DNA of 64,000 bases from Diacronema lutheri (taxonomy: Eukaryota > Haptophyta > Pavlovophyceae > Pavlovales > Pavlovaceae): assembly GCA_019448385.1 (NCBI GenBank), contig JAGTXO010000044.1, positions 1-64,000 of the forward strand, in the 5' to 3' direction. This document shows positions 1 to 64,000 of the stretch, in pieces. Under the pieces are notes generated by a model. The model searched no databases and was not told the origin of the DNA. It saw only the letters and a program-made list of their open reading frames with translations. Position 1 is the first letter of the stretch. The number at the start of each line of letters is the position of its first letter. The position numbers were made by a program, and so were the translations under genes.

Positions 1-730
1 CCCGTCGCGGTTGAAGACATCGAACTCGACGCACACGCCGTGGTCCTTGAAGTCGGTGGCCTCGCTGTTCGTTCGCGTAAGCCTCGGGCGAACTCGCACC
101 GAGCGACGACATCTCGGAGTGGAGCCAGCACCTCTCATGCTGCACCGCGTGTTCAGGTTCTCGAGCGGCTCCGTTGAAAGAGTCACTCTCACCGAGGCGC
201 TCGCTGCACCACACCAGATAGCCATCGAGCTTGTGAGCGTGCTCGGCGCCCGTGCGAGGTCCTTGGAGAGCGCGTCGGCGCGCGCGCACATGCCGTCGCA
301 TGACTTGGCCGGTGTCATGCTGTGCTTCCAAGGCCTGGTGCTCGGCGTTGAGCGTGTCGTGATCCTCGCGAACGAGCTGCAACCAGCTGCAGCAGCCGCG
401 CGGACGCCGCTGTCGCCGACGATGCGCTGGAGCATGTGGCCCATGAGGTGTGCGCGGCACGTGGCGAGCGCCACATTTTTGCGCAGCAGCGCGAGGATCC
501 GGGCGCCGCGGACGAGCCGGCCCATGCACTTGAGCGCGTAGATTCGGCAGCACATGCAGCGCCGACGACGAGTCGGCGGGCCCGCCGTCGAGCCAAAAGT
601 GGCCCTCGGCCGCATCGCGGCGGCGGGCGACGCGCTGAAGAGATGCGCACGGGTAGTGCCGGTCGACGAGCAGCTCGTCGCCGAAGATCTCGTCGGGCAG
701 CAGCTCGGAGACGTTCTGGGGGAACATGCT
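1..730 (-). pseudogene. Decayed protein-coding remnant leaving the left edge
   Basis: No single frame is continuous, but protein-like segments follow one another on the minus strand in different frames. A stretch starting MFPQNVSELLPDEIFGDELL lies at about 730-560, a segment containing LVRGARILALLRKNVALATC at about 540-440, a charged segment LVREDHDTLNAEHQALEAQH at about 385-315, and DFKDHGVCVEFDVFNRDG at about 50-1. The frame changes between them look like indels or unrecognised introns. I recognise no family. The neighbouring helicase is also frameshifted, so a decayed gene is the simpler reading. The gene continues beyond the window, so its C-terminus is unseen. Confidence 0.35.
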
Positions 731-1138
731 GTGCGAGCGTGCACGCGACGAGATCTCGTCGGGCGTGCCGTCCGTTCGTTCAGAGCAGAGCGCGCGGACG
801 GCAGACAGACGATGCAGCGCGCGAAGGCACCTGCGGCGCGCGGCGTGGCTCGGCGTGCCGTCACGAAGCGCCTGCGCGCACCGCGGAGGCGGCCGAGCGC
901 GACGAGGCGGGCGCGGACGAGGTGCTGAGCGGCGTCACGTACGCGCCCTCGCTCGCCGAGCTCGACGCCGCGGCGCTGACGATGCGCGCGGCGTACCACA
1001 CCGACCGCCCCTGAGACGATGCGCGGCGCCCGCGGAGGACTGGTCCGTTGGCGCGCAAACCGTGGGCGAAAGGGCGCGAAGCCAACGGCCGTCCGCGCAC
1101 GTTCAAACGCGCGCATACGGGTGGCATCCTCCCACCTT

Positions 1139-1459
1139 CGGCGCCGCTTTCCAAAAGGGTGTAGGGTGTAGGGTGTAGGATGCAAACAAGCCCTCCCCAC
1201 ATTTGGGCCCGACGTCATTCCTTCTTCGAAGCCGTGACGTTACTCACATACGAGTACCTTTACTTAGTGTAGGATGTATCTATTCTCTAGGTATTTGCAT
1301 AGTGTAGGGTGTAGGATAAGTACGGTTATGAAAGTCCCATAGGGGGAGAAGGAATGACGCTGTGACGAAAGAAGGAATGACGTCGGGCCCAAATGTGGGG
1401 AGGGCTTGTTTTGCATCCTACACCCTACACCCTACACCCTTTTAGAAAGCGGCGGCGCC
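1139..1459. mobile_element. MITE-like element, copy 1
   Basis: A ~320 bp element with terminal inverted repeats of roughly 90 bp. The left terminus reads GGCGCCGCTTTC then AAAAGGGTGTAGGGTGTAGG, followed by a GC-poorer core. The right terminus is its near-perfect reverse complement, ending AAAGCGGCGGCGCC. Each TIR contains three tandem GGGTGTA units and the motif GACGTCATTCCTTCTT. There is no coding capacity beyond chance ORFs. The interior (about 1235-1378) is the reverse complement of copy 2's interior, so the two copies face opposite ways. The transposase family is unknown and no clear target-site duplication was identified. Confidence 0.7.
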
Positions 1460-1685
1460 TCGGAGCATGGCGGCTCGACAGCATGGCGCCTCGACAGCAT
1501 GGCGTCGTCCAGCGTGGCGTCCAGGATGGCGACTGCGCCCGGGCCGTGACGCCGCGACGTCGTTCGGCTGCGTCACGGAGGAGCGCCATCCGTGCGCCAC
1601 GGAGGAGCGGCAGGACCACGACGCGGCGTGACGCTGGACCGACGCCATGCTGTATAGGCGCCATGCTGTCGAGCCGCCATGCTCT
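1460..1685. repeat. Palindromic spacer between the two MITE copies
   Basis: The left arm starts CGGAGCATGGCGGCTCGACA and continues through two more GCATGGCG units. The right arm is its imperfect reverse complement, running to GCCGCCATGCTCTGAG. With the flanking inverted MITEs this makes an imperfect palindrome from about 1139 to 2020, centred near 1577. The first 13 bp of the arm recur just outside copy 2 (2012-2025), so part of the spacer may belong to the element's flank. Confidence 0.65.
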
Positions 1686-2013
1686 GAGGCGCCGCCGCTT
1701 TTCAAAAGGGTGTAGGGTGTAGGGTGTAGGATGCAAAACAAGCCCTCCCCACATCTGGGCCCGACGTCATTCCTTCTTTCGTCACAGCGTCATTCCTTCA
1801 CTCCCTGTAGGACTTTCGTAACCGTACTTATCCTACACCCTACACTATGCAAATACTTAGAGAATAGATACATCCTACACTAAGTAAAAGTACTCGTATG
1901 TGAGTAACGTCACGGCTTCGAAGAAGGAATGACGTCGGGCCCAAATGTGGGGAGGGCTTGTTTTGCATCCTACACCCTACACCCTACACCCTTTTAGAAA
2001 GCGGCGGCGCCTC
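1686..2013. mobile_element. MITE-like element, copy 2 (inverted relative to copy 1)
   Basis: Second copy of the same element, with TIRs beginning GAGGCGCCGCCGCTTTTC and ending AAAGCGGCGGCGCCTC. Its interior matches the reverse complement of copy 1 with few differences, for example in the segment around the motif CACACTATGCAAATACTTAG in this orientation. The high identity suggests recent duplication or gene conversion. It ends about 90 bp from the 3' end of the minus-strand ORF at 2105. Confidence 0.7.
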
Positions 2014-2104
2014 AGAGCATGGCGCCCGCCCGCTCGAGCCGGACCTCCGCGCAGCCGGACTCGCCCCGCCCGGGCTGCTCTGGCTGGGCGACGTCGTGCG
2101 CGCC

Positions 2105-2581
2105 TCAGAACGCCGCGCTCGCCACGCGCACGTAGCCCTCGTCCGGGTCCGGCTCGGGCGCCGCGTCGCGCACCGAGCGCGACGCGGCCTCGACGCCCGG
2201 CGTTTCGGCACGCGAGGCGACGGATGCCTCGTCCGGCCGGCCCCACGGCAGCTGCAGCTCGAGCTGGCGCTGGATGATGCGCGGCGTCGCCACGCGCCCG
2301 TGCTGCACCTCGCGACGTCGCGCGCGCACGTAGAGCACGATCGCCACCGAGCCGCTGAGGCCCATCATCGCGCCGAGCAGCACCGAGATTGTGGTCTCAT
2401 TGTCTGCTTGGGCGCGAACGGAAAACGCGCGAAGGGTGGCGACGAAGATCGTTGGGTTGGGTTGGGCCACCGGCTCCCGAGGATTGCTTGTGGCGCTCGA
2501 CTGACCGTTGGCCCAGCTTTTTTTTTTCTCGAACCTACTGTGGAGCCGCCTGCAGCGTGATCTCCCGCGCACAACGACCAT
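2105..2581 (-). CDS. Possible single-pass membrane protein, start uncertain
   Basis: A minus-strand open frame ending at 2105 encodes a protein-like stretch with one transmembrane segment (around ISVLLGAMMGLSGSVAIVLY). A basic stop-transfer sequence (VRARRR) and a ~90-residue tail ending EGYVRVASAAF follow. The frame runs back past an ATG near 2581 and further antisense to the helicase, so the true start is unclear; an upstream intron is possible. The likely role is a small membrane protein of unknown function. The TM segment and acidic tail make it more than a shadow, but support is modest. Confidence 0.35.
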   Translation of the reverse strand: MVVVRGRSRCRRLHSRFEKKKSWANGQSSATSNPREPVAQPNPTIFVATLRAFSVRAQADNETTISVLLGAMMGLSGSVAIVLYVRARRREVQHGRVATPRIIQRQLELQLPWGRPDEASVASRAETPGVEAASRSVRDAAPEPDPDEGYVRVASAAF

Positions 2582-4965
2582 GGCCGCCATCGACCTGCGC
2601 GCCTTCGACGCGGCGCTCGTCAACTGCGAGATCGTGAGCACGCGGCCGGTCAAGCCGAGCGAGCAGGCGCGCACGGTCGACAAGCTGAGCTACGGGCCGT
2701 CGCGCCGCGCGCTCGCCTTCGTCTCGCCGCCCTGCGTCGTCGACTGGCCCGAGCTCACGGGCGACGGCAACTTTGGCACCATGTACGGGCCGACGGACGT
2801 CGACAAGGCGGCGTACACGGCCGGCGTGACCGACAAGGAGCTGCCGATTGAAGGCGCGCCGCTCGCGCAGATGGACGCCTACTTTGGCGCCCTGCGCGCC
2901 ATCGACGATCAGCGCGTCGAGACGGTGCACGCGCGCCAGAAGGAGCTGCTCAACACGCGCGGCCTCTCGAAGGAGGAGGTGCGCGGCAAGCTCTCGCCCG
3001 CCGTCAAGCCCAAGTACGAGGACGACACGCTCGCGCACACGCGGCTGAACATGTCGACGCGCACGTTCACGTGGGCGGGCTCCGAGCGCGTCGTGCCGCT
3101 CGTCGACGCGCGGCGCGAACCGGTCGACGAGATCCGGCACGAGGACGTCTGCGCCATCGCCACGCAGCTCGACCGCGTCTACACGGGGCTCACGGGCTCG
3201 ATGTTTGGCACCAAGTGGAACGTGTGCGGGGTCATGCTCCTGAAGCGCGCCGAGCAGCGGCCGCAGCCCGGCTCGGACGCCTTCGCCTCGTACGGCGTGC
3301 CCGCCTGGGCCGACACGTTCGACTCCACGGGGCTGTACGTGCCCGACGAGCGCGAGCGCGCGGCGGCGCTCGCGGCGGTGGCCGGTCTGCGCACGGCGCG
3401 CGCGCCGGCCGGGCCGGGCGGGCGCGAGCTCGCGCGCGCGCAGGGCTACCATCGCGCCGAGCGGGCTGCGAGCGCGGCGGCGGCGCGCGCGGCGATGGCC
3501 GAGGGCGGCCAGCAGTGCGCGCTCCACGGCGCGGTCGTCAAATCGGCGCTGCGCGGCGTGGGCAACCGGCTGCATCTTTGCGACGCGCCGGGCGGAACGG
3601 GCAAGACGTTCGTCGAGCGCGCCATTATCGCCGCCGTGCGCGCGGATGGGCACGCGGTCGTCGTGGGCGCGTCCTCGGGCGTCGCCGCCACGCTGCTGCC
3701 CGACGGCCGCACCTTCCACTTGACCTTCAAGGTGCCCGGCGGTGCCGACTCCGACGGGCAAGCCGTTCAATGGCGTGCCGCGCTCCGAGCGCGGGCGCTC
3801 CCTGGCCGCCGCGGCGGCTGGTCGTGTGGGACGAGGCGCCGATGCAGACGCGGTGCCACCTCGACTCGCCTGATCGGTGTTTGCGCGACGTGACGGGCGT
3901 CGACGAGCGCTTCGGCGGCGAGACGCTGCTGCTCGCCGGCGACTTTCGCCAGTGCTTGCCGGTGGTGCGGCGCGGCTCGCGCGCGCAGATCGTGCGCTCC
4001 TGCCTCAAGTACTCGGCGCCGTGGCAGCACGATCGGCAGCACGCCTTGGTCGAGAACGTTCGCGCCTCGAGCGCGGCGCGCGACACGGGCGACGCGCTCG
4101 GCGCGGGCGAGTGGGCGGAGCTGCTGCGCAGCCCCGGCGACGGCGCCGTTCCCGCGGCGGTGCCGGCGGCCGGGGCCATGCCCGGCGCATTCCCGCTCGA
4201 TCCCGTGCAGCTGCCCGAGGCCGTCGGCGGCGTCCCCATCCGCGTGGGCTCGGCCTACCCGACGGAGCTCGTGACGACTTTGTCCACGGCGCGACGTGTT
4301 GGACCGACGACGGCTCGCTGTGCGACCGCGCGGTGCTCTGCGCCAAGCAGACGGACGTGGCGCGGATCAACTGGCTGGCGATCGGCCGCTTCCCGGGCGC
4401 GGCGGCGAGGTGCGCGTCGGCGGACGAGCTGGCGCGACGACGGGGCGGGCAAGCAGATTGCGCGGGCGTCGGTCGAATTCCTCGACTCGCTCGAGCACGC
4501 GCAGATGCCGCACCGCGTCCTCGACCTGAAGCCCGGGATGGTGGTGATGCTGCCGCGCAACCTCTCGCCCGGCGAGGGGCTGTGCGGCGGCACGCGGCTG
4601 ATCGTGCGCGGCGTGCGCGCCGGCGGCCGGCTGCTCGAGTGCGCACGCCCCGGCGCGGCCGCCGGGCGCGACAGCACCGTGCTCGTCGCGCGTGTCGACC
4701 ACCACTCGCCCGACGACGGCACGTTCGCGCTTGTGCGGATGCGCCGCCAGTTCCCCGGTGCGGCCGGCGTAACGAGGCGCAGGGGCAAGCGCTCGGGTGC
4801 GCGGGCGTGTGGCTCGCCGAGCCGTGCTTCACGCACGGCCAGCTCCACGTGGCCGCTTCGCGCGTCGGGCACACGTCGCGCGTCCGCTTTGCGCTCGGCC
4901 CGGACCTCGTGACGCGCAGCGTCGTCTTCAAAGAGGTGCTCCGCGCGGTCAGCGGTGGCGAGGCG
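2580..4965 (+). pseudogene. Frameshifted Pif1-family helicase with an unusual N-terminal domain
   Basis: ATG at 2580 in a good context. An N-terminal ~240-residue domain (motifs WPELTGDGNFGTMYGP and SMFGTKWNVCGVMLL) precedes a Pif1-type SF1 helicase. Walker A is DAPGGTGKTF (about 3580-3608), Walker B is VVWDEAPM (about 3823), followed by GDFRQCLPVV (about 3940), a DLKPGMVVMLPRNL motif (about 4525) and the C-terminal AQGQALGCAGVWL / HGQLHVAASRV pair (about 4780-4870). The frame changes near 3767, 3810, 4273, 4435 and 4770, each explained by one or a few inserted or deleted bases and none looking like an intron. Pif1 enzymes unwind DNA 5' to 3'. No HUH Rep domain was seen, so Helitron membership is not supported. 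The N-terminal domain could be an ssDNA-binding fold; that is a guess. Confidence 0.7.
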
Positions 4966-6481
4966 GCGGCGGCGGCGCTCGCCGCGGCCGCCGTCGCCGC
5001 CGCGCGCGAATGCGCGGCGGCGGCGCGCGGTGGCGGCGGGCGCGGACGGCGCGCGCGGCGCCGGCGGCGGGCGGCGCGCTGGCGGCGGGCGCGCCGCCGG
5101 CGCGCGGTGCTGGCCAGCACCCGCCGGCGCGACGCCCGCCGCGCCGCTCGCGCCGACGCGCAGCCGTCGGGTGCTCGCCAGCACCGCGCGCCGCGCGACC
5201 GGCCCGCGTACCTGCGCGCCCTTCTAGGGCGCGCAGGGCGGCGCCAATGCGGCCGGCGCGCAGGGGCCTCACGCTGGCGCGCTGCCCGCCGCCGCGTGGG
5301 TCGCCGCTGCGCGCGTGCCGTCGGCGCTGCCGCCGCCCGGCGTCGCGCTCGCGCCGCAGCCGCAGCCGCCGCCGCCGCCGTCGCCGCCGCCTGCCGCCTG
5401 CCGGCAAGCTGGGCAAGTGCGCAGCGGCGGCGACGGCGGTGCGCGACCCGGCGAGCAGGCGGCGCGCCGCCGAGCCGGGGGCGGGCTCCGTGGGCGACGA
5501 GGCTCGCCCGCCACTCGCACTACTCGCGCGCCAAGTGCGCACAACGCGCCCCCCCCCCCCCCCCCACCCCACCCCCCGATGAATTTAATGCTCATACCAT
5601 GGCGTCGCGCCACGGCAGTACGCCCGTGGCCCCGGCGGCCAGCCTCGCGCCGCTACGCCGTGTCGTCGCGGCCGGCGCACACAGCGAACTGTGTTTCCGC
5701 GGCACATGCCCGGCTGCTCGCGCGCTGCAAGCTTGCCGAACTGCTCGCGCTGGAATGGCGCGTTGCGGGCGTGCCCGCGCACCGCGCGTGTGCCATGCGC
5801 GTTCCGGGAGCGCCGCGCCGCGCGCCAAAGCGGCGCGCGGCGGACGTGCGGCCTCGGGCCGAAGAGGGGCCGGCGCGACCGGCCGCGAGGCGGGCGCAGA
5901 CGCTCGGCGTGCCGGTCGATGCGTCGTCCAAATCCGCGTCGGGCGGATGCGCGCCTGGGCCGGCGCTGCGTGCAGTCGGCGGGGCCCGGCCACGCGCTCG
6001 GGCGTAACGTTCGCGCCTGTTCGGCCGAGGCGCACTCGCCGTCCCCTCGCGCCGGCAACGTGCGTGCGGGCCAGCACGCAGGCAGCGTACGATGCCACGG
6101 CAGCGGCGAGCGCGTCCCCGCCGGTGTGCCGCTCGGCGCCCCGTCACGCGCAACGTGCGCGCCGCCCGCTGCATGCGCACGCATACGCGCGCTGGCAGCG
6201 TGCGCAAAATTGCCCGGGCAAGATCGTCCCGCGCTCGCGCCGCCGACGCATCATTCCATGTGTCCGTTTCGGCATCTGCCACCATCCACCAGCCCTCGAA
6301 AGCCGGCTTGCGCGTGGGCGCCCGTCCGGTGCGAGAAGCGGCTCGCGTCCTCGCGCGGGGCGCCTCCGCGCCAGGCGCCCGGCGCGCGCTCGTCTTGCCG
6401 CGCCACCACGCTGATCTGCGCCCAACCCTCGCTCGCCAATTCCCCCGTCGTCCCTGCTGCGCAGCCCGCAACAGCGCGCGC
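4966..6481. other. No confident gene; low-complexity GC-rich sequence
   Basis: All frames are rich in Ala, Arg and Pro, with no recognisable domain. It contains GCC/GCG repeats (about 4965-5400) and a C18 homopolymer at 5548-5565. The first part may be a degenerate tail of the helicase, and the last part may hold upstream exons of the USP-like gene. Confidence 0.4.
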
Positions 6482-8152
6482 ATGGCGCGTGCACGGCGCG
6501 GCGCCTTGAGCAAGTTTTACGTCGTCGGTCGGCAGCCTGTGGAAGACGCGTTTGACGGCCCGATGTGGCCGGTGAGAGTGCCCGGCGTGCCGCGTGGTGA
6601 GCGCCTGCACGGCTTGCCGGGCTCGGCGCGCGCCCAGCCAGCCTCCCTCCATCCCGCCGCAAACCGTGCGTGCGCACCCCGCACACCCGGCGCTGCGCGG
6701 CGCGGCGCAGGCGCGAAAAACGAGGGCAGCGCGTGCTACACGACCGTCCTTATGCAATCGCTCTTCGCCCTGAACATGCTCCGTGCGATGCTTCGCTCCG
6801 CTTCGCGCCGTGCCAACAGCGTCGAGAGGGCGCGTTTTCGGGACTTTGGCACGCTGATCGAGGACACCAGGGCGCCGACACGGCTGTGTCTTGTGTCCGT
6901 CATCGACGTCATCTCGGGCCGTGGCGCGCGAAGGACGCCGCAGGATGCCGCTGAGTTCTTCCGGTTGCTGCTCGGCCGAGTGCCCGGGCTCGCTGCGGCC
7001 TTTGAAGCCGACACACGCGTCGGGCCAGTGCTCGAGCAGATCGCCGTGCCTTCAGAGGCCGGCGAGGGCATCGCCGTACTCGTCAGCGTCGGCGGCGATG
7101 CGGCGCGCGCGCTTGCACACGCTCTGGGGGGCGCCGCTGGGCCGCCGCGGGATCGCCACACGAACGCGGGCCACTCGGGCGTGCTCACGCCAGCCAGCAT
7201 TGCTGTCGAGGCGCCGCGCACGACGCGCGGCAATGGCTCGCAGTGCAAGAACAACCGCGCGCTCGTGTGCGCGCCGCGGCTGCTGCTCGGCGGGCGCGAC
7301 CACCTCCCCGTCGCCGGCGTGGTGCACGTGGGCGAGGGGCCGATGAGCGGGCACCTTGTCGCCATCGTGCTCCGCAACGAGGCTTGGTTTCCGTGCGACG
7401 ACTACAACGTGCGGCGGCGCGCACGGTCGCTCGGTGCCGCGACCGGCGGTCGAGCGCAGCCGCGACCGCCCCGTCCTCCCGCGCGGCACGCGCGCGTGGC
7501 CTGAAAGCTCGCGCGCGCGCCTGCCGCACGCACGCGCGTTGCCCGCGCAGATCTACAACGTGCCTGAGTCCGACGCGCTGGCGTGGGCAAGTGGTGCGAG
7601 CATGCTCGTTCACAGCCGGCTCGACGTGGAGCCGTTGGACCCGGCGCTGGGCTCAGCGTCACCGCCGTCGGCCGCATCGCCTGCGTGGCCGAGCTCGGAG
7701 CCCGACGCGCCGACCTTGCCGGCAGCCTGGCCGCGGGTGCGGCAGATGGCAGCGGTGCCAACAGATGCGACGATCGGCATCGCGGAGACGGCTGCAGACA
7801 TCTCTACGGCGGCGATCGGCCCAGCTGCGTGCGAGGCCCGCCAAGTTGTCTCCGTGACGCGCGCATTGCCAACAGCGGTGAGTGCGTCCTCGTCTCCGGC
7901 GGCCGCTGTGCCCCCCCCCCCCCCCCCCCCCCCCCACACACACACACAACTCTCCCTACCTTCTTCCTCCTTTCGCACCTCGCACGCGCACGCCGTCCGC
8001 TGTCCGCTGTCCGCGGCCCAAATTGCCTTGCGGAAGCCGAGCAGGCAGAGCCCTGCTTGGATGGCTCCAGCGCGCATCTTGTGGATGGCGACGCTGTGGG
8101 CGAGCACGGACGCTCAAATGTGACCAGTGGCGCGCACGTGCACGTGCGCTAA
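6482..8152 (+). CDS. Ubiquitin-specific-protease-like (C19) protein with two introns
   Basis: A deubiquitinase-like cysteine peptidase. The Cys box reads NEGSACYTTVLMQSL (Cys codon 6734-6736). QDAAEFFRLLL follows near 6940, and the His box reads VHVGEGPMSGHLVAIV (His codon 7352-7354) then WFPCDDYN. Predicted introns are 7409-7550 (GTGCGG...GCGCAG) and 7878-8044 (GTGAGT...GAGCAG). Splicing joins DDYN to IYNVPESDALAWASGASMLV, the usual USP C-terminal pattern, and the stop is TAA at 8150. Intron 2 holds a C25 run and a CA repeat. The start is uncertain (in-frame ATGs at 6092 and 6482), and exons may be missing before the Cys box. GNTCYMNS is altered to GSACYTTV, but the Cys and His are kept. Substrates are unknown. 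Confidence 0.6.
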
Positions 8153-8159
8153 CTGGACG

Positions 8160-10800
8160 TCGAGCGTGTGCGCCTTGTCCGCACGTGTGCACTCACGTGC
8201 GTCTGCGGCGATCTGCCCGGCGTAGTAGTCCGCGCGCGCGGGAGCCGCGTCGGCAGTAGGAGCAGGATAACGTACTTGCGCCTGACGAGGACGGCGAGAA
8301 GTGCGGCTTTTCGCTCGGGGTCTACCATGCCGCCGAGGTTGGCGCTGGCGCGCGTGAGGCAGTCGGAGCGCGCTGGGCCCGGGTTGAAGGCCTCACCCCG
8401 GGGGACGGGAGGATTCAAGGCGCCGAGCCGCTGCGGGTGCGGCGGGAGGCCCCGGGCGGGTGTGCTAATGCGGCTCGATGGCCGCCTGCCGGGGGGGGGG
8501 GGGGGGGGGGAGGGGGGGGGGGGGGGGGGGGGGGGCGTTGGGCCGCCCGCGGAAACGGAGGTGAGCGTGTGGGAGCGGCGCGCGTCGGCGCGCGCGGCTG
8601 GCGTGCAGCACGGATAAGTCTTGTGTGGACTTCGCGGGGCGGATCCCGGTGCAGGGATTGCCGACGTAGGCCGCGAGCGCGAGCAGGGCGGGGATGAAGA
8701 CGGATGATGGGGTTGGGGCCAAGGCCGCCGCACCCGCAGCTATCACGGTGGCAGCGACCGCCACGGTCAGTGCGAGGCTCGCGTGGCCGCTGCGCGGGCA
8801 GCTCGCCCGCCAGGTCCAGGAGGGCCGGCCTGCGGCCTCAGTGCCCAGCGTTGGGCATGTCAGCGTCTGCGTCTGCGGGCCCGCCACTGCGATGGCGCAT
8901 TGAGCCTGGCGCACCAAAACGCAATCGGTCCGCCGATCGGGGGGGGGGGGGGGGGGGGGGGGGGGGCGAGGCGTGCGCGGGGGCTTGGGGTGGGCTCCGG
9001 GTGCCGGCGCTGTGCCAGCGGCGGGCTTGGTTGACGCCGTCTCGCCGGGGCCCTTGCGCCTTGCGGCGCGAGCGTCGCGGAGGGGCGTCGGCTGCGCTGG
9101 CTCCGCGTCGGCGGTGGCGTGGGGCAGGCTCTTGTGGAGGGCGGAGCGCTCGCGCACGAGTCGGTTGCCAAGGCGGGCTGTCTGCGTGCCGTTGGGCTGC
9201 GCTTGGGCAGGTAGGACCTGCGGCCTCGGGGGCGGGCGGGTTTTCGTGTTGGGCCAGGCGGCAACGCGCACCGGCCGTGTTCGCGGCCGGCAGGCGGACG
9301 TCCGCAGCGGGGCGGAGAATGCGGGTGAAGCGCTTGCACGGGCGCGGTTCGCACCTGGCGGCCAGGCGATCACGAACCGTTGGGTCGCCCGGCTGTTTGG
9401 TGGAGCCGAGGGCAGCAAGGATAGCGAGCTTGGCCGCCTCATCGGTGACGAGCGGCACTGTTGCCCAGCTCTGTACCTCGAAGCCCTGGATGTGCAGGCG
9501 TCGGGGAAGTTCCCGGCAGCGTCGCCTGCGTCCGTCGAGAGGCGGACCGAAGTCGCGCCCGTGCCCCCGTTGGCGACACCGAGCTCTCGCTCGTTCACAC
9601 CGGCCCGCCGACGCGGGCGCGTGGTGCGCGCGCGTTGGGTGCGTGTCTGCCTCGAGCAGCGTGCCCAGTCGCAGTGTGGGCGCGTGTCCGTCTGCCTCAA
9701 AACGCCACGTGGAGGGGAAGGCGCGGGGCGGGCTCGCCGAGGAGGTGCCGCCGCTCGCTGCCACCCGGCGCGGGCTCGGGGCAGCCGTCTTCGGGTGCCG
9801 CGCTCTTCGCGCCATGCACGAACGTTCCGCCGCGCTCGCAGCGCGCGAGCGCACACACAGAGCGCGCGGCGACCCCGGCGGGGGCAGTGCGTCCCGGTGG
9901 CACTCGCGGGCGCGCGCCTGGCCTGGGCGCAGCTGGGCGCGTTGCCGCCCGCGCAGCGAGCCGCCCGCGCGCCTCGCCGCGCGCGCGCTTCGTCGCACGC
10001 GTGCGCCCTGCATGCACGCGCACAGCGCGCGGCGGCTCGGCGCAGTGCAAGGCAGAGCGTGCTGCAACGGTTGCGAGGGCGCGCACGCGCGGCGCGGCGC
10101 GCCCCTGTGTGGTCGCCTGCGCGCGGCGCGTGGTCCGGACGCAGCTCGGTGGCGTGATGCCGTTCGTGCAACACAGTGCGCGTGAGAGCCGCACGTGCAC
10201 ACCTGCAGTGCAACGCGGCATTGCGCGCGTTGCGTGGGCGGAGCGCGGCTGGATGTGCTTGAGGTCGCGCAGCATGCCGCGCGCCGCGCGCTGTGCGGCG
10301 CAGCGAGTCGGCCATGCCCCTGGTCCTCGTCTCCGGGGGGGGGGGGGGGTGGTGGTGACAACCAGGATCCGCCAGCGCGTGGTGGGCGCCGTCCAACTCC
10401 CAGCCAGGATGCGCCCCGTTCTTCCCCGACACTCTCCGTCCAAACCCGCCGCCCAGCCTGCCGCCGCACCCGCCGCCAACGCCGCCGCGCACCCATCCGC
10501 CGAGCTCACCTCGCGCGCGCTCGCGCTCACGCTGCGCGACGAGGCTGCGCAGGCCGGCGCGCGGCCGTGCAGAGCAGCGCAGGCCGGCGCGCGGCCCGCG
10601 CGCGCGCGCTCACGTTGCGGCCGCGCAGCGAGCTTTCGCCGCGTCGCAGCCCCTCCGAGCAGCCACGATGCACGCCCCCGGAGGACGTTGGCCGCGCTCG
10701 GAGGCCGCGCTCGGGCGCGCAAAGAGAGGCGGCGCGGGCAAACGAGTAGGCTCGGCGCGCTGGCGGGTCCTGGTTGTGGGAGAGCGGGGCATTCTCCAGG
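8160..10800 (-). other. Unresolved minus-strand locus with homopolymer tracts
   Basis: Scattered minus-strand segments look coding: LVTDEAAKLAILAALGSTKQ with its continuation (about 9290-9480), a hydrophobic segment VAVAATVIAAGAAALAPTP and neighbours (about 8690-8800), and NLGGMVDPERKAALLAVLV (about 8290-8360). They lie in different frames. Plus-strand G runs (8491-8535 interrupted, 8939-8966, 10335-10349) would be C runs on the transcribed sense strand, as in intron 2 of the USP-like gene. A multi-exon minus-strand membrane protein is plausible, but I cannot assemble it. Long plus-strand ORFs here look like composition-driven shadows. Confidence 0.3.
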
Positions 10801-10869
10801 GCATCATGTAAATTCTCCCAAGTATCATCCGGGCCGCCATCCGGACACTGACGTGCCCACAGTCTGCAG

Positions 10870-13800
10870 ATGGAGGACTCCGTGAAGGACGCTTTGCCCG
10901 GCGGGAGGGGCGGCTCGGACAGTTTCTCGCTGGCCCTCAGCACCATTCTGTCGCCGGGAGATACCCACCCCCACGTGGTCCCATCCACTTGCCTCATCGC
11001 CCTGCTGCGTTACGCGGATTTCGGCACGAGCAGGGTTAGGGTGGGCGACACGGGGTGCTCGCAGCATGCGCTCAAGGTGGCGCTGCGCAACCTGCGCAAA
11101 GCATGCGCGGATGCGGACCGGTTTGGGCAGGTGCTCGTGGTCGTGCTACCGCTCTGCCTCCGCGCGTCCAGCGGCCTCGTGCACTGGGCGGCGGCGTACC
11201 TGCTCCTCGCGCCGCCCGCGCAGCGCGGCGCGCCGCCCGGCGCCGCGCTCGCCCTGCTCGCCGATTCGCGCACCTTGGGCAACGGCGAATCGGCGTACGC
11301 CACGGCGGCCGGCGTGCTCATCAAGAAGCTTGCGCAGCGCATCGGCAGAACAGCGCCGCCCATCGATGCCTTCAAGGCGCCCCCGCAGAGTGGGGCCGCG
11401 TGTTGCTTCGCCGCGGCAACAGTCGCGGCCGAGGTCGTGGCGAGCGCATCGACGCTCTACGGCCGCCGCGCGAGTGTCCTTGTCGACATCAAGAAGGCTT
11501 TGGACGCGCGCCTCGCGCGCCTCACGACGGCCGCGTACGAGGAGACCCGCGCGCGCACGCTCCGCGCCGCCATCGGCGCTCTGCTCGGCGACCGCGCCAG
11601 GCGCTTCGGCCCGTTCACCCGCGAGGCCGCGCGGCTCGCCGAGGCCGCGCGGCTCGCCGAGGCGTGCGATGCCAGTGTCGGCGGATCCGCGCCCGACGGG
11701 CTGCTGCAGGCCGTCGAGGCGGCGCTGCGCGCGCCCGACGACCGCATCGCACGCACGGCCGCGCTCGACGCGCTCACGGGCGCTGCAGGCCGCGCGCTGT
11801 CGACGGCGGCCAGGCCGCGCGGCGCGGCGGCGCCAAGGCCGCCGTCGCGAGCGCCACCGCCGCGTGCGCCGCAGCGGCGCGCCGCCTCGGCGTGGGGGCC
11901 CCGACCATTCAGCAGCCTCGGCGGGGGCGAGGGCGACGGGGACGATGGCGACGCCACCACCGCTGACGACGGGGAGGGCGCGGAGGACGGGGACGACGAC
12001 CCCCGCGGGCGCGGCGGCTGCGGCGGTGGCGACGGGCACGGCGGCGACGAGCGCGGTGGCGGCGGGCGCGGCGCCAACCTCGCCGGCGGCGGCGGACGGC
12101 GGTGGCTCGGCGCCGCTCGAACGCCGCTGCGTCTACACTGCGCCTGATGAGGGCGACGCGGACGCGCGCGTGTACGACGCCAAGGACCCCGAGCAGCTAA
12201 AAGCGGGCAGGGCGCGGCTACGGGCGAACAGCGGGCGCGCGCCCGCCGTGGTCGACACGCTTTTCGCGCACGCGACGGGCACGATCGTCACGCGGCAGCG
12301 CACGGAGGGCGTGACCGGCGCGGGCATGCACCACCTCGCCGCCCCGACGCAGGGCGCGGGGTACGGTACCGTCGTGCGGGCCGAGCTGGGCGAGCCCGGC
12401 TTCGCGGGGACGACATGGCACATGACGTCGGGCGTGGAGAACCAGCCGCGCGCGGTACGAGCGGCCGCGCGCGCGTACGCGCACGACGGCTGGGGCGGCG
12501 TGTACAATGCGCACGAGGACTTTGCCGCCTTCGAGGGCTTGCCGCGGCTCGCCGCGCCCGAATCGCTCGCGGCCATCGCCGGCGGGTCGGCGGACGCGGT
12601 GTTCTGCTGGCGGTCCGGCCGGTCCGTCATCGGCGAGGTGACGACGGTTCACTTCAATGGCGACCGCGCCGCCGCCATCGACCACGCGCGGGCGCTGCGC
12701 GTCAGGCCCGATTGGCGCTCGCAGCCCAGGATCTACGAGGCGGCGTGCGGCGCGGAGGGCACGGTGCTGCTCGTGTGGGTCGTGCCCGACCGTCACAAGA
12801 ACCCGCGGCTGGACTGGGCGCCGATTCTCGTCGTGATCCACCTGCCCGCCGACCCCGACTGGCTCGCGCGCGCCACGCCGGCGATCGCGAAGGCGCGGCG
12901 CGAGGTCGAGGACGGACGCGCGCGCGCGGAGGCGCGCGGCGTGCCGCAGCACCTCGCCTACACGCTGAGCCCACGCTTCCGAGGCACCGCGCCGCGCGGA
13001 GCCGCGCGCGTGCCGCCGCGCCTCGGCGCGAGCGACGCGCGCGAGGCGCGCGCGCTCGCGGCGCTCGAGCCGGCGCTCATGTTCGCGCCGGCCTGGCGGC
13101 GCGCGGTGCGCGCGGCGAGCCGCGCCCCCGGCAGTGGCGCCGCGGCCGTCGAGCGCGCGCTCGCGCGCCTGCACAACGCGCTCGAGCCCGATGACGAGAG
13201 CGCGCCCGAGTCGACGCGCGTCGCGCCGCTCGCCGCCGCGCTCGAGCAGTCGGCGGGCTGGCCGGCGGGCACGGCGCGCATGGCGGCAAGCGTGACCAAG
13301 GGCCCCGGCGTCGGAGATGGCGCAGGTGGCGACGAAGTGACCAAAGTGGAGGAAACGGCGAAGACGAGCGGCGACGGCTGCACCGGCACGCCTCCTCTGC
13401 GCCCGGCCGCGCGCGCGGCCGGCGCGGCGGACGACGGAGGGGCGGCGGTCGTGGCGGGCGTCGAGGGCGAGCGCGACGCACTCGCCAAGACGGGTGCCGG
13501 CGGCTGCGACGACGACGCTCGCGAGCCGCTGTCGGCCGGCAAGCCCGGCGCACTCGCCGCCGCGGCGACCGTCGGGGGTCTCGGCGAGCTCGTCGGCAGC
13601 CTATGCGCGTGGCTGGCGCGCGGCGCGGCTGGCGGCGCCATCGCGGCCATCTCCCCCGGGACGGCCGCGCGCGGAGCAAACGGCACGCCGCAGCGCGCCG
13701 AGCCGCCGGCCGCCGGCGATCCCGTCGCTCCGCACGCGCGCGTCGCCGCTGCGGCGCCCTTGGCGGGCAGCGCGGCGGCGCCGTCGTCGGCCGCGCGCGA

Positions 13801-16800
13801 CGCGCAGCGCGGCGTCGCGGGAGTCGACGCGGCCGCGCACGCGCACGCGCGCGACGGCAGGCGGGCGGCACGGCGGATGCGCGAGCACGAGGGGGCGGTG
13901 CACAGGGCCTTCCGCATGTCCCTCTGGCGCGACGCGACGTTTGTCGAGTTCGTTGAGAAGCTGCGCCCCGACGGCGGCGCGCAGCTGCTCGCGCGCGAGC
14001 CCACGCGGCGCGCGGCGGCGGTGCTGTGCGAGCTCGCGCGCGGCCGCGACGGCGCGAGCGGCGCGGCCGGGCTGCTGCACGAGATGAGAGCCGCCGATGC
14101 GCGCGCGCGCGAGGCCGCCAAAGCGGCGGAGGCAGCGCGGCCTGCGCACGGGACGCTGCGCATCGTGGCAACCGTGGCGCTGGGCGGTGCGGTCTTCGCC
14201 GGCATGTCAGCGCTGGTCGTTGCTTGCGCGGCGCGCACGGCGACCGGTGCGCTTTTTGGGGCCCGCCGCCCGCGGGCGGCCGCGCGCGGAGCCGACGACG
14301 CGCTCGGCACGCTGCAGCGCGCCGAGCCGCCGCCCGCCGACAAGGGCAAGCGCAGGCGCGCCAGAGCCAACGACGACCCCGTCGACGCGGCGCGCAAGGC
14401 CGTGGGCAAGGCGGAGGGCAACTGCCGCAAGGCAGCCCGCCGGCTGCACCTCGCTGCACTGGGCGAGGAGGAGGCGCAGCAGCGCGTGCTCGACGCCGAG
14501 GCGGCGGAGCAGCTGGCGCGCTCGCGCGAGCCGGCCGGCGGCTGGGTAGGCAGCGCGCGCGCGCGCGCGCGCGCGCGCCCCGCCGCGCGCGCGCCCGTCG
14601 ATTGGCGTGCGCGCAGCGCAGAACGGCGCGCCAGCTCCGTCACCTGCGCGCCGCCGCGCCCGTGCCCCTCGCGCGCAGGGGCGCCCTGCGGACCTGCGGC
14701 TGCAACAGGCGCACTTTGGCATGCGCGAAGATGCCGACGCGGAAGTGCGCCGCGCGCACGAGGCGCTGCGCCGGGCGAGACAGGGTGTGGCGTGCGCCAA
14801 GGCCAGCGTGCGGCAGATGGAGGCGGCGTTGCTCAACGCGACGCGCTGCGCCACCGCGGTGCTCGCGCCGCGTGGCGTGCCGGAGGGTGACGAGCAGGCC
14901 GCGGCGAGAGAGCAGGCGGCGCTGGACCGGGAGGCGCCGCCGGCCGCGCAACGCGCGGCGCCGACGGCGCGCTCGCCCTCGGAGCCGCCGTCCGAGTGGG
15001 GCCCGCCAGCGGTCGGCCGGCGCCCGACGCCGCGTGCACTGTCGCACGCCGCGGGTCGCGGGGACGACAACCCGTTTGCGCCGCTCGCAACCGTCAGCGG
15101 CGATTGGTCGCCCACGCCGAGCTCGCGCTCGCCGTCCTCGCCGCCGCGGCAGCCGCCGTCCGACCGCCGCAGCGCGCAGCGTCGCAGCGCGCGCGCGCGG
15201 CCGCCGAGGCCGACCGTTTCGCCCGAGGACGCGCTCGCAGCCGAGCGCCAGGCGCGCGCGCTGTCGGAGCAGGCGGAGCAGAGGCGCGCCAAAAAGGCCG
15301 CCGCCAAGGCCGCGCGCCGCGCCGCGCGCGCCGCCGACAAGCGGACGGCGCGCGTCGTCCACGCGTGCGTAAGCGCCGCCTTGCGGCGCGTCTGCACGAG
15401 CGTCGCCACGGGCACGCCGCTCGCCGTGCTCCGCGAGCGCGCCGAGGGGCCGCGCGCGCCGAAGCCCGCGCCCGCGCCGCCACGCCGCGCAGCGGACGGC
15501 GGCCGCGCGCTCCGCCACGCGCGCCGTGCGGCCGCCGCGGCGGCGGAGCGCGAGGCGGCGGTGGCGGCCGACGCCGACGAGCGGTTCGAGCGGCAGCCCT
15601 CCGCCGCCCGGTTCGACGGCGGCGATGGCGGCGGAGGCGGCCACGTCGAGGCGAGCGCGCGACCGCGCGCCGGCGAGGCCGGCGAGGCTGGCGCGCACGG
15701 CGCGCCTGGCGCAGCGGGGCCCCCGGCGGCGTCGCTCGCGTCGCGCAGCCCGTGTGATGCGCGCCGCACGGCACGCCTCCCGCACGCACGCGCCGCAGCC
15801 ACCTGCGCACGCAACGGCGGCTGGGGTGGCAACGTCGGCGGCGACGTGTGCGGCGGTTGTTTCGGCGGCGGCGGCGTCCGTCGCGACGCCTGCGGCGGCG
15901 GCGACGCCACCTGCGGCTGCGGCGATGGCGGCGTCGGTGCTGGCGCTGGCGAGGCCCCTGCACACGGTGCGCCGGCGCGCGCGACGGCGTCGCGCTTGCT
16001 GCGCTTGCTCGGCGCGCCACGCGCCGTGCTCGGTGCGATGGCGCACGCCGCGGCCGTGTTGGCGCGCGGCGTGGCCGCAGCCGTCGCTGGCGTGCGCGCC
16101 GCCGCGCGCGCCGTGCGGCGCGCGCGCCGCCGAGCGCCTCGCGCGCGCCGCACGGCTGCGCGGCGGGCTCGCGGCCCGCCGATGCGCGACGTCGACGGCG
16201 CCCTGCGGCCCTCGCCGTCCTGGTTGCGCACACGCCTCGTCTGCGGCCGGCGCCTCGCGCCTCTGCGCCGCGCGGGCGCGCGCCCGCCGCCCGCACACGC
16301 CGCGCCGAGTTCCCGCGCGCGCGCTGCGCAACCCGACAGCGACGCGCCGGCGTGCGCGCCGCGGCGCTCGGCGCCTGTCGGTGCGCCGCCGCGCGCGCGT
16401 GGCCTGCGCGCGGCGCGCGCACGGCGCTTCCTCGACGTCGCCGGCCGCGCGGCGCGGAGCGCGCGCCTCGGCGCGCGCATCACGCGCCAGCGCACGCCGG
16501 GTTCGCCATCGGAGCCCTGCACGGCCGAGAGCGGCGACGGCGCGGGCGCCGGCGGCGTCGGCGCGGCGGCGCCTGGCGCGGCGACGATGCGCGCCACCGG
16601 CGCGCGCGCAGCGCGCGCTGCGGCGGCGGCGGTCGGTGGCGCCTCGCGTCTCGCGCGCCGCGCGATGGCAAGCGCCGCCGCCGCTGCCAACTCCATCGCC
16701 GGCGCTGCCGCCTCCACCGTCGCCGCCGCCGCCGTTGCCATCGGCGCGGCCGTCACGTCACCGGCGTTCGCCGCGGCGCGCGGCATGGCGGCCGCATGCG

Positions 16801-19126
16801 TCGCTGCCTGCGCCCGCCCCACCGCCGCGCAGGCGGCCGCGTCGCGCGCGCTCGGCGCGCTCTTCGTGCTCGTCGACGCGGCCGACGCGGCGGGCGACAG
16901 CGACGCCGCGCTCGGCGCGCTCGCGGCCGCGGTCGACGCGACGGAGCTGCGCCCGCCGCCGGCCTTTTGGCGCGCGGGCCGCGCCGCGGCGTACGCACCG
17001 CGTCCGCCGCCCCTCGACTCGGCGCGGCCGCGCTACAACCGGCGCGCGCGCGCACCTAGCCCTCCCGTCGCGGCCGCGCGGCGCAATCTCGCGCGCGCGG
17101 TGCGCGAGCTCACGCGCGCCGCGCGCGCTGAGCGCGAGCGCGCGCCGGCGCCGCGCGGCGCGCGCGGCGGCGTGCTCCACGCGCTGCGCGCGTCGCTCCC
17201 CGTGCACGCGCGTGCCGCGCTCGGCACGGACGCGGAGCTGCGCGCGGACATCGCCGCGTTCGCGCGCGCGCGCCGCGAGCTGCACAGCCTCACCGACGCC
17301 GAGGTGGCGGCGCTCGCGCGCCCGGACGGGCCGCCGCTGCCCGTGCGGCTCGCGTGCACGGCGGTCGCGCGCGCGCGCGGCGTGACCGTGCTGCTCGACA
17401 TCGTGCCGCGCGGCGGCGGCGCGCCCGAGCGGCTCGTGTGCCGCGCCCGTCGCCGCGGCGCCGCCACGCGCACGCCACGGCCGACAGCCGCCGTTATCGC
17501 GCGCGCGCCTTGCATAGCGGCGCGCGTTGGCCACACTGAGCCGGCGCGCGCGTGCGCGGGCGGATCGATCGGGGTCGCGCGCCTCCGTTCAGCGCGCCGC
17601 CGCTCTTGGCGTGGGGCGCGGCTCGACGTGCACACCCGCGAGCGGCTGGCCACACCGGTGCCAGGCCACGTCGTGGCCTGCGCCGCCGCCTCGGCCATCG
17701 GCGCGTGCGTCGCTCGCGCGCGGCTTGGGCTTGCACGGCTGGCGCGCGCGTGGCCCTGCGCCTCCGCTCCACTGGCCGCTGCTGCTGTCGCCTTCGCGCC
17801 TGCCGCCGACGGTGTTTTCTGCGCCCCGCTGGGCGCTCCTGCATCCGCCTTCGCGCCTGCCGCCGACGGTGTTTTCCCCGCCGCACTAGCCGCTGCTGCA
17901 TCCGCCTTCGCGCCTGCCGCCGATTTTCCCGCCCCACTAGTTGCTCCTGCATTCGCCTCCGCGCCTGCCACCGACGGCGTTTTCCCCGCCCCACTAGCCG
18001 CTGCCGCTGCCGCGTCCGCGCCCGCCGCCGCGGGCGCGTCTTCCGCCCCACCAGCCATCGCCGCCGCGCCCGCCGCCAACGCGCGCACCGCCAACGTGCC
18101 CGTTGCCAACGAGGCTACCGCCACCGAACCAGCCGCCCTTGAGCTTCCCCTCCAACCCGCCAACTCGGCGCTGCTTGCGTGGGCGGGCGACGCGGCTGCG
18201 CGCCGGCTGGCCGCCGCCGCCGCGAGCGCCGGCCTCCCGCAGGCAGAGGTGGAGCGCATCGCCAGCGGCGACATGCTCGCCTCAACCGTCGACGCGTGCT
18301 GCGAGGTCGTGCTGCGCGTGCACGGGCAGGCCGGCGGCGGGCATGTCTGCCACGTGCCGCTCGCCGCGCAACCTGCGGTGTTTCAGGACGACGCCGAGCG
18401 CGCCGCGCTGCTGCACCGCCTGCGCAGCGAGGCGACAACGCAGGCTGTCATCGGCGTGTGGAGCCCGTCGGACGAGCGCGGCGGCGCGGGCGGTGACGAC
18501 GGCGCGCAGCTCGCCTCCGGCCATTTCACCGCGTTGCGCCTTGTGCGCGTCGCGCGCGCGGGCGAGCATCGCTACGACGCGGTGCTCGTCGACACGCTCG
18601 CGTCGCCCTGCAGGCAGGCGCTCATGCTCGCCAAGGCGATAACTGCCACGCTGCACGCGGCGGGTCTCGACATTTCGCGCGTGCGCCGCGCGCTGCTGCT
18701 CAACGAGGCGGCGCAGCGTGGCGCGACGTGCGGCCTCGCGATAGTGGGCGCGCTCAACGACGCGCTCGCCGCGGCGGGCTGCTCGTCCGCGCCGCGCACG
18801 TTCAGCGTGGCGGACATGTACGCTGTCGGCGAGCGCCTCCGCGTCGCGCTGACCGGCGCGGCCGGCGATCGTGCGCCGGGCGGCGTCTGCGCGGTCACGA
18901 GCGCGGTGCGCGGCGGGGGCAGCCCCGATGGCGCCGAAACGCCGCCGCAGACGCGCGGCGCCAAGGCCGCCGCTGGCGTCACCGCCGCCGCCACCGCCGC
19001 CGCCACGCCGCCGCCGCCCGCGCTGGGCGCCGCCGCCGCCGCCACCGCCGCCGCCGCCGCTGCTGCCGCCGCCGTGGCCGCGCCGCCACCGCCGCCACCG
19101 CCGCCGCCGGCCGGCGACGCGGGCGA

Positions 19127-19202
<76 letters not shown>

Positions 19203-22200
19203 GCCGCGCGCACGTTCTTGAAGCTCGCGCCCAGGGCGCGCGCGGCCGCCTCGGCGCGTGAGGCGTTGCGCGCCGCGTGTGCGCGCGCGGACGCGGCGGC
19301 GTCGTCACACGCGTCGGCGCCGCACGCGCCCGCCGGTGCGCGCCGCCGGCGGCGCGCGGGCGCAGGCGAGCTGGCGCTCGCGGCTGCGCGCGCGCTCGCC
19401 TCGACGGAGCACGGCGATTTGACGGACGACGCGCTCGAGGCCGCCGTCGAGCAGGAGCTGGGCGACGAGCGCGGCCAACTGCTGCTGTGCACGCGGGGCG
19501 CAGCGGCGCAAAGGCCCGCGCTTTGCCGGCTCCTGAAGCACGCGTGCGCGTCGGCGCGCGCGGCGAAGCGCGCGCAATTCACGGTGTTCGTCGTGCGCGC
19601 GGCCACGCGCGGCGAGCGGGGGGGCGCCGCCGCGAGGCGCGTGGACTCGGTGGTCGAGCTGTCGTGCGCGCTGCACGAAAAGGCGGGCGCGCTCGGCGGC
19701 CTCCAGAGCGTCTGTGTGCGTGGCTTTGCCCTCGAGCGCCGCCGGACACTCGACGGTGGCGCCGAGGCCGGCGCGTCCGCCATCGGCCAGGACGAGCAGG
19801 TCGAGGCAGAGGCGGGCGAGGCGTCCGTCGCCGGCGTGACGATGGCCAAGCAGCTGCGTCAGTTTGCCGAGCAAGCTGCCCGCGACGACGTGCTCTTCCG
19901 CGTCGCCGTGTCCGAGGCCGACGCCCACGCCCGGCTGGCGCGCGTTGCGGGTGACGATGTCGGCGCGTACAGCGTCGTGCTCGCAGTCGCCGGGCTCGTC
20001 TGGCTGGCCAAGGCCGACGAGGTTGCGCCGGCGGCCGCCCGGTCCGCCGCCGCGCCGCCCGCCGCCCCGCCTGCTGCCGCCACGTCCGCCGACGCCGAGC
20101 GCGACGCCTCGCCTTCCGACCGCCTGCGCGCGCTGACGCTCGCCGTGCGAGTCGCGCTCGCGCGCGGCGTGCTGCGCCACCTCCTCGCCGACGCGTCGCC
20201 GGGCGCGTCCGCGACCGCTGGCGGTAGTTGCGCGACGCCCGTCGAGGCGGCCACGTCCGCCGCCGCGCCGCCCGCCACGGGCGTCGTGACGAGTGGCGTC
20301 GCGGCGGGCGCTGTGGCGGCCGCACCGGCTGCTGCGGGCGGTGCGACGGCGGGTGCATCGCCCATCACGCGGCCGGCGAAGCGCGCGCGGCGCACGCTCA
20401 CCGCCGCTCCAGCCGCCTCGGCCGTTGCGGCCGCTGGAGGCGCACGCGCGGGCGCACGCGGCGCGGCCGGCGCGCCTCGCGCGCGCGCCGCGCGCGCGCC
20501 GGCCGAGTACGTCTGGCTTGCCATCGCGCGCCGGATGCTGGCGGCGCGACACGCGGCGGCCGCGGGCGGCGACTTTGTCGCGTCGTGCGTCGCCGCGATG
20601 CAGGCCGAGTACGGCGACGGCTGTGCCGTCGTCGTCGGCGACGCGCCTGATGACGCCTTGGTCGAGGCTGCGGCGGCGGCGCTGCTCGAGGGCAAGCACG
20701 CGGCGGTGAGCCTCGGCTGCGTCGACCGGCCGGCGGTGCTCGTCGTGCAGCGCGCCGTGGACGCGCCCACGTCGCGCGTGCACGGGTGGTGCGCGCACGC
20801 GGCGGGCGCCGCCGAGTTTGACGAGGGCGCCGCGCACGGCGTGTTCAACGCGATCGTCGAGCGCGCGTGGGCGCTGCGTCCGGACCCGGCTGACGGCAGC
20901 CCGCCGCCCACGCGCACGTGGGAGGTCGAGCAAATCGCTGGCGACGCGCCCGACCAGGCGGGCGTGGCCGCGCTGCGCGTGCTCTACGCGCTCGTCGCGG
21001 CGCACGGCCGCTACCGCTCGGCCGCCGCGCTCTTTGGCGCGCTCGCGCAGCTGCACGCGCCCGACGCCGCCGGCGCGCGCGCGGAGGTCGTCGCGGCGGC
21101 GTGCGCGGTGCCGCACGGCGCGCGGCCGGGCGCCGCGCCGGCGGCCGCGCGGGACGACGCGAGGGAGCGCGCATGGGAGGGCGCTCAGATCGCCGCGCTC
21201 GCCGTCGGCGCGGACGCTGCGCGCAGGCGTGTCGCGCCCGTGCGCGCGCTCGTCGACGCGCTCGGCACGCCACCGACCTCGGCGATCACGGGCGGGCCGG
21301 CGGTCCGGCTCGCGGGCGCGGGCGACGGCGGCCACGGTGCACGGTGGGTGGGCGGGCAGGCGGCGACGCCCGCCGAGCAGCTGCCGAGGGAGCTGCTGCG
21401 CGCCTACCACGAGGCGGTGCTGTGCGTCACGCCCGGCAGCCTCCAGCTCGGCCCGGCGGCGCTCGACGCGGTCACGCGGCCGCGCGAAAACGACACGCTG
21501 GAAGGCCTCCTCGCGCGCGTCAGCTGGCAGTGCGGCGCGAGGGCGAGCACGTGCGCCATGCTCGCCACGTTTTCCGAGCAGGCGGGCACCGGCTCGCGCG
21601 TCGCGCTCAAGGCCCTCCGCACGAGCTCCGACCTGGCCGGGCTGACGGCGGCTGCGGTCGGGCAGCAGGCGCCGCAGACGCCGCCGCCGCCGCTGCTCGT
21701 GATGCTCGGCCGCTGCCCCAGCCCGCTCGTCGGCGGCGGCCTCTTCCCGCCCGACCGCGCGACGGGCGAGCCGGCGGTGCACGCGGCGACGTCCGAGCTC
21801 GCCGTCGAGCTGCTGCGCGACGCGCGCGCGCTGGCCGGCACGGACGGGCGGCTCGTCGTGCTGTGCCTCGAGGCGTCCAACCCGCTCTGGTTCTGCCCCA
21901 AGGTGCGCGAGCTCGAGCTGCCGCGGACGCGGTCGGACGGCGTGCGCGCGTCCGGCTGCACCTGCCCTGCGACGTGCAGCGATGCGCGCGGCGCGGCGGG
22001 TGGCGCTGCCCGCGGCGCATCGACGCGGCCGGCGGCGCGCGCGATCAACAAGGCGGTGCTCGACCACTTCGTCGCGCTTTTCGGCCGCGAGGGCTTCGCG
22101 ACCTTTGAGTTTGCGGGCGGCGGCGAGGCGAGCTGGCTGTGCGACAGCGCGGCCGGCAAGACGACCGTCGCGGCGTGCGCGTCGCTCCCGCCGCGCATGG

Positions 22201-25200
22201 GCGATGGGCAGCTGGCCATCCGGCGGCACACGCTCGGCACGGGCGCCGACGCGCCGGCGCACGCCGTCGTCTCGCTCCGCGTCGCGCACGTGAGCCACGC
22301 CATCCGCCGCGCGGCGGACGACGGCGGCGCGCGCGCCGAGCGGATGGCGCGCGCCGCGCGCGCGTTTTGCGATGTGGCGGCCGCGCTGCGCGTCGACGCG
22401 ATCCTGGCGGAGGTGCCCGAGGACCGCCCGACGGGCACGCCCTTCCTTGGCGGGCTGCTCGAGTTTTGGAACAAACGCCACGGGAGCTCGACGGCGCCAG
22501 CCACGCTCGCGCTCGGAGACGTGCGCGAGGTGGCCAAGCGGACGGCCGACGCAGCGGCCGGCCGAGCGGACGAGGTCCCTGCGGCTGGCCGTCCGCAGGT
22601 CGCGGCGCGCGCGTGCGCTGGCGCGATTGGCGGCGGCGCGGGCGCGGCGGGCGCCTCGGACGCTGCGCCCCGTGCACTGGCGGGCGCGTCGGGTGCGCGC
22701 ACGGACGGCGGCCCTGCCGACGCACCGCGCCAGCTGGAGAGCCGCTACGGCGAGGCGAGCAAGCTCGACCTACCCCAAGATTCCACTACGGGCTGCGTCC
22801 TCGACGCTCGCGAGGCCCAGGACCGCGCGCGCGTGCCTGCTGCGCCCGACGGCACAGCGCTGCGCCGCGTGCTCGACGCCGTCGGCGCGGGCGCGCCCGC
22901 GCAGCGCAGCCCGCGCTGGCACGACGAGCGATGGGAGGAGGTCACGGGCAGCAAGGTTGGCGACGTCGTGAACGACAACGCCGGCGTCGCGCACGAGACG
23001 CTCACCGACGAGTACGTGCACCGGCGGCGGCGCGAGGTGCGGACCAAGGCGACGACCGCGGGCATCCTCGGCGAGGCCGTCGCGCTGCGCAAGCTGGCGG
23101 CCGCGTACGGCATCACCGTCGTGTGCAACCTGCCGATGGTGCGTGCGGACCCGCACGACAAGAGCGCGCCGTTCGCCTTCTCGCCGGACGGGCTCGCCAT
23201 CCTCCCCGAAGACAACGAGCAGGTCCTCGTCGAGGTGAAGACGCTCACCAAGGCGGACGCCAAGGCGCACGAGGACGGGCCGCCGCAGCCGCACCGCGAT
23301 CAGCTGCAGCTCGGCATGCACGTCCTCGGCGTGCGCAAAGCGCTCTACGTGCAGTACCTCAGGCACGAGGACCGGATCGTCGTGCACGTCGTGACGCGCG
23401 GCGTCGGCTGGCTTGCATTCGCGCAGCCGAGGGTGCAGGCCTTCTGGGCGCGCGTCGTCGAGCGGCGCGCGCGGCTCGAGCGCGCGCGCGCCGACCACCC
23501 GGCTGCGAGCCGGCGGCACCGGCGGCAGCAGACGCCGGCCGGGCCGCCGCTCGTGCTCGCGCTGGACGGGCGCATCCCCGCCGCGCGCGCCGCCGCGCTG
23601 CACGCCGTCGCGCACGGCACCGCGAGCGCGGCGGCGGTGGCGGCGACGGCGGCGACGGGCGACGCGACGGCGTTGCAAGACGCGATCGCGGCGCTGCGCG
23701 CGCCCGTCGGCAATGCGGCGATCGACAGCGCAGCGCGTGCGGAGCGCGCGGCCGTCGAGCGGGCGATCGCGTACCTCGGGCAGCCGGCAGGCGACGCCGC
23801 CGCCCGCGGCACGGCCGAGGCGGCCGAGGAGGAGAGGACGGTCGACGCCGACATCTGCGCGTTGCTGCACCAGCTCGGCGCGAGCGTGGCGCACGTGCAC
23901 GTCGAGGACGCGGATTGCGTCACGCGTGAGCACTGGGGCGGGGCGGTGCTCGCTGCAGCGGGCGACCCGTCGAGCGCCCCCGCCATTTCGAGCGTCATCG
24001 TCGCGCACATCGTGCGGCTCGCCGGCTTTGGCGTCGAGCTCCCGCAGTCGATTCGCGTCGCCCCCAGCACGGCCGACTGGCACGAGGGCTGGCTCGACGT
24101 GCAGTGCGTGCTGCTGCGCACGCGCCGGCGCGGGCGGCGCGACGACGACTTTGTGGCCGTCGTCAGGCGCGGTGGGCGCTGGTTTGCGTGCGAGCCCGGC
24201 CGCGCGCGGCGGCTGCAGTGGCGGTCGGTCCTGCGCCGCGCGCGCGGCGGCGTCGACGGGACCGGCGAGGAGGCGTTCGCGGTCGTCTACGTGCGGCGCG
24301 GCGACGCGGCCGGCGACGCGGCTGGCGACGCGCAGGCCGAACGGGCGCGCGGCGGGCGCGCGCGCAGGCGCACGCGCGGCGGCACGCGCAAGCGCAAGCG
24401 CGGCGCCTCCGCCGGGCTCGAGGCGGCCGCGCCCGCCGGCGCGCCGGCGGGCGCTGCTCACCGCCCGCCCGCCAGGCGTGCCACGGTCGCCGCGCGCACC
24501 ACGCGCTCTGTGACCGACGCGCGGCACTCGGCGCCTGCCGCCACGGTTGCACCTGTCTTCGACTGGCGCGCCGGCCGCCCGCCCCCTGCCGCCGCCGCCG
24601 CCGCCAAGCGCGGCCAGGCGCTCGAGCCGGGGCAGTTCGCGCGGCCGCGTGGGCGCGCGCCATGGGGCAAGGTCTGGGACAGAGTCTCGGGTGCGTGGGC
24701 GGGCAAGCCGACTGGTGCTGCCGTCGCCGCCGCGCCGCCGCCGCTGCCGCCCGCCGCCGCGCCGCCGCCCGCCGCCGCGCCGCCGCCCACCGCCGCGCCG
24801 CCGCCCGCCGCCGCGCCGCCGCCCGCCGTCGCGCCGCCGCCCGCCGCCGCGCCGCCGCCGCCGCCGCCACCGGCGGCGCTCGGCCGCCGGCAGCACGTCG
24901 GCGCGGGCGGCAGCGCGGCGGGCCGGCGGCTCGCGGCCATCGCACGGCGGCAGCGCGGCGTGCGCGCGCCGCCGCCCGCCGCGCGCTTCCTCGCCACGCT
25001 GCCGCCACCGCCACGCGACGGCCTCGCGCGCACGAGCAAGCAGGCGCGCGCGAGGCGCAACGCGGACGGACGGCCGGCGCACGCGCGCGCGGCCAACGCG
25101 CGCGCCTTCTACCGCGGCGTGGAGCTCGGCGTGCACGCGACGCGCGCCATCGTCGACGCGCGCCACGCCGACCTGCCGCAGGCCGTCTTCGTGGCGGAGG

Positions 25201-28200
25201 CGCGGGCGATCGTCGCGCGCTCCGCCGGCGGCGGCGCGCTGCTCGCGCCGGACGACGTGCGCGACCTGTGCGACGCGCAGACGGACGCCGATCGCGCTGC
25301 GATCTGGGCGTCGGTGGGCGCGCACGAGGCGACGCGCATCTTCGCGCTCGTCACGCGCAACGCGAGCTTGGCGGGCGCGGCGCTGCTCGTGCTGCACACG
25401 CCGGCGGGCGCGCCGGCGCGCGCGCTCGGGCTCGTGGCGACGCGCTCGCGCGCGCCGTCGACGGGCGCGCCGCGCGACGCGCACAGGGCGCTGGTGCAGC
25501 GGTTGGACGTGCTGATGGACGCGATCGCCGCGGCGCGAGGCGCGTCGCCGCTCGAGCTCGAGCTCGCGCTCGCGCCCGAGCCGCAGAGCGCGTGCAACGC
25601 GCGTGCGGCCGCGCTGCTCTGCCTGCAGGCCGTCGCGGACGCGAGCGGCCGTCCCGCCGCTGAGGACGCGCTGGCCGCGCTCGACGACGCGCGCGGCATC
25701 GACCGGCACTGCCACGCCGTCCGGCAGCAGATCGAGGCGAAGCTCGCGTGGCGGCGCGCCGACGGCGCCGTCGGCGTTGACGGCGCCGACGGCGCGCCCG
25801 CGCTCGCGCCTGCCGCCGCACCGCCGGCGTGCGCGCCGGCGCACGCTGCCGGCGAGGCGGCGGTCGACCAGGCGATCGTCACGCGGGTGCGCGACGCGCT
25901 GCGCGCGTGGGCGACGACTGGCACCGCGCCCAGCGCGGCGGTGCTCGACGACGCCTGCGCCGCGTACACGGCCCGCGCACGCGCGCGCAAGGACGCGCGC
26001 ACGGCGCTGGGCCCGACGCGCGCGGCCGAGCTGCTCGCCGCGGCCGCGCGCGGCGGAGCCGACGGGGCGGATGCCGCGCGCGCGCTGCTCGGCGGCACGC
26101 CGCGCCTGCTCGTCGTGCTCCTCTGCGTGCCCGTCGCCGCGCCGTCCGGCGAGCCGCCGCGCCCGGTCGGGCTGCTCGTCGCCGACCGGCCGACGGACGA
26201 CTCGCGCCCGGCCGCGCTCGTGCGCTACGACTTTGCGCCGCTCGACGCGGACGTGGCCGTCGCGGTCGGCGCGCATGCCGTCGCGCTGGCCAGTGCGATC
26301 TGGCCGCTGCTCGCGGCCGAGGGGGAGCCGCGGCCATCGCCCGTCGTGCGCTCGCAGCCGCGCGGCGGCGACGATGGCGCGCGTGCGCTCGCAACGTTCG
26401 CGTGCCTCGACGCGCTGATGACCGCCAGCGTCGGCGCGCACGGCCTCGCGGGCGGCGCGGGCATGCTGCCCGCGCTGGTCGCGCGAGGCGCCGCGGCCGC
26501 CCAGCGCGAGCGGCAGCTGCGCGCGGCCGCCGAGAGGCTGGGCGGCACGGTCGCTGGGTGGCCGGACACGGGCGCGAGCGCGGCGGGCGCGAGCGTCGAC
26601 GAGGAGGCGCGCACGTACGAGGTCGAGGCGGTCGTCGACGAGCGCCGCAAGGCGGGCAAGAAGGTGACGTTCCAGTTCCGGATCAGGTGGCGGGGCTACG
26701 ACGAGAGCGCCGACACGTGGGAGCCTGAGGCCAACGTGAGCAGCGACCTCGTCGCCCAGTTCCGCAAGACGCGCGACGAGCAGAAGCGGCGCGCGGGCGT
26801 ATCGGGCAGCGGCAGCGGCGGCGCGGGCGCGGCGTCGGCATTGGCGTCGGCGCCGCTTCGCGCGCACGGCGAGTCGGGCGCCGCGGGCAAGCGCGCCGCG
26901 GCGGGTGCCGCCGCGAGCGCGCGCGACGCCGCGGGCGCGCGCGCGCCGAGCGTTCCCCGCGCGCGCGGCGTCGAGCGCGCGCGCGTGGACGAGCCCGCTG
27001 CGCCGAGCGCGCGCGCCGCCGGCGGCGCGACGGCGCGCACGCGCGGCAGCGTGCTCCCGGGCTTCGTGGTCAAGCGCTCGACGCTCAACGCGGGGCCGCA
27101 GGCGGTGACGGCGCAGCCCGGTGCGCGGAAGGAGCTGCGGCGCATCGCGGCGGCCGTGCACAGGCTCACGACACAGGCGTACCGCGTCATCAACAAGGTG
27201 GTGCGCGACGAGGCTGCGGTGGCGAGCGCGCAGGCCGTCGGCGCGGCGTCAGGCGGCCCGTCGACCAGCGTGCACACGTCGACCACGATGGACAAGGGAA
27301 CCGTCCGTGCGATCTTCTCGGCCATCGGCTGGCACAAGGACGAGAGCACGTACGGTGCAGCGCCCCGAGGCAAGCCCGCCGAGCAAGCCGCCGCGCAGAC
27401 CAAGGCGGCGACGGCGCGCGCCGTCGGCGAGATGGCCGAGGGCGTCCAGCCCGTCTGCGCGGTGGGCCTCACGGAGATCCTCGAGGCGGAGGCGACGCAG
27501 GTGTCCACCGCGTGCCTGATGCATCCATCGCGCGTCGTGAACGGGCTGCTCCGCGACGTCGTCCGCGCGGCAGTCGAGCGCGACGAGGCGCTCGTCGCGC
27601 TGCCCGAGATGCAGCGAAACGCGCGCGTGCGCGAGCTGTGCGAGCGGCTGCTGCGCGGCGACGTGGAGGGCGCGCGCGTCGGCTGCCCCGCCGCGCTCGA
27701 CCGCCACCTGCCCGACATGGTCCTCCACAAGATCGACTACAAGTGCACGCCCACGAAAAGGTGGAACTACGACCGGCACACGACGCGCTACTTCCTCGTG
27801 CAGATCCGCACCCTGCAGCACGTGGCCGAGGGGCAGGCGCTGCTCTGCCGGCTCGCGCACATCCACACGCAGCTGACCGGACGGCCGCCGCGGTACAATG
27901 TGGCGCCGCTGCGCACGCACAATGTGCGCGCGAGGCGTGGCTGCCGCTGCCGCCGCCGAGGGCCCAAGCGCGCGCGCGCCGCCGCCGTGCGCGCCGCCCC
28001 GCGGCCAGGTTGGTCACGCGCCCGCGCGCTCGCGCGCCGCGCGCTGCGCGCAGGTGCCGCGCAACGTGCGCTTCGCCGCGAGCGCCATCTGGGTGACGCT
28101 TTCGGATGACGAGCGCAAGGAGCTGCGCGCGCGGCTCAAGGCGCTGGACCTGCGCGACCACGATGGCGAGCCGATCAAGTGAACAGGCACAAACGGCAAC

Positions 28201-29778
28201 ACCCCGCCGATGTCGGACGTGCGCGTCAGGTACGCGGTCTTTGCGACGCGCTTCGACATCTCCAACCGCGTCTTCGACTACGCCGGGCGCGAGCGGCCGC
28301 CGGCCGATCTGCCGTGGCACGCGCGGCGCTCGTGGGTTGGCCTCGCGCCGCTGCCGCGCGTGCCGCTCCCGGGCCGGCAGCCCGTCAAGTCGGTGGTGAC
28401 AGATGGCGTCGCCGTGCACGCCGTCGGGACCGTCCTCGTGCCGAAGGCGCAGGCGCCGGCCGGCGGCTCGGGCGTCCTGCACCGCTGGCGCCGGCCGGAC
28501 GGGCGCATCGCCGTCGCGCTCGGCTCCGAGCTGCGGCGGGCGATCGACGTCGAGGCGGCGGTCGTCGTCGCGGCCGACCCGAACATGGGCAACATCACCA
28601 CCTACTCTGCGCACGTCGGGCGGGCGGCCGTCTGGCGGCAGTTCACGCAGCGCGCGCGCGCGCGCGCCGCGGGCTTTGCGCGCGAGACGGCCAAGACCAA
28701 CGCGGCGCGGCGGCGCGTGCGCAAGGACGGGCGCGGCGAGGAGTTCAGCGTGGAGGCGGACGAGGCGCGGCTTGGCGAGGCGCACAGCGCCAAGGTGCTC
28801 GGCGAGGGCGAGTTCCACGCCTTCCACCGCGAGAGCGCGCGGGTGCGCGAGCGCGCCGCCGAGCACGTGTACGACGCGCCGGCGCGCCGGAAGGAGCGCT
28901 GGCGGCGCGACAGCGGCGGGCGGTCCAACGCGGCGCGCGTCGCCGAGGCGCTCATCGCGGCGCACTGTGTCGACGGCGTGACGCGCGACCGGCTGCTCGT
29001 GTGCGTGGGCAAGTGGCTGCGCGACCACAAGGGCGCGCAGCCCAAGGGCGCGCCGCCCGCCTTCCAGGTGGGGCTGCTGCGCGAGCTGCGGCGGCGCGGC
29101 GTCGCGGCCGTCTTCGTGCCCGAGCCGTACACGTCGATGCACTGCTCGATGCCGCGGCTCGCCAAGGGCGGCAGGCTGCAGCGCTGCGGCGCGGAGCTCG
29201 CGCAGAACCCGCGCCTGCCCGTGGCAAAGGGCGGCACGCGCACGGTGCACGCGCTCGTCATCTGCCCGGCGTGCAACGGCGGCAAGAAGCCCGTGCACCG
29301 CGACTACAACGCCGCGCGCAACATCTTCTACGACGTGCACGACATGGCGGCGCACGCGGCCGGGCGCGACACCACGTCGACGCCTGAGCGCTTTGCCCTC
29401 GTGCTCGCCTGGTGGGCGCGCGGCGAGGTGTGGGAGCGTGAGGAGCGCATGGTGCACGGCGAGGGCGACGACTGCGACGACGAGTGCGACGGCGACGACG
29501 AGGGCGACGACGAGGGCGACGACGACGACGACGACGATGGCAGCGGCGACGGCGGCGGCGGCGAGGGCGACGGCGACGGCGACGGCGACGGAGGCGGCGG
29601 CGGCGACGACGACGATGACGGCGGGGGAGGCGGCGGCGGCGACGGCGGTGGCGACGACGGCGGCGGGCGCGGCGGCGGTGGCGGCGGCGGCTCTCGCGCC
29701 CGCACCCCCGCCCGCGGAGCTGCCAGCGCCAGTGCCGGCGGCGGCAGCGCGCGCGGGCCGAAGCGCGGCCGGCGTTGA
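10870..29778 (+). CDS. Giant multidomain element protein: C48-like peptidase x2, YqaJ nuclease, chromodomain, Fanzor
   Basis: ATG at 10870 (MEDSVKDALPGG). Three open frames connect through predicted introns. One at 11864-11915 (52 nt) is tentative. The intron at 14546-14678 (133 nt, phase 0) joins GGW to GRPADLRL. Those at 27924-28053 (130 nt) and 28179-28229 (51 nt) lie in the Fanzor part. One frame has no stop for 13.5 kb, giving a product of about 6,200 residues if it is a single gene. Domains in order: C48-like peptidase 1; coiled-coil-like and Ala/Arg-rich stretches; 19-residue repeats; C48-like peptidase 2; long uncharacterised stretches; YqaJ-type nuclease; proline-rich linker; chromodomain; Fanzor; acidic Gly/Asp tail. 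It could be a self-cleaving polyprotein, or several genes whose boundaries are hidden by the high GC. No DDE transposase or tyrosine recombinase was recognised. Confidence 0.55.
11100..11450 (+). other. Ulp1/C48-like peptidase module 1
   Basis: Counting from the ATG at 10870, the order typical of C48/adenain-like peptidases is seen: His105 (GLVHWAAAYLLL), Asp132 (LLADSRT), Gln173 and Cys178 (PPQSGAACCF). Gln lies 41 residues after Asp, and Cys lies 5 after Gln. Module 2 in the same locus has exactly these two spacings. In known families the fold cleaves SUMO/ubiquitin-like tails or viral polyproteins; the target here is unknown. Confidence 0.5.
17765..18055 (+). repeat. 57 bp (19-codon) tandem repeats
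   Basis: Four to five imperfect units, each with CCTTCGCGCCTGCCGCCGAC and then GGTGTTTTC or a variant, start at about 17791, 17848, 17905 and 17956 (the last after a 6 bp shortening). They encode an Ala/Pro-rich linker (AFAPAADGVF) just before C48-like module 2. The period is a multiple of three, so the frame is kept. Confidence 0.75.
18330..18850 (+). other. Ulp1/C48-like peptidase module 2
   Basis: In the long frame the catalytic order is His (codon 18522, SGHFTALRLVR), Asp (18591, VLVDTLAS), Gln (18714) and Cys (18729, AAQRGATCGLAIVGAL). Asp-to-Gln is 41 residues and Gln-to-Cys is 5, the same as module 1. This is the more canonical copy because TCG resembles the DCG motif of Ulp1. An SAPRTFSVADMYAVGERL tail follows. 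Confidence 0.6.
19125..19203 (+). repeat. (GCC)n tract encoding polyalanine
   Basis: About 24 consecutive GCC codons follow a proline/glycine stretch, between C48-like module 2 and the next globular segment. It is probably a linker and a likely site of length variation. Confidence 0.85.
22900..23480 (+). other. YqaJ/lambda-exonuclease-like PD-(D/E)XK nuclease module
   Basis: The N-terminal signature QRSPRWHDERWEEVTGSKVG (about 22903-22962) matches the start of YqaJ viral recombinase domains. The catalytic core follows: FAFSPDGL (Asp codon 23187) and LVEVKT (Glu codon 23232, Lys codon 23238). The helix RDQLQLGMHVLGV and the strand KALYVQYL come next. This gives the D-(E)-x-K arrangement with the downstream Gln typical of the family. 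Such enzymes resect dsDNA ends in phage recombination. Here the module sits in frame between a peptidase module and a chromodomain-Fanzor. Confidence 0.75.
24727..24872 (+). repeat. PPPAAA-encoding tandem repeat
   Basis: An 18 bp-type unit (GCCGCGCCGCCGCCC variants) is repeated about seven times and encodes alternating PPP and AAA, with single Thr and Val substitutions. It forms a linker after the YqaJ-type module. Confidence 0.8.
26600..26775 (+). other. Chromodomain
   Basis: The sequence starts TYEVEAVVDERRKAGKKV and continues through FRIRWRGYDESADTWEPEAN to a C-terminal helix VAQFRKTRDEQKRR. The three aromatic-cage positions of HP1-type chromodomains are present: Tyr (codon 26616), Trp (26688) and Tyr of RWRGY. 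In HP1 and chromoviral integrases this fold binds methylated histone H3. It lies about 280 bp before the Fanzor N-terminus in the same frame, so it may direct the element or nuclease to chromatin marks. Confidence 0.85.
27040..29778 (+). CDS. Fanzor (eukaryotic TnpB-like RNA-guided nuclease), C-terminal part of the giant frame
   Basis: The N-terminal helical region starts near GSVLPGFVVKRSTLNAGPQ (about 27040). Two introns restore the frame: 27924-28053 joins APLRTHN to VPRNVRFAASAIWV, and 28179-28229 (51 nt) removes an in-frame TGA and joins GEPIK to YAVFATRFDISN. RuvC-I is VVAADPNMGNITTY (about 28566-28610), RuvC-II is VFVPEPYTSMHCS (about 29111-29150) and RuvC-III is HRDYNAARNIFYDVH (about 29298-29342). 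The zinc-ribbon cysteines lie in TSMHCS, LQRC and CPAC. An acidic Gly/Asp tail of about 115 residues follows the core. Known Fanzors cut DNA guided by an RNA taken from the element's 3' side. All three acidic catalytic positions are kept, so it could be active. Confidence 0.8.
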
Positions 29779-30680
29779 CGCACGGCCGAGCCGCGCAGCG
29801 GTCGACGCTTTGCGGGCTCTGCCCAGGTCGCGCGCGGCTGGCGACGCGTGCCGCGCGCGGCACGACCGTGCACGCCGCCACCCGTGGCCGAGCGCGCCGC
29901 ACCAGCCGGCCCGCTCCAACCGCCGTGCGGATCACGGACGCTCGCTACGGCTCGTCGGCGCGCGTCACCTGCGCCGGCGGCCACGGCGCCGTCTGCTCCG
30001 GCCTCGTCGCGAGCAGCCCGACCGCTGCTCGCCGCCCGCACGCCGCCGCAGCAACGCTGCGCGTCGTGCTCCCCCGCTCGCCAAACGCGAAGAGCTCCCT
30101 CACAAGGACGTCCTTCCGAACGGCCCGCGCTGCACTCGGGGCGCGATCGTGCCCCTGATCGGATTTGGCTTGACCATCTATACCTTACAGGCGGGTCAGC
30201 AGGAGGGGCGCGCACGGGGCCGAGGCTGGACAAACGGAGCGAGCGAAAGGGCGCACGCAACATCAGGCCGAAATCAGGGCGTCGACCCTTATATAATAAC
30301 GACGCTTTCCGACGGGTCAACAGATGGGGTCAGGAAGTGCGCAGCGAGGCGCCAGGCGGAGCAGGCCCAAAGGCCCACACGCGCCTAGCCACCGCGCGCC
30401 GCCGCCCGCGCGCCGCCGCACCGGTGGCTGCCGTCAATCACACCACCGGCCGACGCGCACGCGCACGCCGAGGCCCGAAGATCGTCGGCGACGACCGCCA
30501 CCCCCGAGCCGCCGCCTGCCACGTCGCCAAGCCGCCCGCCGCCGCTGCAGAGCGCGACGCCCGCCGCCAGCGAGCCGCCGCCCTCCCCGCCGCGTCGCAG
30601 CCCCCTGTCGCCGCGGCGAAGCGCACCGCCACCCGCCGCCAGCGTGGCAAGCGCCGCGATGCTGGCCGCGTGGCCGCGCA
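29779..30680. other. Fanzor 3' flank: no gene; candidate guide-RNA/right-end region
   Basis: No supported coding sequence follows the Fanzor stop. The first 350 bp are GC-rich and unremarkable. The sequence then becomes less GC-rich (about 30140-30320) and holds the dispersed repeat described separately. In TnpB and Fanzor systems the guide RNA comes from the sequence overlapping or following the ORF's 3' end, so this is the place to look for one. No RNA structure was verified. Confidence 0.35.
30181..30405. repeat. Dispersed repeat, fullest copy
   Basis: The left half (30181-30290) is about 80% identical to the reverse complement of 52428-52541, sharing for example CCCTTTCGCTCGCTCCGTT and CCTCGGCCCCGTG on the minus strand here. 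The right half (about 30290-30405) resembles 33925-34080 in direct orientation (AGCGAGGC, GGCCCAAAGGCCC, CGCCTAGCC). The copy is about 400 bp downstream of the Fanzor stop. It holds no ORF. Confidence 0.6.
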
Positions 30681-31565
30681 CGCGCGCCCCGCCACCCCCA
30701 AACCCACCGACCGGGGCGAAAAGTACGTTGTTCGCGGTGCCGGCGCAGTCGATGGGCAGGGGCGGCGGGGCGCGCGGAGCGCGGCCAGCAGAGCGCGAGG
30801 GCGCAGCCGTCGCAAGCGAAGGTTTCGTCGTAGAGAAGGCCACGCCGCCGTCGCTCGTGCGGCCGTGCGCGCGCGCCCCGCCACCTCCAAACCCACCGAC
30901 CGGGGCGAAAAGTACGTTGTTCGCGGTGCCGGCGCAGTCGATGGGCAGGGGCGGCGGGGCGCGCGGAACGCGGCCATCAGAGCGCGAGGGCGCAGCCGTC
31001 GCAAGCGAAGGTTTCGTCGTAGAGAAGGCCACGCCGCCGTCGCTCGTGCGGCCGTGCGCGCGCGCCCCGCCACCCCCAAACCCACCGACCGGGGCGAAAA
31101 GTACGTTGTTCGCGGTGCCGGCGCAGTCGATGGGCAGGGGCGGCGGGGCGCGCGGAGCGCGGCCAGCAGAGCGCGAGGGCGCAGCCGTCGCAAGCGAAGG
31201 TTTCGTCGTAGAGAAGGCCACGCCGCCGTCGCTCGTGCGGCCGTGCGCGCGCGCCCCGCCACCCCCAAACCCACCGACCGGGGCGAAAAGTACGTTGTTC
31301 GCGGTGCCGGCGCAGTCGATGGGCAGGGGCGGCGGGGCGCGCGGAGCGCGGCCAGCAGAGCGCGAGGGCGCAGCCGTCGCAAGCGAAGGTTTCGTCGTAG
31401 AGAAGGCCACGCCGCCGTCGCTCGTGCGGCCGTGCGCGCGCGCCCCGCCACCCCCAAACCCACCGACCGGGGCGAAAAGTACGTTGTTCGCGGTGCCGGC
31501 GCAGTCGATGGGCAGGGGCGGCGGGGCGCGCGGAGCGCGGCCAGCAGAGCGCGAGGGCGCAGCCT
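30672..31565. repeat. Five tandem copies of a 189 bp unit
   Basis: The marker CGGGGCGAAAAGTACGTTG occurs at 30712, 30901, 31090, 31279 and 31468, exactly 189 bp apart, with only scattered substitutions between units. Because 189 is a multiple of three, several reading frames on both strands stay open across the array; the ORFs therefore give no evidence of coding. The longest minus-strand ORF begins with TTG, not ATG. Near-identity suggests recent expansion or homogenisation. Confidence 0.95.
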
Positions 31566-31683
31566 GGATGGCAAAGGCAGGCGTCGTCAAGGCAGCCGGC
31601 GTTTCGAAGCTTCCGGCCGGCACGGCCGCGCCGGCGCGCGCCGCGCCGACGGGGACCACGGTGCCTCGCAGCTGTTCAAAAGC

Positions 31684-31703
31684 TATATATATATATATAT
31701 ATA
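31684..31703. repeat. (TA)n microsatellite
   Basis: About ten TA dinucleotides just after the 189 bp array. It stands out in otherwise GC-rich DNA. Confidence 0.95.
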
Positions 31704-31968
31704 TCGCGGTCCGGGCTGGTCCGGTCAGTAGGGGGCTGAGAGTACGACCCGGGTCGTACAATCAATCGAGCGGGCGCGGCGGACGGAGGGCCCGAGCCGG
31801 GCCGACGGAGGGTCCGACCGGAAGGGCTCGAGTGATTGACGCCCAGTAGAATAGAATGGCGGATTCCGGGGAGGTCGCAACTGGCATCGCGCAAGCTGAG
31901 GCGCTCTGACTGACCGGACCGCGCCGAGTGCGCTTGCCACATGGGAGCAAACCAGCGAAACCCTCGGG

Positions 31969-32565
31969 TCAGCGACTGCGGGCACCCAAGGGGAACGCCA
32001 GCGCTTCGACATTCGCCGACCGGGCCGCGTCAGACGCCGCGGAGTGGGGGGCGCGGCCGGAACCCGACGGCGCCGAGGAGCAGGTGGGCCTAGGTTCGAG
32101 GCTCTCAAAGTCGATCACGTTTGCAAGGGCGCTCAAAACCGCTCGCTCGTCTGCCGCGCTGTCTGTCCCGACCAGCCCGACCGAGCGCGGGCCGGTGAAT
32201 TGCCCGAGGAGCTCGTCGGAGCGGTACAACAAGATGGTCGGGCAGTTGGCCTCGGGGTAGTTTGGTATGCAGGCCGTTGCCACCATGCATACAAACTTGA
32301 CCCGCGGGTGGCGGCGCGCCGCGCCGCACAGCGCCTCCACGAGCCTGTCGCACAGCTTGCCCGCGCAGCGCAGAGCGAGCACGACCCACACCCCTGCCGG
32401 CGCCTGGTTGATCTCGCGCGCGTACTCCGAGGCGGGCAGGTGCAGCAGCTCGCCGTAAAGGGTCTTGCGGGCCTGGTGCTCCATCTCCGCGATGCGCTTC
32501 TCCCGGTACTCGCGCATCGCCGTGTCGTCCTCGAACGCGTCATCCTCGAGAGCATCCGCCTCCAT
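31969..32565 (-). CDS. Phosducin-like protein (PDCL3/PLP2 type)
   Basis: A 198-residue protein. Start chosen at 32565 (MEADALEDDAFEDDTAMREY) because the phosducin-like core begins there; the longer frame adds only Arg-rich sequence. Family hallmarks are the REKRIAEMEHQARKTLYGEL helix, the SEYAREINQAPAGVWVVLAL strand, then VKFVCMVATACIPNYPEANC and PTILLYRSDELLGQFTG of the thioredoxin-like fold. Family members are cytosolic co-chaperones of the CCT chaperonin for actin, tubulin and G-beta subunits. It is shorter than the usual ~240 residues and lacks the far N-terminal extension. It is head-to-head with the next gene; the two ATGs are separated by only 5 nt. Confidence 0.85.
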   Translation of the reverse strand: MEADALEDDAFEDDTAMREYREKRIAEMEHQARKTLYGELLHLPASEYAREINQAPAGVWVVLALRCAGKLCDRLVEALCGAARRHPRVKFVCMVATACIPNYPEANCPTILLYRSDELLGQFTGPRSVGLVGTDSAADERAVLSALANVIDFESLEPRPTCSSAPSGSGRAPHSAASDAARSANVEALAFPLGARSR

Positions 32566-32570
32566 GATCC

Positions 32571-33728
32571 ATGGAGTTCGCGCCCGATCACGGCGAGGAC
32601 GCGGACACCGTCGTCGCGCTGCTCGCCGCGAAGCATAACGCGGAAGTGGATCGGCTCCGATGGCGGCTGCACGAAGCGGAACGCTCCACCGATCGCCTGG
32701 ATGCGTCGCGGAGACGAGCCGATGCCGAGGCGTCGCGGCTGCGCGCGGAGCTCGAGGCACAGCAGCACGACTCGCAGCGCCGGCTCGACGAGCTCAAGCG
32801 AAGGCTCGCGGAGGCGGCGGGCGCGGCGAAGGCGGACGCGCTGGGCGAGCAAGCCTCCGAGCAGAGTGATTTGCCGCTCGCCGCTGAGCCAGCGCACGCG
32901 GCGCACGCGGCAGCGGCGGAGCACAGCGCATGCCGCGAACGAGCGGGTCGCCTCAACGCCGAGCTTGCCGTCCTGTCGATGGAGCTTGATCAGGCGGAGC
33001 GTGCTCATGTGGCTGACGTCACACGCCTGCTCCACGTGGCGGACGCGCAGAGGCGACTGGAGGCTGCCTACGCGGAGGCTGCGGAGGCTCGGTTCGCGGC
33101 TGACGCGGCGCGCGAGCGCGAGGAGGAGGCGCGCGCCGAGTCTGATCGCGCAAGGCGCGAGGGCACGCTGATCATCGAGAGGATTGATCTGCGCGCGCAC
33201 AGCCACGTGAGCTGGGCGGCTGCGCTCGATACCGCGCGAGCGGCTGCGCGCTTGCTCCCGCCCAATCCGCCGGGCTGCGCGCAGGTGCCCACGTGCGCCA
33301 GTGGGCGCACCAAACCCGCCCAGGCTGGACCGCGCGCGCCCACGCCGCTCTCGCCCGTGGCGGCGACCTGCGCGGCCTCTGCTGCGCCCAGCCGGCGCAC
33401 AGCGTGGGTGTGCGACGTGTGCGCCTTTGTGAATCCGCCCGATGACGCCGAGCACGACGGTCCGGACGGCTCGCCGGAACAGTGCGAGGTGTGCACCGCG
33501 CCGAGACCGGCCGTCACGTCCCAGTCCGCAAAGGCGGCCGCGGCCAAGCCGTCGTTGAGCTCGGTGCTGGTGAGCAGCGCGCTCAATGCGACTGGCCTCT
33601 CCGCCGGGAGCGCGCGCGCGAGAGCCGCCGCGAAGGCCGCATCGTCACGGGGCGGGGCGCGGCGCCGGCAGGCTGCAGCGGCAGCAGTGGCGTCGAACAG
33701 TGCACCGAATGAGGCGCAGACTCGATGA
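32571..33728 (+). CDS. Coiled-coil protein with C-terminal RanBP2-type zinc finger
   Basis: 385 residues. Residues ~20-215 are strongly heptad-like and rich in Ala, Glu, Arg and Leu, with a break around 90-120. After a proline-rich linker, residues ~279-310 form a RanBP2-type zinc finger: WVCDVCAFVNPP, then an acidic insert, then QCEVCTAPRP (W-x-C-x2-C-x3-N ... C-x2-C). An Ala/Ser-rich basic tail follows. RanBP2 fingers bind ubiquitin, RNA or Ran; which applies here is unknown. It is transcribed divergently from the phosducin-like gene, with any 5' UTR inside its neighbour. Confidence 0.75.
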   Translation: MEFAPDHGEDADTVVALLAAKHNAEVDRLRWRLHEAERSTDRLDASRRRADAEASRLRAELEAQQHDSQRRLDELKRRLAEAAGAAKADALGEQASEQSDLPLAAEPAHAAHAAAAEHSACRERAGRLNAELAVLSMELDQAERAHVADVTRLLHVADAQRRLEAAYAEAAEARFAADAAREREEEARAESDRARREGTLIIERIDLRAHSHVSWAAALDTARAAARLLPPNPPGCAQVPTCASGRTKPAQAGPRAPTPLSPVAATCAASAAPSRRTAWVCDVCAFVNPPDDAEHDGPDGSPEQCEVCTAPRPAVTSQSAKAAAAKPSLSSVLVSSALNATGLSAGSARARAAAKAASSRGGARRRQAAAAAVASNSAPNEAQTR

Positions 33729-34305
33729 CGATTGACGTGTTTGGTGTGCGCGCGCCAGTCTCTTTCCCCCGTCTCTGCATTGGCCTGCAGCGCCCTGTCC
33801 GACGAGGGCAGCGCGCCAGCGCCGGTGGGCGGTCGCCACGGGCGGATGCGTGTCGCCTGCGCGACCGGCCGCCGCCGCCGCGACCGGGCAGCAGTCGGTC
33901 GTGAAGCTACGGCTGTACAGGATGTTTTTATACTAACGGCGCTTACGTCAGACAGCGGCTGCGGGGGGATCGAGTGGCCACCAATGTAGTAGATCCCCGT
34001 GCATCCCGGTCACCAGCGAGCGAGCAGCGAGGCCCGACGGGCCCAAAGGGCCCGCACGTGCCTAACCGCCGCGTGCTGCCGGTCGCGTGCCGCCGCCCGC
34101 GTGCAGGCGATACACGCCGTCCAAACCACCGCACGCGTCAGCGCCCGCTTCCGCCGCCTGGTCGGCCGCACGACGCGGCGCCGCCCCCGCGCGCACCATG
34201 CGCGCGCGCGCAAGCAGCAGCTGCGCGTGCCCGCGCACCACGCACGCGGCGAGCTGGTGGCGCATGCGTCACCAGCTCGCCGCGTGCGTGCCCCCCCCCC
34301 CCCCT

Positions 34306-34329
<24 letters not shown>
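33729..34329. other. Intergenic region with repeat and C homopolymer
   Basis: No gene is supported. It holds a partial copy of the dispersed repeat (about 33925-34080), a short inverted repeat of GCGGCGAGCTGGTG / CACCAGCTCGCCG around 34249-34281, and a long C run. Confidence 0.5.
33925..34080. repeat. Dispersed repeat, partial copy (right half)
   Basis: Resembles 30290-30405 in the same orientation: TATACTAACGGCGCTTACG against TATAATAACGACGCTTTCC, then GCAGCGAGGC, GGGCCCAAAGGGCCC and GTGCCTAACCGCCGCG. Identity is roughly 75% by eye, with small indels. Confidence 0.45.

Positions 34330-34333
<4 letters not shown>
34291..34333. repeat. Poly-C homopolymer tract
   Basis: C14, one T, then a 28-base C run. 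Similar runs occur at 5548, 7911, 46952 and, as G on the plus strand, at 8491, 8939, 10335 and 52276. All lie outside confidently coding frames. Assembly length may be unreliable. Confidence 0.9.
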
Positions 34334-34336
<3 letters not shown>

Positions 34337-35800
34337 TGGGCGGCACCGCTAGTCGGCGCGCGCATGCGCGCCATCCACGCGTCCGCGCCCATGTGCGAGA
34401 GCGTCTTGAGGAGGGTAGCCAGCCCGGCCGACCATTCAACTGCCGCCGACGACCGCCTGAAGCGGCGGGAACTCGTGGAGGCGCCGCTGCATCGGGCCCA
34501 CGTGGCCCTCTGGCGCCGCGAAGACCTCCCGGTCGAGCGCGACGCACTCGCGCAGCCGCTCCCTCGGCACCTCGCGCGCGCGCAGCTCCACTGCCCCGCA
34601 GCGTCGGGCGTCTGCCCACGGCTTGTAGCGCGTCGGGCAGAAGGCGAGCGTCTTGAGCTCGAAGAGGTTCAGCTGGCTGCGGAGCGCGATGACGAAGTCG
34701 ACTGTCGGCACGCGCCGGCGACCGAGCGCACGGCGGCCCGCGGCCGGCACGCCGGCGAGCACGGAGCCGAAGATGTCACTGTCCTCGAGGCGCACGTAGG
34801 CGCCCGCCATGCGGGCGAGCGACGCGACCGCGGCGAGAACCGGGTCATGCCGAAGCTAGGCGAAGTGGTCGTGCGCGACGCCGGGCGCCGCAGCGATCGA
34901 GTCGCCGTAAGCGTCGACTTGCACCGGCCGCTGCGCGCCGCTGCGCGGGAGGCGCGCGCCCGCCGCCGCGAGCGGCGCGCATGCCGGGCTCGGCAGGCCG
35001 AAGTAGCGCGCCGTGGCCTCCACCCACTCCGCGCACGAGAAGGCGCCGAGGCCGCGCGGCAGCAACGAGAGAAACAAGCCGCTCTCTCGACCGAGTGCGA
35101 ACCACAGCTGGCGCGCGCGTGCGGAGGGGGGCATGGCGGCGTGCTCCGCGTCGAGCATCGCGAGGCGGCAGCGCTCGCGGTCGCCGGTGATGTCGGCCTG
35201 CTGGTTGGGCCTGCGACCCGCGTCGGGCGCCGCGGGCGCGACCGACCCCGCGGGCAAGTGCAGTACGCGCACCTCCATGCCGTCCTGCTGCTGCCCCCAT
35301 CCGGCCAGCTCCGTCTGCATGCGACTCCACGCCGCCTCGAGCTCGCCGCCTAGGCGCGAGCCCGAGGCGAAAAACTGGCGCCAGCCCTGCGTGGGCATGT
35401 CTTCGAATGCGCCGCGACCGACGCGGGCTGCGATGGCCGGGCGGTCGAGGATGCCCTGCATGAGCACCGTGCCGTCCGGCGCGAGCGTGTCGAGCAATTG
35501 TGGCACGACCCGCCACGCTGCGCCCCAGACTTCCGCGAGCGCGGAGTCGGCCTGCTGGCGCAGGCCGCCGCCGTGCTGCGCGACCGGCAGGAACAGCCGG
35601 CGGCAGGCGTGAGCATCTGTGGACACCGAGACGCCGAGGGCGACGGTGGCGACTCGAAGGACGGCCGCGTCGTAGATCGCCGCCGCGCCGGCCGCGTCGG
35701 AAGGATAGGAGTTGGAGGTGAAGTATGCGAAGCGGTGCTGGAACGAGCAGCGGGACAGGACCCACAGCGACTGTTTGTCCGACGAGCGAGCGACTGAATC
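34330..35800 (-). pseudogene. Decayed 5'-truncated reverse-transcriptase-type retroelement ORF (post-RT region)
   Basis: A minus-strand frame starts abruptly near 35800 (TAG just upstream). It encodes the region that follows the RT core in non-LTR-type elements: RCSFQHRFAYFTSNSYPSDA, then LFLPVAQHGGGLRQQADSAL. Further on are ARYFGLPSPACAPL and a VDAYGDS / HDHF motif. The same frame continues past an in-frame TAG (34856-34858) into LRHDPVLAAVASLARMAGA and FELKTLAFCPTRYKPWADAR. A one-base shift near 34440 leads on to AVEWSAGLATLLKTLSHMGA. The RT catalytic domain itself is absent. One nonsense codon, one frameshift and 5' truncation mark a dead insertion. The family assignment rests on the GGGLR and HD patterns, so it is tentative. 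Confidence 0.55.
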
Positions 35801-35898
35801 ATGTTGTTCGCTTTTATTCTATCTTATAGCCCTACTAGTCGGTGGCAATAATAATATCTAATTTGTTTACTTCCGCTGATTATTACGTACGTTTCGAG
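35801..35898 (+). promoter_or_regulatory. AT-rich upstream region of the kinase gene
   Basis: About 95 bp that is markedly AT-rich for this window (AATAATAATATCTAATTTG and neighbouring TTTTATTC). It lies between the retroelement fragment and the kinase ATG. It may contain the promoter or 5' UTR. No specific box is certain. Confidence 0.3.
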
Positions 35899-37380
35899 AT
35901 GGACGCGGTTCCGAGGTGGCTCCAGGCGCACGCGCGTGGTGAGCATTGGCGAGCGCCAATCCACAGCGGCTCGGAGCACTTCGCGGGTACGTACGAGCTT
36001 GACGAGCAGATCGGACACGGCGCCTTTGGGCGCGTGTACCGCGGAACGCACAAGCAGACGGGCACGTCAGTCGCGATCAAGGTCATTTCCGTTCCGCACG
36101 GCACAGCAGAGGGCGAGAGGAAGCTGTACGAGGACAGCATTGTGCGCGAGGTGGACACGATGTGCCGCCTCTCCCATCGGCACATCATCTCCGTTATTGA
36201 GGCTTTCGCGCCCGCCGCGGCGAGTGCTACGCCGCCGCTCGAGCCGCGCGCGTGGCGGATCGTGCTTGAGCTCTGCGCGGGCTGCGACCTGCAGCAGCTC
36301 GTCGACGCGCACGGCGCACTGGAAGTAGACGGCGTGCGCGTGATCGGCGCGCAGCTCTGCTCAGCAATCCAGCACATGCATGAGCAGGGCGTCGTCCACC
36401 GCGACATCAAGCCCGCCAACGTGATGGTTCTTGGCGCGCACCTCACCGGCCGCCGCACCGTCGTTAAGCTTCTCGATTTTGGGCTCGCGTTCGAACTCAA
36501 TGACGCCTTCGTTGATCTGTACCGCACGAGCCTCACCATACCCGCCTCTACTCCCATACACGACCGCAGCGGCTGGCGCAGCAACCTGCGCCGCGCGCTC
36601 GGCCAGGCCGCGCCGCCGCGCTCGGGCGGGCAGGGCGACGCGAGCGACTCGGTGCACCACGGCTCGGCGCACAGCAGCGCGCGCATGCCGCGCATGACGG
36701 ACCCGGACCCGTCGCGAAACAGCTTCATCGCCATACCCGCCGGCAGCCGCGCGTATTCACCCCCCGAGGTGCGACGCCGCGCCGCGCCGCGCCCGCCCGC
36801 CCGCTCGCCGTACGTGCGCGCGCCGCGCGGACCACGCGGCGGCGCGCGCGCGTCTCCGCGCACGCGCGCGCAGGTGCTCGACCCGCATCGCTTTCGCGCG
36901 GACAAGCGCGTGCCGGGCCGGATGGTCGTGCCTATGACGCCGACCGTCGACGCGTACGCGCTCGGCGCGCTCCTGCGCCAGCTGCTGACGGGTGTGCCGC
37001 CCGACCAGAACGTTGCCCACTGGATTGCGCAACAGCGCTCGTCGCCGTGCGAGATGGCGGCGCGCGTGCTGCGCGCGTTCGTAGGCAAGCCTGTCGTGCA
37101 CATGCGCTACTTGTCCGAGCTGCCCGCCGAGGCCATCGAGGTGCTCAACGGGCTCATGGATCCGAACCCGGGCACGCGCATGACCGTCCACCAGCTCGGC
37201 GCGACGCCGTGGGTGGCGGGCGCGCCGGGCGCGGACGCGCTGCCGCTGCGCCACTCGACGGCGCTTGCGCCAAACGCGCGTGGTGCAGCTCGGCGCGCCG
37301 ACGCGCGCCCACGCGCAGGCGGCGAGGACGGCGGCGAAACCGTGTGCGCGGCCGCGGTGTCCGTTCAGGTGTCCGAATGA
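35899..37380 (+). CDS. Serine/threonine protein kinase with one predicted intron
   Basis: Start at 35899 (MDAVPRWLQAH); an in-frame ATG at 35842 lies in the AT-rich leader. Kinase motifs: glycine loop IGHGAFGRVYRG (~residue 38), VAIK Lys61, a Glu in SIVREVDTM, catalytic HRDIKPAN (Asp169) and DFG Asp193. A long Ser/Pro/Arg-rich insertion follows, before SRAYSPPE (APE-like). An in-frame intron at 36769-36873 (105 nt, GTGCGA...GCGCAG) is predicted because it removes an Arg/Pro-rich stretch and joins SPPE to VLDPHRFRADKRVPG. The VDAYALGALLRQLLTG helix and the LNGLMDPNPGTRMTVHQL end of the kinase fold follow. The spliced product is about 458 residues. The subfamily is not clear. Confidence 0.85.
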   Translation: MDAVPRWLQAHARGEHWRAPIHSGSEHFAGTYELDEQIGHGAFGRVYRGTHKQTGTSVAIKVISVPHGTAEGERKLYEDSIVREVDTMCRLSHRHIISVIEAFAPAAASATPPLEPRAWRIVLELCAGCDLQQLVDAHGALEVDGVRVIGAQLCSAIQHMHEQGVVHRDIKPANVMVLGAHLTGRRTVVKLLDFGLAFELNDAFVDLYRTSLTIPASTPIHDRSGWRSNLRRALGQAAPPRSGGQGDASDSVHHGSAHSSARMPRMTDPDPSRNSFIAIPAGSRAYSPPEVRRRAAPRPPARSPYVRAPRGPRGGARASPRTRAQVLDPHRFRADKRVPGRMVVPMTPTVDAYALGALLRQLLTGVPPDQNVAHWIAQQRSSPCEMAARVLRAFVGKPVVHMRYLSELPAEAIEVLNGLMDPNPGTRMTVHQLGATPWVAGAPGADALPLRHSTALAPNARGAARRADARPRAGGEDGGETVCAAAVSVQVSE

Positions 37381-37441
37381 TCCCGCACTGGACTGCCATC
37401 GTTGCCCGCGTCTCTGACGACGACCGGTCCCAGAGGAAGAC

Positions 37442-39880
37442 ATGGGTCGCCGCCATCGACTGGCGGACGCGGGCGACGTAGTGACCCCAACGACGGCGAG
37501 CGGCGGCGCGTGCTCGGCGCTCGCATCTCTTCCCAATGACACGCCGGCGATCGACGCGTCGCAGCTCGCCCCGCGCACCGACCGCGACGCGACGCGCGCT
37601 GGCACGAGGCCCGGTTCGCCGACGGGCGGCGCGGAGTGCGGCGGCGTGCGCGAGCCTGCGCTGCGCGCGAGCGCCCCGCCATTCACCCCCAGCGCAAGCG
37701 CAGGCACCACGGCGGACGGCATGCCGCCGCTCGTGCAGCCGCTCGCGCATCCGCACGATGCGCCGGCGCGCGGGCGCGCGGCGCGCGGCAGGGGCCGAAG
37801 CGGGCCCACGGCCGTCCGCGGGCGCGGCTCGGCCGCGCTCTCGATGGACGAGCTGCTCGGCACGCTGAGCGCGCCCGCGCGCGCGGTGGATCCCACCGCG
37901 TCGGCATCGGCGCTGGGCGCATCACTCGGCCGCCGGCGCGGGCGTGGGCGTGGGCGAGACGAGGCCGACACTGCCCGTTGCACCGCCCCTCTGCCGCAGC
38001 CCGAGGATCCGGATGCGGAGCGCGCGATCGCGCGCGACAGCCACAGCAACCGAGGGCGCGCGCGCGAGGGCGACCCGCTCGCAGCAGTGGCCGCGGACGG
38101 CCGCGATCGCGCTCGCGGCCGCGGGCGTGGCCGTGGGCGCATTGCAGAGCCAGGCCGCGCGCACGGCGGAGGCGACGTCGGCGGCGGCCGCGGCGGCGGC
38201 GGCGACCGTTGGTGGCGGCGTCTGACGGATGTCGACCCGATCTCTCTCGAGCCACTCTCGCAGCTGCCGCATGCGCCGTTCGGCCTAGCCGCCGACGGCG
38301 CCGTGCTCGTCTGGTTCGAGCCGGACACCCTTTCTTCCTACCTTGTCTCTACCGCAAACTTTGCGCACCCAATCTCAAGGAGGCCGCTCTCGCGCGACGA
38401 TTGCGCTCGACTCGACGCGCATTGCGCGCAGCACGGGCTCGCGCAGCTCGGCGTGGCCGACGCGTTCGACCACCGCGCCGAGTACGCCGCCGCCGCCGCG
38501 GTCGCCGCCGCCGCCGAGCCGCAGAGCGTGTCGCCACCATCGTCGCGCGTCGCCGAGCGCCAGGCGGAGGCGGCGGCAGTGCTACGCTCGCTCTTCGCAC
38601 GGCGCGCGAGCGGCGGAGGCGGGGGCGGAGCCGAGGGCAGCGCGGCGCGCGCGCGCGGCGCGGCGCGGCGCGGCGAGGGCGGGGGCGGCGGCGGGGGCGC
38701 GCGGAGCAACCTGTTGCTGCCTGCGCCGGGCGGCGGCGTTGGCGGCGCGCTGCCTTCCGCCCAACGCGAGCGCACAGGCGCGGGGCGCGCGCGCGTGGGC
38801 GCGGGCGCGAGAGCGCCCACGCCGTCGCAGGCCGTCAGCGCCGAGGGCAACTTGACGCTCGTCGACGATGATGACGCGCGACACATGGCGCGCAGCGGCG
38901 TCGGCGACGGCGGCGGCGGCGGTGGCGGCGCGGACGACCACCTCGCTCTGCTCTTCCCGCCGCTCCCGCCGTCCGCGCCGCCTCCGCCGCGCGTCGAGCC
39001 GCCGCCGCGCACGCAGCCGCGCGCGCCGCCGCGCGCGCCCGCCGATGCGGCCGCAACCGCAGCGGCCGCGGCGGCAGCCACAGCCGCAGCCGACGCCGAG
39101 CAACGTCGACGCCTCCTCGCGAGCGCGTTTGGCGTCGCCGACCCCGCCAAGCACGCTTCCATGTTCGCGCAGACTGCGGCGGCCGACTTTTCGGCCGAGG
39201 TGCTCGCGCTTGCGCGCGCGAGCCCCGCGCTTGTCACGGCGGTCGAGAGCGCGCTCGACGAGTTCCTCGCCTCTGGCGAACGGCGGCGCGCGCTCGAGCC
39301 GATGGCGCGCGTGCAGCGCGCGCTCGTGCACGAGGCCGCGCGCAAATATGGCGTGACGACCGGGTCGTACGGCGACGAGCCGCGCCGGCGCGTCGACCTG
39401 TTCCGCACCGAGAAGCAGGCATGGCCTCCCTACCGGTTGAGCGACGCTGCACGCGCGCTGGGCGGAACGCTCGCTGCGAGCGCGAGCGCGGACGGCGCGT
39501 CGGTTGGGTATGAGCTCGCGTTCACCGACGTTGAGTCGGCCGAAGCCGTCTACGCGCTCCTCAGGCCGAGTGGCGGCGACGTGAGCCTCGCATGGACGTC
39601 GTGGGCAGACGAGCGGCGAACGCGCCCGACGGCCGGCACCGCCACGTTTACGACGCGCGGCGCGTTCGACGCGGCGCAGCAGCGCGCGGGTGGTGGGCTG
39701 CGCGGAGCGTATAGAGTGTCGACGAGGGCGACGCGCGCGCCGCCGTTGCGCGCCGCCGCCGCCGCCACCGGAACAGCGGCCGAAGCCGACGCGCCGAGCG
39801 AGAGCGTCGGCGCAGGCGTCGGTGCGGGCGCGCGCTCGGAACGCGCGGGCACGGCCGACGCGTGGGGGAGTGGTCAGTGA
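37442..39880 (+). CDS. R3H-domain protein with RING/U-box-like module
   Basis: 812 residues in one frame. Residues 1-260 are low-complexity and rich in Gly/Arg (RGRGRGRG-type), typical of RNA-binding proteins. At ~265-340 a module (DVDPISLEPLSQLPHAPFGL ... SSYLVSTANFAHPISRRPLS ... CARLDAHC) resembles a degenerate U-box/RING-like fold found with R3H domains in protists. After Gly/Ala/Pro-rich linkers, residues ~595-665 form an R3H domain: VESALDEFLASGERRRALEP, HEAARKYGVTTGSYGDEPRR. R3H domains bind single-stranded nucleic acids; the Arg-x3-His core (RVQRALVHEA) is kept. The start is simply the first ATG after the kinase stop. Confidence 0.7.
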   Translation: MGRRHRLADAGDVVTPTTASGGACSALASLPNDTPAIDASQLAPRTDRDATRAGTRPGSPTGGAECGGVREPALRASAPPFTPSASAGTTADGMPPLVQPLAHPHDAPARGRAARGRGRSGPTAVRGRGSAALSMDELLGTLSAPARAVDPTASASALGASLGRRRGRGRGRDEADTARCTAPLPQPEDPDAERAIARDSHSNRGRAREGDPLAAVAADGRDRARGRGRGRGRIAEPGRAHGGGDVGGGRGGGGDRWWRRLTDVDPISLEPLSQLPHAPFGLAADGAVLVWFEPDTLSSYLVSTANFAHPISRRPLSRDDCARLDAHCAQHGLAQLGVADAFDHRAEYAAAAAVAAAAEPQSVSPPSSRVAERQAEAAAVLRSLFARRASGGGGGGAEGSAARARGAARRGEGGGGGGGARSNLLLPAPGGGVGGALPSAQRERTGAGRARVGAGARAPTPSQAVSAEGNLTLVDDDDARHMARSGVGDGGGGGGGADDHLALLFPPLPPSAPPPPRVEPPPRTQPRAPPRAPADAAATAAAAAAATAAADAEQRRRLLASAFGVADPAKHASMFAQTAAADFSAEVLALARASPALVTAVESALDEFLASGERRRALEPMARVQRALVHEAARKYGVTTGSYGDEPRRRVDLFRTEKQAWPPYRLSDAARALGGTLAASASADGASVGYELAFTDVESAEAVYALLRPSGGDVSLAWTSWADERRTRPTAGTATFTTRGAFDAAQQRAGGGLRGAYRVSTRATRAPPLRAAAAATGTAAEADAPSESVGAGVGAGARSERAGTADAWGSGQ

Positions 39881-40117
39881 TCACGCTTCCACGTTGCAGT
39901 GGTCGCGGGGAGGAGGACTGCTCACGATGAGAAACATTCTGGGGTCGGCATGAGCGAAATCGTTCAACGCCACTCTGGCAATCTCGGCGTTGTGAACATT
40001 CGATTTGGAGCCTACGGAGAATCAAACTTTTATTACTCATTACGGTGTTCCCCCTCGGTCTGACCTTCAGGGTGCCTGTTACAGTTCCTTCAGGGTCCAA
40101 TTTCGCCGCGGCCTGCA

Positions 40118-40687
40118 ATGCGATTGCGGCAGTCAGGCAAGTCGACGGCGACGTCGCCGGAGAAGGAGATCGTGTTTTACGCGTACGCGTGCGAGCCGCG
40201 AGCGGTGCGCGGGCATGATTTCGAGGAGCTTGAGCTCATGGCGCGCCTCTTCGGCGAGGGGGCTGACACCGTGCTCGAGCTGTCGGGCTGGACGCGCCTG
40301 TGCAAGGCGGAGCACGGCGCCGAGCGCACGGGCGCTGAAATCATCTACAACCTCGCGCGCGGCAAATGCGCAGTGGCCGCGCCGCCGCTCGCCGCGGCGG
40401 ACAAGTACATCTTAGCACCGCGCGAGGTCCAGCTCAGGTGCACGTTCGACAAGGGCCACGAGCTGAAAGGCCACGATACGGCGGCGGCGAGTATTGAGTG
40501 CGTGCTCACCGAGTCCGGGCTGCTGCAAATCATCGGTCTGCCGGCCGTTGTCGCGGCCGACGCGCAACCCTTTGCACTCGTCGCCGCCTGCCCGCGAGAG
40601 CGCGACACCGGGCGGGCCCGGGCGCTCTTTGCCGCACTCATCGCACAGGCGGACAGCAAGCGGTCGCGCATGTGCACGGTCATGTGA
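40118..40687 (+). CDS. Unknown protein ending in a CaaX prenylation motif
   Basis: 189 residues and no recognised domain. The core is well-mixed globular sequence (FEELELMARLFGEGADTVLE, AAADKYILAPREVQLRCTF). The C-terminus reads QADSKRSRMCTVM followed by TGA, that is a basic stretch plus Cys-Thr-Val-Met. CaaX with Met at the end is a typical farnesylation signal, so membrane attachment is likely. The first ATG may not be the true start: the sequence upstream (39880-40117) is less GC-rich and could hold a 5' UTR or a short upstream exon. Confidence 0.55.
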   Translation: MRLRQSGKSTATSPEKEIVFYAYACEPRAVRGHDFEELELMARLFGEGADTVLELSGWTRLCKAEHGAERTGAEIIYNLARGKCAVAAPPLAAADKYILAPREVQLRCTFDKGHELKGHDTAAASIECVLTESGLLQIIGLPAVVAADAQPFALVAACPRERDTGRARALFAALIAQADSKRSRMCTVM

Positions 40688-40770
40688 GCGCCGCAAGCGG
40701 CTCTACGCCCGGTGCATATGATGTGATCGAGCACGGGAGCGTAAGAGGTCGCTCGCCTTATTGTTTGTCT

Positions 40771-42504
40771 TCAGACGGCCCACAGCCGGGCGAGCTCGCC
40801 CGTCAGGCGCTCGCGCTGGCTGCGGAGCGCCTCGGCCGTAATTACGCGCGCGGGGAGCTGCCCGCTTGGCATGCGCATGTTCTCGGCGCTGCCGCCCGCC
40901 GGCGCGGTCACGGGTCGGGATGCCGCAGCACTGAGCGCGGGCGTGGCGTCCCGAACCTTGTCCACTCGCCGGAGCACGGCGACGGAGGACGTGAGGCGAG
41001 GCTGGCCGAGCGGCGGGCGGCGCGGCTGTGCGGACGATGCGCGCGGGGGCAGCGCGGACGGCTCGCCGCCTCGCCTGCTCGCGCTGGCGGCAATCCCGCC
41101 AAAGCTGAGCGCCGAGGCGGCAGGCGCGATGCGCGGCGGCTCGACGTCGGCGAGCGCCGACAGCGTGGCGGCCACCATGCCATCGCGGCCGCTCAGCCGG
41201 CTCAGCCGGTAGGGGATGCCGCGCACGTGCGCGAGCAGCGTCTCTGGCATCGGCGGTGAGGTGTCGGCGGCGCCCGGCGGCTGCAGCGGCGGGCAAAGCT
41301 GCACGAGCTCGTACCCGCTCAGCCCGCCCATCCACCCGCCGGTCGCGGCGCAGTGCGCATCCGGCCCGCCGCGCCGCGCGCCCTGCCGGTGCGCCTCGAG
41401 CTCGGCGTGCGCGGCGGTCAGCGCGAGTCGCAGCTGCACAGACTGTGCCTGCGCACGCTGCTCGCGCCGCGCGAGCGCAGCGAGCTGCTCGTGCGCGCGC
41501 CGACGATCCGCGTCCGCGGACGCGTCGGTCGGCGCCGGCTGGCGCGGCGCGCGCGCCGCCTTGGCCGCCGACGCGAGCGCGATCGCGAGCTTGCCCACGC
41601 GGCCCTCGAGCCGGTCGCTCTGGGCGTGCGCGCCCTCAATCGCGTGCCGCACGGCGCGCTCCAGCGCAAAGACGTCCTCTGACGAGATCTGGCGCGAACC
41701 CACCGCCGCGGCCGGGTCACCCGATGCCAGGCTGAGCCACGCGGGCGGCACGGGCAGGCCGAGAAGCGCGCGTAGCGACGTGACGAGCCGCGCGAGCAGC
41801 GCGCGCGCGGCGCGCGCGTCGTCCTCGAGGGCGCCCGCCTCGCGTGCAGCGTCGTCGCTTTGCATGACGGACGTGCTCGCGACGTCCCGCGCAAACTTGA
41901 GCTTGCGCTGCAGCGCGACCGCATCGCGCCGCGCCTCGGCGAGCCGCTCAGCCAATTCGATCGCCTCCGCCTGTCGGGCTGCGCGCGCTGTCTCGACCGA
42001 GTTGAGCATGTCGCGCGTGTGCTCGAGCGCCGCGGCCAGCGCGCTAGAGTGCTGCTGCAGTTCCTCAATTTGCCGCTGCAGCTGCACGGTGCGCGTGAGC
42101 TGCGACGGCGAGGAGGCTGCCTCGTCGCCGCTGCCGCTGCGCGCGCACACGCATGCCGCCAGCGTGATCGCACGGCCGCCGCGCACGCCGAGCGCGGCTG
42201 TCTCTACGTACGCCGGTCGCAGCAACGCGCGCGTCTGCCGTGGCCGCGTTGCAACCGCCGCTCTGCTCGCCCTGTGCGCGCAGCCGTGCGAGGGTGACGC
42301 TCCTGCGTCGGCGCATGCCGGCCGCGGCTCGCCCGCGACGGACTGCGCGTCGCCGCGGAGCGCAGCAGCCTCGTTGCCGGCCAGCGAGCACAGTGGACCA
42401 CACGAGCCGCGCGCGCCACCGGCCCCGTGCTCCGACTCGGTCCCGCGCTCCTTGGGTGATTCCGTCTCGACATGGCCCCAGCCGCCAGCGGAGACGGGCG
42501 CCAT
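40771..42504 (-). CDS. Coiled-coil protein of unknown function
   Basis: 577 residues from the ATG at 42504 (MAPVSAGGWGHVETESPKER). The open frame continues upstream, but that part overlaps the divergent carrier gene. Residues ~135-245 and ~310-380 are heptad-rich (LQRQIEELQQHSSALAAALE, HEQLAALARREQRAQAQSVQ). The rest is Ser/Pro/Ala-rich. It ends RSQRERLTGELARLWAV, again helical. No catalytic motif is visible. A scaffold or cytoskeletal role is plausible but unproven. Confidence 0.6.
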   Translation of the reverse strand: MAPVSAGGWGHVETESPKERGTESEHGAGGARGSCGPLCSLAGNEAAALRGDAQSVAGEPRPACADAGASPSHGCAHRASRAAVATRPRQTRALLRPAYVETAALGVRGGRAITLAACVCARSGSGDEAASSPSQLTRTVQLQRQIEELQQHSSALAAALEHTRDMLNSVETARAARQAEAIELAERLAEARRDAVALQRKLKFARDVASTSVMQSDDAAREAGALEDDARAARALLARLVTSLRALLGLPVPPAWLSLASGDPAAAVGSRQISSEDVFALERAVRHAIEGAHAQSDRLEGRVGKLAIALASAAKAARAPRQPAPTDASADADRRRAHEQLAALARREQRAQAQSVQLRLALTAAHAELEAHRQGARRGGPDAHCAATGGWMGGLSGYELVQLCPPLQPPGAADTSPPMPETLLAHVRGIPYRLSRLSGRDGMVAATLSALADVEPPRIAPAASALSFGGIAASASRRGGEPSALPPRASSAQPRRPPLGQPRLTSSVAVLRRVDKVRDATPALSAAASRPVTAPAGGSAENMRMPSGQLPARVITAEALRSQRERLTGELARLWAV

Positions 42505-42635
42505 TGTACGTAACGGCCCTTCAAAAAGTCCACGCACGTCGACCGAGGCTGATTGTGATTTGTTGGACGGCGCGCGACATCGACGGCGTGCGGGCTGACA
42601 CCCGTGTGCTTCGCCAAGCGGCGGCGCGCAACGCG

Positions 42636-43541
42636 ATGGACAATGCGATCTCATTTGTGAGCGCGGCCCTTGCTCGTCCCATGTCCCGCGCGCGCGCGCG
42701 GCGCCGGCGCTGACGCGCCGCTCGTTGCTGTTGGACCCACGCGCACCCACGCTGTGCGCAGGCGTCGGGCATGATCTACGGGGTCACATCGACGGTCGTA
42801 GGCCAGCCCTTTGACACCGTGAAGACGCGGATGCAGGCGCGGCCCGAGAACGCAAAGACGGGCGCGCTCGAGACGGGGCTCCAGCTCTTCCGCGCGGAGG
42901 GTTTGCGCGGCCTCTACCGCGGCGCGCTCCCACTTCTCATCGGTGGCGGCTTCATGCGCTCCTTCCAATTTGGTTTCTACGACACGACCCTGCGCCGGTT
43001 GCGCGCACGCCATTCCGCGCCGCGCGCTCGCGTCGCGGGCGTCGATCCGGATGTGCTCGTCGCCGGCTTTTGTGGCGGGCTGGGGCGCGGGCTGGTCGAG
43101 GGCCCGGCCGACTACATCAAGACGCGCCGGCAAGTAGGCCAGGCATGGACGCTTGGCGGGCTGTACGAGGCTGGATTGCCGATCACGCTCGCGCGCAACG
43201 CATTTTTGTTTGCTTCTTTCGCTGTGTACGCCGACTGGTCCAAGCTGCTCGTGCCGGGCGGGCTCGGGCCCTTTTGGACGGGCGCGGTGTGCGCCAACCT
43301 CGCATGGCTCACCATTTGGCCGCTCGACGTGGCCAAGTCGCAGATGCAGTCCGGCAACTACCGCGGTGCGTCGCTGCCCGCTCTCCTCGTGGCAAGCGCG
43401 CGCTCGGGCATGCTCTTTCGCGGCCTCCTCCCAGGGCTGGTCCGCTCAACCGTCGCCAACGGCACGGCGATGGTAGCCTTCGCGCACACCAAGACGGTGC
43501 TCGAGACGCGCTTCGGCTCCGGGCGTGGCTCCACCTTTTAG
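42636..43541 (+). CDS. Mitochondrial carrier family (SLC25-type) transporter
   Basis: Three carrier signatures are present: QPFDTVKTRMQ, GPADYIKTRRQ and WPLDVAKSQMQ, each the P-x-D/A-x-x-K/R motif of one repeat. FRAEGLRGLYRGALPLLIGG and LFRGLLPGLVRSTVANG are the matching loop motifs. A short first exon, 42636-42656 (MDNAISF), and a 105-nt intron (42657-42761, GTGAGC...GCGCAG) give the N-terminus MDNAISFASGMIYGVTSTVV, which supplies the first transmembrane helix that the ATG at 42771 would truncate. The spliced product is 266 residues. The second motif has Ala in place of the acidic residue (PADYIK). Such carriers sit in the mitochondrial inner membrane. The substrate is not assignable; the ornithine/carnitine/amino-acid branch is plausible. 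Confidence 0.85.
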
Positions 43542-43576
43542 AGCGTCGTCCCGTGACGCGCAATTGCTCGGTGACC

Positions 43577-43879
43577 TCACACGCCGTCGGACAGAGCGCG
43601 ATAGAGCCACTGCTGGTACTGCTGCTGCTTCAGGTACTCGACGAACTGCGCGTTCTTCAGCGCGGCGCGGAAGCTCGGTCGCTGCAGCAGCTCGAGCACG
43701 CGAAGGCATAGCGGGTACTGCAGGTAACGAGCGTACTCCGCTTGCTTCCAGTAGGAGAGGTAGCCGAGGAACGCGACGAATGCCGGGTTGTCGAAGGCGT
43801 TCTGCCGCGCGAGGTGCGCGACGTAGTCCACATTGGCGAGGGCCTGCACGAACTCAAGCTCCTCCTCGAAGCGCGGCAT
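43577..43879 (-). CDS. MED31: Mediator complex subunit 31 (Med31/Soh1)
   Basis: 100 residues covering the whole conserved Med31 domain. RFEEELEFVQALANVDYVAH opens it; the characteristic FVAFLGYLSYWKQAEYARYL, YPLCLRVLELLQRPSFRAAL and QQYQQWLYRAL end follow. Med31 sits in the Mediator middle module and helps RNA polymerase II initiation. Length and order match the family, so it appears intact. It is head-to-head with the CS-domain gene (49 nt between ATGs), and its 3' end converges on the carrier gene 35 bp away. Confidence 0.95.
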   Translation of the reverse strand: MPRFEEELEFVQALANVDYVAHLARQNAFDNPAFVAFLGYLSYWKQAEYARYLQYPLCLRVLELLQRPSFRAALKNAQFVEYLKQQQYQQWLYRALSDGV

Positions 43880-43928
43880 TCAGCTGGCCGACATTCTTCA
43901 CCTGCCCGCCGCCATCAAAAGCGCCCAG

Positions 43929-44825
43929 ATGCCGATCAAGTATGTGCTCGTGCCGTGCGACGATTCGCAGCCGCTCTCAGAGCGCGTGCTCGACCTGCCT
44001 GCCGACGTCGGCGAGCCTAGCGCCGACGTGCTCAAAGCTGCACTCACGCCCCATTTTCGGGAGGGCTCGGTCGACCCGAAGGCGGTCGCGCAGCAGCTCG
44101 GCGACCTCGCGAGCACGCCGGGCATGGACATGTCTATGCTCGAGCAGGGCACGGTGGAGACGTTCCCGCTGACGAGGCCGAGCGAGGCCAACGGGCACGC
44201 CGCCGTGACGCTTTACCTCGACGAGTGTGGCGTGCTGAAGAACAAGCCGCGCAACGAGCGCGCGTCGCGGCTCGCCGCAGAGTGCGGCCACGCATCGCCC
44301 TTCCACGGCGACATCTTCGTCGCGCGCGAGCAGCTCCTCGGCCCGGGACGACGGCACCTCGCTGACTTTACGCTCGCAGACATGTCCTCGTCCGCAAAGT
44401 GGATGGCCGACGCGGCCGTGGCCAACTACGAGCACATGGTTGCGACCAAGAAGATGCACGCGCAGATGGGCAGCTCGTTCCAGCATATCAACCTGGGCGA
44501 CGGCGAGGAGGGTGCGGGCCTGCCGAGCGGCCAGACCGACGCATACAGCTGGACACAGACGAAGTCCGAGGTCGAGATTCGCGTGCCGCTGCCGAGTGGC
44601 GCCAAGGCGCGCGACTGCAAGGTCAAGTTTGGCGGCACCTCGCTCTCGGTTGCCGTCGCCGGTGCGGCCGCCGTGCTCGACAGCGCGTCGCTACACGACA
44701 AGGTGCGTCCCGACGAATGCACCTGGAGCGTATCCGGCGACGGAGACGAGCGCGCGCTGATTGTTACCCTCGAGAAGGCGTCCGAGGGCACGTGGCGCGA
44801 GCTGCTCGCAGCTCAGGCGCGGTGA
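43929..44825 (+). CDS. CS-domain (NudC/p23-like) protein
   Basis: 298 residues from ATG 43929 (MPIKYVLVPCDDSQPLSERV), preferred over the upstream in-frame 43833 start, which lies inside antisense MED31. The N-terminal ~190 residues form an unrecognised globular domain. It includes TLYLDECGVLKNKPRNERAS, seen in proteins with a small regulatory domain next to CS. Residues ~210-298 form a CS domain: YSWTQTKSEVEIRVPLPSG, CKVKFGGTSLSVAVAG and DECTWSVSGDGDERALIVTL with a TWRELL end. CS domains act as Hsp90 co-chaperones or in NudC-type client binding. Confidence 0.8.
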   Translation: MPIKYVLVPCDDSQPLSERVLDLPADVGEPSADVLKAALTPHFREGSVDPKAVAQQLGDLASTPGMDMSMLEQGTVETFPLTRPSEANGHAAVTLYLDECGVLKNKPRNERASRLAAECGHASPFHGDIFVAREQLLGPGRRHLADFTLADMSSSAKWMADAAVANYEHMVATKKMHAQMGSSFQHINLGDGEEGAGLPSGQTDAYSWTQTKSEVEIRVPLPSGAKARDCKVKFGGTSLSVAVAGAAAVLDSASLHDKVRPDECTWSVSGDGDERALIVTLEKASEGTWRELLAAQAR

Positions 44826-44867
44826 CACACGTTCGCTTTTGAACCCACCCACCCAGTGTCTTTGCAT

Positions 44868-44954
44868 GCCTGATCATGAAAGGCCACGACAATGGACCAG
44901 CGACCAGCCTGCCTGATCATGAAAGGCCACGACAATGGACCAGCGACCAGCCTG
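44868..44954. repeat. Tandem duplication of a 43 bp unit
   Basis: Two exact or near-exact copies of a unit beginning GCCTGATCATGAAAGGCCAC and continuing GACAATGGACCAGCGACCAG, 43 bp apart. They lie between the converging 3' ends of the CS-domain and STPGR genes. Confidence 0.95.
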
Positions 44955-44956
44955 CC

Positions 44957-46614
44957 TCATGCGAAGGACGTACTCCGGCTGAAGCGCTTGGCCGTGCCGA
45001 TTTTGGCCGAGCGCGACTGCGGCCGCACGTAGTCAAAGTTTGGCAGGTACTTTGGGCCTGGCGTGATCGGCCTGCGCGAGTGCAGCGCCTGCGATTCGCC
45101 CGGCCGCGGGCCGGGGAAGCGGCGCTCCTTGCCAAACGACGGCGCCGCGACGTTCGGCTTTGTGCTGAGCACGGCGGCTTGCGGTGGCGGCGCATACGAG
45201 CCCGGTCCCGGCGTGCTGTGCCCAAGGAGCATCGCCCTGCGCGCGCGGCCGTGCGCAACGACGGCGCGCGGGAGACGCGCTGCGCTCAGTGCGCGGCCAG
45301 CGCGGCGCGACGCGCCAGCCGCAGTGCAGCGCGACGACGCAGCGGCGCGCCCGGCGGCGGTGAGGCGGCGGCGGCGCGCGCGCGCGGCGAAGCTCCGCGC
45401 GACGCACCTCTGCTGCTTGCCGCGCGGCTGGCCAAAGGCGACGCCGCCGGACGAGGGGAGGACGAGGTCGAGCTTGGGCGCGTAGGTCGGGCCGGGCGAG
45501 GTGATGCGGATGACCGTCCCGCCCTCGAGCTGCTCGCCGAGGTACTTGAAGCGGTCGTCCGTGGCGAAGGGCGTCATTCTGCCCACGCGCGGCTTGGTCG
45601 AGAGGACGGCGTGCTGCTCGGGCGGGTTGTACGCGCCGGGCCCCGGCCGCTTGGCGCCCGACACGGCCGCGACGGCAGACGATTTGCCGCGCGACTGGCC
45701 GGGGAAGGAGGCGGAGCGGGATTGTATTTCGACGGCGCCGAATGTGGGCAGGTAGACCGGCCCGGGGCTGAGCCCAATCTGCGGGCCCCACGTCGAGATC
45801 GTCGCGCTCGACGCCGAGCCGTCGAGCGCGCGCGTCGAGTCGCGCTGCCGACCGAGGTGCTTCCACCGATCCTCGGTTGCAAAGGAGGGCGAGACCTGCG
45901 CCGCAGGAGGGTGAGCGGCGCGACGGCGCAGCGCGGCGCGCGCCTGAGCGTGCGCGCGCGTGGCGCAGGCTGCGTAGCGCGTGCCGCGCGGCAGCGCCTG
46001 CATGGTCGCGCGCGCACCGTGCGCGGCTTCGTGAGGTGGACGCTCGGCGAGTAACGCCCTGGGCCCGGCCCTGGGAAAAGGGGCAGGTCGGGCTCGTTGA
46101 AGGCGCCCGGCGGGGGCACCCACGCGCCGACCTCCAAGTGCGCCGAGCTGCGAGGCCGCGTGGTTGCCGGGCGATTTGGCGAGCCACCGCGCGTGGCCGG
46201 GCGCTCAAAGGCGTCGCTGCGGGGCAAGCGCGGGTGAAGGTGGGCGCAAAATTAGCAAGTTCGCGTAGGCGTGCGTGCGCCGCGCGCCGCGCGCCGCGCA
46301 TGGCGCAAAAATGGCCCTCAGAGATTGATGGAGAGCGAGTGGCGAGCAGGCACCCGCCAAGCGAGCGCTCGCGACGCGACCGACGTTGCTCACCTCGTGC
46401 TGTTGAACGGCGGCCGTTCGGGCTGTGCCTCGGTGCCTGCCGTTGGCTCTGCGTCCATGGCCACCGCCGCGTCCGCGACGTCGTCTCGAGGCTCCGCAGG
46501 CTCAATGGGCCCCGCCACAGCGCGTTCCACCGCCGCGTCCTTGTCGTCGTCTTGAGGCTCCGCGGGCTCCACGTGCTCCGCCGCAGCGTGCTCCATCCCT
46601 ACACTGTCCAACAT
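44957..46614 (-). CDS. STPGR (sperm-tail PG-rich repeat) protein, four exons
   Basis: Predicted exons 46614-46394, 46216-46018, 45895-45408 and 45236-44957 are joined by introns of 177, 122 and 171 nt (donors GTGAGC, GTGCGC, GTGCGT; acceptors CAG). All junctions keep the frame, and the sum is 1188 nt (395 residues). The repeats are PGPGPGRYSPS, SPGPVYLPTF, RPGPGAYNPP, SPGPTYAPKLD, TPGPGSYAPP and TPGPKYLPNFD, the STPGR hallmark of ODF3/SHIPPO-type and other flagellar proteins. Between them are FATEDRWKHLGRQ and FATDDRFKYLGEQ, also typical. The N-terminal exon is acidic (EPAEPQDDDKDAA). It is likely to bind axonemal microtubules, which implies a flagellate stage. Confidence 0.8.
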
Positions 46615-46915
46615 GGCTCGAGAAGACGTAACCGCCAAAAGGCGATGGCTGCGCGATGCGAGGGCAGCGGCGTCTGATCGTCAAGCTTGCCGCCACCTTC
46701 GCGCGCTCTGCGCGCTCGGCTTGTGGAGCTGCTTCAACCAGGTGGACAGTCAGGCACGTCTAGCGCTGGCGCCGGCGGGCGGCACGGCACGTCGGCGACC
46801 GCAGCGCTCGCTTTCGGCCAACGGCTCTGCGCCCGCTTGCGACCAGCGCCCGCTTGCGGCCAACGGCGTCTTGCGCCGCTGCTTGTCGATGGCTCGCTCA
46901 TTGTCTCGTGGCTAA
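46613..46915 (+). CDS. Small hypothetical ORF overlapping the STPGR start
   Basis: 100 codons starting MAREDVTAKRRWLRDARAAA. Its ATG overlaps the STPGR ATG on the other strand (CATGG). The first ~45 residues look protein-like and the rest is Arg/Ala-rich. A plus-strand C tract begins 37 bp downstream. The ORF could be a first exon of an intron-containing gene or a chance ORF. No family is recognised. Confidence 0.25.
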   Translation: MAREDVTAKRRWLRDARAAASDRQACRHLRALCALGLWSCFNQVDSQARLALAPAGGTARRRPQRSLSANGSAPACDQRPLAANGVLRRCLSMARSLSRG

Positions 46916-46951
46916 CGACGGGATGCGCCGATGGCATCCCGTCGGCGCGAA

Positions 46952-46982
46952 CCCCCCCCCCCCCCCCGGCCCCCCCCCCCCC
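46952..46982. repeat. Poly-C tract
   Basis: C16, GG, then a C13 run, in the gap between the small ORF and the 3' end of the EF-hand gene. Confidence 0.9.
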
Positions 46983-47056
46983 GCCCGCCCCACATCCCGC
47001 GTCACGTTCCAATCGTTTGCCCTCTGATGAAGTCAAGGTCATGCGCCAGAACATCA

Positions 47057-47671
47057 TCAGAGCAGTGCACCGTCGAGGAAATGGATCGGCTTGACTTGCG
47101 GCAGCATCGCGTTCGCGCTTCGTCTGCTCTTGCGAGACGCTTGCCTTTGGATGTCCATGAACTGTGTGAATGTGATCTCAATGTTGCCGCCGGTGAAATC
47201 TTCGCCAAAGTACTCCGTCATCTTGGCGTCGGCCTCTTCCTTCCCATGTCGCGTGTACCAAATGTTGATGAACTCCTCCACGTCGATGGACCCGGACTGG
47301 TCCTTGTCGGCCATCATGAACTCGATGAGGTAGAAGAGCTTTCGCGGCTCATAGCCTGTTTTGTCGTCGCGCGAGCGATAGAAGGAGGCCTTGAACTCCT
47401 CCCAGTCGACAGCGTTGTCATCGTCGTCGTCTATTTCCCAGATGATCTCGTTCAGCTCGTCCTTGTCCACCTTGTACTCGAGGAAGTTGAGCTCCTGCAG
47501 CAGCTCGTCGTGGTCGATCTTGGAATCGTTCTTCTTGTCGAGCCTCTTGAAGGCGCGCTTGAGGCCTTCGAGCTCCTGGCGCTCCTGGAACTCCTTGCGC
47601 TCCTTATCGCGCCGCGCCTTGTCCTCCGCCATCTGGTCGGCGATCTTCCGCCGTTCCTTTTGCGTCGCCAT
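47057..47671 (-). CDS. EF-hand calcium-binding protein
   Basis: 204 residues starting MATQKERRKIADQMAEDKAR, a basic helical leader. Three clear EF-hand loops follow: DKKNDSKIDHDE, DDDDDNAVDWEE and DKDQSGSIDVEE. A weaker fourth lies in FTGGNIEITFTQFMD. The layout is calmodulin-like with an N-terminal helix. The gene is visibly less GC-rich than its neighbours and uses many AAG, GAG and GAC codons, as strongly expressed genes do. It is head-to-head with the Mak11-type gene (126 nt between ATGs). The role is probably calcium sensing; the adjacent STPGR gene is only suggestive of a flagellar link. Confidence 0.85.
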   Translation of the reverse strand: MATQKERRKIADQMAEDKARRDKERKEFQERQELEGLKRAFKRLDKKNDSKIDHDELLQELNFLEYKVDKDELNEIIWEIDDDDDNAVDWEEFKASFYRSRDDKTGYEPRKLFYLIEFMMADKDQSGSIDVEEFINIWYTRHGKEEADAKMTEYFGEDFTGGNIEITFTQFMDIQRQASRKSRRSANAMLPQVKPIHFLDGALL

Positions 47672-47797
47672 GGCCCCTGCGCAAAACTCGCCGCCGCCCT
47701 ACTAGGCGCGCGCCTACTAGGCGGTGCAAACGGACAAAAGGTTGAAAACGGAAACGGACTGTCCAGCCTTGGCGCGTGGCAGCCGACCCGCGTGGCG

Positions 47798-49123
47798 ATG
47801 TCGGCCGTCATCGTGATCGGCACGTACGCTGGGCACGTGCTCGCATTCACGGTGCACGCCGACCGCGACGCCGGCCGGATTCTTGCGCCCATCCTGGGAC
47901 TGAAGGCGCACGGCGGCAGCGTCCGCTCTGTCTGCACGTCCGGCCGCTTTGCCGTCTCGGCCTCGTCCGACGAGACCATGTCCGTCTTCGACCTGGTCAA
48001 GGTGGTTGACCTGGGGCAGCTCTACCAGGACTCGCGCGGTGTTTCGACAGTCGCCATGTACGGTGGCTCGCACCTACTCACCGGCTCGGACGGCGGCCGC
48101 ATGGCCATCTTTCGCTCGTCCGACTGGGAAGAGCTCACGTCGATGGCCGCGCACCCGTCCGGCGTCGTCGACGTGGCGATCCACCCGTCGGGGCGGCTCG
48201 CGCTTTCGGTGGGGAAGGAGCCGCAGCTGTACACGTGGAACCTGATGCGCGCAAAGTGCGTGCTCAAGCGCCCGCTCGACGCGCCCGCGACCGCCGTGCG
48301 GTGGTCGCCCGCCGGTCTGGGCTGCGCATTGCTGAGCGGGAACGACGTGCTCGTCCTCGACCTCAGCTCGGACGGAATCGCTGCCAAGCTCGCGCACGCG
48401 GAGCGCGCGCTTGCGTTTGACTACCTGACCGAGACGCTGCTCGTCTCTGGCGGCGAGGACAAGGTGCTCCGGCTGTGGGACCTCAGCGCTGGCCTCGCCG
48501 ACGGCGATCGGCTGGTGTGCACGCGCGCCAATGCGCACACCGTGCGCGTCAAGGCGATCGTGCGGCTCGGCGAGCAGCTGCTCGGCACGGCCTCGTCAGA
48601 CGGCTCGCTCAAGCTGTGGCGCGTGACGCCCGCCGCTGCTGGCGCGCCCGCCTCCATCGAGCAGGTTGACGGGATCGAGCTGGGCGTGCGCATCACGTGC
48701 CTCGCGGCCAGCGCGACCGGCCTCCCGTCGCGCAAAGCGGACAAGGCGCAGGCCAAGGCGCGCGCGCAAAATGAGGGTGCGATGAGTGGCAAGGCCGCAC
48801 ACGCCGCCGACGCCGAGGCTGCTGCGCCCATGGCGCGCGCAGAGGCACCTTCCTCAAAGGCGCCCCCCGCGCGCGCCCCCACGGCGAAGAAGCGCGCCGG
48901 CGCACCCGGCGCGCAAACAGTACCCGCAGCGCGCGCGAAGAGCGCCGCGCGCGAGCCGCGCAGTGCCGAGGCGGTGCACGTGGTAAGCAGCGGCGCCAAT
49001 GGCAGCAGCAAAGCGCAGAAGCGGGGTGCGCGTCCGAGCGCGAGCGGCGATGGTGGCCCCCGCGCGAGCGTAAGCATCGTCAACCTCAAGAAGCGGCGGT
49101 GCGAGCGCGACGCCGGACAGTAA
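47798..49123 (+). CDS. WD40 protein of Mak11/PAK1IP1 type
   Basis: 441 residues from ATG 47798 (MSAVIVIGTYAGHVLAFTVH); the open frame upstream is antisense to the EF-hand gene and is ignored. The WD repeats carry family-type sequence: LKAHGGSVRSVCTSGRFAVS with DETMSVFDL, LLTGSDGGRMAIFRSSDWEE, HPSGRLALSVGKEPQLYTWN, RWSPAGLGCALLSGNDVLVL, LVSGGEDKVLRLWDLS and LLGTASSDGSLKLWRV. The C-terminal ~120 residues are Ala/Lys/Arg-rich, ending VNLKKRRCERDAGQ, a typical nucleolar basic tail. Mak11/PAK1IP1 acts in 60S ribosomal subunit assembly in the nucleolus. Confidence 0.8.
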   Translation: MSAVIVIGTYAGHVLAFTVHADRDAGRILAPILGLKAHGGSVRSVCTSGRFAVSASSDETMSVFDLVKVVDLGQLYQDSRGVSTVAMYGGSHLLTGSDGGRMAIFRSSDWEELTSMAAHPSGVVDVAIHPSGRLALSVGKEPQLYTWNLMRAKCVLKRPLDAPATAVRWSPAGLGCALLSGNDVLVLDLSSDGIAAKLAHAERALAFDYLTETLLVSGGEDKVLRLWDLSAGLADGDRLVCTRANAHTVRVKAIVRLGEQLLGTASSDGSLKLWRVTPAAAGAPASIEQVDGIELGVRITCLAASATGLPSRKADKAQAKARAQNEGAMSGKAAHAADAEAAAPMARAEAPSSKAPPARAPTAKKRAGAPGAQTVPAARAKSAAREPRSAEAVHVVSSGANGSSKAQKRGARPSASGDGGPRASVSIVNLKKRRCERDAGQ

Positions 49124-49701
49124 ACTGAGGCCCGCCTACTCGCCTGCCTTTACGCGGCGAGTTGGCCGTTCGTGCGCACGGCCAACTCGCCTACGCGCGC
49201 CTTCGCAAAAAAGAGGAGCGTGCGCTCGAAAACAGCCACCTCCTCGATTTCGCGGACCGTGGACGGTGGCTGGCGCGCGGCGGCCGCGCCTCGTTACCAA
49301 ACGCGCGCTCGAGCTCCGTCGCAATCGAGAAGCGCGCGTGAGGGCGAGCAGGACTGCCTCCGCTGACGGCGCTCTCGCGCAGACGGCGAAGAACCCGGCG
49401 CGAAGACCTCTTTGTACGGCGCCGGGTCAGTCGCGCTGTCCACCGCGCCGCAGGCGAGCTTAACGTCGAGCGCGTGAATCGCCGCGAAGGTCGTCTGCGC
49501 CTCGTGTCTGCCGTGCTCGCCGTCCACGAACCCGCGAGCGTGGCTGACACGTCAACTACAGCTTTCAGGCGTTGGTTCGTGGACGCCTCGCGGGTATGAA
49601 TAGTCATTGGCAACTTTTCCGGGGCTCTTTGTAAGTATCATACCCATCCATACTTGCAACAGTAAAGCGACATCGTTGGGGGCCGCCTTCCCCCTGAGCC
49701 C
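49124..49701. other. Intergenic region with a weak minus-strand coding signal
   Basis: A minus-strand segment (about 49525-49400) reads VDGEHGRHEAQTTFAAIHAL, then KLACGAVDSATDPAPYKEVF. Another (about 49335-49290) reads ARFSIATELERAFGNEARPP in a different frame. They look protein-like and could be exons of a small gene, but I cannot join them and recognise no family. The final ~140 bp before the protease ATG are less GC-rich. Confidence 0.3.
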
Positions 49702-52221
49702 ATGCGGGCGGCGTTGCTGCTCGCGGCCGCGGCCGCAGCGGCCGCAGAGGGCGGCCTTGGCCGGTTCATCGTGATGCTTCCCCACGAACGACTGCGCGGC
49801 GCAGACGCCACGCGCGTGGAGGGGGGCATGGTGGGCGTGCGGAGCGTGCGGAGCGTCGTGCGCGACGCGCCCACCAACCTTGGCTTTGGCCCGGCGAACG
49901 TCTCGCATGCCTACTCGCGCGTGCTTCATGGCTTCGCGGCGCGGCTCTCCTCCAAAGCCGTCGCCTATTTCGAGTCGATCGGCGCTGTCGTCGCTCCGGA
50001 CGACGAGCTGCGCGTCGAGGCGCTGCTCGAGGGCGAGCCGGACTCTCGCCACGCGCGCGCGGACGAGCGCGGCGCGCCCGCCGTGCCGCGCCGAGCGCGC
50101 GAGATCCATCCGGTGCGTGGGCGCGCGCTCGTCTCGGACGCTGAAGCTACTCCCTGGGGCCTTGACCGCATCGACCAGGCCGCGCTACCCCTCGACGGCG
50201 TCTACGCGCCCGAGCAGGACGGCGCGGGCGCGCACGTGTTCGTGGTCGACTCGGGCATCTTCGCGCAGCACCAGGAGTTCGTGGGGCGAGTGGGCGACGG
50301 GTACGACGTGCTCACTGGTGGCAGCGACCCGGAGGATTGCCACGGGCACGGCACGTTGGTCGCCGCCATCGCCGTCGGCACGCGGTACGGCGCCGCAAAG
50401 GGCGCGACGGTGCATGCGGTGCGCGCGTTCGGCTGTGACGGGTCGGGCACCACGTCAGGCGTGATCGCGGCGCTCGAGTGGGTCGTGCGGCATGACGCAC
50501 CGATCAAGATCGCGTCCCTCTCGCTCGGCATCCGCGGCGTGAGCACCACGCTCAACGCCGCCGTCGCCAACGCGTTCACGACGGGCGTGACGGTCGTCGT
50601 CTCGGCGAGCAACGGTGGCAACGACGCGTGCGGCTACTCGCCCGCCCTGTCCGAGGCGGCGATCACGGTGGGCGCGTCGACGCGCGCCGACGGCGTCTGG
50701 CGTCTCTCCAACTACGGCCCGTGCGTCGATCTTTTCGCCCCGGGCGTCGAGATCGCGTCGGCGTGGATCGGGGCGCCGGACAGCACGAGGACCCGGACCG
50801 GCACGTCGGTCGCTGCGCCGCACGCCGCGGGCGTCGCCGCGCAGGTCGGCGCGGTGCTCGGCGTGGCGGGTGCCAAGCCGGTGGCGGTGCGCGCCGCAAT
50901 GCTCGCCCTGGCCGTGCGCGGCCTCCTGACGGATGAGGAGGGTGCGGGCCACAATGAGAGCAGCAACGTCATGCTGCAGGTCTTCCGGCACCCGTCACCC
51001 ACGCCACCGCCGAACCCGCCGAGCCTTCCGCCAAGCCCCTCGCCGCCGCCGAGCCCGCCGAGCCCGCCGGGGTCGCCGCCGAGCCCACCGGCGAGCCCGC
51101 CGCCACCCGCCCCGCCCGCCCCGCCGCCGAGCCTGCCGCCGCCGAGCCCGGCGCCACCGAACCCGCCGAGCCCGCCGCCGCCGAGCCCGCCGCCGCCTGG
51201 CGCGTCGTCTCTGCCATGCACCGTCGCATTCCTCGACGAGCCGGGCCAGCTCGGCTGCGCGCCGGGCGCGAGCGTGACGCGCGTGACGGGTGACACAACG
51301 GCTGCCGACGACCAGTATGGCTTCCCCTCTGCGGAGCACTGGTTCTCGCTCACGGGCACGGGCAGGCCGCTCACGCTGCACTCGTGCGGCTCGGCCTTCG
51401 ATACGGTGCTGCGCGTCTGGGACGGCTGCCCACGCACCGGCGGCTCACAAATCGCGGTCGACGACGATGGCGGTGGGTGCGACCTCGGTTCAGCCGTTTC
51501 GTTTGCGACTGCGTTCGGCCGCGCCTACTTTGTGCAGATTGAGGGCTGGTTCGATGCCGGCGGCGCGTACGCGCTCGAGTTGCAAGGCTGTCCCTCGCCA
51601 CCGCCCAGCCCGCCTCCCAGCTCGCCGCCCAGCCCGCCGCCCAGCCCGCCGCCCAGCCTGCCGCCCAGCCCACCGCCCAGCTTGCCGCCGCCCAGCCCGC
51701 CGCCCAGCCCGCCACCCAGCCCGCCACCCAGCCCGCCACCCAGCCCGCCGCCGAGGCCGCCGCCCAGCCCGCCACCCAGCCCGCCGCCCAGCCCGCCGCC
51801 CAGCCCGCCGCCCAGCCCATTGCCACCCAACCCATTGCCACCCAACCCATTGCCGCCGCTCGTCGAGTCGAGTGGCGGGTCGAGCGCAGTCAGGGCGAGC
51901 ACGAACGTCTCCGTGGTACGAGGCGTCGAATCGCCACCCGAGTGGTACTCATCGCTCTCGCCTGGTGAGTGGGCGGGCGTGATCACGGCCGCGGTCGTGC
52001 TCGTCGTCGCGGCTGGCGGCGGCCTCCTCTGGCGGCGCATCGCCAGGCAAAAACCCACGGGCGGCCCTCGCGTGCGACGCTTCTCGCCGATCATTGAGAT
52101 TTCAGTACCCGTCGCCGTTGCAGTGCATCCCGAGCGGGCCGAGCGGCCGCGCAGGCGCAGCAGCGCGTCGGGCTCGCGCCCGCCCAGCAGGCGAGCGAGC
52201 AAGGGCAATGCTCGCGTCTGA
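49702..52221 (+). CDS. Membrane-anchored subtilisin-like (S8) protease with proline-rich linkers
   Basis: 839 residues. A signal peptide (MRAALLLAAAAAAAAEGG) leads into an I9-type propeptide (RFIVMLPHERLRG, SHAYSRVLHGFAARLSSKAV). The S8 catalytic domain follows (about 150-430): Asp183 in VFVVDSGI, His216 in DCHGHGTLVAAI and Ser369 in GTSVAAPHAAGV, with the ASNGGNDACGYSPAL oxyanion region. It resembles the proteinase K branch. A first SPPP/PPSP linker leads to a pre-peptidase-C-like beta domain (HWFSLTGTGRPLTLHSCGSA, FDTVLRVWDGC). A second, longer PPPSPPPS linker then leads to a transmembrane helix (WAGVITAAVVLVVAAGGGLL) and a basic cytoplasmic tail. All catalytic residues are present. It is probably at the cell surface or in a secretory compartment. 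Confidence 0.9.
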   Translation: MRAALLLAAAAAAAAEGGLGRFIVMLPHERLRGADATRVEGGMVGVRSVRSVVRDAPTNLGFGPANVSHAYSRVLHGFAARLSSKAVAYFESIGAVVAPDDELRVEALLEGEPDSRHARADERGAPAVPRRAREIHPVRGRALVSDAEATPWGLDRIDQAALPLDGVYAPEQDGAGAHVFVVDSGIFAQHQEFVGRVGDGYDVLTGGSDPEDCHGHGTLVAAIAVGTRYGAAKGATVHAVRAFGCDGSGTTSGVIAALEWVVRHDAPIKIASLSLGIRGVSTTLNAAVANAFTTGVTVVVSASNGGNDACGYSPALSEAAITVGASTRADGVWRLSNYGPCVDLFAPGVEIASAWIGAPDSTRTRTGTSVAAPHAAGVAAQVGAVLGVAGAKPVAVRAAMLALAVRGLLTDEEGAGHNESSNVMLQVFRHPSPTPPPNPPSLPPSPSPPPSPPSPPGSPPSPPASPPPPAPPAPPPSLPPPSPAPPNPPSPPPPSPPPPGASSLPCTVAFLDEPGQLGCAPGASVTRVTGDTTAADDQYGFPSAEHWFSLTGTGRPLTLHSCGSAFDTVLRVWDGCPRTGGSQIAVDDDGGGCDLGSAVSFATAFGRAYFVQIEGWFDAGGAYALELQGCPSPPPSPPPSSPPSPPPSPPPSLPPSPPPSLPPPSPPPSPPPSPPPSPPPSPPPRPPPSPPPSPPPSPPPSPPPSPLPPNPLPPNPLPPLVESSGGSSAVRASTNVSVVRGVESPPEWYSSLSPGEWAGVITAAVVLVVAAGGGLLWRRIARQKPTGGPRVRRFSPIIEISVPVAVAVHPERAERPRRRSSASGSRPPSRRASKGNARV

Positions 52222-52272
52222 GCGGCACGCGCCGGCCGGACGCCGCGCTTCAGAGTGCCTCGTGCAGACGGT

Positions 52273-52275
<3 letters not shown>

Positions 52276-52303
<28 letters not shown>
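52276..52303. repeat. Poly-G tract
   Basis: An uninterrupted G28 run shortly after the protease stop, on the strand opposite to the C tracts found elsewhere on the plus strand. Confidence 0.9.
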
Positions 52304-52427
52304 ATGACGTGGAGTGATGTGTCATGACGCCTCGGCCCTGTGCACACTCCCCCCTGCTCCCTCGCGTCCCTGACTCGCCCGGAAGCATCGACGTGACATT
52401 CCAAGGTCGCCCAATTTCGGCGTGCAG

Positions 52428-52541
52428 GGTCGTCTCCCACACTTAGGACCGACGCTGCGTGCACCCTTTCGCTCGCTCCGTTCGTCGCGCCTCGGCCCCG
52501 TGTACGCCCCCCCTGCTGACCGGGCTGACCCGCCTGTAAGC
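52428..52541. repeat. Dispersed repeat, partial copy (inverted relative to 30181)
   Basis: About 80% identical to the reverse complement of 30181-30290. Shared stretches include CCCTTTCGCTCGCTCCGTT, GCCTCGGCCCCGTG and CCGCCTGTAAG. This copy has a GGGCTGACC insertion near its end. It lies immediately before the ATG of the next gene, in its 5' flank. Confidence 0.7.
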
Positions 52542-52564
52542 GTCTTTAGTATTCGCGCCCAAAA

Positions 52565-53791
52565 ATGGCCCCGCACGGCCGAGAGCACCTTCCGCCCGCG
52601 GCCGCAGAGGTGGAGCGCTGGTGTGGCCGGGCGAGCGAGGCGGAGGAGGAGAGCGAGGAGATCGTGGCGGGTGAGCTTTCCGATGACGTGGCTGCTTTTG
52701 CCTCCGCCGCCATCGGTGACAGCGACGCGGACGCGCACGCGCTGGCCTTCCTTGCGCTCGTGACAGAGCTGTGGGGGGCGCCGCCGCCTCTGCCTGAGCC
52801 GCGCGCACCGCGCGCGCGCACGCAGCGTGCGGTGCTCACGGCGGCGCTCGCCCGCGCGGTGCACGCTCACGTGACGGCGCGCGAGCTCGTGTGCGCCGCG
52901 TGGACGCTCGCGCTGCGCAGCACTTCTGACGGAGAGCGCGTTGGTGTAAGCCTCCGCGCGATCGTGCAGCTGCACCTCGCGGCGAGCGCGCAGCAGCCGA
53001 GGCAGTTCTGGCTGGTGCACTACCCCGCGCTTGTCCGTCCGCTCCGCTCGCTTGCCGAGAGTGGCTGCGAAGGCGCGCACGTGCGCAAGCACGTCGTGGC
53101 CGCCGCATCTTTGCTGCTTGCGCAGCTCGCGCATGCATGGCACGCGCCGCTCTCCGCGCCTCGGCTGCAGCCGCTCATCGATGTGGCGCGCCTGCTCGCG
53201 ACGCGCGATTGCAGCGGGGTGGTGCGTCTGCAGGCTCTTGGCGTGCTGCTCGAGCTCGAGGCGGCCGCCGGCTCGGCCGAGCCGCCGCTCGGCCTTCTGC
53301 GCAGCAGAGCACTCGACAAGTCGCCCGCCGTGAGCGCGCTCGCGCTCTGCGCGCTGTGCGATGCGCTGCACCCGGCGCGCGCGTCGGCGTCCGATCTGGC
53401 GCTCATCATCCACGCGGGTCTTTTTGGGGCGGAGACGCCGGCAAAGTGCAAGCGCGTGTGCCGTGCCTTCGTCCAGCGCGCGCTCACCGACGAGCAGCGC
53501 GCCGAGCCGCCCGCCGAGCTGCTCGCACGAGCAGGCATGGCGCGCGCGCTGATGAACTTCAAGGGGCAGGGCGGTGGCTTCACGGGATGCGCCCTCTTCG
53601 AGGAGCTGTTCGATGAGCAGCTTGCCGGCGCCGTCTTCGACGCCATGAATCTCGTACCTGCAGCACCGAGCATGCGCGACGCGCTCGAGTTCGAGTTTGC
53701 ACCGCGCGCGGACGGCGACCCGCGCCGCGCGGAGCAGCCGGGGCGCGCGTCACCTATGGACAGCCGCAGCAGCGGCTCGTCGTCGCTCTGA
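52565..53791 (+). CDS. Helical-repeat (HEAT-like) protein of unknown function
   Basis: 408 residues, almost entirely alpha-helical by composition. Repeated pairs resemble HEAT/ARM helices: RLQPLIDVARLLATRDCSGV, VRLQALGVLLELEAAAGSAE and DKSPAVSALALCALCDALHP. The N-terminus is acidic (EAEEESEEIVAGELSDDVAA) and the C-terminus Ser-rich. The AVSALALCAL pattern recalls condensin CAP-G-type subunits, but I see no diagnostic motif and do not assign it. The start is the first ATG, directly downstream of a dispersed-repeat copy. Confidence 0.55.
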   Translation: MAPHGREHLPPAAAEVERWCGRASEAEEESEEIVAGELSDDVAAFASAAIGDSDADAHALAFLALVTELWGAPPPLPEPRAPRARTQRAVLTAALARAVHAHVTARELVCAAWTLALRSTSDGERVGVSLRAIVQLHLAASAQQPRQFWLVHYPALVRPLRSLAESGCEGAHVRKHVVAAASLLLAQLAHAWHAPLSAPRLQPLIDVARLLATRDCSGVVRLQALGVLLELEAAAGSAEPPLGLLRSRALDKSPAVSALALCALCDALHPARASASDLALIIHAGLFGAETPAKCKRVCRAFVQRALTDEQRAEPPAELLARAGMARALMNFKGQGGGFTGCALFEELFDEQLAGAVFDAMNLVPAAPSMRDALEFEFAPRADGDPRRAEQPGRASPMDSRSSGSSSL

Positions 53792-54060
53792 TCGCTGCAT
53801 TCCTGTCCTGTGTGACTCATCCCCCGTGAACCTGTCTAGGGCGACTCTTCGTCGGTGTTCCAGTCCTGAGCGTCGTCGTGATCGCCCTTTCGTCCGCCTC
53901 GAGGCAAGCGCGCTTCCCGGACGAGCAGTCGGCTGCTTCGCCCGCCGGCATGCCCAAGCAGCTGTAGGGCACTGGCGAGCGGAGGGCCCCACCGCTCACT
54001 CCGGCGCCTTGCGTCACCGACGCTCAGTGATGCGCGCGCGGCGGACTGAACACGAACAAT

Positions 54061-57000
54061 ATGGCGCCTCCCGCCAAATGCGGAGCCGGGGCGAAGTCCA
54101 CCATCTCACCGACACTCGTCGCTCAGATGCGTAGCGTCCTTGGCGGCGTGCCGCAGGCGAGCGATGAAGCGCTGTTCAAGCTGCTCACGCTCACGCGCGG
54201 CGACGTGCAACGTGCGCTGGACTATTGGTTTGACAGCCCTCTCTCCAAGCTGAGCGCGCCGCCCACGCGGTCGCTGCGAACGGCGCACGTTGGCAGCGCC
54301 GTGGCCCCAACGCTGGCGCGCGCCGCCGAGGCAGCGGCCACCGACGTCATCGATCTGGACAGCGGTGACGATGACGCCCCGACGGCACCGCCGCCCGAGC
54401 CGCCGCCCCCGCCGCAACGCGCGGCGCTATCCGAGCCGACTACCCGAGCGGCCGCATGCGCCGGCGGGCGCGGCGTGGCGACGCTGCGCGCTGACCAGAG
54501 CGGCAAGCTCCGCGTGCTGCCTATCGTTGCTGCCGACGTTGCCACCCGCGCGAGCACGCGCGCCGACGGCTCAACTGCGGCCGGAGGCGCGACTGCAAGC
54601 GCCGACGGGCCGGCGCGCGGCCAATGGCCACGGCTGCTCGGCACCATCATCTGCGAAGCGTATGCGACGACAAAGCTCTTCAAGGGCGACCTGGCGACAC
54701 ATGCCCCGGTCGTGCTTGTGCGCGACCAGCCCGCCGCACCGCGCGCGCGCGGCAAGGGCGCGCAGGGTGGCGGCGGCGGCGCGCCGGGCGGCGGGCGTGG
54801 GCGCGGCGCTACCGGTACGGGCTCGTCCGCGCGCGCCGACACGGTGATCCGCGTGGCGACGGCGGGCGCTGAGCCGCGCGACGTAGGTCGCATCACGGCG
54901 AAGACCGCGCGCTTCCTCGCGCCGCTCCTCGACCATGGCCGCATCGTCGTGAGCGGCGCGCGCGTGGCCTTCTGCCCCCCCATGCCGCTCGGCGTGAGCG
55001 ACGGATTTGAGCTCGAGTTTGCGCTCCACCTCACGCAGCTCGCGTTCACGCACGGCGCGGCGGGGCGCGCGAGCATGCAGACGGACGGCGGCGCGCGCCA
55101 GCAGGACGAGCAGATGGCGCTCGCACGCCTCGTGGACGCGCTGGCGCTCCGGCCGACAACCGCCTGCGAGGCGGTGGCGGGCGACGACGACGATGCGGGG
55201 CGTGGCGGCACGGGCGGTGGCGGCGACGAGGCGCTCGAGGAGGGCGTGGCGGCGGGCGGTGGGGCGGAGCTGAGCGAGGCGGAGGTGGAGGGGCTCAGCA
55301 CCGCCCTCGCAGCACCGCTCCACGCCGAGGCCGCCGCGCCCGGCGCGCCGGATACGACGGCCGTCCTCGAGCGCGCGCCGCAGCCCCGCCTGCTGCGCAC
55401 GCCGCTGCACGCCTACCAGCAGCAGGCGCTCGCGTGGATGGTGGCGCGCGAGGCGCGCGATAGTGGCGTGCCATCGCTGCACCCGTGCTGGGCCGAGTAC
55501 CGCTTCGCCGACTCGCCGCCGGCGGACGGAGCCGACGGCGGCGCTGACGCGGAGCGCAACGCGCACGACGCGCCCGCCTTCTTCTACGTGAACCCGAGCA
55601 CGGGCCAGGCGAGCCTGGCGAGGCCGGTGGGTAGCGCGATGCCGCGCGGTGGGATCCTCGCGGACGAGCAGGGGCTGGGCAAGACCGTCGAGCTGCTCGC
55701 GCTGCTGTGCGCGGACATTGAATCGAACGGTGGCGCGTCGCCGACTGGCGAGCTGGCGATGCGGCCAAGCGAGCTGGAGGGCGAGCTGGAGGGCGAAGTG
55801 CACGCGCACGCCGGCGGCGCGTCGCGCGCGCGCAAGCGTGCCCGCACAAGCGGCGGCGGCGCCTCAAGCGCGTCCGAAGCGGAGGCGGACGAGGTTGCCG
55901 TGCACGCGGGCAGTGGCGACGTTGAGCAGGGCGACGAGGGGCGGGAGGGCGCCTCCCCCGGCGAGTTGCTGCGCTGCGCGGAGGAATGGACACCGGTCGA
56001 TAGGCCGCCGCGTGCACGCGGCTGCGACGTGGGCGCGGGTTTCGCCAACGAGGACGACGGTGACGGTGGCGATGACGGTGACGGTGACGGTGACGGTGAC
56101 GGTGATGGCGATGACGGTGACGGTGATGGCGACGACGGCGACTGCGAGGGCGACGGCGAGGCCGACCAGATGTTTGCGCGAGAGAGCGATGGCGGCTCGC
56201 CGTGCGAGCGCCCGACGCGCATTCGGCCGGCGCGCGCTGCCGCCGCTGCCGCGACCGCGCGCGCCGCCGTGCACGCGGCCGCTGAGGCGCGCGATTCGGC
56301 GGGCAGCGGCAGCCGCTGGGACGGGCACGGTGCGGGGCATGGCGCAGACGGCTCCCGCGACGAGGGCGGCGCGTCCAACGGTGCGGCAGGCATGGCTGGC
56401 ACGAACTCGGCCGGTTCGGGTTCCACCTCGGAGAGTGAGGAGGTTTCCGACGGCGGGTCCGATGACGCGTCCGACGGCGCGTCCGACTTTTCGCATCGCC
56501 CGTCATCGGGGCGCACGTCTCGCGCGCGCGCGCGCGCGGAGCGTGGCTCGCGCGCGCGCGCGCCTTGCGCCCCGGCGACGGGCGGGGGCGCGCGCAAGCG
56601 CAAGCGCGCCACGCTGGCGTCGAAAGCGCGCGGCGAAGTTCCGGGCGCGCAGCACAGCGAGGCGCCGCCGGTGGCGCGCGCGCGCGTCTCGCCCGCGCGC
56701 GCGGGCGGCGTCGTGCGCGACGCGCGTCGCCCGCCGTGGCTTGGCCCGACGCTGGTGGTCGTGCCCACGTCGCTGATTGGCCAGTGGGAGGGTGAGTTGC
56801 GTGCCCACACTCGCCCTCGCTCCCTCACTGTACGCACCCACTATGGCGGCGATCGGCCGTCGTCGGCGAGCGGCTTTGCACGCGCGCATGTCGTCCTCAC
56901 AACCTACGGCGTCGTCTCATCCGAGTGGGCGGAGGCGAGCGCGGCCAAGGAGCGCGGCGCGCTCTTCGCGCCGAGGCTCGTCTGGCGGCGCGTCATCCTG

Positions 57001-58518
57001 GACGAGGCGCACCTGATCAAGGCGCGCGAGACGCGCGTCTCGCGCGCGTGTGCGGCGCTCGAGGCGGAGAGGCGATGGGCGGTGACGGGCACGCCGATGC
57101 AGAACCGGCTCGACGATATCTTCGCGTTGCTTCACTTCTTGCGCCTGCCGCGCTTCGAGGACTACCGCTGGTGGAATGCGCACGTCCTCCGCCCGTTCAG
57201 CGAGCGCAAGGACATGGGCGCGCTCCGCACGTTGCAGCGCGCGATCGCGCCGCTGCTCCTGCGCAGGACCAAGCGCACGCTTGGCGCCGACGGCAAGCCG
57301 ATCATCGTCCTACCGGCGCGCGTCGTGCGCACCGTCACGCTCGCCTTCGAGCCCGCCGAGCGCGCGCTGTACGCCGAGCTGCACGAGGTCTCCAAGCAGC
57401 GCTTCGACGCACTCGTTGCATCGGGTGCGGTGCTGCGCCATTACATGGATGTGCTCACGCTCCTTCTGCGCCTCAGGCAGCTGTGCGACCACCCGCTCCT
57501 CCTGCGCGCGCGCTCGGGCACCGATGCGTCCGCAGAGCAGCTCGCGCGCAAGCTCGCGCGCGCCGCCGGCGCCGACGAGCTGCCCGCCGGCTCGAGCGGC
57601 GGCGGCAGCGGTGCGCAGCGTAATTTTGTGAGCCGTGTCCTCGCCGACATGGGCACGAGTGGCGCAGGCAGGAGCGGCGCGTCGGCTGGCGCGAGCGTGA
57701 GCTGCCCGATCTGCCTCGGCGCTCTCGAGGACGGCGTGCTCACTCCGTGCGCGCACGCCTTCTGTCGGCCATGCTTTCTCCAAACGGGCGGGCTGCACGC
57801 GCACCACGCGCTCTGCCCCGTCTGCCGCACGCGCGTGGCCAAGAAGGCGCTCGTGACGATACCGCGCGAGAATCGCTTCGGCACGGACATCGCCGCCTCG
57901 TTCGAGCACTCGGCCAAGACGCGCTGGCTCGTCGCGGAGATTGAGCGCCTCCTCGCGCGTGCGCACGCCGGCGACGACGGCGCGCCGGCCGGCGACGGCG
58001 CAGGGGGCGCGCACGCGGTCAGCGTTGGCGAAGCGGGCGGCGCGGCGAAGGCGGTGGTCTTCTCGCAGTGGACCGCGATGCTCGACCTTGTCGGGCACGC
58101 GCTCTCGCAACGGCGCATTCGGCACGTGCGGCTGGACGGTTCAATGAGCGCGCGCAGCCGAGACGCGGCGTGCTCGGCCTTCAGCGCCGACGAGGGCATT
58201 GCCGTCTTCCTCATCTCGCTCAAGGCGGGTGGCATCGGGCTCAACCTGACCGCCGCCAACCATGTCTTCCTCCTCGACCCGTGGTGGAACCCGGCGGTCG
58301 AGGAGCAGGCGATCGACCGCGTGTACCGCATCGGCCAGCGCCGGCCGGTGACCGTGCTGCGCGCAGTGATGGAGGACTCGGTCGAGGGGCGGATCCTGCG
58401 GCTGCAGGAGAAGAAGCGGTGCTTGCAGGGCGCGCTTCGGCTCAACCTGGTGCAGGACGAGGATGAGCGCGCGTCCAAGCTCGACCTTGACGACCTCAAG
58501 CTCCTTTTCGAGCGCTGA
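54061..58518 (+). CDS. Rad5/HLTF-type SNF2 helicase with HIRAN and RING domains
   Basis: 1485 residues in one frame. The N-terminal ~60 residues resemble a UBA/CUE helix bundle (QASDEALFKLLTLTRGDVQR). A HIRAN domain (~187-330) starts LLGTIICEAYATTKLFKGDL. The SNF2 ATPase has motif I ILADEQGLGKTVELLALL (~530-550) and motif II DEAH (~981), with RRWAVTGTPMQNRLDDIFAL after it. A C3HC4 RING (~1215-1257) reads CPICLGALEDGVLTPCAHAF ... CPVC. The helicase C-lobe has VVFSQWTAMLDLV, SLKAGGIGLNLTAANHVFLL and DRVYRIGQRRPVTVLR. This order defines Rad5/HLTF, E3 ligases that polyubiquitinate PCNA and reverse stalled forks. Between motifs I and II lies an exceptionally long insertion (about 440 residues) with GDGDGD repeats and basic patches. 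Confidence 0.92.
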   Translation: MAPPAKCGAGAKSTISPTLVAQMRSVLGGVPQASDEALFKLLTLTRGDVQRALDYWFDSPLSKLSAPPTRSLRTAHVGSAVAPTLARAAEAAATDVIDLDSGDDDAPTAPPPEPPPPPQRAALSEPTTRAAACAGGRGVATLRADQSGKLRVLPIVAADVATRASTRADGSTAAGGATASADGPARGQWPRLLGTIICEAYATTKLFKGDLATHAPVVLVRDQPAAPRARGKGAQGGGGGAPGGGRGRGATGTGSSARADTVIRVATAGAEPRDVGRITAKTARFLAPLLDHGRIVVSGARVAFCPPMPLGVSDGFELEFALHLTQLAFTHGAAGRASMQTDGGARQQDEQMALARLVDALALRPTTACEAVAGDDDDAGRGGTGGGGDEALEEGVAAGGGAELSEAEVEGLSTALAAPLHAEAAAPGAPDTTAVLERAPQPRLLRTPLHAYQQQALAWMVAREARDSGVPSLHPCWAEYRFADSPPADGADGGADAERNAHDAPAFFYVNPSTGQASLARPVGSAMPRGGILADEQGLGKTVELLALLCADIESNGGASPTGELAMRPSELEGELEGEVHAHAGGASRARKRARTSGGGASSASEAEADEVAVHAGSGDVEQGDEGREGASPGELLRCAEEWTPVDRPPRARGCDVGAGFANEDDGDGGDDGDGDGDGDGDGDDGDGDGDDGDCEGDGEADQMFARESDGGSPCERPTRIRPARAAAAAATARAAVHAAAEARDSAGSGSRWDGHGAGHGADGSRDEGGASNGAAGMAGTNSAGSGSTSESEEVSDGGSDDASDGASDFSHRPSSGRTSRARARAERGSRARAPCAPATGGGARKRKRATLASKARGEVPGAQHSEAPPVARARVSPARAGGVVRDARRPPWLGPTLVVVPTSLIGQWEGELRAHTRPRSLTVRTHYGGDRPSSASGFARAHVVLTTYGVVSSEWAEASAAKERGALFAPRLVWRRVILDEAHLIKARETRVSRACAALEAERRWAVTGTPMQNRLDDIFALLHFLRLPRFEDYRWWNAHVLRPFSERKDMGALRTLQRAIAPLLLRRTKRTLGADGKPIIVLPARVVRTVTLAFEPAERALYAELHEVSKQRFDALVASGAVLRHYMDVLTLLLRLRQLCDHPLLLRARSGTDASAEQLARKLARAAGADELPAGSSGGGSGAQRNFVSRVLADMGTSGAGRSGASAGASVSCPICLGALEDGVLTPCAHAFCRPCFLQTGGLHAHHALCPVCRTRVAKKALVTIPRENRFGTDIAASFEHSAKTRWLVAEIERLLARAHAGDDGAPAGDGAGGAHAVSVGEAGGAAKAVVFSQWTAMLDLVGHALSQRRIRHVRLDGSMSARSRDAACSAFSADEGIAVFLISLKAGGIGLNLTAANHVFLLDPWWNPAVEEQAIDRVYRIGQRRPVTVLRAVMEDSVEGRILRLQEKKRCLQGALRLNLVQDEDERASKLDLDDLKLLFER

Positions 58519-58584
58519 AGGCGGCTGATCGCCCCGAGTGTCACCGAGGAGTCAGCGTGACACGACGGTACACTGCGCACCGCT

Positions 58585-59259
58585 TCAGCGCGTGGCGGCT
58601 ACGTACACATCGCGGATGGCGGGCGGCGCCTCGTTGACCAGGTCGGCGATGCCCTGCGTGAAGAACCACGCCATGAAGACCTGGCGCAGCCCGCGGCCGA
58701 TGTCGAGCCCGGCAATAGGCTCAGTCGCCGGCTGGAGCACTGTGCCGCCCACGCCGAACCACCAGTCAGCGTCAGCGTGAAAGGCGGCGCGCGCAACCGC
58801 GCTCAGCGGAACAAAGGCGTTCACGAGGAGCACGCGCAGGGCGTTCGCGACGAGGAGCATCGTGAGCGTGCGGACCGTCGACGGCTTGACGGGCTGGCCC
58901 GCGCGCCAGATGACGTGGTAGCGGAAGAGGGCGCCAACGAGGATAAGGAGCGATGTGAGCTGGAGGTCGCGCATGAAGACCGCGCCATCAAACTCGCCGC
59001 CACCCAGCCGAGCCTCCACGTAGGGCTGCACCGCGGCCGCGCTCGTACGCACAAACGCCGCGCCAGAGTCCTGCGCGTACTGCGGCAGGCCCGAGCTGCT
59101 GCCCGCGCCATCGAGGCTGCGCGCGAGCGAAGCGAGAAGCTCGCTGTCCGCTAGCCCACCACCACGCCATCGCGCGTGCGCGGCGACCCGCGGTCGTGCG
59201 GCGCGCGAGAACCCGGGCACAACGCACGCGATGAGCGCGGCACGTATTCCGGGCGCCAT
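58585..59259 (-). CDS. Multi-pass membrane protein, possibly plastid-targeted
   Basis: 224 residues from ATG 59259 (MAPGIRAALIACVVPGFSRA); the longer frame adds 19 residues. The first ~45 residues are Arg/Ala-rich with few acidic residues and start hydrophobic, as a signal or transit peptide would. Hydrophobic segments include LTSLLILVGALFRYHVIW, LTMLLVANALRVLLVNAFV and RQVFMAWFFTQGIADLV. A soluble stretch (LADSELLASLARSLDGAGSS) precedes them. The family is not recognised. Its 3' end converges on the Rad5-type gene 66 bp away. Confidence 0.6.
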   Translation of the reverse strand: MAPGIRAALIACVVPGFSRAARPRVAAHARWRGGGLADSELLASLARSLDGAGSSSGLPQYAQDSGAAFVRTSAAAVQPYVEARLGGGEFDGAVFMRDLQLTSLLILVGALFRYHVIWRAGQPVKPSTVRTLTMLLVANALRVLLVNAFVPLSAVARAAFHADADWWFGVGGTVLQPATEPIAGLDIGRGLRQVFMAWFFTQGIADLVNEAPPAIRDVYVAATR

Positions 59260-59413
59260 CGTTCGCGCGCACCACGTGCAGTCAGAAGAACCCCGGTGCA
59301 GTGCAAGCGCGCGCACGACGGCGACGGGAGCGCCTCGGGCGCGACCGCGGTCGCGACAATCCTCAGTGACGTGCCGTCCTCACGCACTCAGACGGCCACG
59401 GTCACTCGTGGCT

Positions 59414-61723
59414 CTACGCGGCGTCGTGCGGGTCGTGCGACCACGCCGAGCGCGCGCGCGGCGGATGGTGAGTGTAGCAACCGACGTCGCCGACGGCGCC
59501 TCGAGCACCCTCGACGCCTGTGCTCTCCGAATCTGCGATGCCGGCCGAGCGCAGCTGCGCCTCGAGGCGGTGCACGCGGCCCTCGAGCACGCCGCACAGC
59601 CGTGCGAGCTCCTCCCGCGCGCTCATCTGGTCGCCGCTCACACTGAGCAGCAGCTGCTCCGCGCTGCTCAGTCGCGCGTTCACCGAATTTTTGGCGTCGG
59701 CGGCTGGCGCGGGCGACGGCGCGCGAGGCGGCGGCGAAGCGCGCGCGCCGGCATGCGGCGCGCACGCCGCGCTCGGCTCGAGCCACTCGCGCGGGCTGCC
59801 GCACGCGCTGGCGAGCATAGCCGGCGCGGCGGCGGCGCCAGGCGGCTGGCGGTATGGAGGGCGACACGCGGCTCGGTTTGACGATCCATTGGCACGCGCC
59901 GTCGCCGGCCGTCCGGCCGCGCGCTCGGCAGAGCGCACGGCGCGCGGTGAGGGCGGGCTGGGCGGCGAGGTGGCGCGCGGCGCGGGCTGAGAGAACGGCC
60001 AACCCTCAGCAGCCGCGGCCACGCGCGCCGCAGCCGAACGGTCGGGCGGGCGCGCACGCCCGGGGCTGGTGGGCGCGACGAGCCCGGAGGCACGCGCCCT
60101 CAGCCCGCGACGCATCGCATCATACGCATCGAAGCGGCGGGACCTCGCGTCGGGCCCTTTGGCCGCGGGCCCATCTGGCGCGCAAACCGACGCACTGTCA
60201 TCGGAAACGGGCTGCGCGTCCCACTCAACGCCGCCCAGTGCGCGCAGCTGGTCTGCCGCGCCGCGCAGGAGGGCAGCGGCAGACGTGTGCTGCGAGGTGG
60301 CGCGCGCGGGTTGTGCGCGCGCGCGCCGCTTTGATGCGCCGCGCGCGGGCACGCTCGTCTCGTCTGCGACCGCCGCGCCGCACGCGGCGCGTGCGCCGCC
60401 GTCCGCGCGCACGTGCGCGTCGTCGCGCGGCGCGGCGGCGAGCGGTAGTCCGAGCGACGAGGCGGTTACGGGCTGCGGCGCGCGCGGAGATCCGGCGCGC
60501 TTTTGCGGCGAGGGCGAGCGCGCAACGGCCGCGCGCGCGCGGCCGTGCGCGCCGCGCGCCGCAGCGTCTGCAACGCGCGGCACGGGCGTGCGCGCGCGCG
60601 CCGGTGCGGGCAGGACGGCGCGGACGCAGTTGTTCGCAGAGTCAGCGATGAAGATGCAGCCGCCGGCACCGAGCGCTAGGCCGCGCGGCAAGTTGAGTAG
60701 GGCCACGTCCGCGCTGCCGTCGCGCACGCCCCACTTGCGCTCGAGCGAGCCGGCGACGGTCGCGACCGCCTCGTGCTGAAGGCTGAGCTTGCGCAGCGCG
60801 TTGTTCCCGCTGTCGGCGATGAGCTGCGCGCGGCGCGCGCGCCGGGCAGGCGGGTGGTGGCACGTGAGCGACGCGTAACGCACGCGCTGCTCGGCCCGCT
60901 GGCCGCGCGCGCGCGCGCGCGCGCTCACGAGCTCGGTGAGCGAGAGAGGCGCGATGCCGCTCGGCGCTGAGAGTTGAGCGTCACGCAGGTCACCATCCGC
61001 GCTGCCGGCCATTGCCCTGCCGCAGAGCGTGAGGACGCTGACCGTGGGTACGCCAAGAGCGCTCGACTCGGCGCGCGCGAGCAACAAGTGGCGCACGCAG
61101 TGATTGCCCGTATCGCAAAGCAGCACCGAGCCCGAGAAGGGAAGGAGCGCGCCCGGCCGGCAAAAGCGCGCCGACGCGCCCGGCCCGTCGCTGTAGCCCT
61201 CGTGCGGCCCACCAGCGACGGTCGAGACGTGCAGGCCTCCGCCGGGCGCGCGCCAGATCGCGCGCACAGAATGCCCGTCGGTGATGAGCACCACGTCCTG
61301 CCAAACGCACACGCCGCGCGGGCCAGCGAACTGCGCGGCGTGCGCCGGCCCATCGCGGCTGCCGCGCAGCCCGCAGCCGGCATATACGCTAACTGTGCGC
61401 AGGTCGGGCGAGAGGCGGCGGACGCGGTTGTGGCCATGGTCACAGACGAGCACACCGCCGTCGCGCAGCAGCGCCATGCCCATCGGCCGCAGCCAGCCCT
61501 TTGCCGAGATGGTCTCGACGCTCGCGCCCGCGGGCAGCGGCGCGCCGTCGCCGCCCGGCAGGCGGCACACGCGCCGGATGCGGTCGCCCGCGGTGTCGGC
61601 AACAAGCAAGGAGCCATCCGGCAGGCAGAGCAGCTCGCTCGGCGAATTGAAGCTCGCCACCTCCCCAGGCCCGTCCTCGCCCCCAAGGCGATACGAGCCG
61701 GCGACGGTGACGACCACGGCCAT
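59414..61723 (-). CDS. NHL-repeat beta-propeller protein with one intron
   Basis: Six NHL-type blades: SELLCLPDGSLLVADTAGDR, MALLRDGGVLVCDHGHNRVR, GVCVWQDVVLITDGHSVRAI, LLPFSGSVLLCDTGNHCVRH, GIAPLSLTEL + LIADSGNNALRKL, and LALGAGGCIFIADSANNCVR. The fifth blade is split by an in-frame 105-nt intron (60824-60928, GTGAGC...GCGCAG); splicing restores the DSGNN motif. The C-terminal half is Ala/Arg/Pro-rich and ends with a coiled coil (EELARLCGVLEGRVHRLEAQ). The spliced product is about 734 residues. NHL propellers bind proteins or RNA. The ATG is 24 nt from the divergent GPx ATG. Confidence 0.8.
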   Translation of the reverse strand: MAVVVTVAGSYRLGGEDGPGEVASFNSPSELLCLPDGSLLVADTAGDRIRRVCRLPGGDGAPLPAGASVETISAKGWLRPMGMALLRDGGVLVCDHGHNRVRRLSPDLRTVSVYAGCGLRGSRDGPAHAAQFAGPRGVCVWQDVVLITDGHSVRAIWRAPGGGLHVSTVAGGPHEGYSDGPGASARFCRPGALLPFSGSVLLCDTGNHCVRHLLLARAESSALGVPTVSVLTLCGRAMAGSADGDLRDAQLSAPSGIAPLSLTELVSARARARGQRAEQRVRYASLTCHHPPARRARRAQLIADSGNNALRKLSLQHEAVATVAGSLERKWGVRDGSADVALLNLPRGLALGAGGCIFIADSANNCVRAVLPAPARARTPVPRVADAAARGAHGRARAAVARSPSPQKRAGSPRAPQPVTASSLGLPLAAAPRDDAHVRADGGARAACGAAVADETSVPARGASKRRARAQPARATSQHTSAAALLRGAADQLRALGGVEWDAQPVSDDSASVCAPDGPAAKGPDARSRRFDAYDAMRRGLRARASGLVAPTSPGRARPPDRSAAARVAAAAEGWPFSQPAPRATSPPSPPSPRAVRSAERAAGRPATARANGSSNRAACRPPYRQPPGAAAAPAMLASACGSPREWLEPSAACAPHAGARASPPPRAPSPAPAADAKNSVNARLSSAEQLLLSVSGDQMSAREELARLCGVLEGRVHRLEAQLRSAGIADSESTGVEGARGAVGDVGCYTHHPPRARSAWSHDPHDAA

Positions 61724-61747
61724 TTCGAAAATGGCCGTTGGTGCACG

Positions 61748-62462
61748 ATGGCGTCCATGGCGATCGTAGCGGGTCTAGTCTTCACCTCGATTTTCGACTT
61801 CGATGTGCAGACCGCGGGGGGCGCCACAGTGTCCCTTGCGAAGTACAGCGGCGCGCCAGTTACGCTGATCGTCAACACCGCAAGCAAGTGCGGCTTCACT
61901 GGCCAGTACCAAGGGCTCCAGGAGCTCGCGCAGGCGTTTGGCGAGGACCTGCAGATTCTCGCTTTCCCGTGCCACCAGTTCGCGCAGCAGGAGCCGGGCT
62001 CGGACGCCGAGATCCAGGCGTTCGTCAAACGCGAGTATGGCGTTACGTTCCCCGTGAGTTGCGTGCGAGCCGCCTCTGCGCGCGCCCATGCGGCCGCCCG
62101 CGGGGCACTGGAATGGGCAAGGGCAAGGCCGAGCAATTGCGCGCCACGGTTTGCGCACGGCCGTGTCGCACCCTCGGTGCGCTGTCGCATCGTCACAGGT
62201 GCTCGCCAAAGTTGACGTCAACGGCCCGACCGCACACCCACTCTTCGCTTACCTCAAGGAGAGGACGAGCGGCGATGCCGTGGCGCCCGCGCCGTGGGCA
62301 AGGAAGGGGCCGGGTGAAGAGCGCGATGTGCAATGGAATTTCTCCAAGTTCCTTGCTTTCAAGGGCGTGCCCGTCAAGCGCTTCGACTTTTCGGTTGAGC
62401 CGGCGACGCTCGCCGCTGAGATTCAGGCGCTCATCGACAAGCACACAAAAGGCGAGCTCTAG
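61748..62462 (+). CDS. Glutathione peroxidase-like protein (Cys type), one intron
   Basis: Exons 61748-62053 and 62199-62462 are separated by a 145-nt intron (GTGAGT...CACAG) that joins YGVTFP to VLAKVDVNGP. The product is 189 residues. The peroxidatic residue is Cys48 in VNTASKCGFTGQYQGLQEL, not selenocysteine. FPCHQFAQQEPGSD carries the Gln motif with His where most enzymes have Asn. VQWNFSKFLAFKGVPVKRF carries the Trp-Asn-Phe motif. Cys-type GPx enzymes reduce lipid and hydrogen peroxides, usually with thioredoxin. The leader (MASMAIVAGLVFTS) is short and gives no clear targeting signal. Confidence 0.92.
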
Positions 62463-62480
62463 GTTGACGCACAGTCACTC

Positions 62481-63032
62481 TCACTCGCCTTCTTCGTCCC
62501 GGTCGTGCCGCCAATCTTCGTCGGGCTCGTCGTGCCTCTCGCGGTCGTATCCGTCGTCCTCCTCGTCGCCGCGCGTCAAGCCTGCGTCGAGCCTGCTTTC
62601 GTCGTCCACCGCCGCCCCGCCGTCCTTGTTCACGGCGTCGCATTCGTCCACCCACTCGGCGTACACGTCGACAGGTTGTGTGAGCTTGTGCGTGTTGGTC
62701 GTGTAGCTCGCCGAGCAGATGTTGCACTTGATCTCCGCAAAGCTCCGATCCTTGTCAAGCTTGACGTCGCACGTCTTCTCATGCCCGCAGAACGGGCAGT
62801 CGAAGCTGAGCGCGAGCTTGGGCCGCGCCTTTTTGGGCGGCTGCTTGGCCGAGCTCTTGCGCTTGCCCCTGCTCGCGCCGAGCGCGTGCGCGGCGGCACG
62901 CGGGTCCGAGGCGGAGGGCGGCGCGTTGGCGCGGGCGCGGATGAGCCGGCGGGAGCGCCGCATGCCGTCTCGGGCTGGCGCACGAGCGCGCCCGCTAGCG
63001 GGCGCCACCCGGCGCCATGCGCTTGCGGACAT
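62481..63032 (-). CDS. ELOF1: Transcription elongation factor Elf1 (ELOF1) homologue
   Basis: The conserved core starts GKRKSSAKQPPKKARPKLAL, continues with the zinc ribbon CPFCGHEKTCDVKL ... CNICSASYTTN (four Cys), and ends PVDVYAEWVDECDAVNK. This is the complete Elf1 domain, which binds elongating RNA polymerase II. An acidic Asp/Glu/Arg tail of ~45 residues follows, as in several protists. In the family the protein starts MGKRK. Here GKRK directly follows an AG at about 62867, so the upstream 55 codons are probably intron or leader. The ATG at 63032 reads AT|GTCCGC, so a start codon split by an intron is possible but untested. Confidence 0.9.
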   Translation of the reverse strand: MSASAWRRVAPASGRARAPARDGMRRSRRLIRARANAPPSASDPRAAAHALGASRGKRKSSAKQPPKKARPKLALSFDCPFCGHEKTCDVKLDKDRSFAEIKCNICSASYTTNTHKLTQPVDVYAEWVDECDAVNKDGGAAVDDESRLDAGLTRGDEEDDGYDRERHDEPDEDWRHDRDEEGE

Positions 63033-63110
63033 TACTGTTGCGCGACAGAGGCGCGCGCGACACGCGGCGGCGGTTCAACCGCGTAGTCTGCAGCGGCGTG
63101 CCGCGCTGCT

Positions 63111-64000
63111 ATGGCGGCAGCTGGGGAGGAGGCGTCGACGAACCACGCGGAGAGTTTGCGCAACGAGGGCAACGCGCACTTCAAGCATGGCGACTTGCGC
63201 AAGGCGCTCGACTCCTTCTCGCGCTCGCTGTTCGCGCAGGAGTCGCACCTCACGCGCGCGAATCGGTCGCTCGTCTACCACAAGCTTGGCGAGCACGCGA
63301 ATGCGCTCAAGGACGCGCAGCGCGCGATTGTGATCAAGCCCACACCCAAAGGCTACTACCGCGTCGCCTCGGCACTCCTCGCGCTCAACCGCTACATGGA
63401 GGCGCTGAGCGCGTGCACCGACGGGCTCGCGCTCAAGCCCGACGACGCTGAGCTCCTCACGCTGCGCACCAAGGCGGAAGAGGGGACACGCTCAGCGGGG
63501 GCGGACAGTGACGACGACGACGAGGATGCGGACAACGACGTGTACGACGACGACGATGACGACGACGACGATGACGACGACGACGACGACGACGAGGACG
63601 AGGAGGTTGCCGCCGAACGGCTTGCGGCCGCTTCGGCGGCGCGCGCCCAGGCGTTTGAGCGGCGGAAGCCGCCGCCGCCGCCGATGAGCATGGTACCGCC
63701 CGCATCTAAACCGCCCGCCTCACCGCCCGTCCCGCCTCCATTCGCACCGCCGCCGCCCCCGCCGAGCGCGAGCGACTGCAAGGAGCGGGGCAACACCCTC
63801 TACAAGGCACGCCAGTACGAGCAGTCGCTCTCGTGGTACTCGCAGGCGGTGGAGGGCGCGACGGACGACAAGGAGAAGGCCGTCTACCTGTGCAACCGCT
63901 CCGCCGCGCTCGTCATGCTCAGCCGCGCCTCGGACGCAGCGGACGACGCTTCTCGCGCGTCAAAGCTCGACCCCACCTCGCCAAAGGCCTATGCGCGGTT
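63111..64000 (+). CDS. TPR-repeat protein (STI1-like), cut by the right edge
   Basis: Starts MAAAGEEASTNHAESLRNEG at 63111 and stays open to the end of the window (at least 296 residues). The first TPR block is RNEGNAHFKHGDLRKALDSF, TRANRSLVYHKLGEHANALK and KGYYRVASALLALNRYMEAL. A strongly acidic Asp run (about 63500-63600) and a proline-rich linker follow. A second TPR block then starts CKERGNTLYKARQYEQSLSW with NRSAALVMLSRASDAADDAS. TPR pairs of this type bind Hsp70/Hsp90 C-termini (STI1/HOP, TTC-type co-chaperones). It is head-to-head with the Elf1 gene (78 nt between ATGs). Confidence 0.85.
   Translation, partial: MAAAGEEASTNHAESLRNEGNAHFKHGDLRKALDSFSRSLFAQESHLTRANRSLVYHKLGEHANALKDAQRAIVIKPTPKGYYRVASALLALNRYMEALSACTDGLALKPDDAELLTLRTKAEEGTRSAGADSDDDDEDADNDVYDDDDDDDDDDDDDDDDEDEEVAAERLAAASAARAQAFERRKPPPPPMSMVPPASKPPASPPVPPPFAPPPPPPSASDCKERGNTLYKARQYEQSLSWYSQAVEGATDDKEKAVYLCNRSAALVMLSRASDAADDASRASKLDPTSPKAYAR

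Follow-up and report, generated by a model that had tools for sequence, protein, structure and literature searches.

The first part of contig JAGTXO010000044.1 (GenBank assembly GCA_019448385.1) of the haptophyte Diacronema lutheri raises the question of what kind of genetic unit would encode, in one coding stretch, a Fanzor, a chromodomain, a YqaJ-type exonuclease and two C48-like peptidases. The window analysed here covers positions 1 to 64,000 of this contig. We read the unit as a Fanzor-bearing giant DNA transposon, not assignable so far to a superfamily and recently amplified in D. lutheri. Our best explanation for the locus as a whole, a giant DNA transposon family driven by a Fanzor polyprotein with guided cutting, resection and chromatin tethering, has in our judgement an even chance of being right.

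Extent, copy number and size classes of the element

The beginning of the window is one copy of a mobile element whose outermost 5′ segment is known from other copies:

1–30183, + strand: mobile element copy, defined by copy alignments; a further 858 bp at its 5′ end would precede the first base of the contig

Pieces of the copies C89, C82 and C71 align to the window with 99.1–99.7% identity up to position 30182/30183. Past this point C89 and C82 diverge from the window and the C71 contig stops. The 5′ end of the element was located at C89:1320748 and C82:1391139. Full-length copies are about 31.0 kb long and further size classes are found near 29, 26 and 21.5 kb. The genome searched comprises 103 contigs with 43,492,796 bases. 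In it the 3′ end, probed with a 26-mer, has 224 sites at up to 2 mismatches, and the 5′ end, probed with a 46-mer, has 198 sites at up to 3; the reversed controls have none. The best 40 of 263 candidates for a 1-kb probe from the long frame, the window's own site among them, are ~100% identical to it over almost its full length. The element is present in about 200 dispersed, nearly identical copies with fixed ends, which bears out the large mobile element proposed by an earlier sequence-only reading of the window and provides both of its ends.

Sixty elements were paired from the exact ends listed on contigs C1–C46 (89 5′ ends and 97 3′ ends). The 31-kb class accounts for 28 of them, the classes near 21.5, 29 and 26 kb contribute 12, 7 and 6, respectively, and 7 have other sizes; the overall mean is 28.06 kb. 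Extrapolation of this mean to all ends gives 5.6–6.3 Mb, or 13–14% of the genome; because truncated copies lower the total, the family may occupy roughly 5–6 Mb of the 43.5-Mb genome.

Outside the element, window positions 31696–31937 are 87–89% like the element 5′ end and are preceded by a TA run, as in an older truncated relative. A 189-bp tandem repeat fills positions 30667–31722 (the reference and three copies are 97–98% identical, the fifth 63%), and the minus-strand ORF across it has no Pfam match. Between 33900 and 64000 Pfam identifies ordinary host-type genes: protein kinase, R3H, WD40, subtilase, SNF2-RING (HIRAN weak) and NHL-repeat proteins.

The polyprotein gene

A plus-strand gene at 10870–29778 is predicted to encode a polyprotein of 6.2 kaa. 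Two C48-like motif sets are followed in it by a RecE/YqaJ exonuclease, a chromodomain of the CDY/HP1 type and, at the C-terminus, a Fanzor. The gene has three exons:

10870–14545, + strand: exon A, with the first C48-like set near 11173–11500 (C48 by motif only)
14546–14678, + strand: predicted intron 1, GT-AG, phase 0, 133 bp in 5/5 copies (sequence prediction only)
14679–27923, + strand: exon B, 4415 stop-free codons (ORF, codon usage, copy comparison)
27924–28053, + strand: intron 2, GT-AG, phase 0, 130 bp in the window and 128 bp in 4/4 other copies
28054–29778, + strand: exon C, Fanzor RuvC and zinc ribbon followed by an acidic and glycine-rich tail (Pfam, motif, copy comparison)

The single frame without stops for 13.5 kb from which the reading had started is present at 14550–28109 (4519 codons). 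Long frames also occur by chance in the window, up to 1492 codons in antisense. Codon-usage scores favour the long frame across most of 14.7–27.9 kb, are weak in it at ~15.6–16.5, 17.4–18.0, 20.1 and 24.6 kb, and are marginally higher for the other strand in a low-complexity bin near 18.9 kb. Along the element they support the plus-strand genes for the PIF1-like protein (2.5–4.75 kb), the USP-like protein (6.5–7.5 kb) and the polyprotein (10.84–29.7 kb). Since the score was trained on sequence inside the genes that it marks (the PIF1 start, the Fanzor exon and portions of the long frame), it separates frames and is no stand-alone proof of coding. It is higher on the minus strand in single 300-bp bins near 0.34, 2.14 and 8.44 kb, and equal on both strands in the acidic tail near 29.4 kb.

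The two GT-AG phase-0 introns are likely. The 2-bp length difference of intron 2 between the window and the other copies leaves both adjoining exons in frame. The annotated protein KFE25_006464 joins the exons exactly at this point (RTHN-VPRN). The sequence-only reading had likewise predicted an intron link from the long frame to the RuvC and zinc-ribbon part. A further intron link suggested near 12 kb is dropped: exon A of the window copy carries there one extra base, near position 12000, that breaks the frame and is absent from 4/4 other copies, a private insertion for which an assembly error is possible. In KFE25_006464 the spliced Fanzor fragment is fused to SAM domains, a possible host capture of element sequence.

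In the Fanzor exon the window copy of the polyprotein is broken a second time, by a TGA at position 28180, where 4/4 other copies are open. The coding sequence is open over all three exons in three of the five copies examined, C89, C82 and c29 (a 29-kb copy), with 6218, 6213 and 6213 aa, respectively. Exon B of C71 has 25 stops between two 1-bp indels. None of the 150 scored matches to a 210-aa YqaJ slice has an internal stop. The open frames around them range from 1169 to 6136 aa, and 111 of the 150 measure at least 4000 aa; these are the best 150 of 237 candidates, a sample that leans to good copies.

Domains of the polyprotein

The following domains and motif sets lie in exon B:

18264–18760, + strand: second C48-like set, with H in GHFTALRLV, D in VLVDTLA, and Q and C in AAQRGATCGLA (motif only)
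22908–23465, + strand: YqaJ/RecE-type exonuclease domain, SPDG...LVEVK (Pfam, PHROG)
26613–26770, + strand: chromodomain with cage residues Y, W, Y (Pfam, PDB sequences)
27060–27923, + strand: N-terminal part of the Fanzor, in the frame of the chromodomain, partly spliced to the exon C start in KFE25_006464

The exonuclease assignment combines a D-(E)xK core in the sequence with profile matches. A slice of the domain scores 22.4 bits in Pfam (cut-off 22), the whole ORF gives no Pfam report at E ≤ 0.01, and the PHROG family of RecE-like exonucleases is matched with E 1.5e-17. The domain shares its SPDG...EVK core with the lambda exonuclease/RecE (YqaJ) enzymes of phages and differs from them in being embedded in a eukaryotic polyprotein together with a chromodomain. 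The latter is recognized by Pfam (5.7e-12) and among PDB sequences by CDYL (1.4e-10) and HP1 (1.3e-9); its aromatic cage residues Y, W and Y are assigned by analogy with HP1.

The Fanzor matches the Pfam family Cas12f1-like_TNB (1.6e-6). The published Fanzor motif (Bao-Jurka motif), located in the C-terminal half, is D-X(125,275)-[TS][TS]xx-C4-X(5,50)-RD (PMC3627910). Copy C89 has D-X184-TSMHC...C...CPAC-X8-RD and the window residues are identical there, so that the protein, which sits at the 3′ side of the element, carries a motif of the form D-X184-TSxx-C4-X8-RD. The alternative position of the RuvC-II glutamate, described as ExxxxxxC in PMC10711439, is occupied in EPYTSMHC. At RuvC-I, PMC10711439 gives DPG as near exclusive among Fanzors, and the element has DPNMG. 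We therefore consider the protein a divergent Fanzor-like one, not a typical member, and count this residue against the best explanation. With the exonuclease, the chromodomain and the Fanzor, three of the domains named by the sequence-only reading are borne out by profiles or published motifs.

The two C48-like peptidases are candidate assignments based on motifs. H, D, Q and C are visible by eye in both sets, neither set has a match in Pfam or PHROGs, and the second set, the only one tried, has none among PDB sequences. The two sets do not match each other. In the 21.5-kb copy the second set keeps H, D, Q and C and is 84% identical over 174 aa. Judging from these motifs, the C48-like modules may possibly cut the polyprotein. 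Weaker C48-like/USP-like patches were seen by eye in exon B, for example at 23.8–24.35 and 25.1–26.5 kb, and these two have no profile match.

The domains stay together in the family. Markers with up to 3 mismatches have 235 sites for the chromodomain, 233 for the Fanzor and 167 for the first C48-like set. An exact Fanzor marker lies 2.5–2.72 kb downstream of 86 of the 93 exact chromodomain sites listed on contigs C1–C42, and 85 of the 93 YqaJ matches scored on these contigs are accompanied by an exact chromodomain marker with the spacing expected; as only exact sites are listed, a marker missed through a mismatch does not show absence. The domain order seen in the window thus recurs in other copies within the D. 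lutheri genome. The 21.5-kb copy has no first C48-like module and differs in the N-terminal half of the protein, and it keeps the second C48-like set, the YqaJ domain, the chromodomain and the Fanzor.

Upstream genes

Two further genes precede the polyprotein in the element:

2580–4760, + strand: PIF1-like helicase gene, decayed (Pfam PIF1, Pif1_2B)
6698–7504, + strand: USP-like ubiquitin hydrolase with NEGSACY and SGHLVAIV boxes (Pfam UCH 6.1e-9 on a slice)

The helicase gene is a relic. Its Pfam matches (PIF1 3.7e-14 and 1.8e-24, Pif1_2B 6.2e-13) are spread over two frames, and further PIF1-like motifs are visible by eye in a third. All four 31-kb-class copies examined share the frame shifts; C96 and the 21.5-kb copy have shortened versions of the gene. 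An intact version in C96 was ruled out, as the N-terminal part is missing there and the frame is shifted again. The USP-like gene has a dN/dS of 1.18 between size classes, with no sign of constraint; it is frame-shifted in c29 and, in c21, interrupted by a stop close to its end. The helicase relic and the unconstrained USP-like gene both count against the best explanation.

Divergence between copies

Exon B of five copies has 54, 64 and 56 variable sites at codon positions 1, 2 and 3, a flat distribution which indicates drift in the young copies. When the 31-kb class is compared with the 21.5-kb class, the core of the second C48-like set, which lies in the most divergent block of the latter, has a dN/dS of 0.41, with 31 of 61 differences at third positions, and was therefore once under selection. 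The comparison of the two classes gives 0.82 for Fanzor exon C (10, 14 and 12 differences at positions 1–3), 2 synonymous and 0 non-synonymous changes for the Fanzor N-terminal part, and zero synonymous differences for the YqaJ domain. Among eight 400-codon blocks after 19.35 kb, most of which have few changes, three have ratios above 1 and one has no synonymous change. The flat codon positions, the exon C ratio and the blocks above 1 count against the best explanation, and the missing signal of constraint in Fanzor exon C lowers our confidence in it.

Relative to the window, 10 of 12 exonic indels are multiples of three when split gaps are merged (among them gaps of 29 nt and 4 nt in c29 that lie 10 nt apart; counted separately, 9 of 13). 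One 3-nt event is common to C82 and C71; apart from the c29 gaps, the two indels that are not multiples of three both occur in C71. Slippage in trinucleotide repeats also favours multiples of three. The second C48-like core, the Fanzor N-terminal part and the indel lengths speak for the best explanation. The picture is that of an old coding gene, recently amplified.

Element ends and target site

The ends of the element are accompanied by two non-coding features:

30138–30183, + strand: 3′ terminus, hairpin GGGGCGCGATCGTGCCCC, then ...GACCATCTATAC; candidate right-end guide-RNA region with a putative RNA role
1139–2024, no strand assigned: subterminal inverted-repeat block, apparently non-coding (repeat scan; low coding scores)

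TATA is found at both ends of the element. Twenty junction pairs were chosen from the listed exact ends. The right junction is CATC-TATA followed by C in all 20, for which the chance is 2e-9 at the window C content of 0.37, and the left TATA is preceded by C in 14 (an enrichment with p 0.003), G in 4 and T in 2. The contig stops 1–2 bases past the right end in two of the 20. No target-site duplication beyond TATA was seen by eye in 17 of the 18 pairs whose flanks were both long enough to compare, the flanks looking unrelated, and in the pair L047/L048 ~12 bp are common to both flanks. A long terminal inverted repeat was not found between the two element ends. The hairpin is subterminal, ~27 nt ahead of the 3′ end. 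The fold of the 3′ end is not better than that of shuffled sequences (z −1.29) and Rfam at gathering scores has no match in the window; both results count against the best explanation.

The arms of the inverted-repeat block are 324 nt long (1184–1507 and 1640–1963) and 96% complementary. Short GGGTGTA telomere-like arrays occur in these subterminal repeats at 1139–1186, 1410–1457, 1690–1737 and 1962–2009. At least eight contigs (C1, C3, C5, C6, C8, C12, C14, C71) stop within 2 bases of an element 3′ end and, among the matches listed, C32 and C49 end near an element 5′ end. That such contig ends are natural telomeres is unlikely, since TTAGGG arrays terminate other contigs such as C15 and C30 (among the matches listed, 100 of 212 sites), which suggests that the contig ends at the element are assembly breaks.

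A different repeat with the terminus GTTAGTAT is present at window positions 30245–30330 and at L068–L087 (best 40 of 252 candidates scored), and flanks or hosts some insertions of the giant element. A search for empty sites by way of this flanking repeat returned the repeat's own terminus.

Proposed mode of propagation

The best explanation builds on the fixed ends, the ~200 copies, the TATA junctions with a polar nTATAC and the predicted 6.2-kaa protein, whose frame is intact in several copies and which has a Fanzor at its C-terminus. The polyprotein, possibly cleaved by its own C48-like modules, would supply the Fanzor, and this nuclease, with a guide RNA from the right end of the element, would cut TATA-marked sites, for example a donor site left empty or an allele that lacks the element. 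The RecE/YqaJ exonuclease would resect the ends, so that the element could be copied in or restored by recombination, and the chromodomain would tether the complex to marked chromatin. The first excision or integration might be carried out by a recombinase too divergent to be recognized or supplied in trans. Donor-site restoration by a guided transposon nuclease is known from TnpB and speaks for this reading. Of the coupling between cutting, resection and chromatin targeting proposed by the sequence-only reading, the mobile element and the shared domains are observed, and the functional coupling is suggested by the shared reading frame.

No transposase or recombinase was recognized in the ORFs scanned, which counts against the best explanation. 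The scan, on which the other domain negatives are also based, covered the frames of the polyprotein and, before 11 kb, the main ORFs on either strand; after 11 kb it was confined to the plus strand of the element, and it stayed inside the part of the element present in the window.

A giant Helitron-like (rolling-circle) element, whose Rep was lost or acts in trans and for which the Fanzor and the remaining domains are cargo, is an unlikely alternative that explains several features. Helitron ends are TC...CTRR, from which those of the element differ. A PIF1-like helicase lies upstream, as near Helitron2, the subterminal 3′ hairpin is of the Helitron kind, and there is mostly no target duplication beyond TATA. 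PMC3627910 describes duplications like the ~12 bp of L047/L048 for Helitron2 and a Fanzor1 in Helitron2 elements of a green alga. Exon B has HxH triplets, one of them in AHVHVED at ~23.9 kb, but neither the AHVHVED slice nor the ORFs scanned match a Rep/HUH family, and the PIF1 N-terminal part has no HxH in its own frame. The helicase is thus found without the Rep/HUH partner that a RepHel protein combines with it. The element also differs from Helitron2 in its termini and decayed helicase, and the family was amplified although PIF1 had decayed.

The TATA direct repeat at both ends and the polar nTATAC (C on the right in 20/20, on the left in 14/20) would fit strand exchange within TATA by the tyrosine or serine recombinase of a Crypton- or IS607-like element. 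This origin is improbable, because no recombinase family is matched in the ORFs scanned; a divergent enzyme is possible. A degenerate endogenous element derived from a large DNA virus and amplified by host processes is very unlikely: YqaJ/RecE exonucleases are also found in phages and Fanzors in haptophyte viruses (PMC3627910), but three scans of viral contigs, which reach close relatives only, returned no relatives, no capsid, polymerase or packaging family was matched in the ORFs scanned, and the precise fixed ends of ~200 copies argue for transposition.

Relatives and described elements

Polintons/Mavericks and other giant elements carry C48 proteases. The D. lutheri element resembles Polintons in its large size and C48-like motifs. 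It is unlike them in that the ORFs scanned match neither polymerase B nor capsid nor RVE integrase families, and in that its two ends do not form a long terminal inverted repeat. The three viral-contig scans used single-protein queries. No relatives outside D. lutheri were found in the protein database, either for the polyprotein region 2700–4450 (1396 candidates scored) or for the YqaJ slice (1373 candidates scored). The best 8000 candidates for the Fanzor query include one ENA protein with 99% identity and KFE25_006464 of D. lutheri with 94% identity over 15% of the query.

The Fanzors described in PMC3627910 likewise lie within dispersed DNA elements, and algae are among the known hosts. 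Examples there measure a few kb and several belong to a recognized superfamily. The D. lutheri Fanzor differs in forming the C-terminal part of a 6.2-kaa polyprotein, and the 31-kb element around it has no recognized transposase. In the literature searched, Fanzor occurs together with chromodomain in three papers and with transposon and Ulp1 in one; passages of PMC6338049, one of the three, mention Fanzor and chromodomain separately. No paper with both Fanzor and YqaJ was found in this literature, which hardly extends to subscription journals or preprint servers, and none of the titles and abstract openings listed points to the whole set. The polyprotein appears to be undescribed in that literature, in keeping with the statement of the sequence-only reading that no element with this set of domains was known to it.

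Fanzors are known chiefly as single ORFs in borrowed transposons and their role for the element is unsettled. The frame described here links a Fanzor with a chromodomain and an exonuclease of the RecE type. It offers a directly testable natural system for spread driven by a guided nuclease, and a set of domains for chromatin-directed cutting and resection. That the family represents a new superfamily, spreading by RNA-guided cutting and recombinational copying with one self-processed giant protein and no classical transposase over about an eighth of the genome, is a doubtful but possible extension of the best explanation. If true, one giant protein would combine a guided nuclease, a resecting exonuclease and a chromatin reader.
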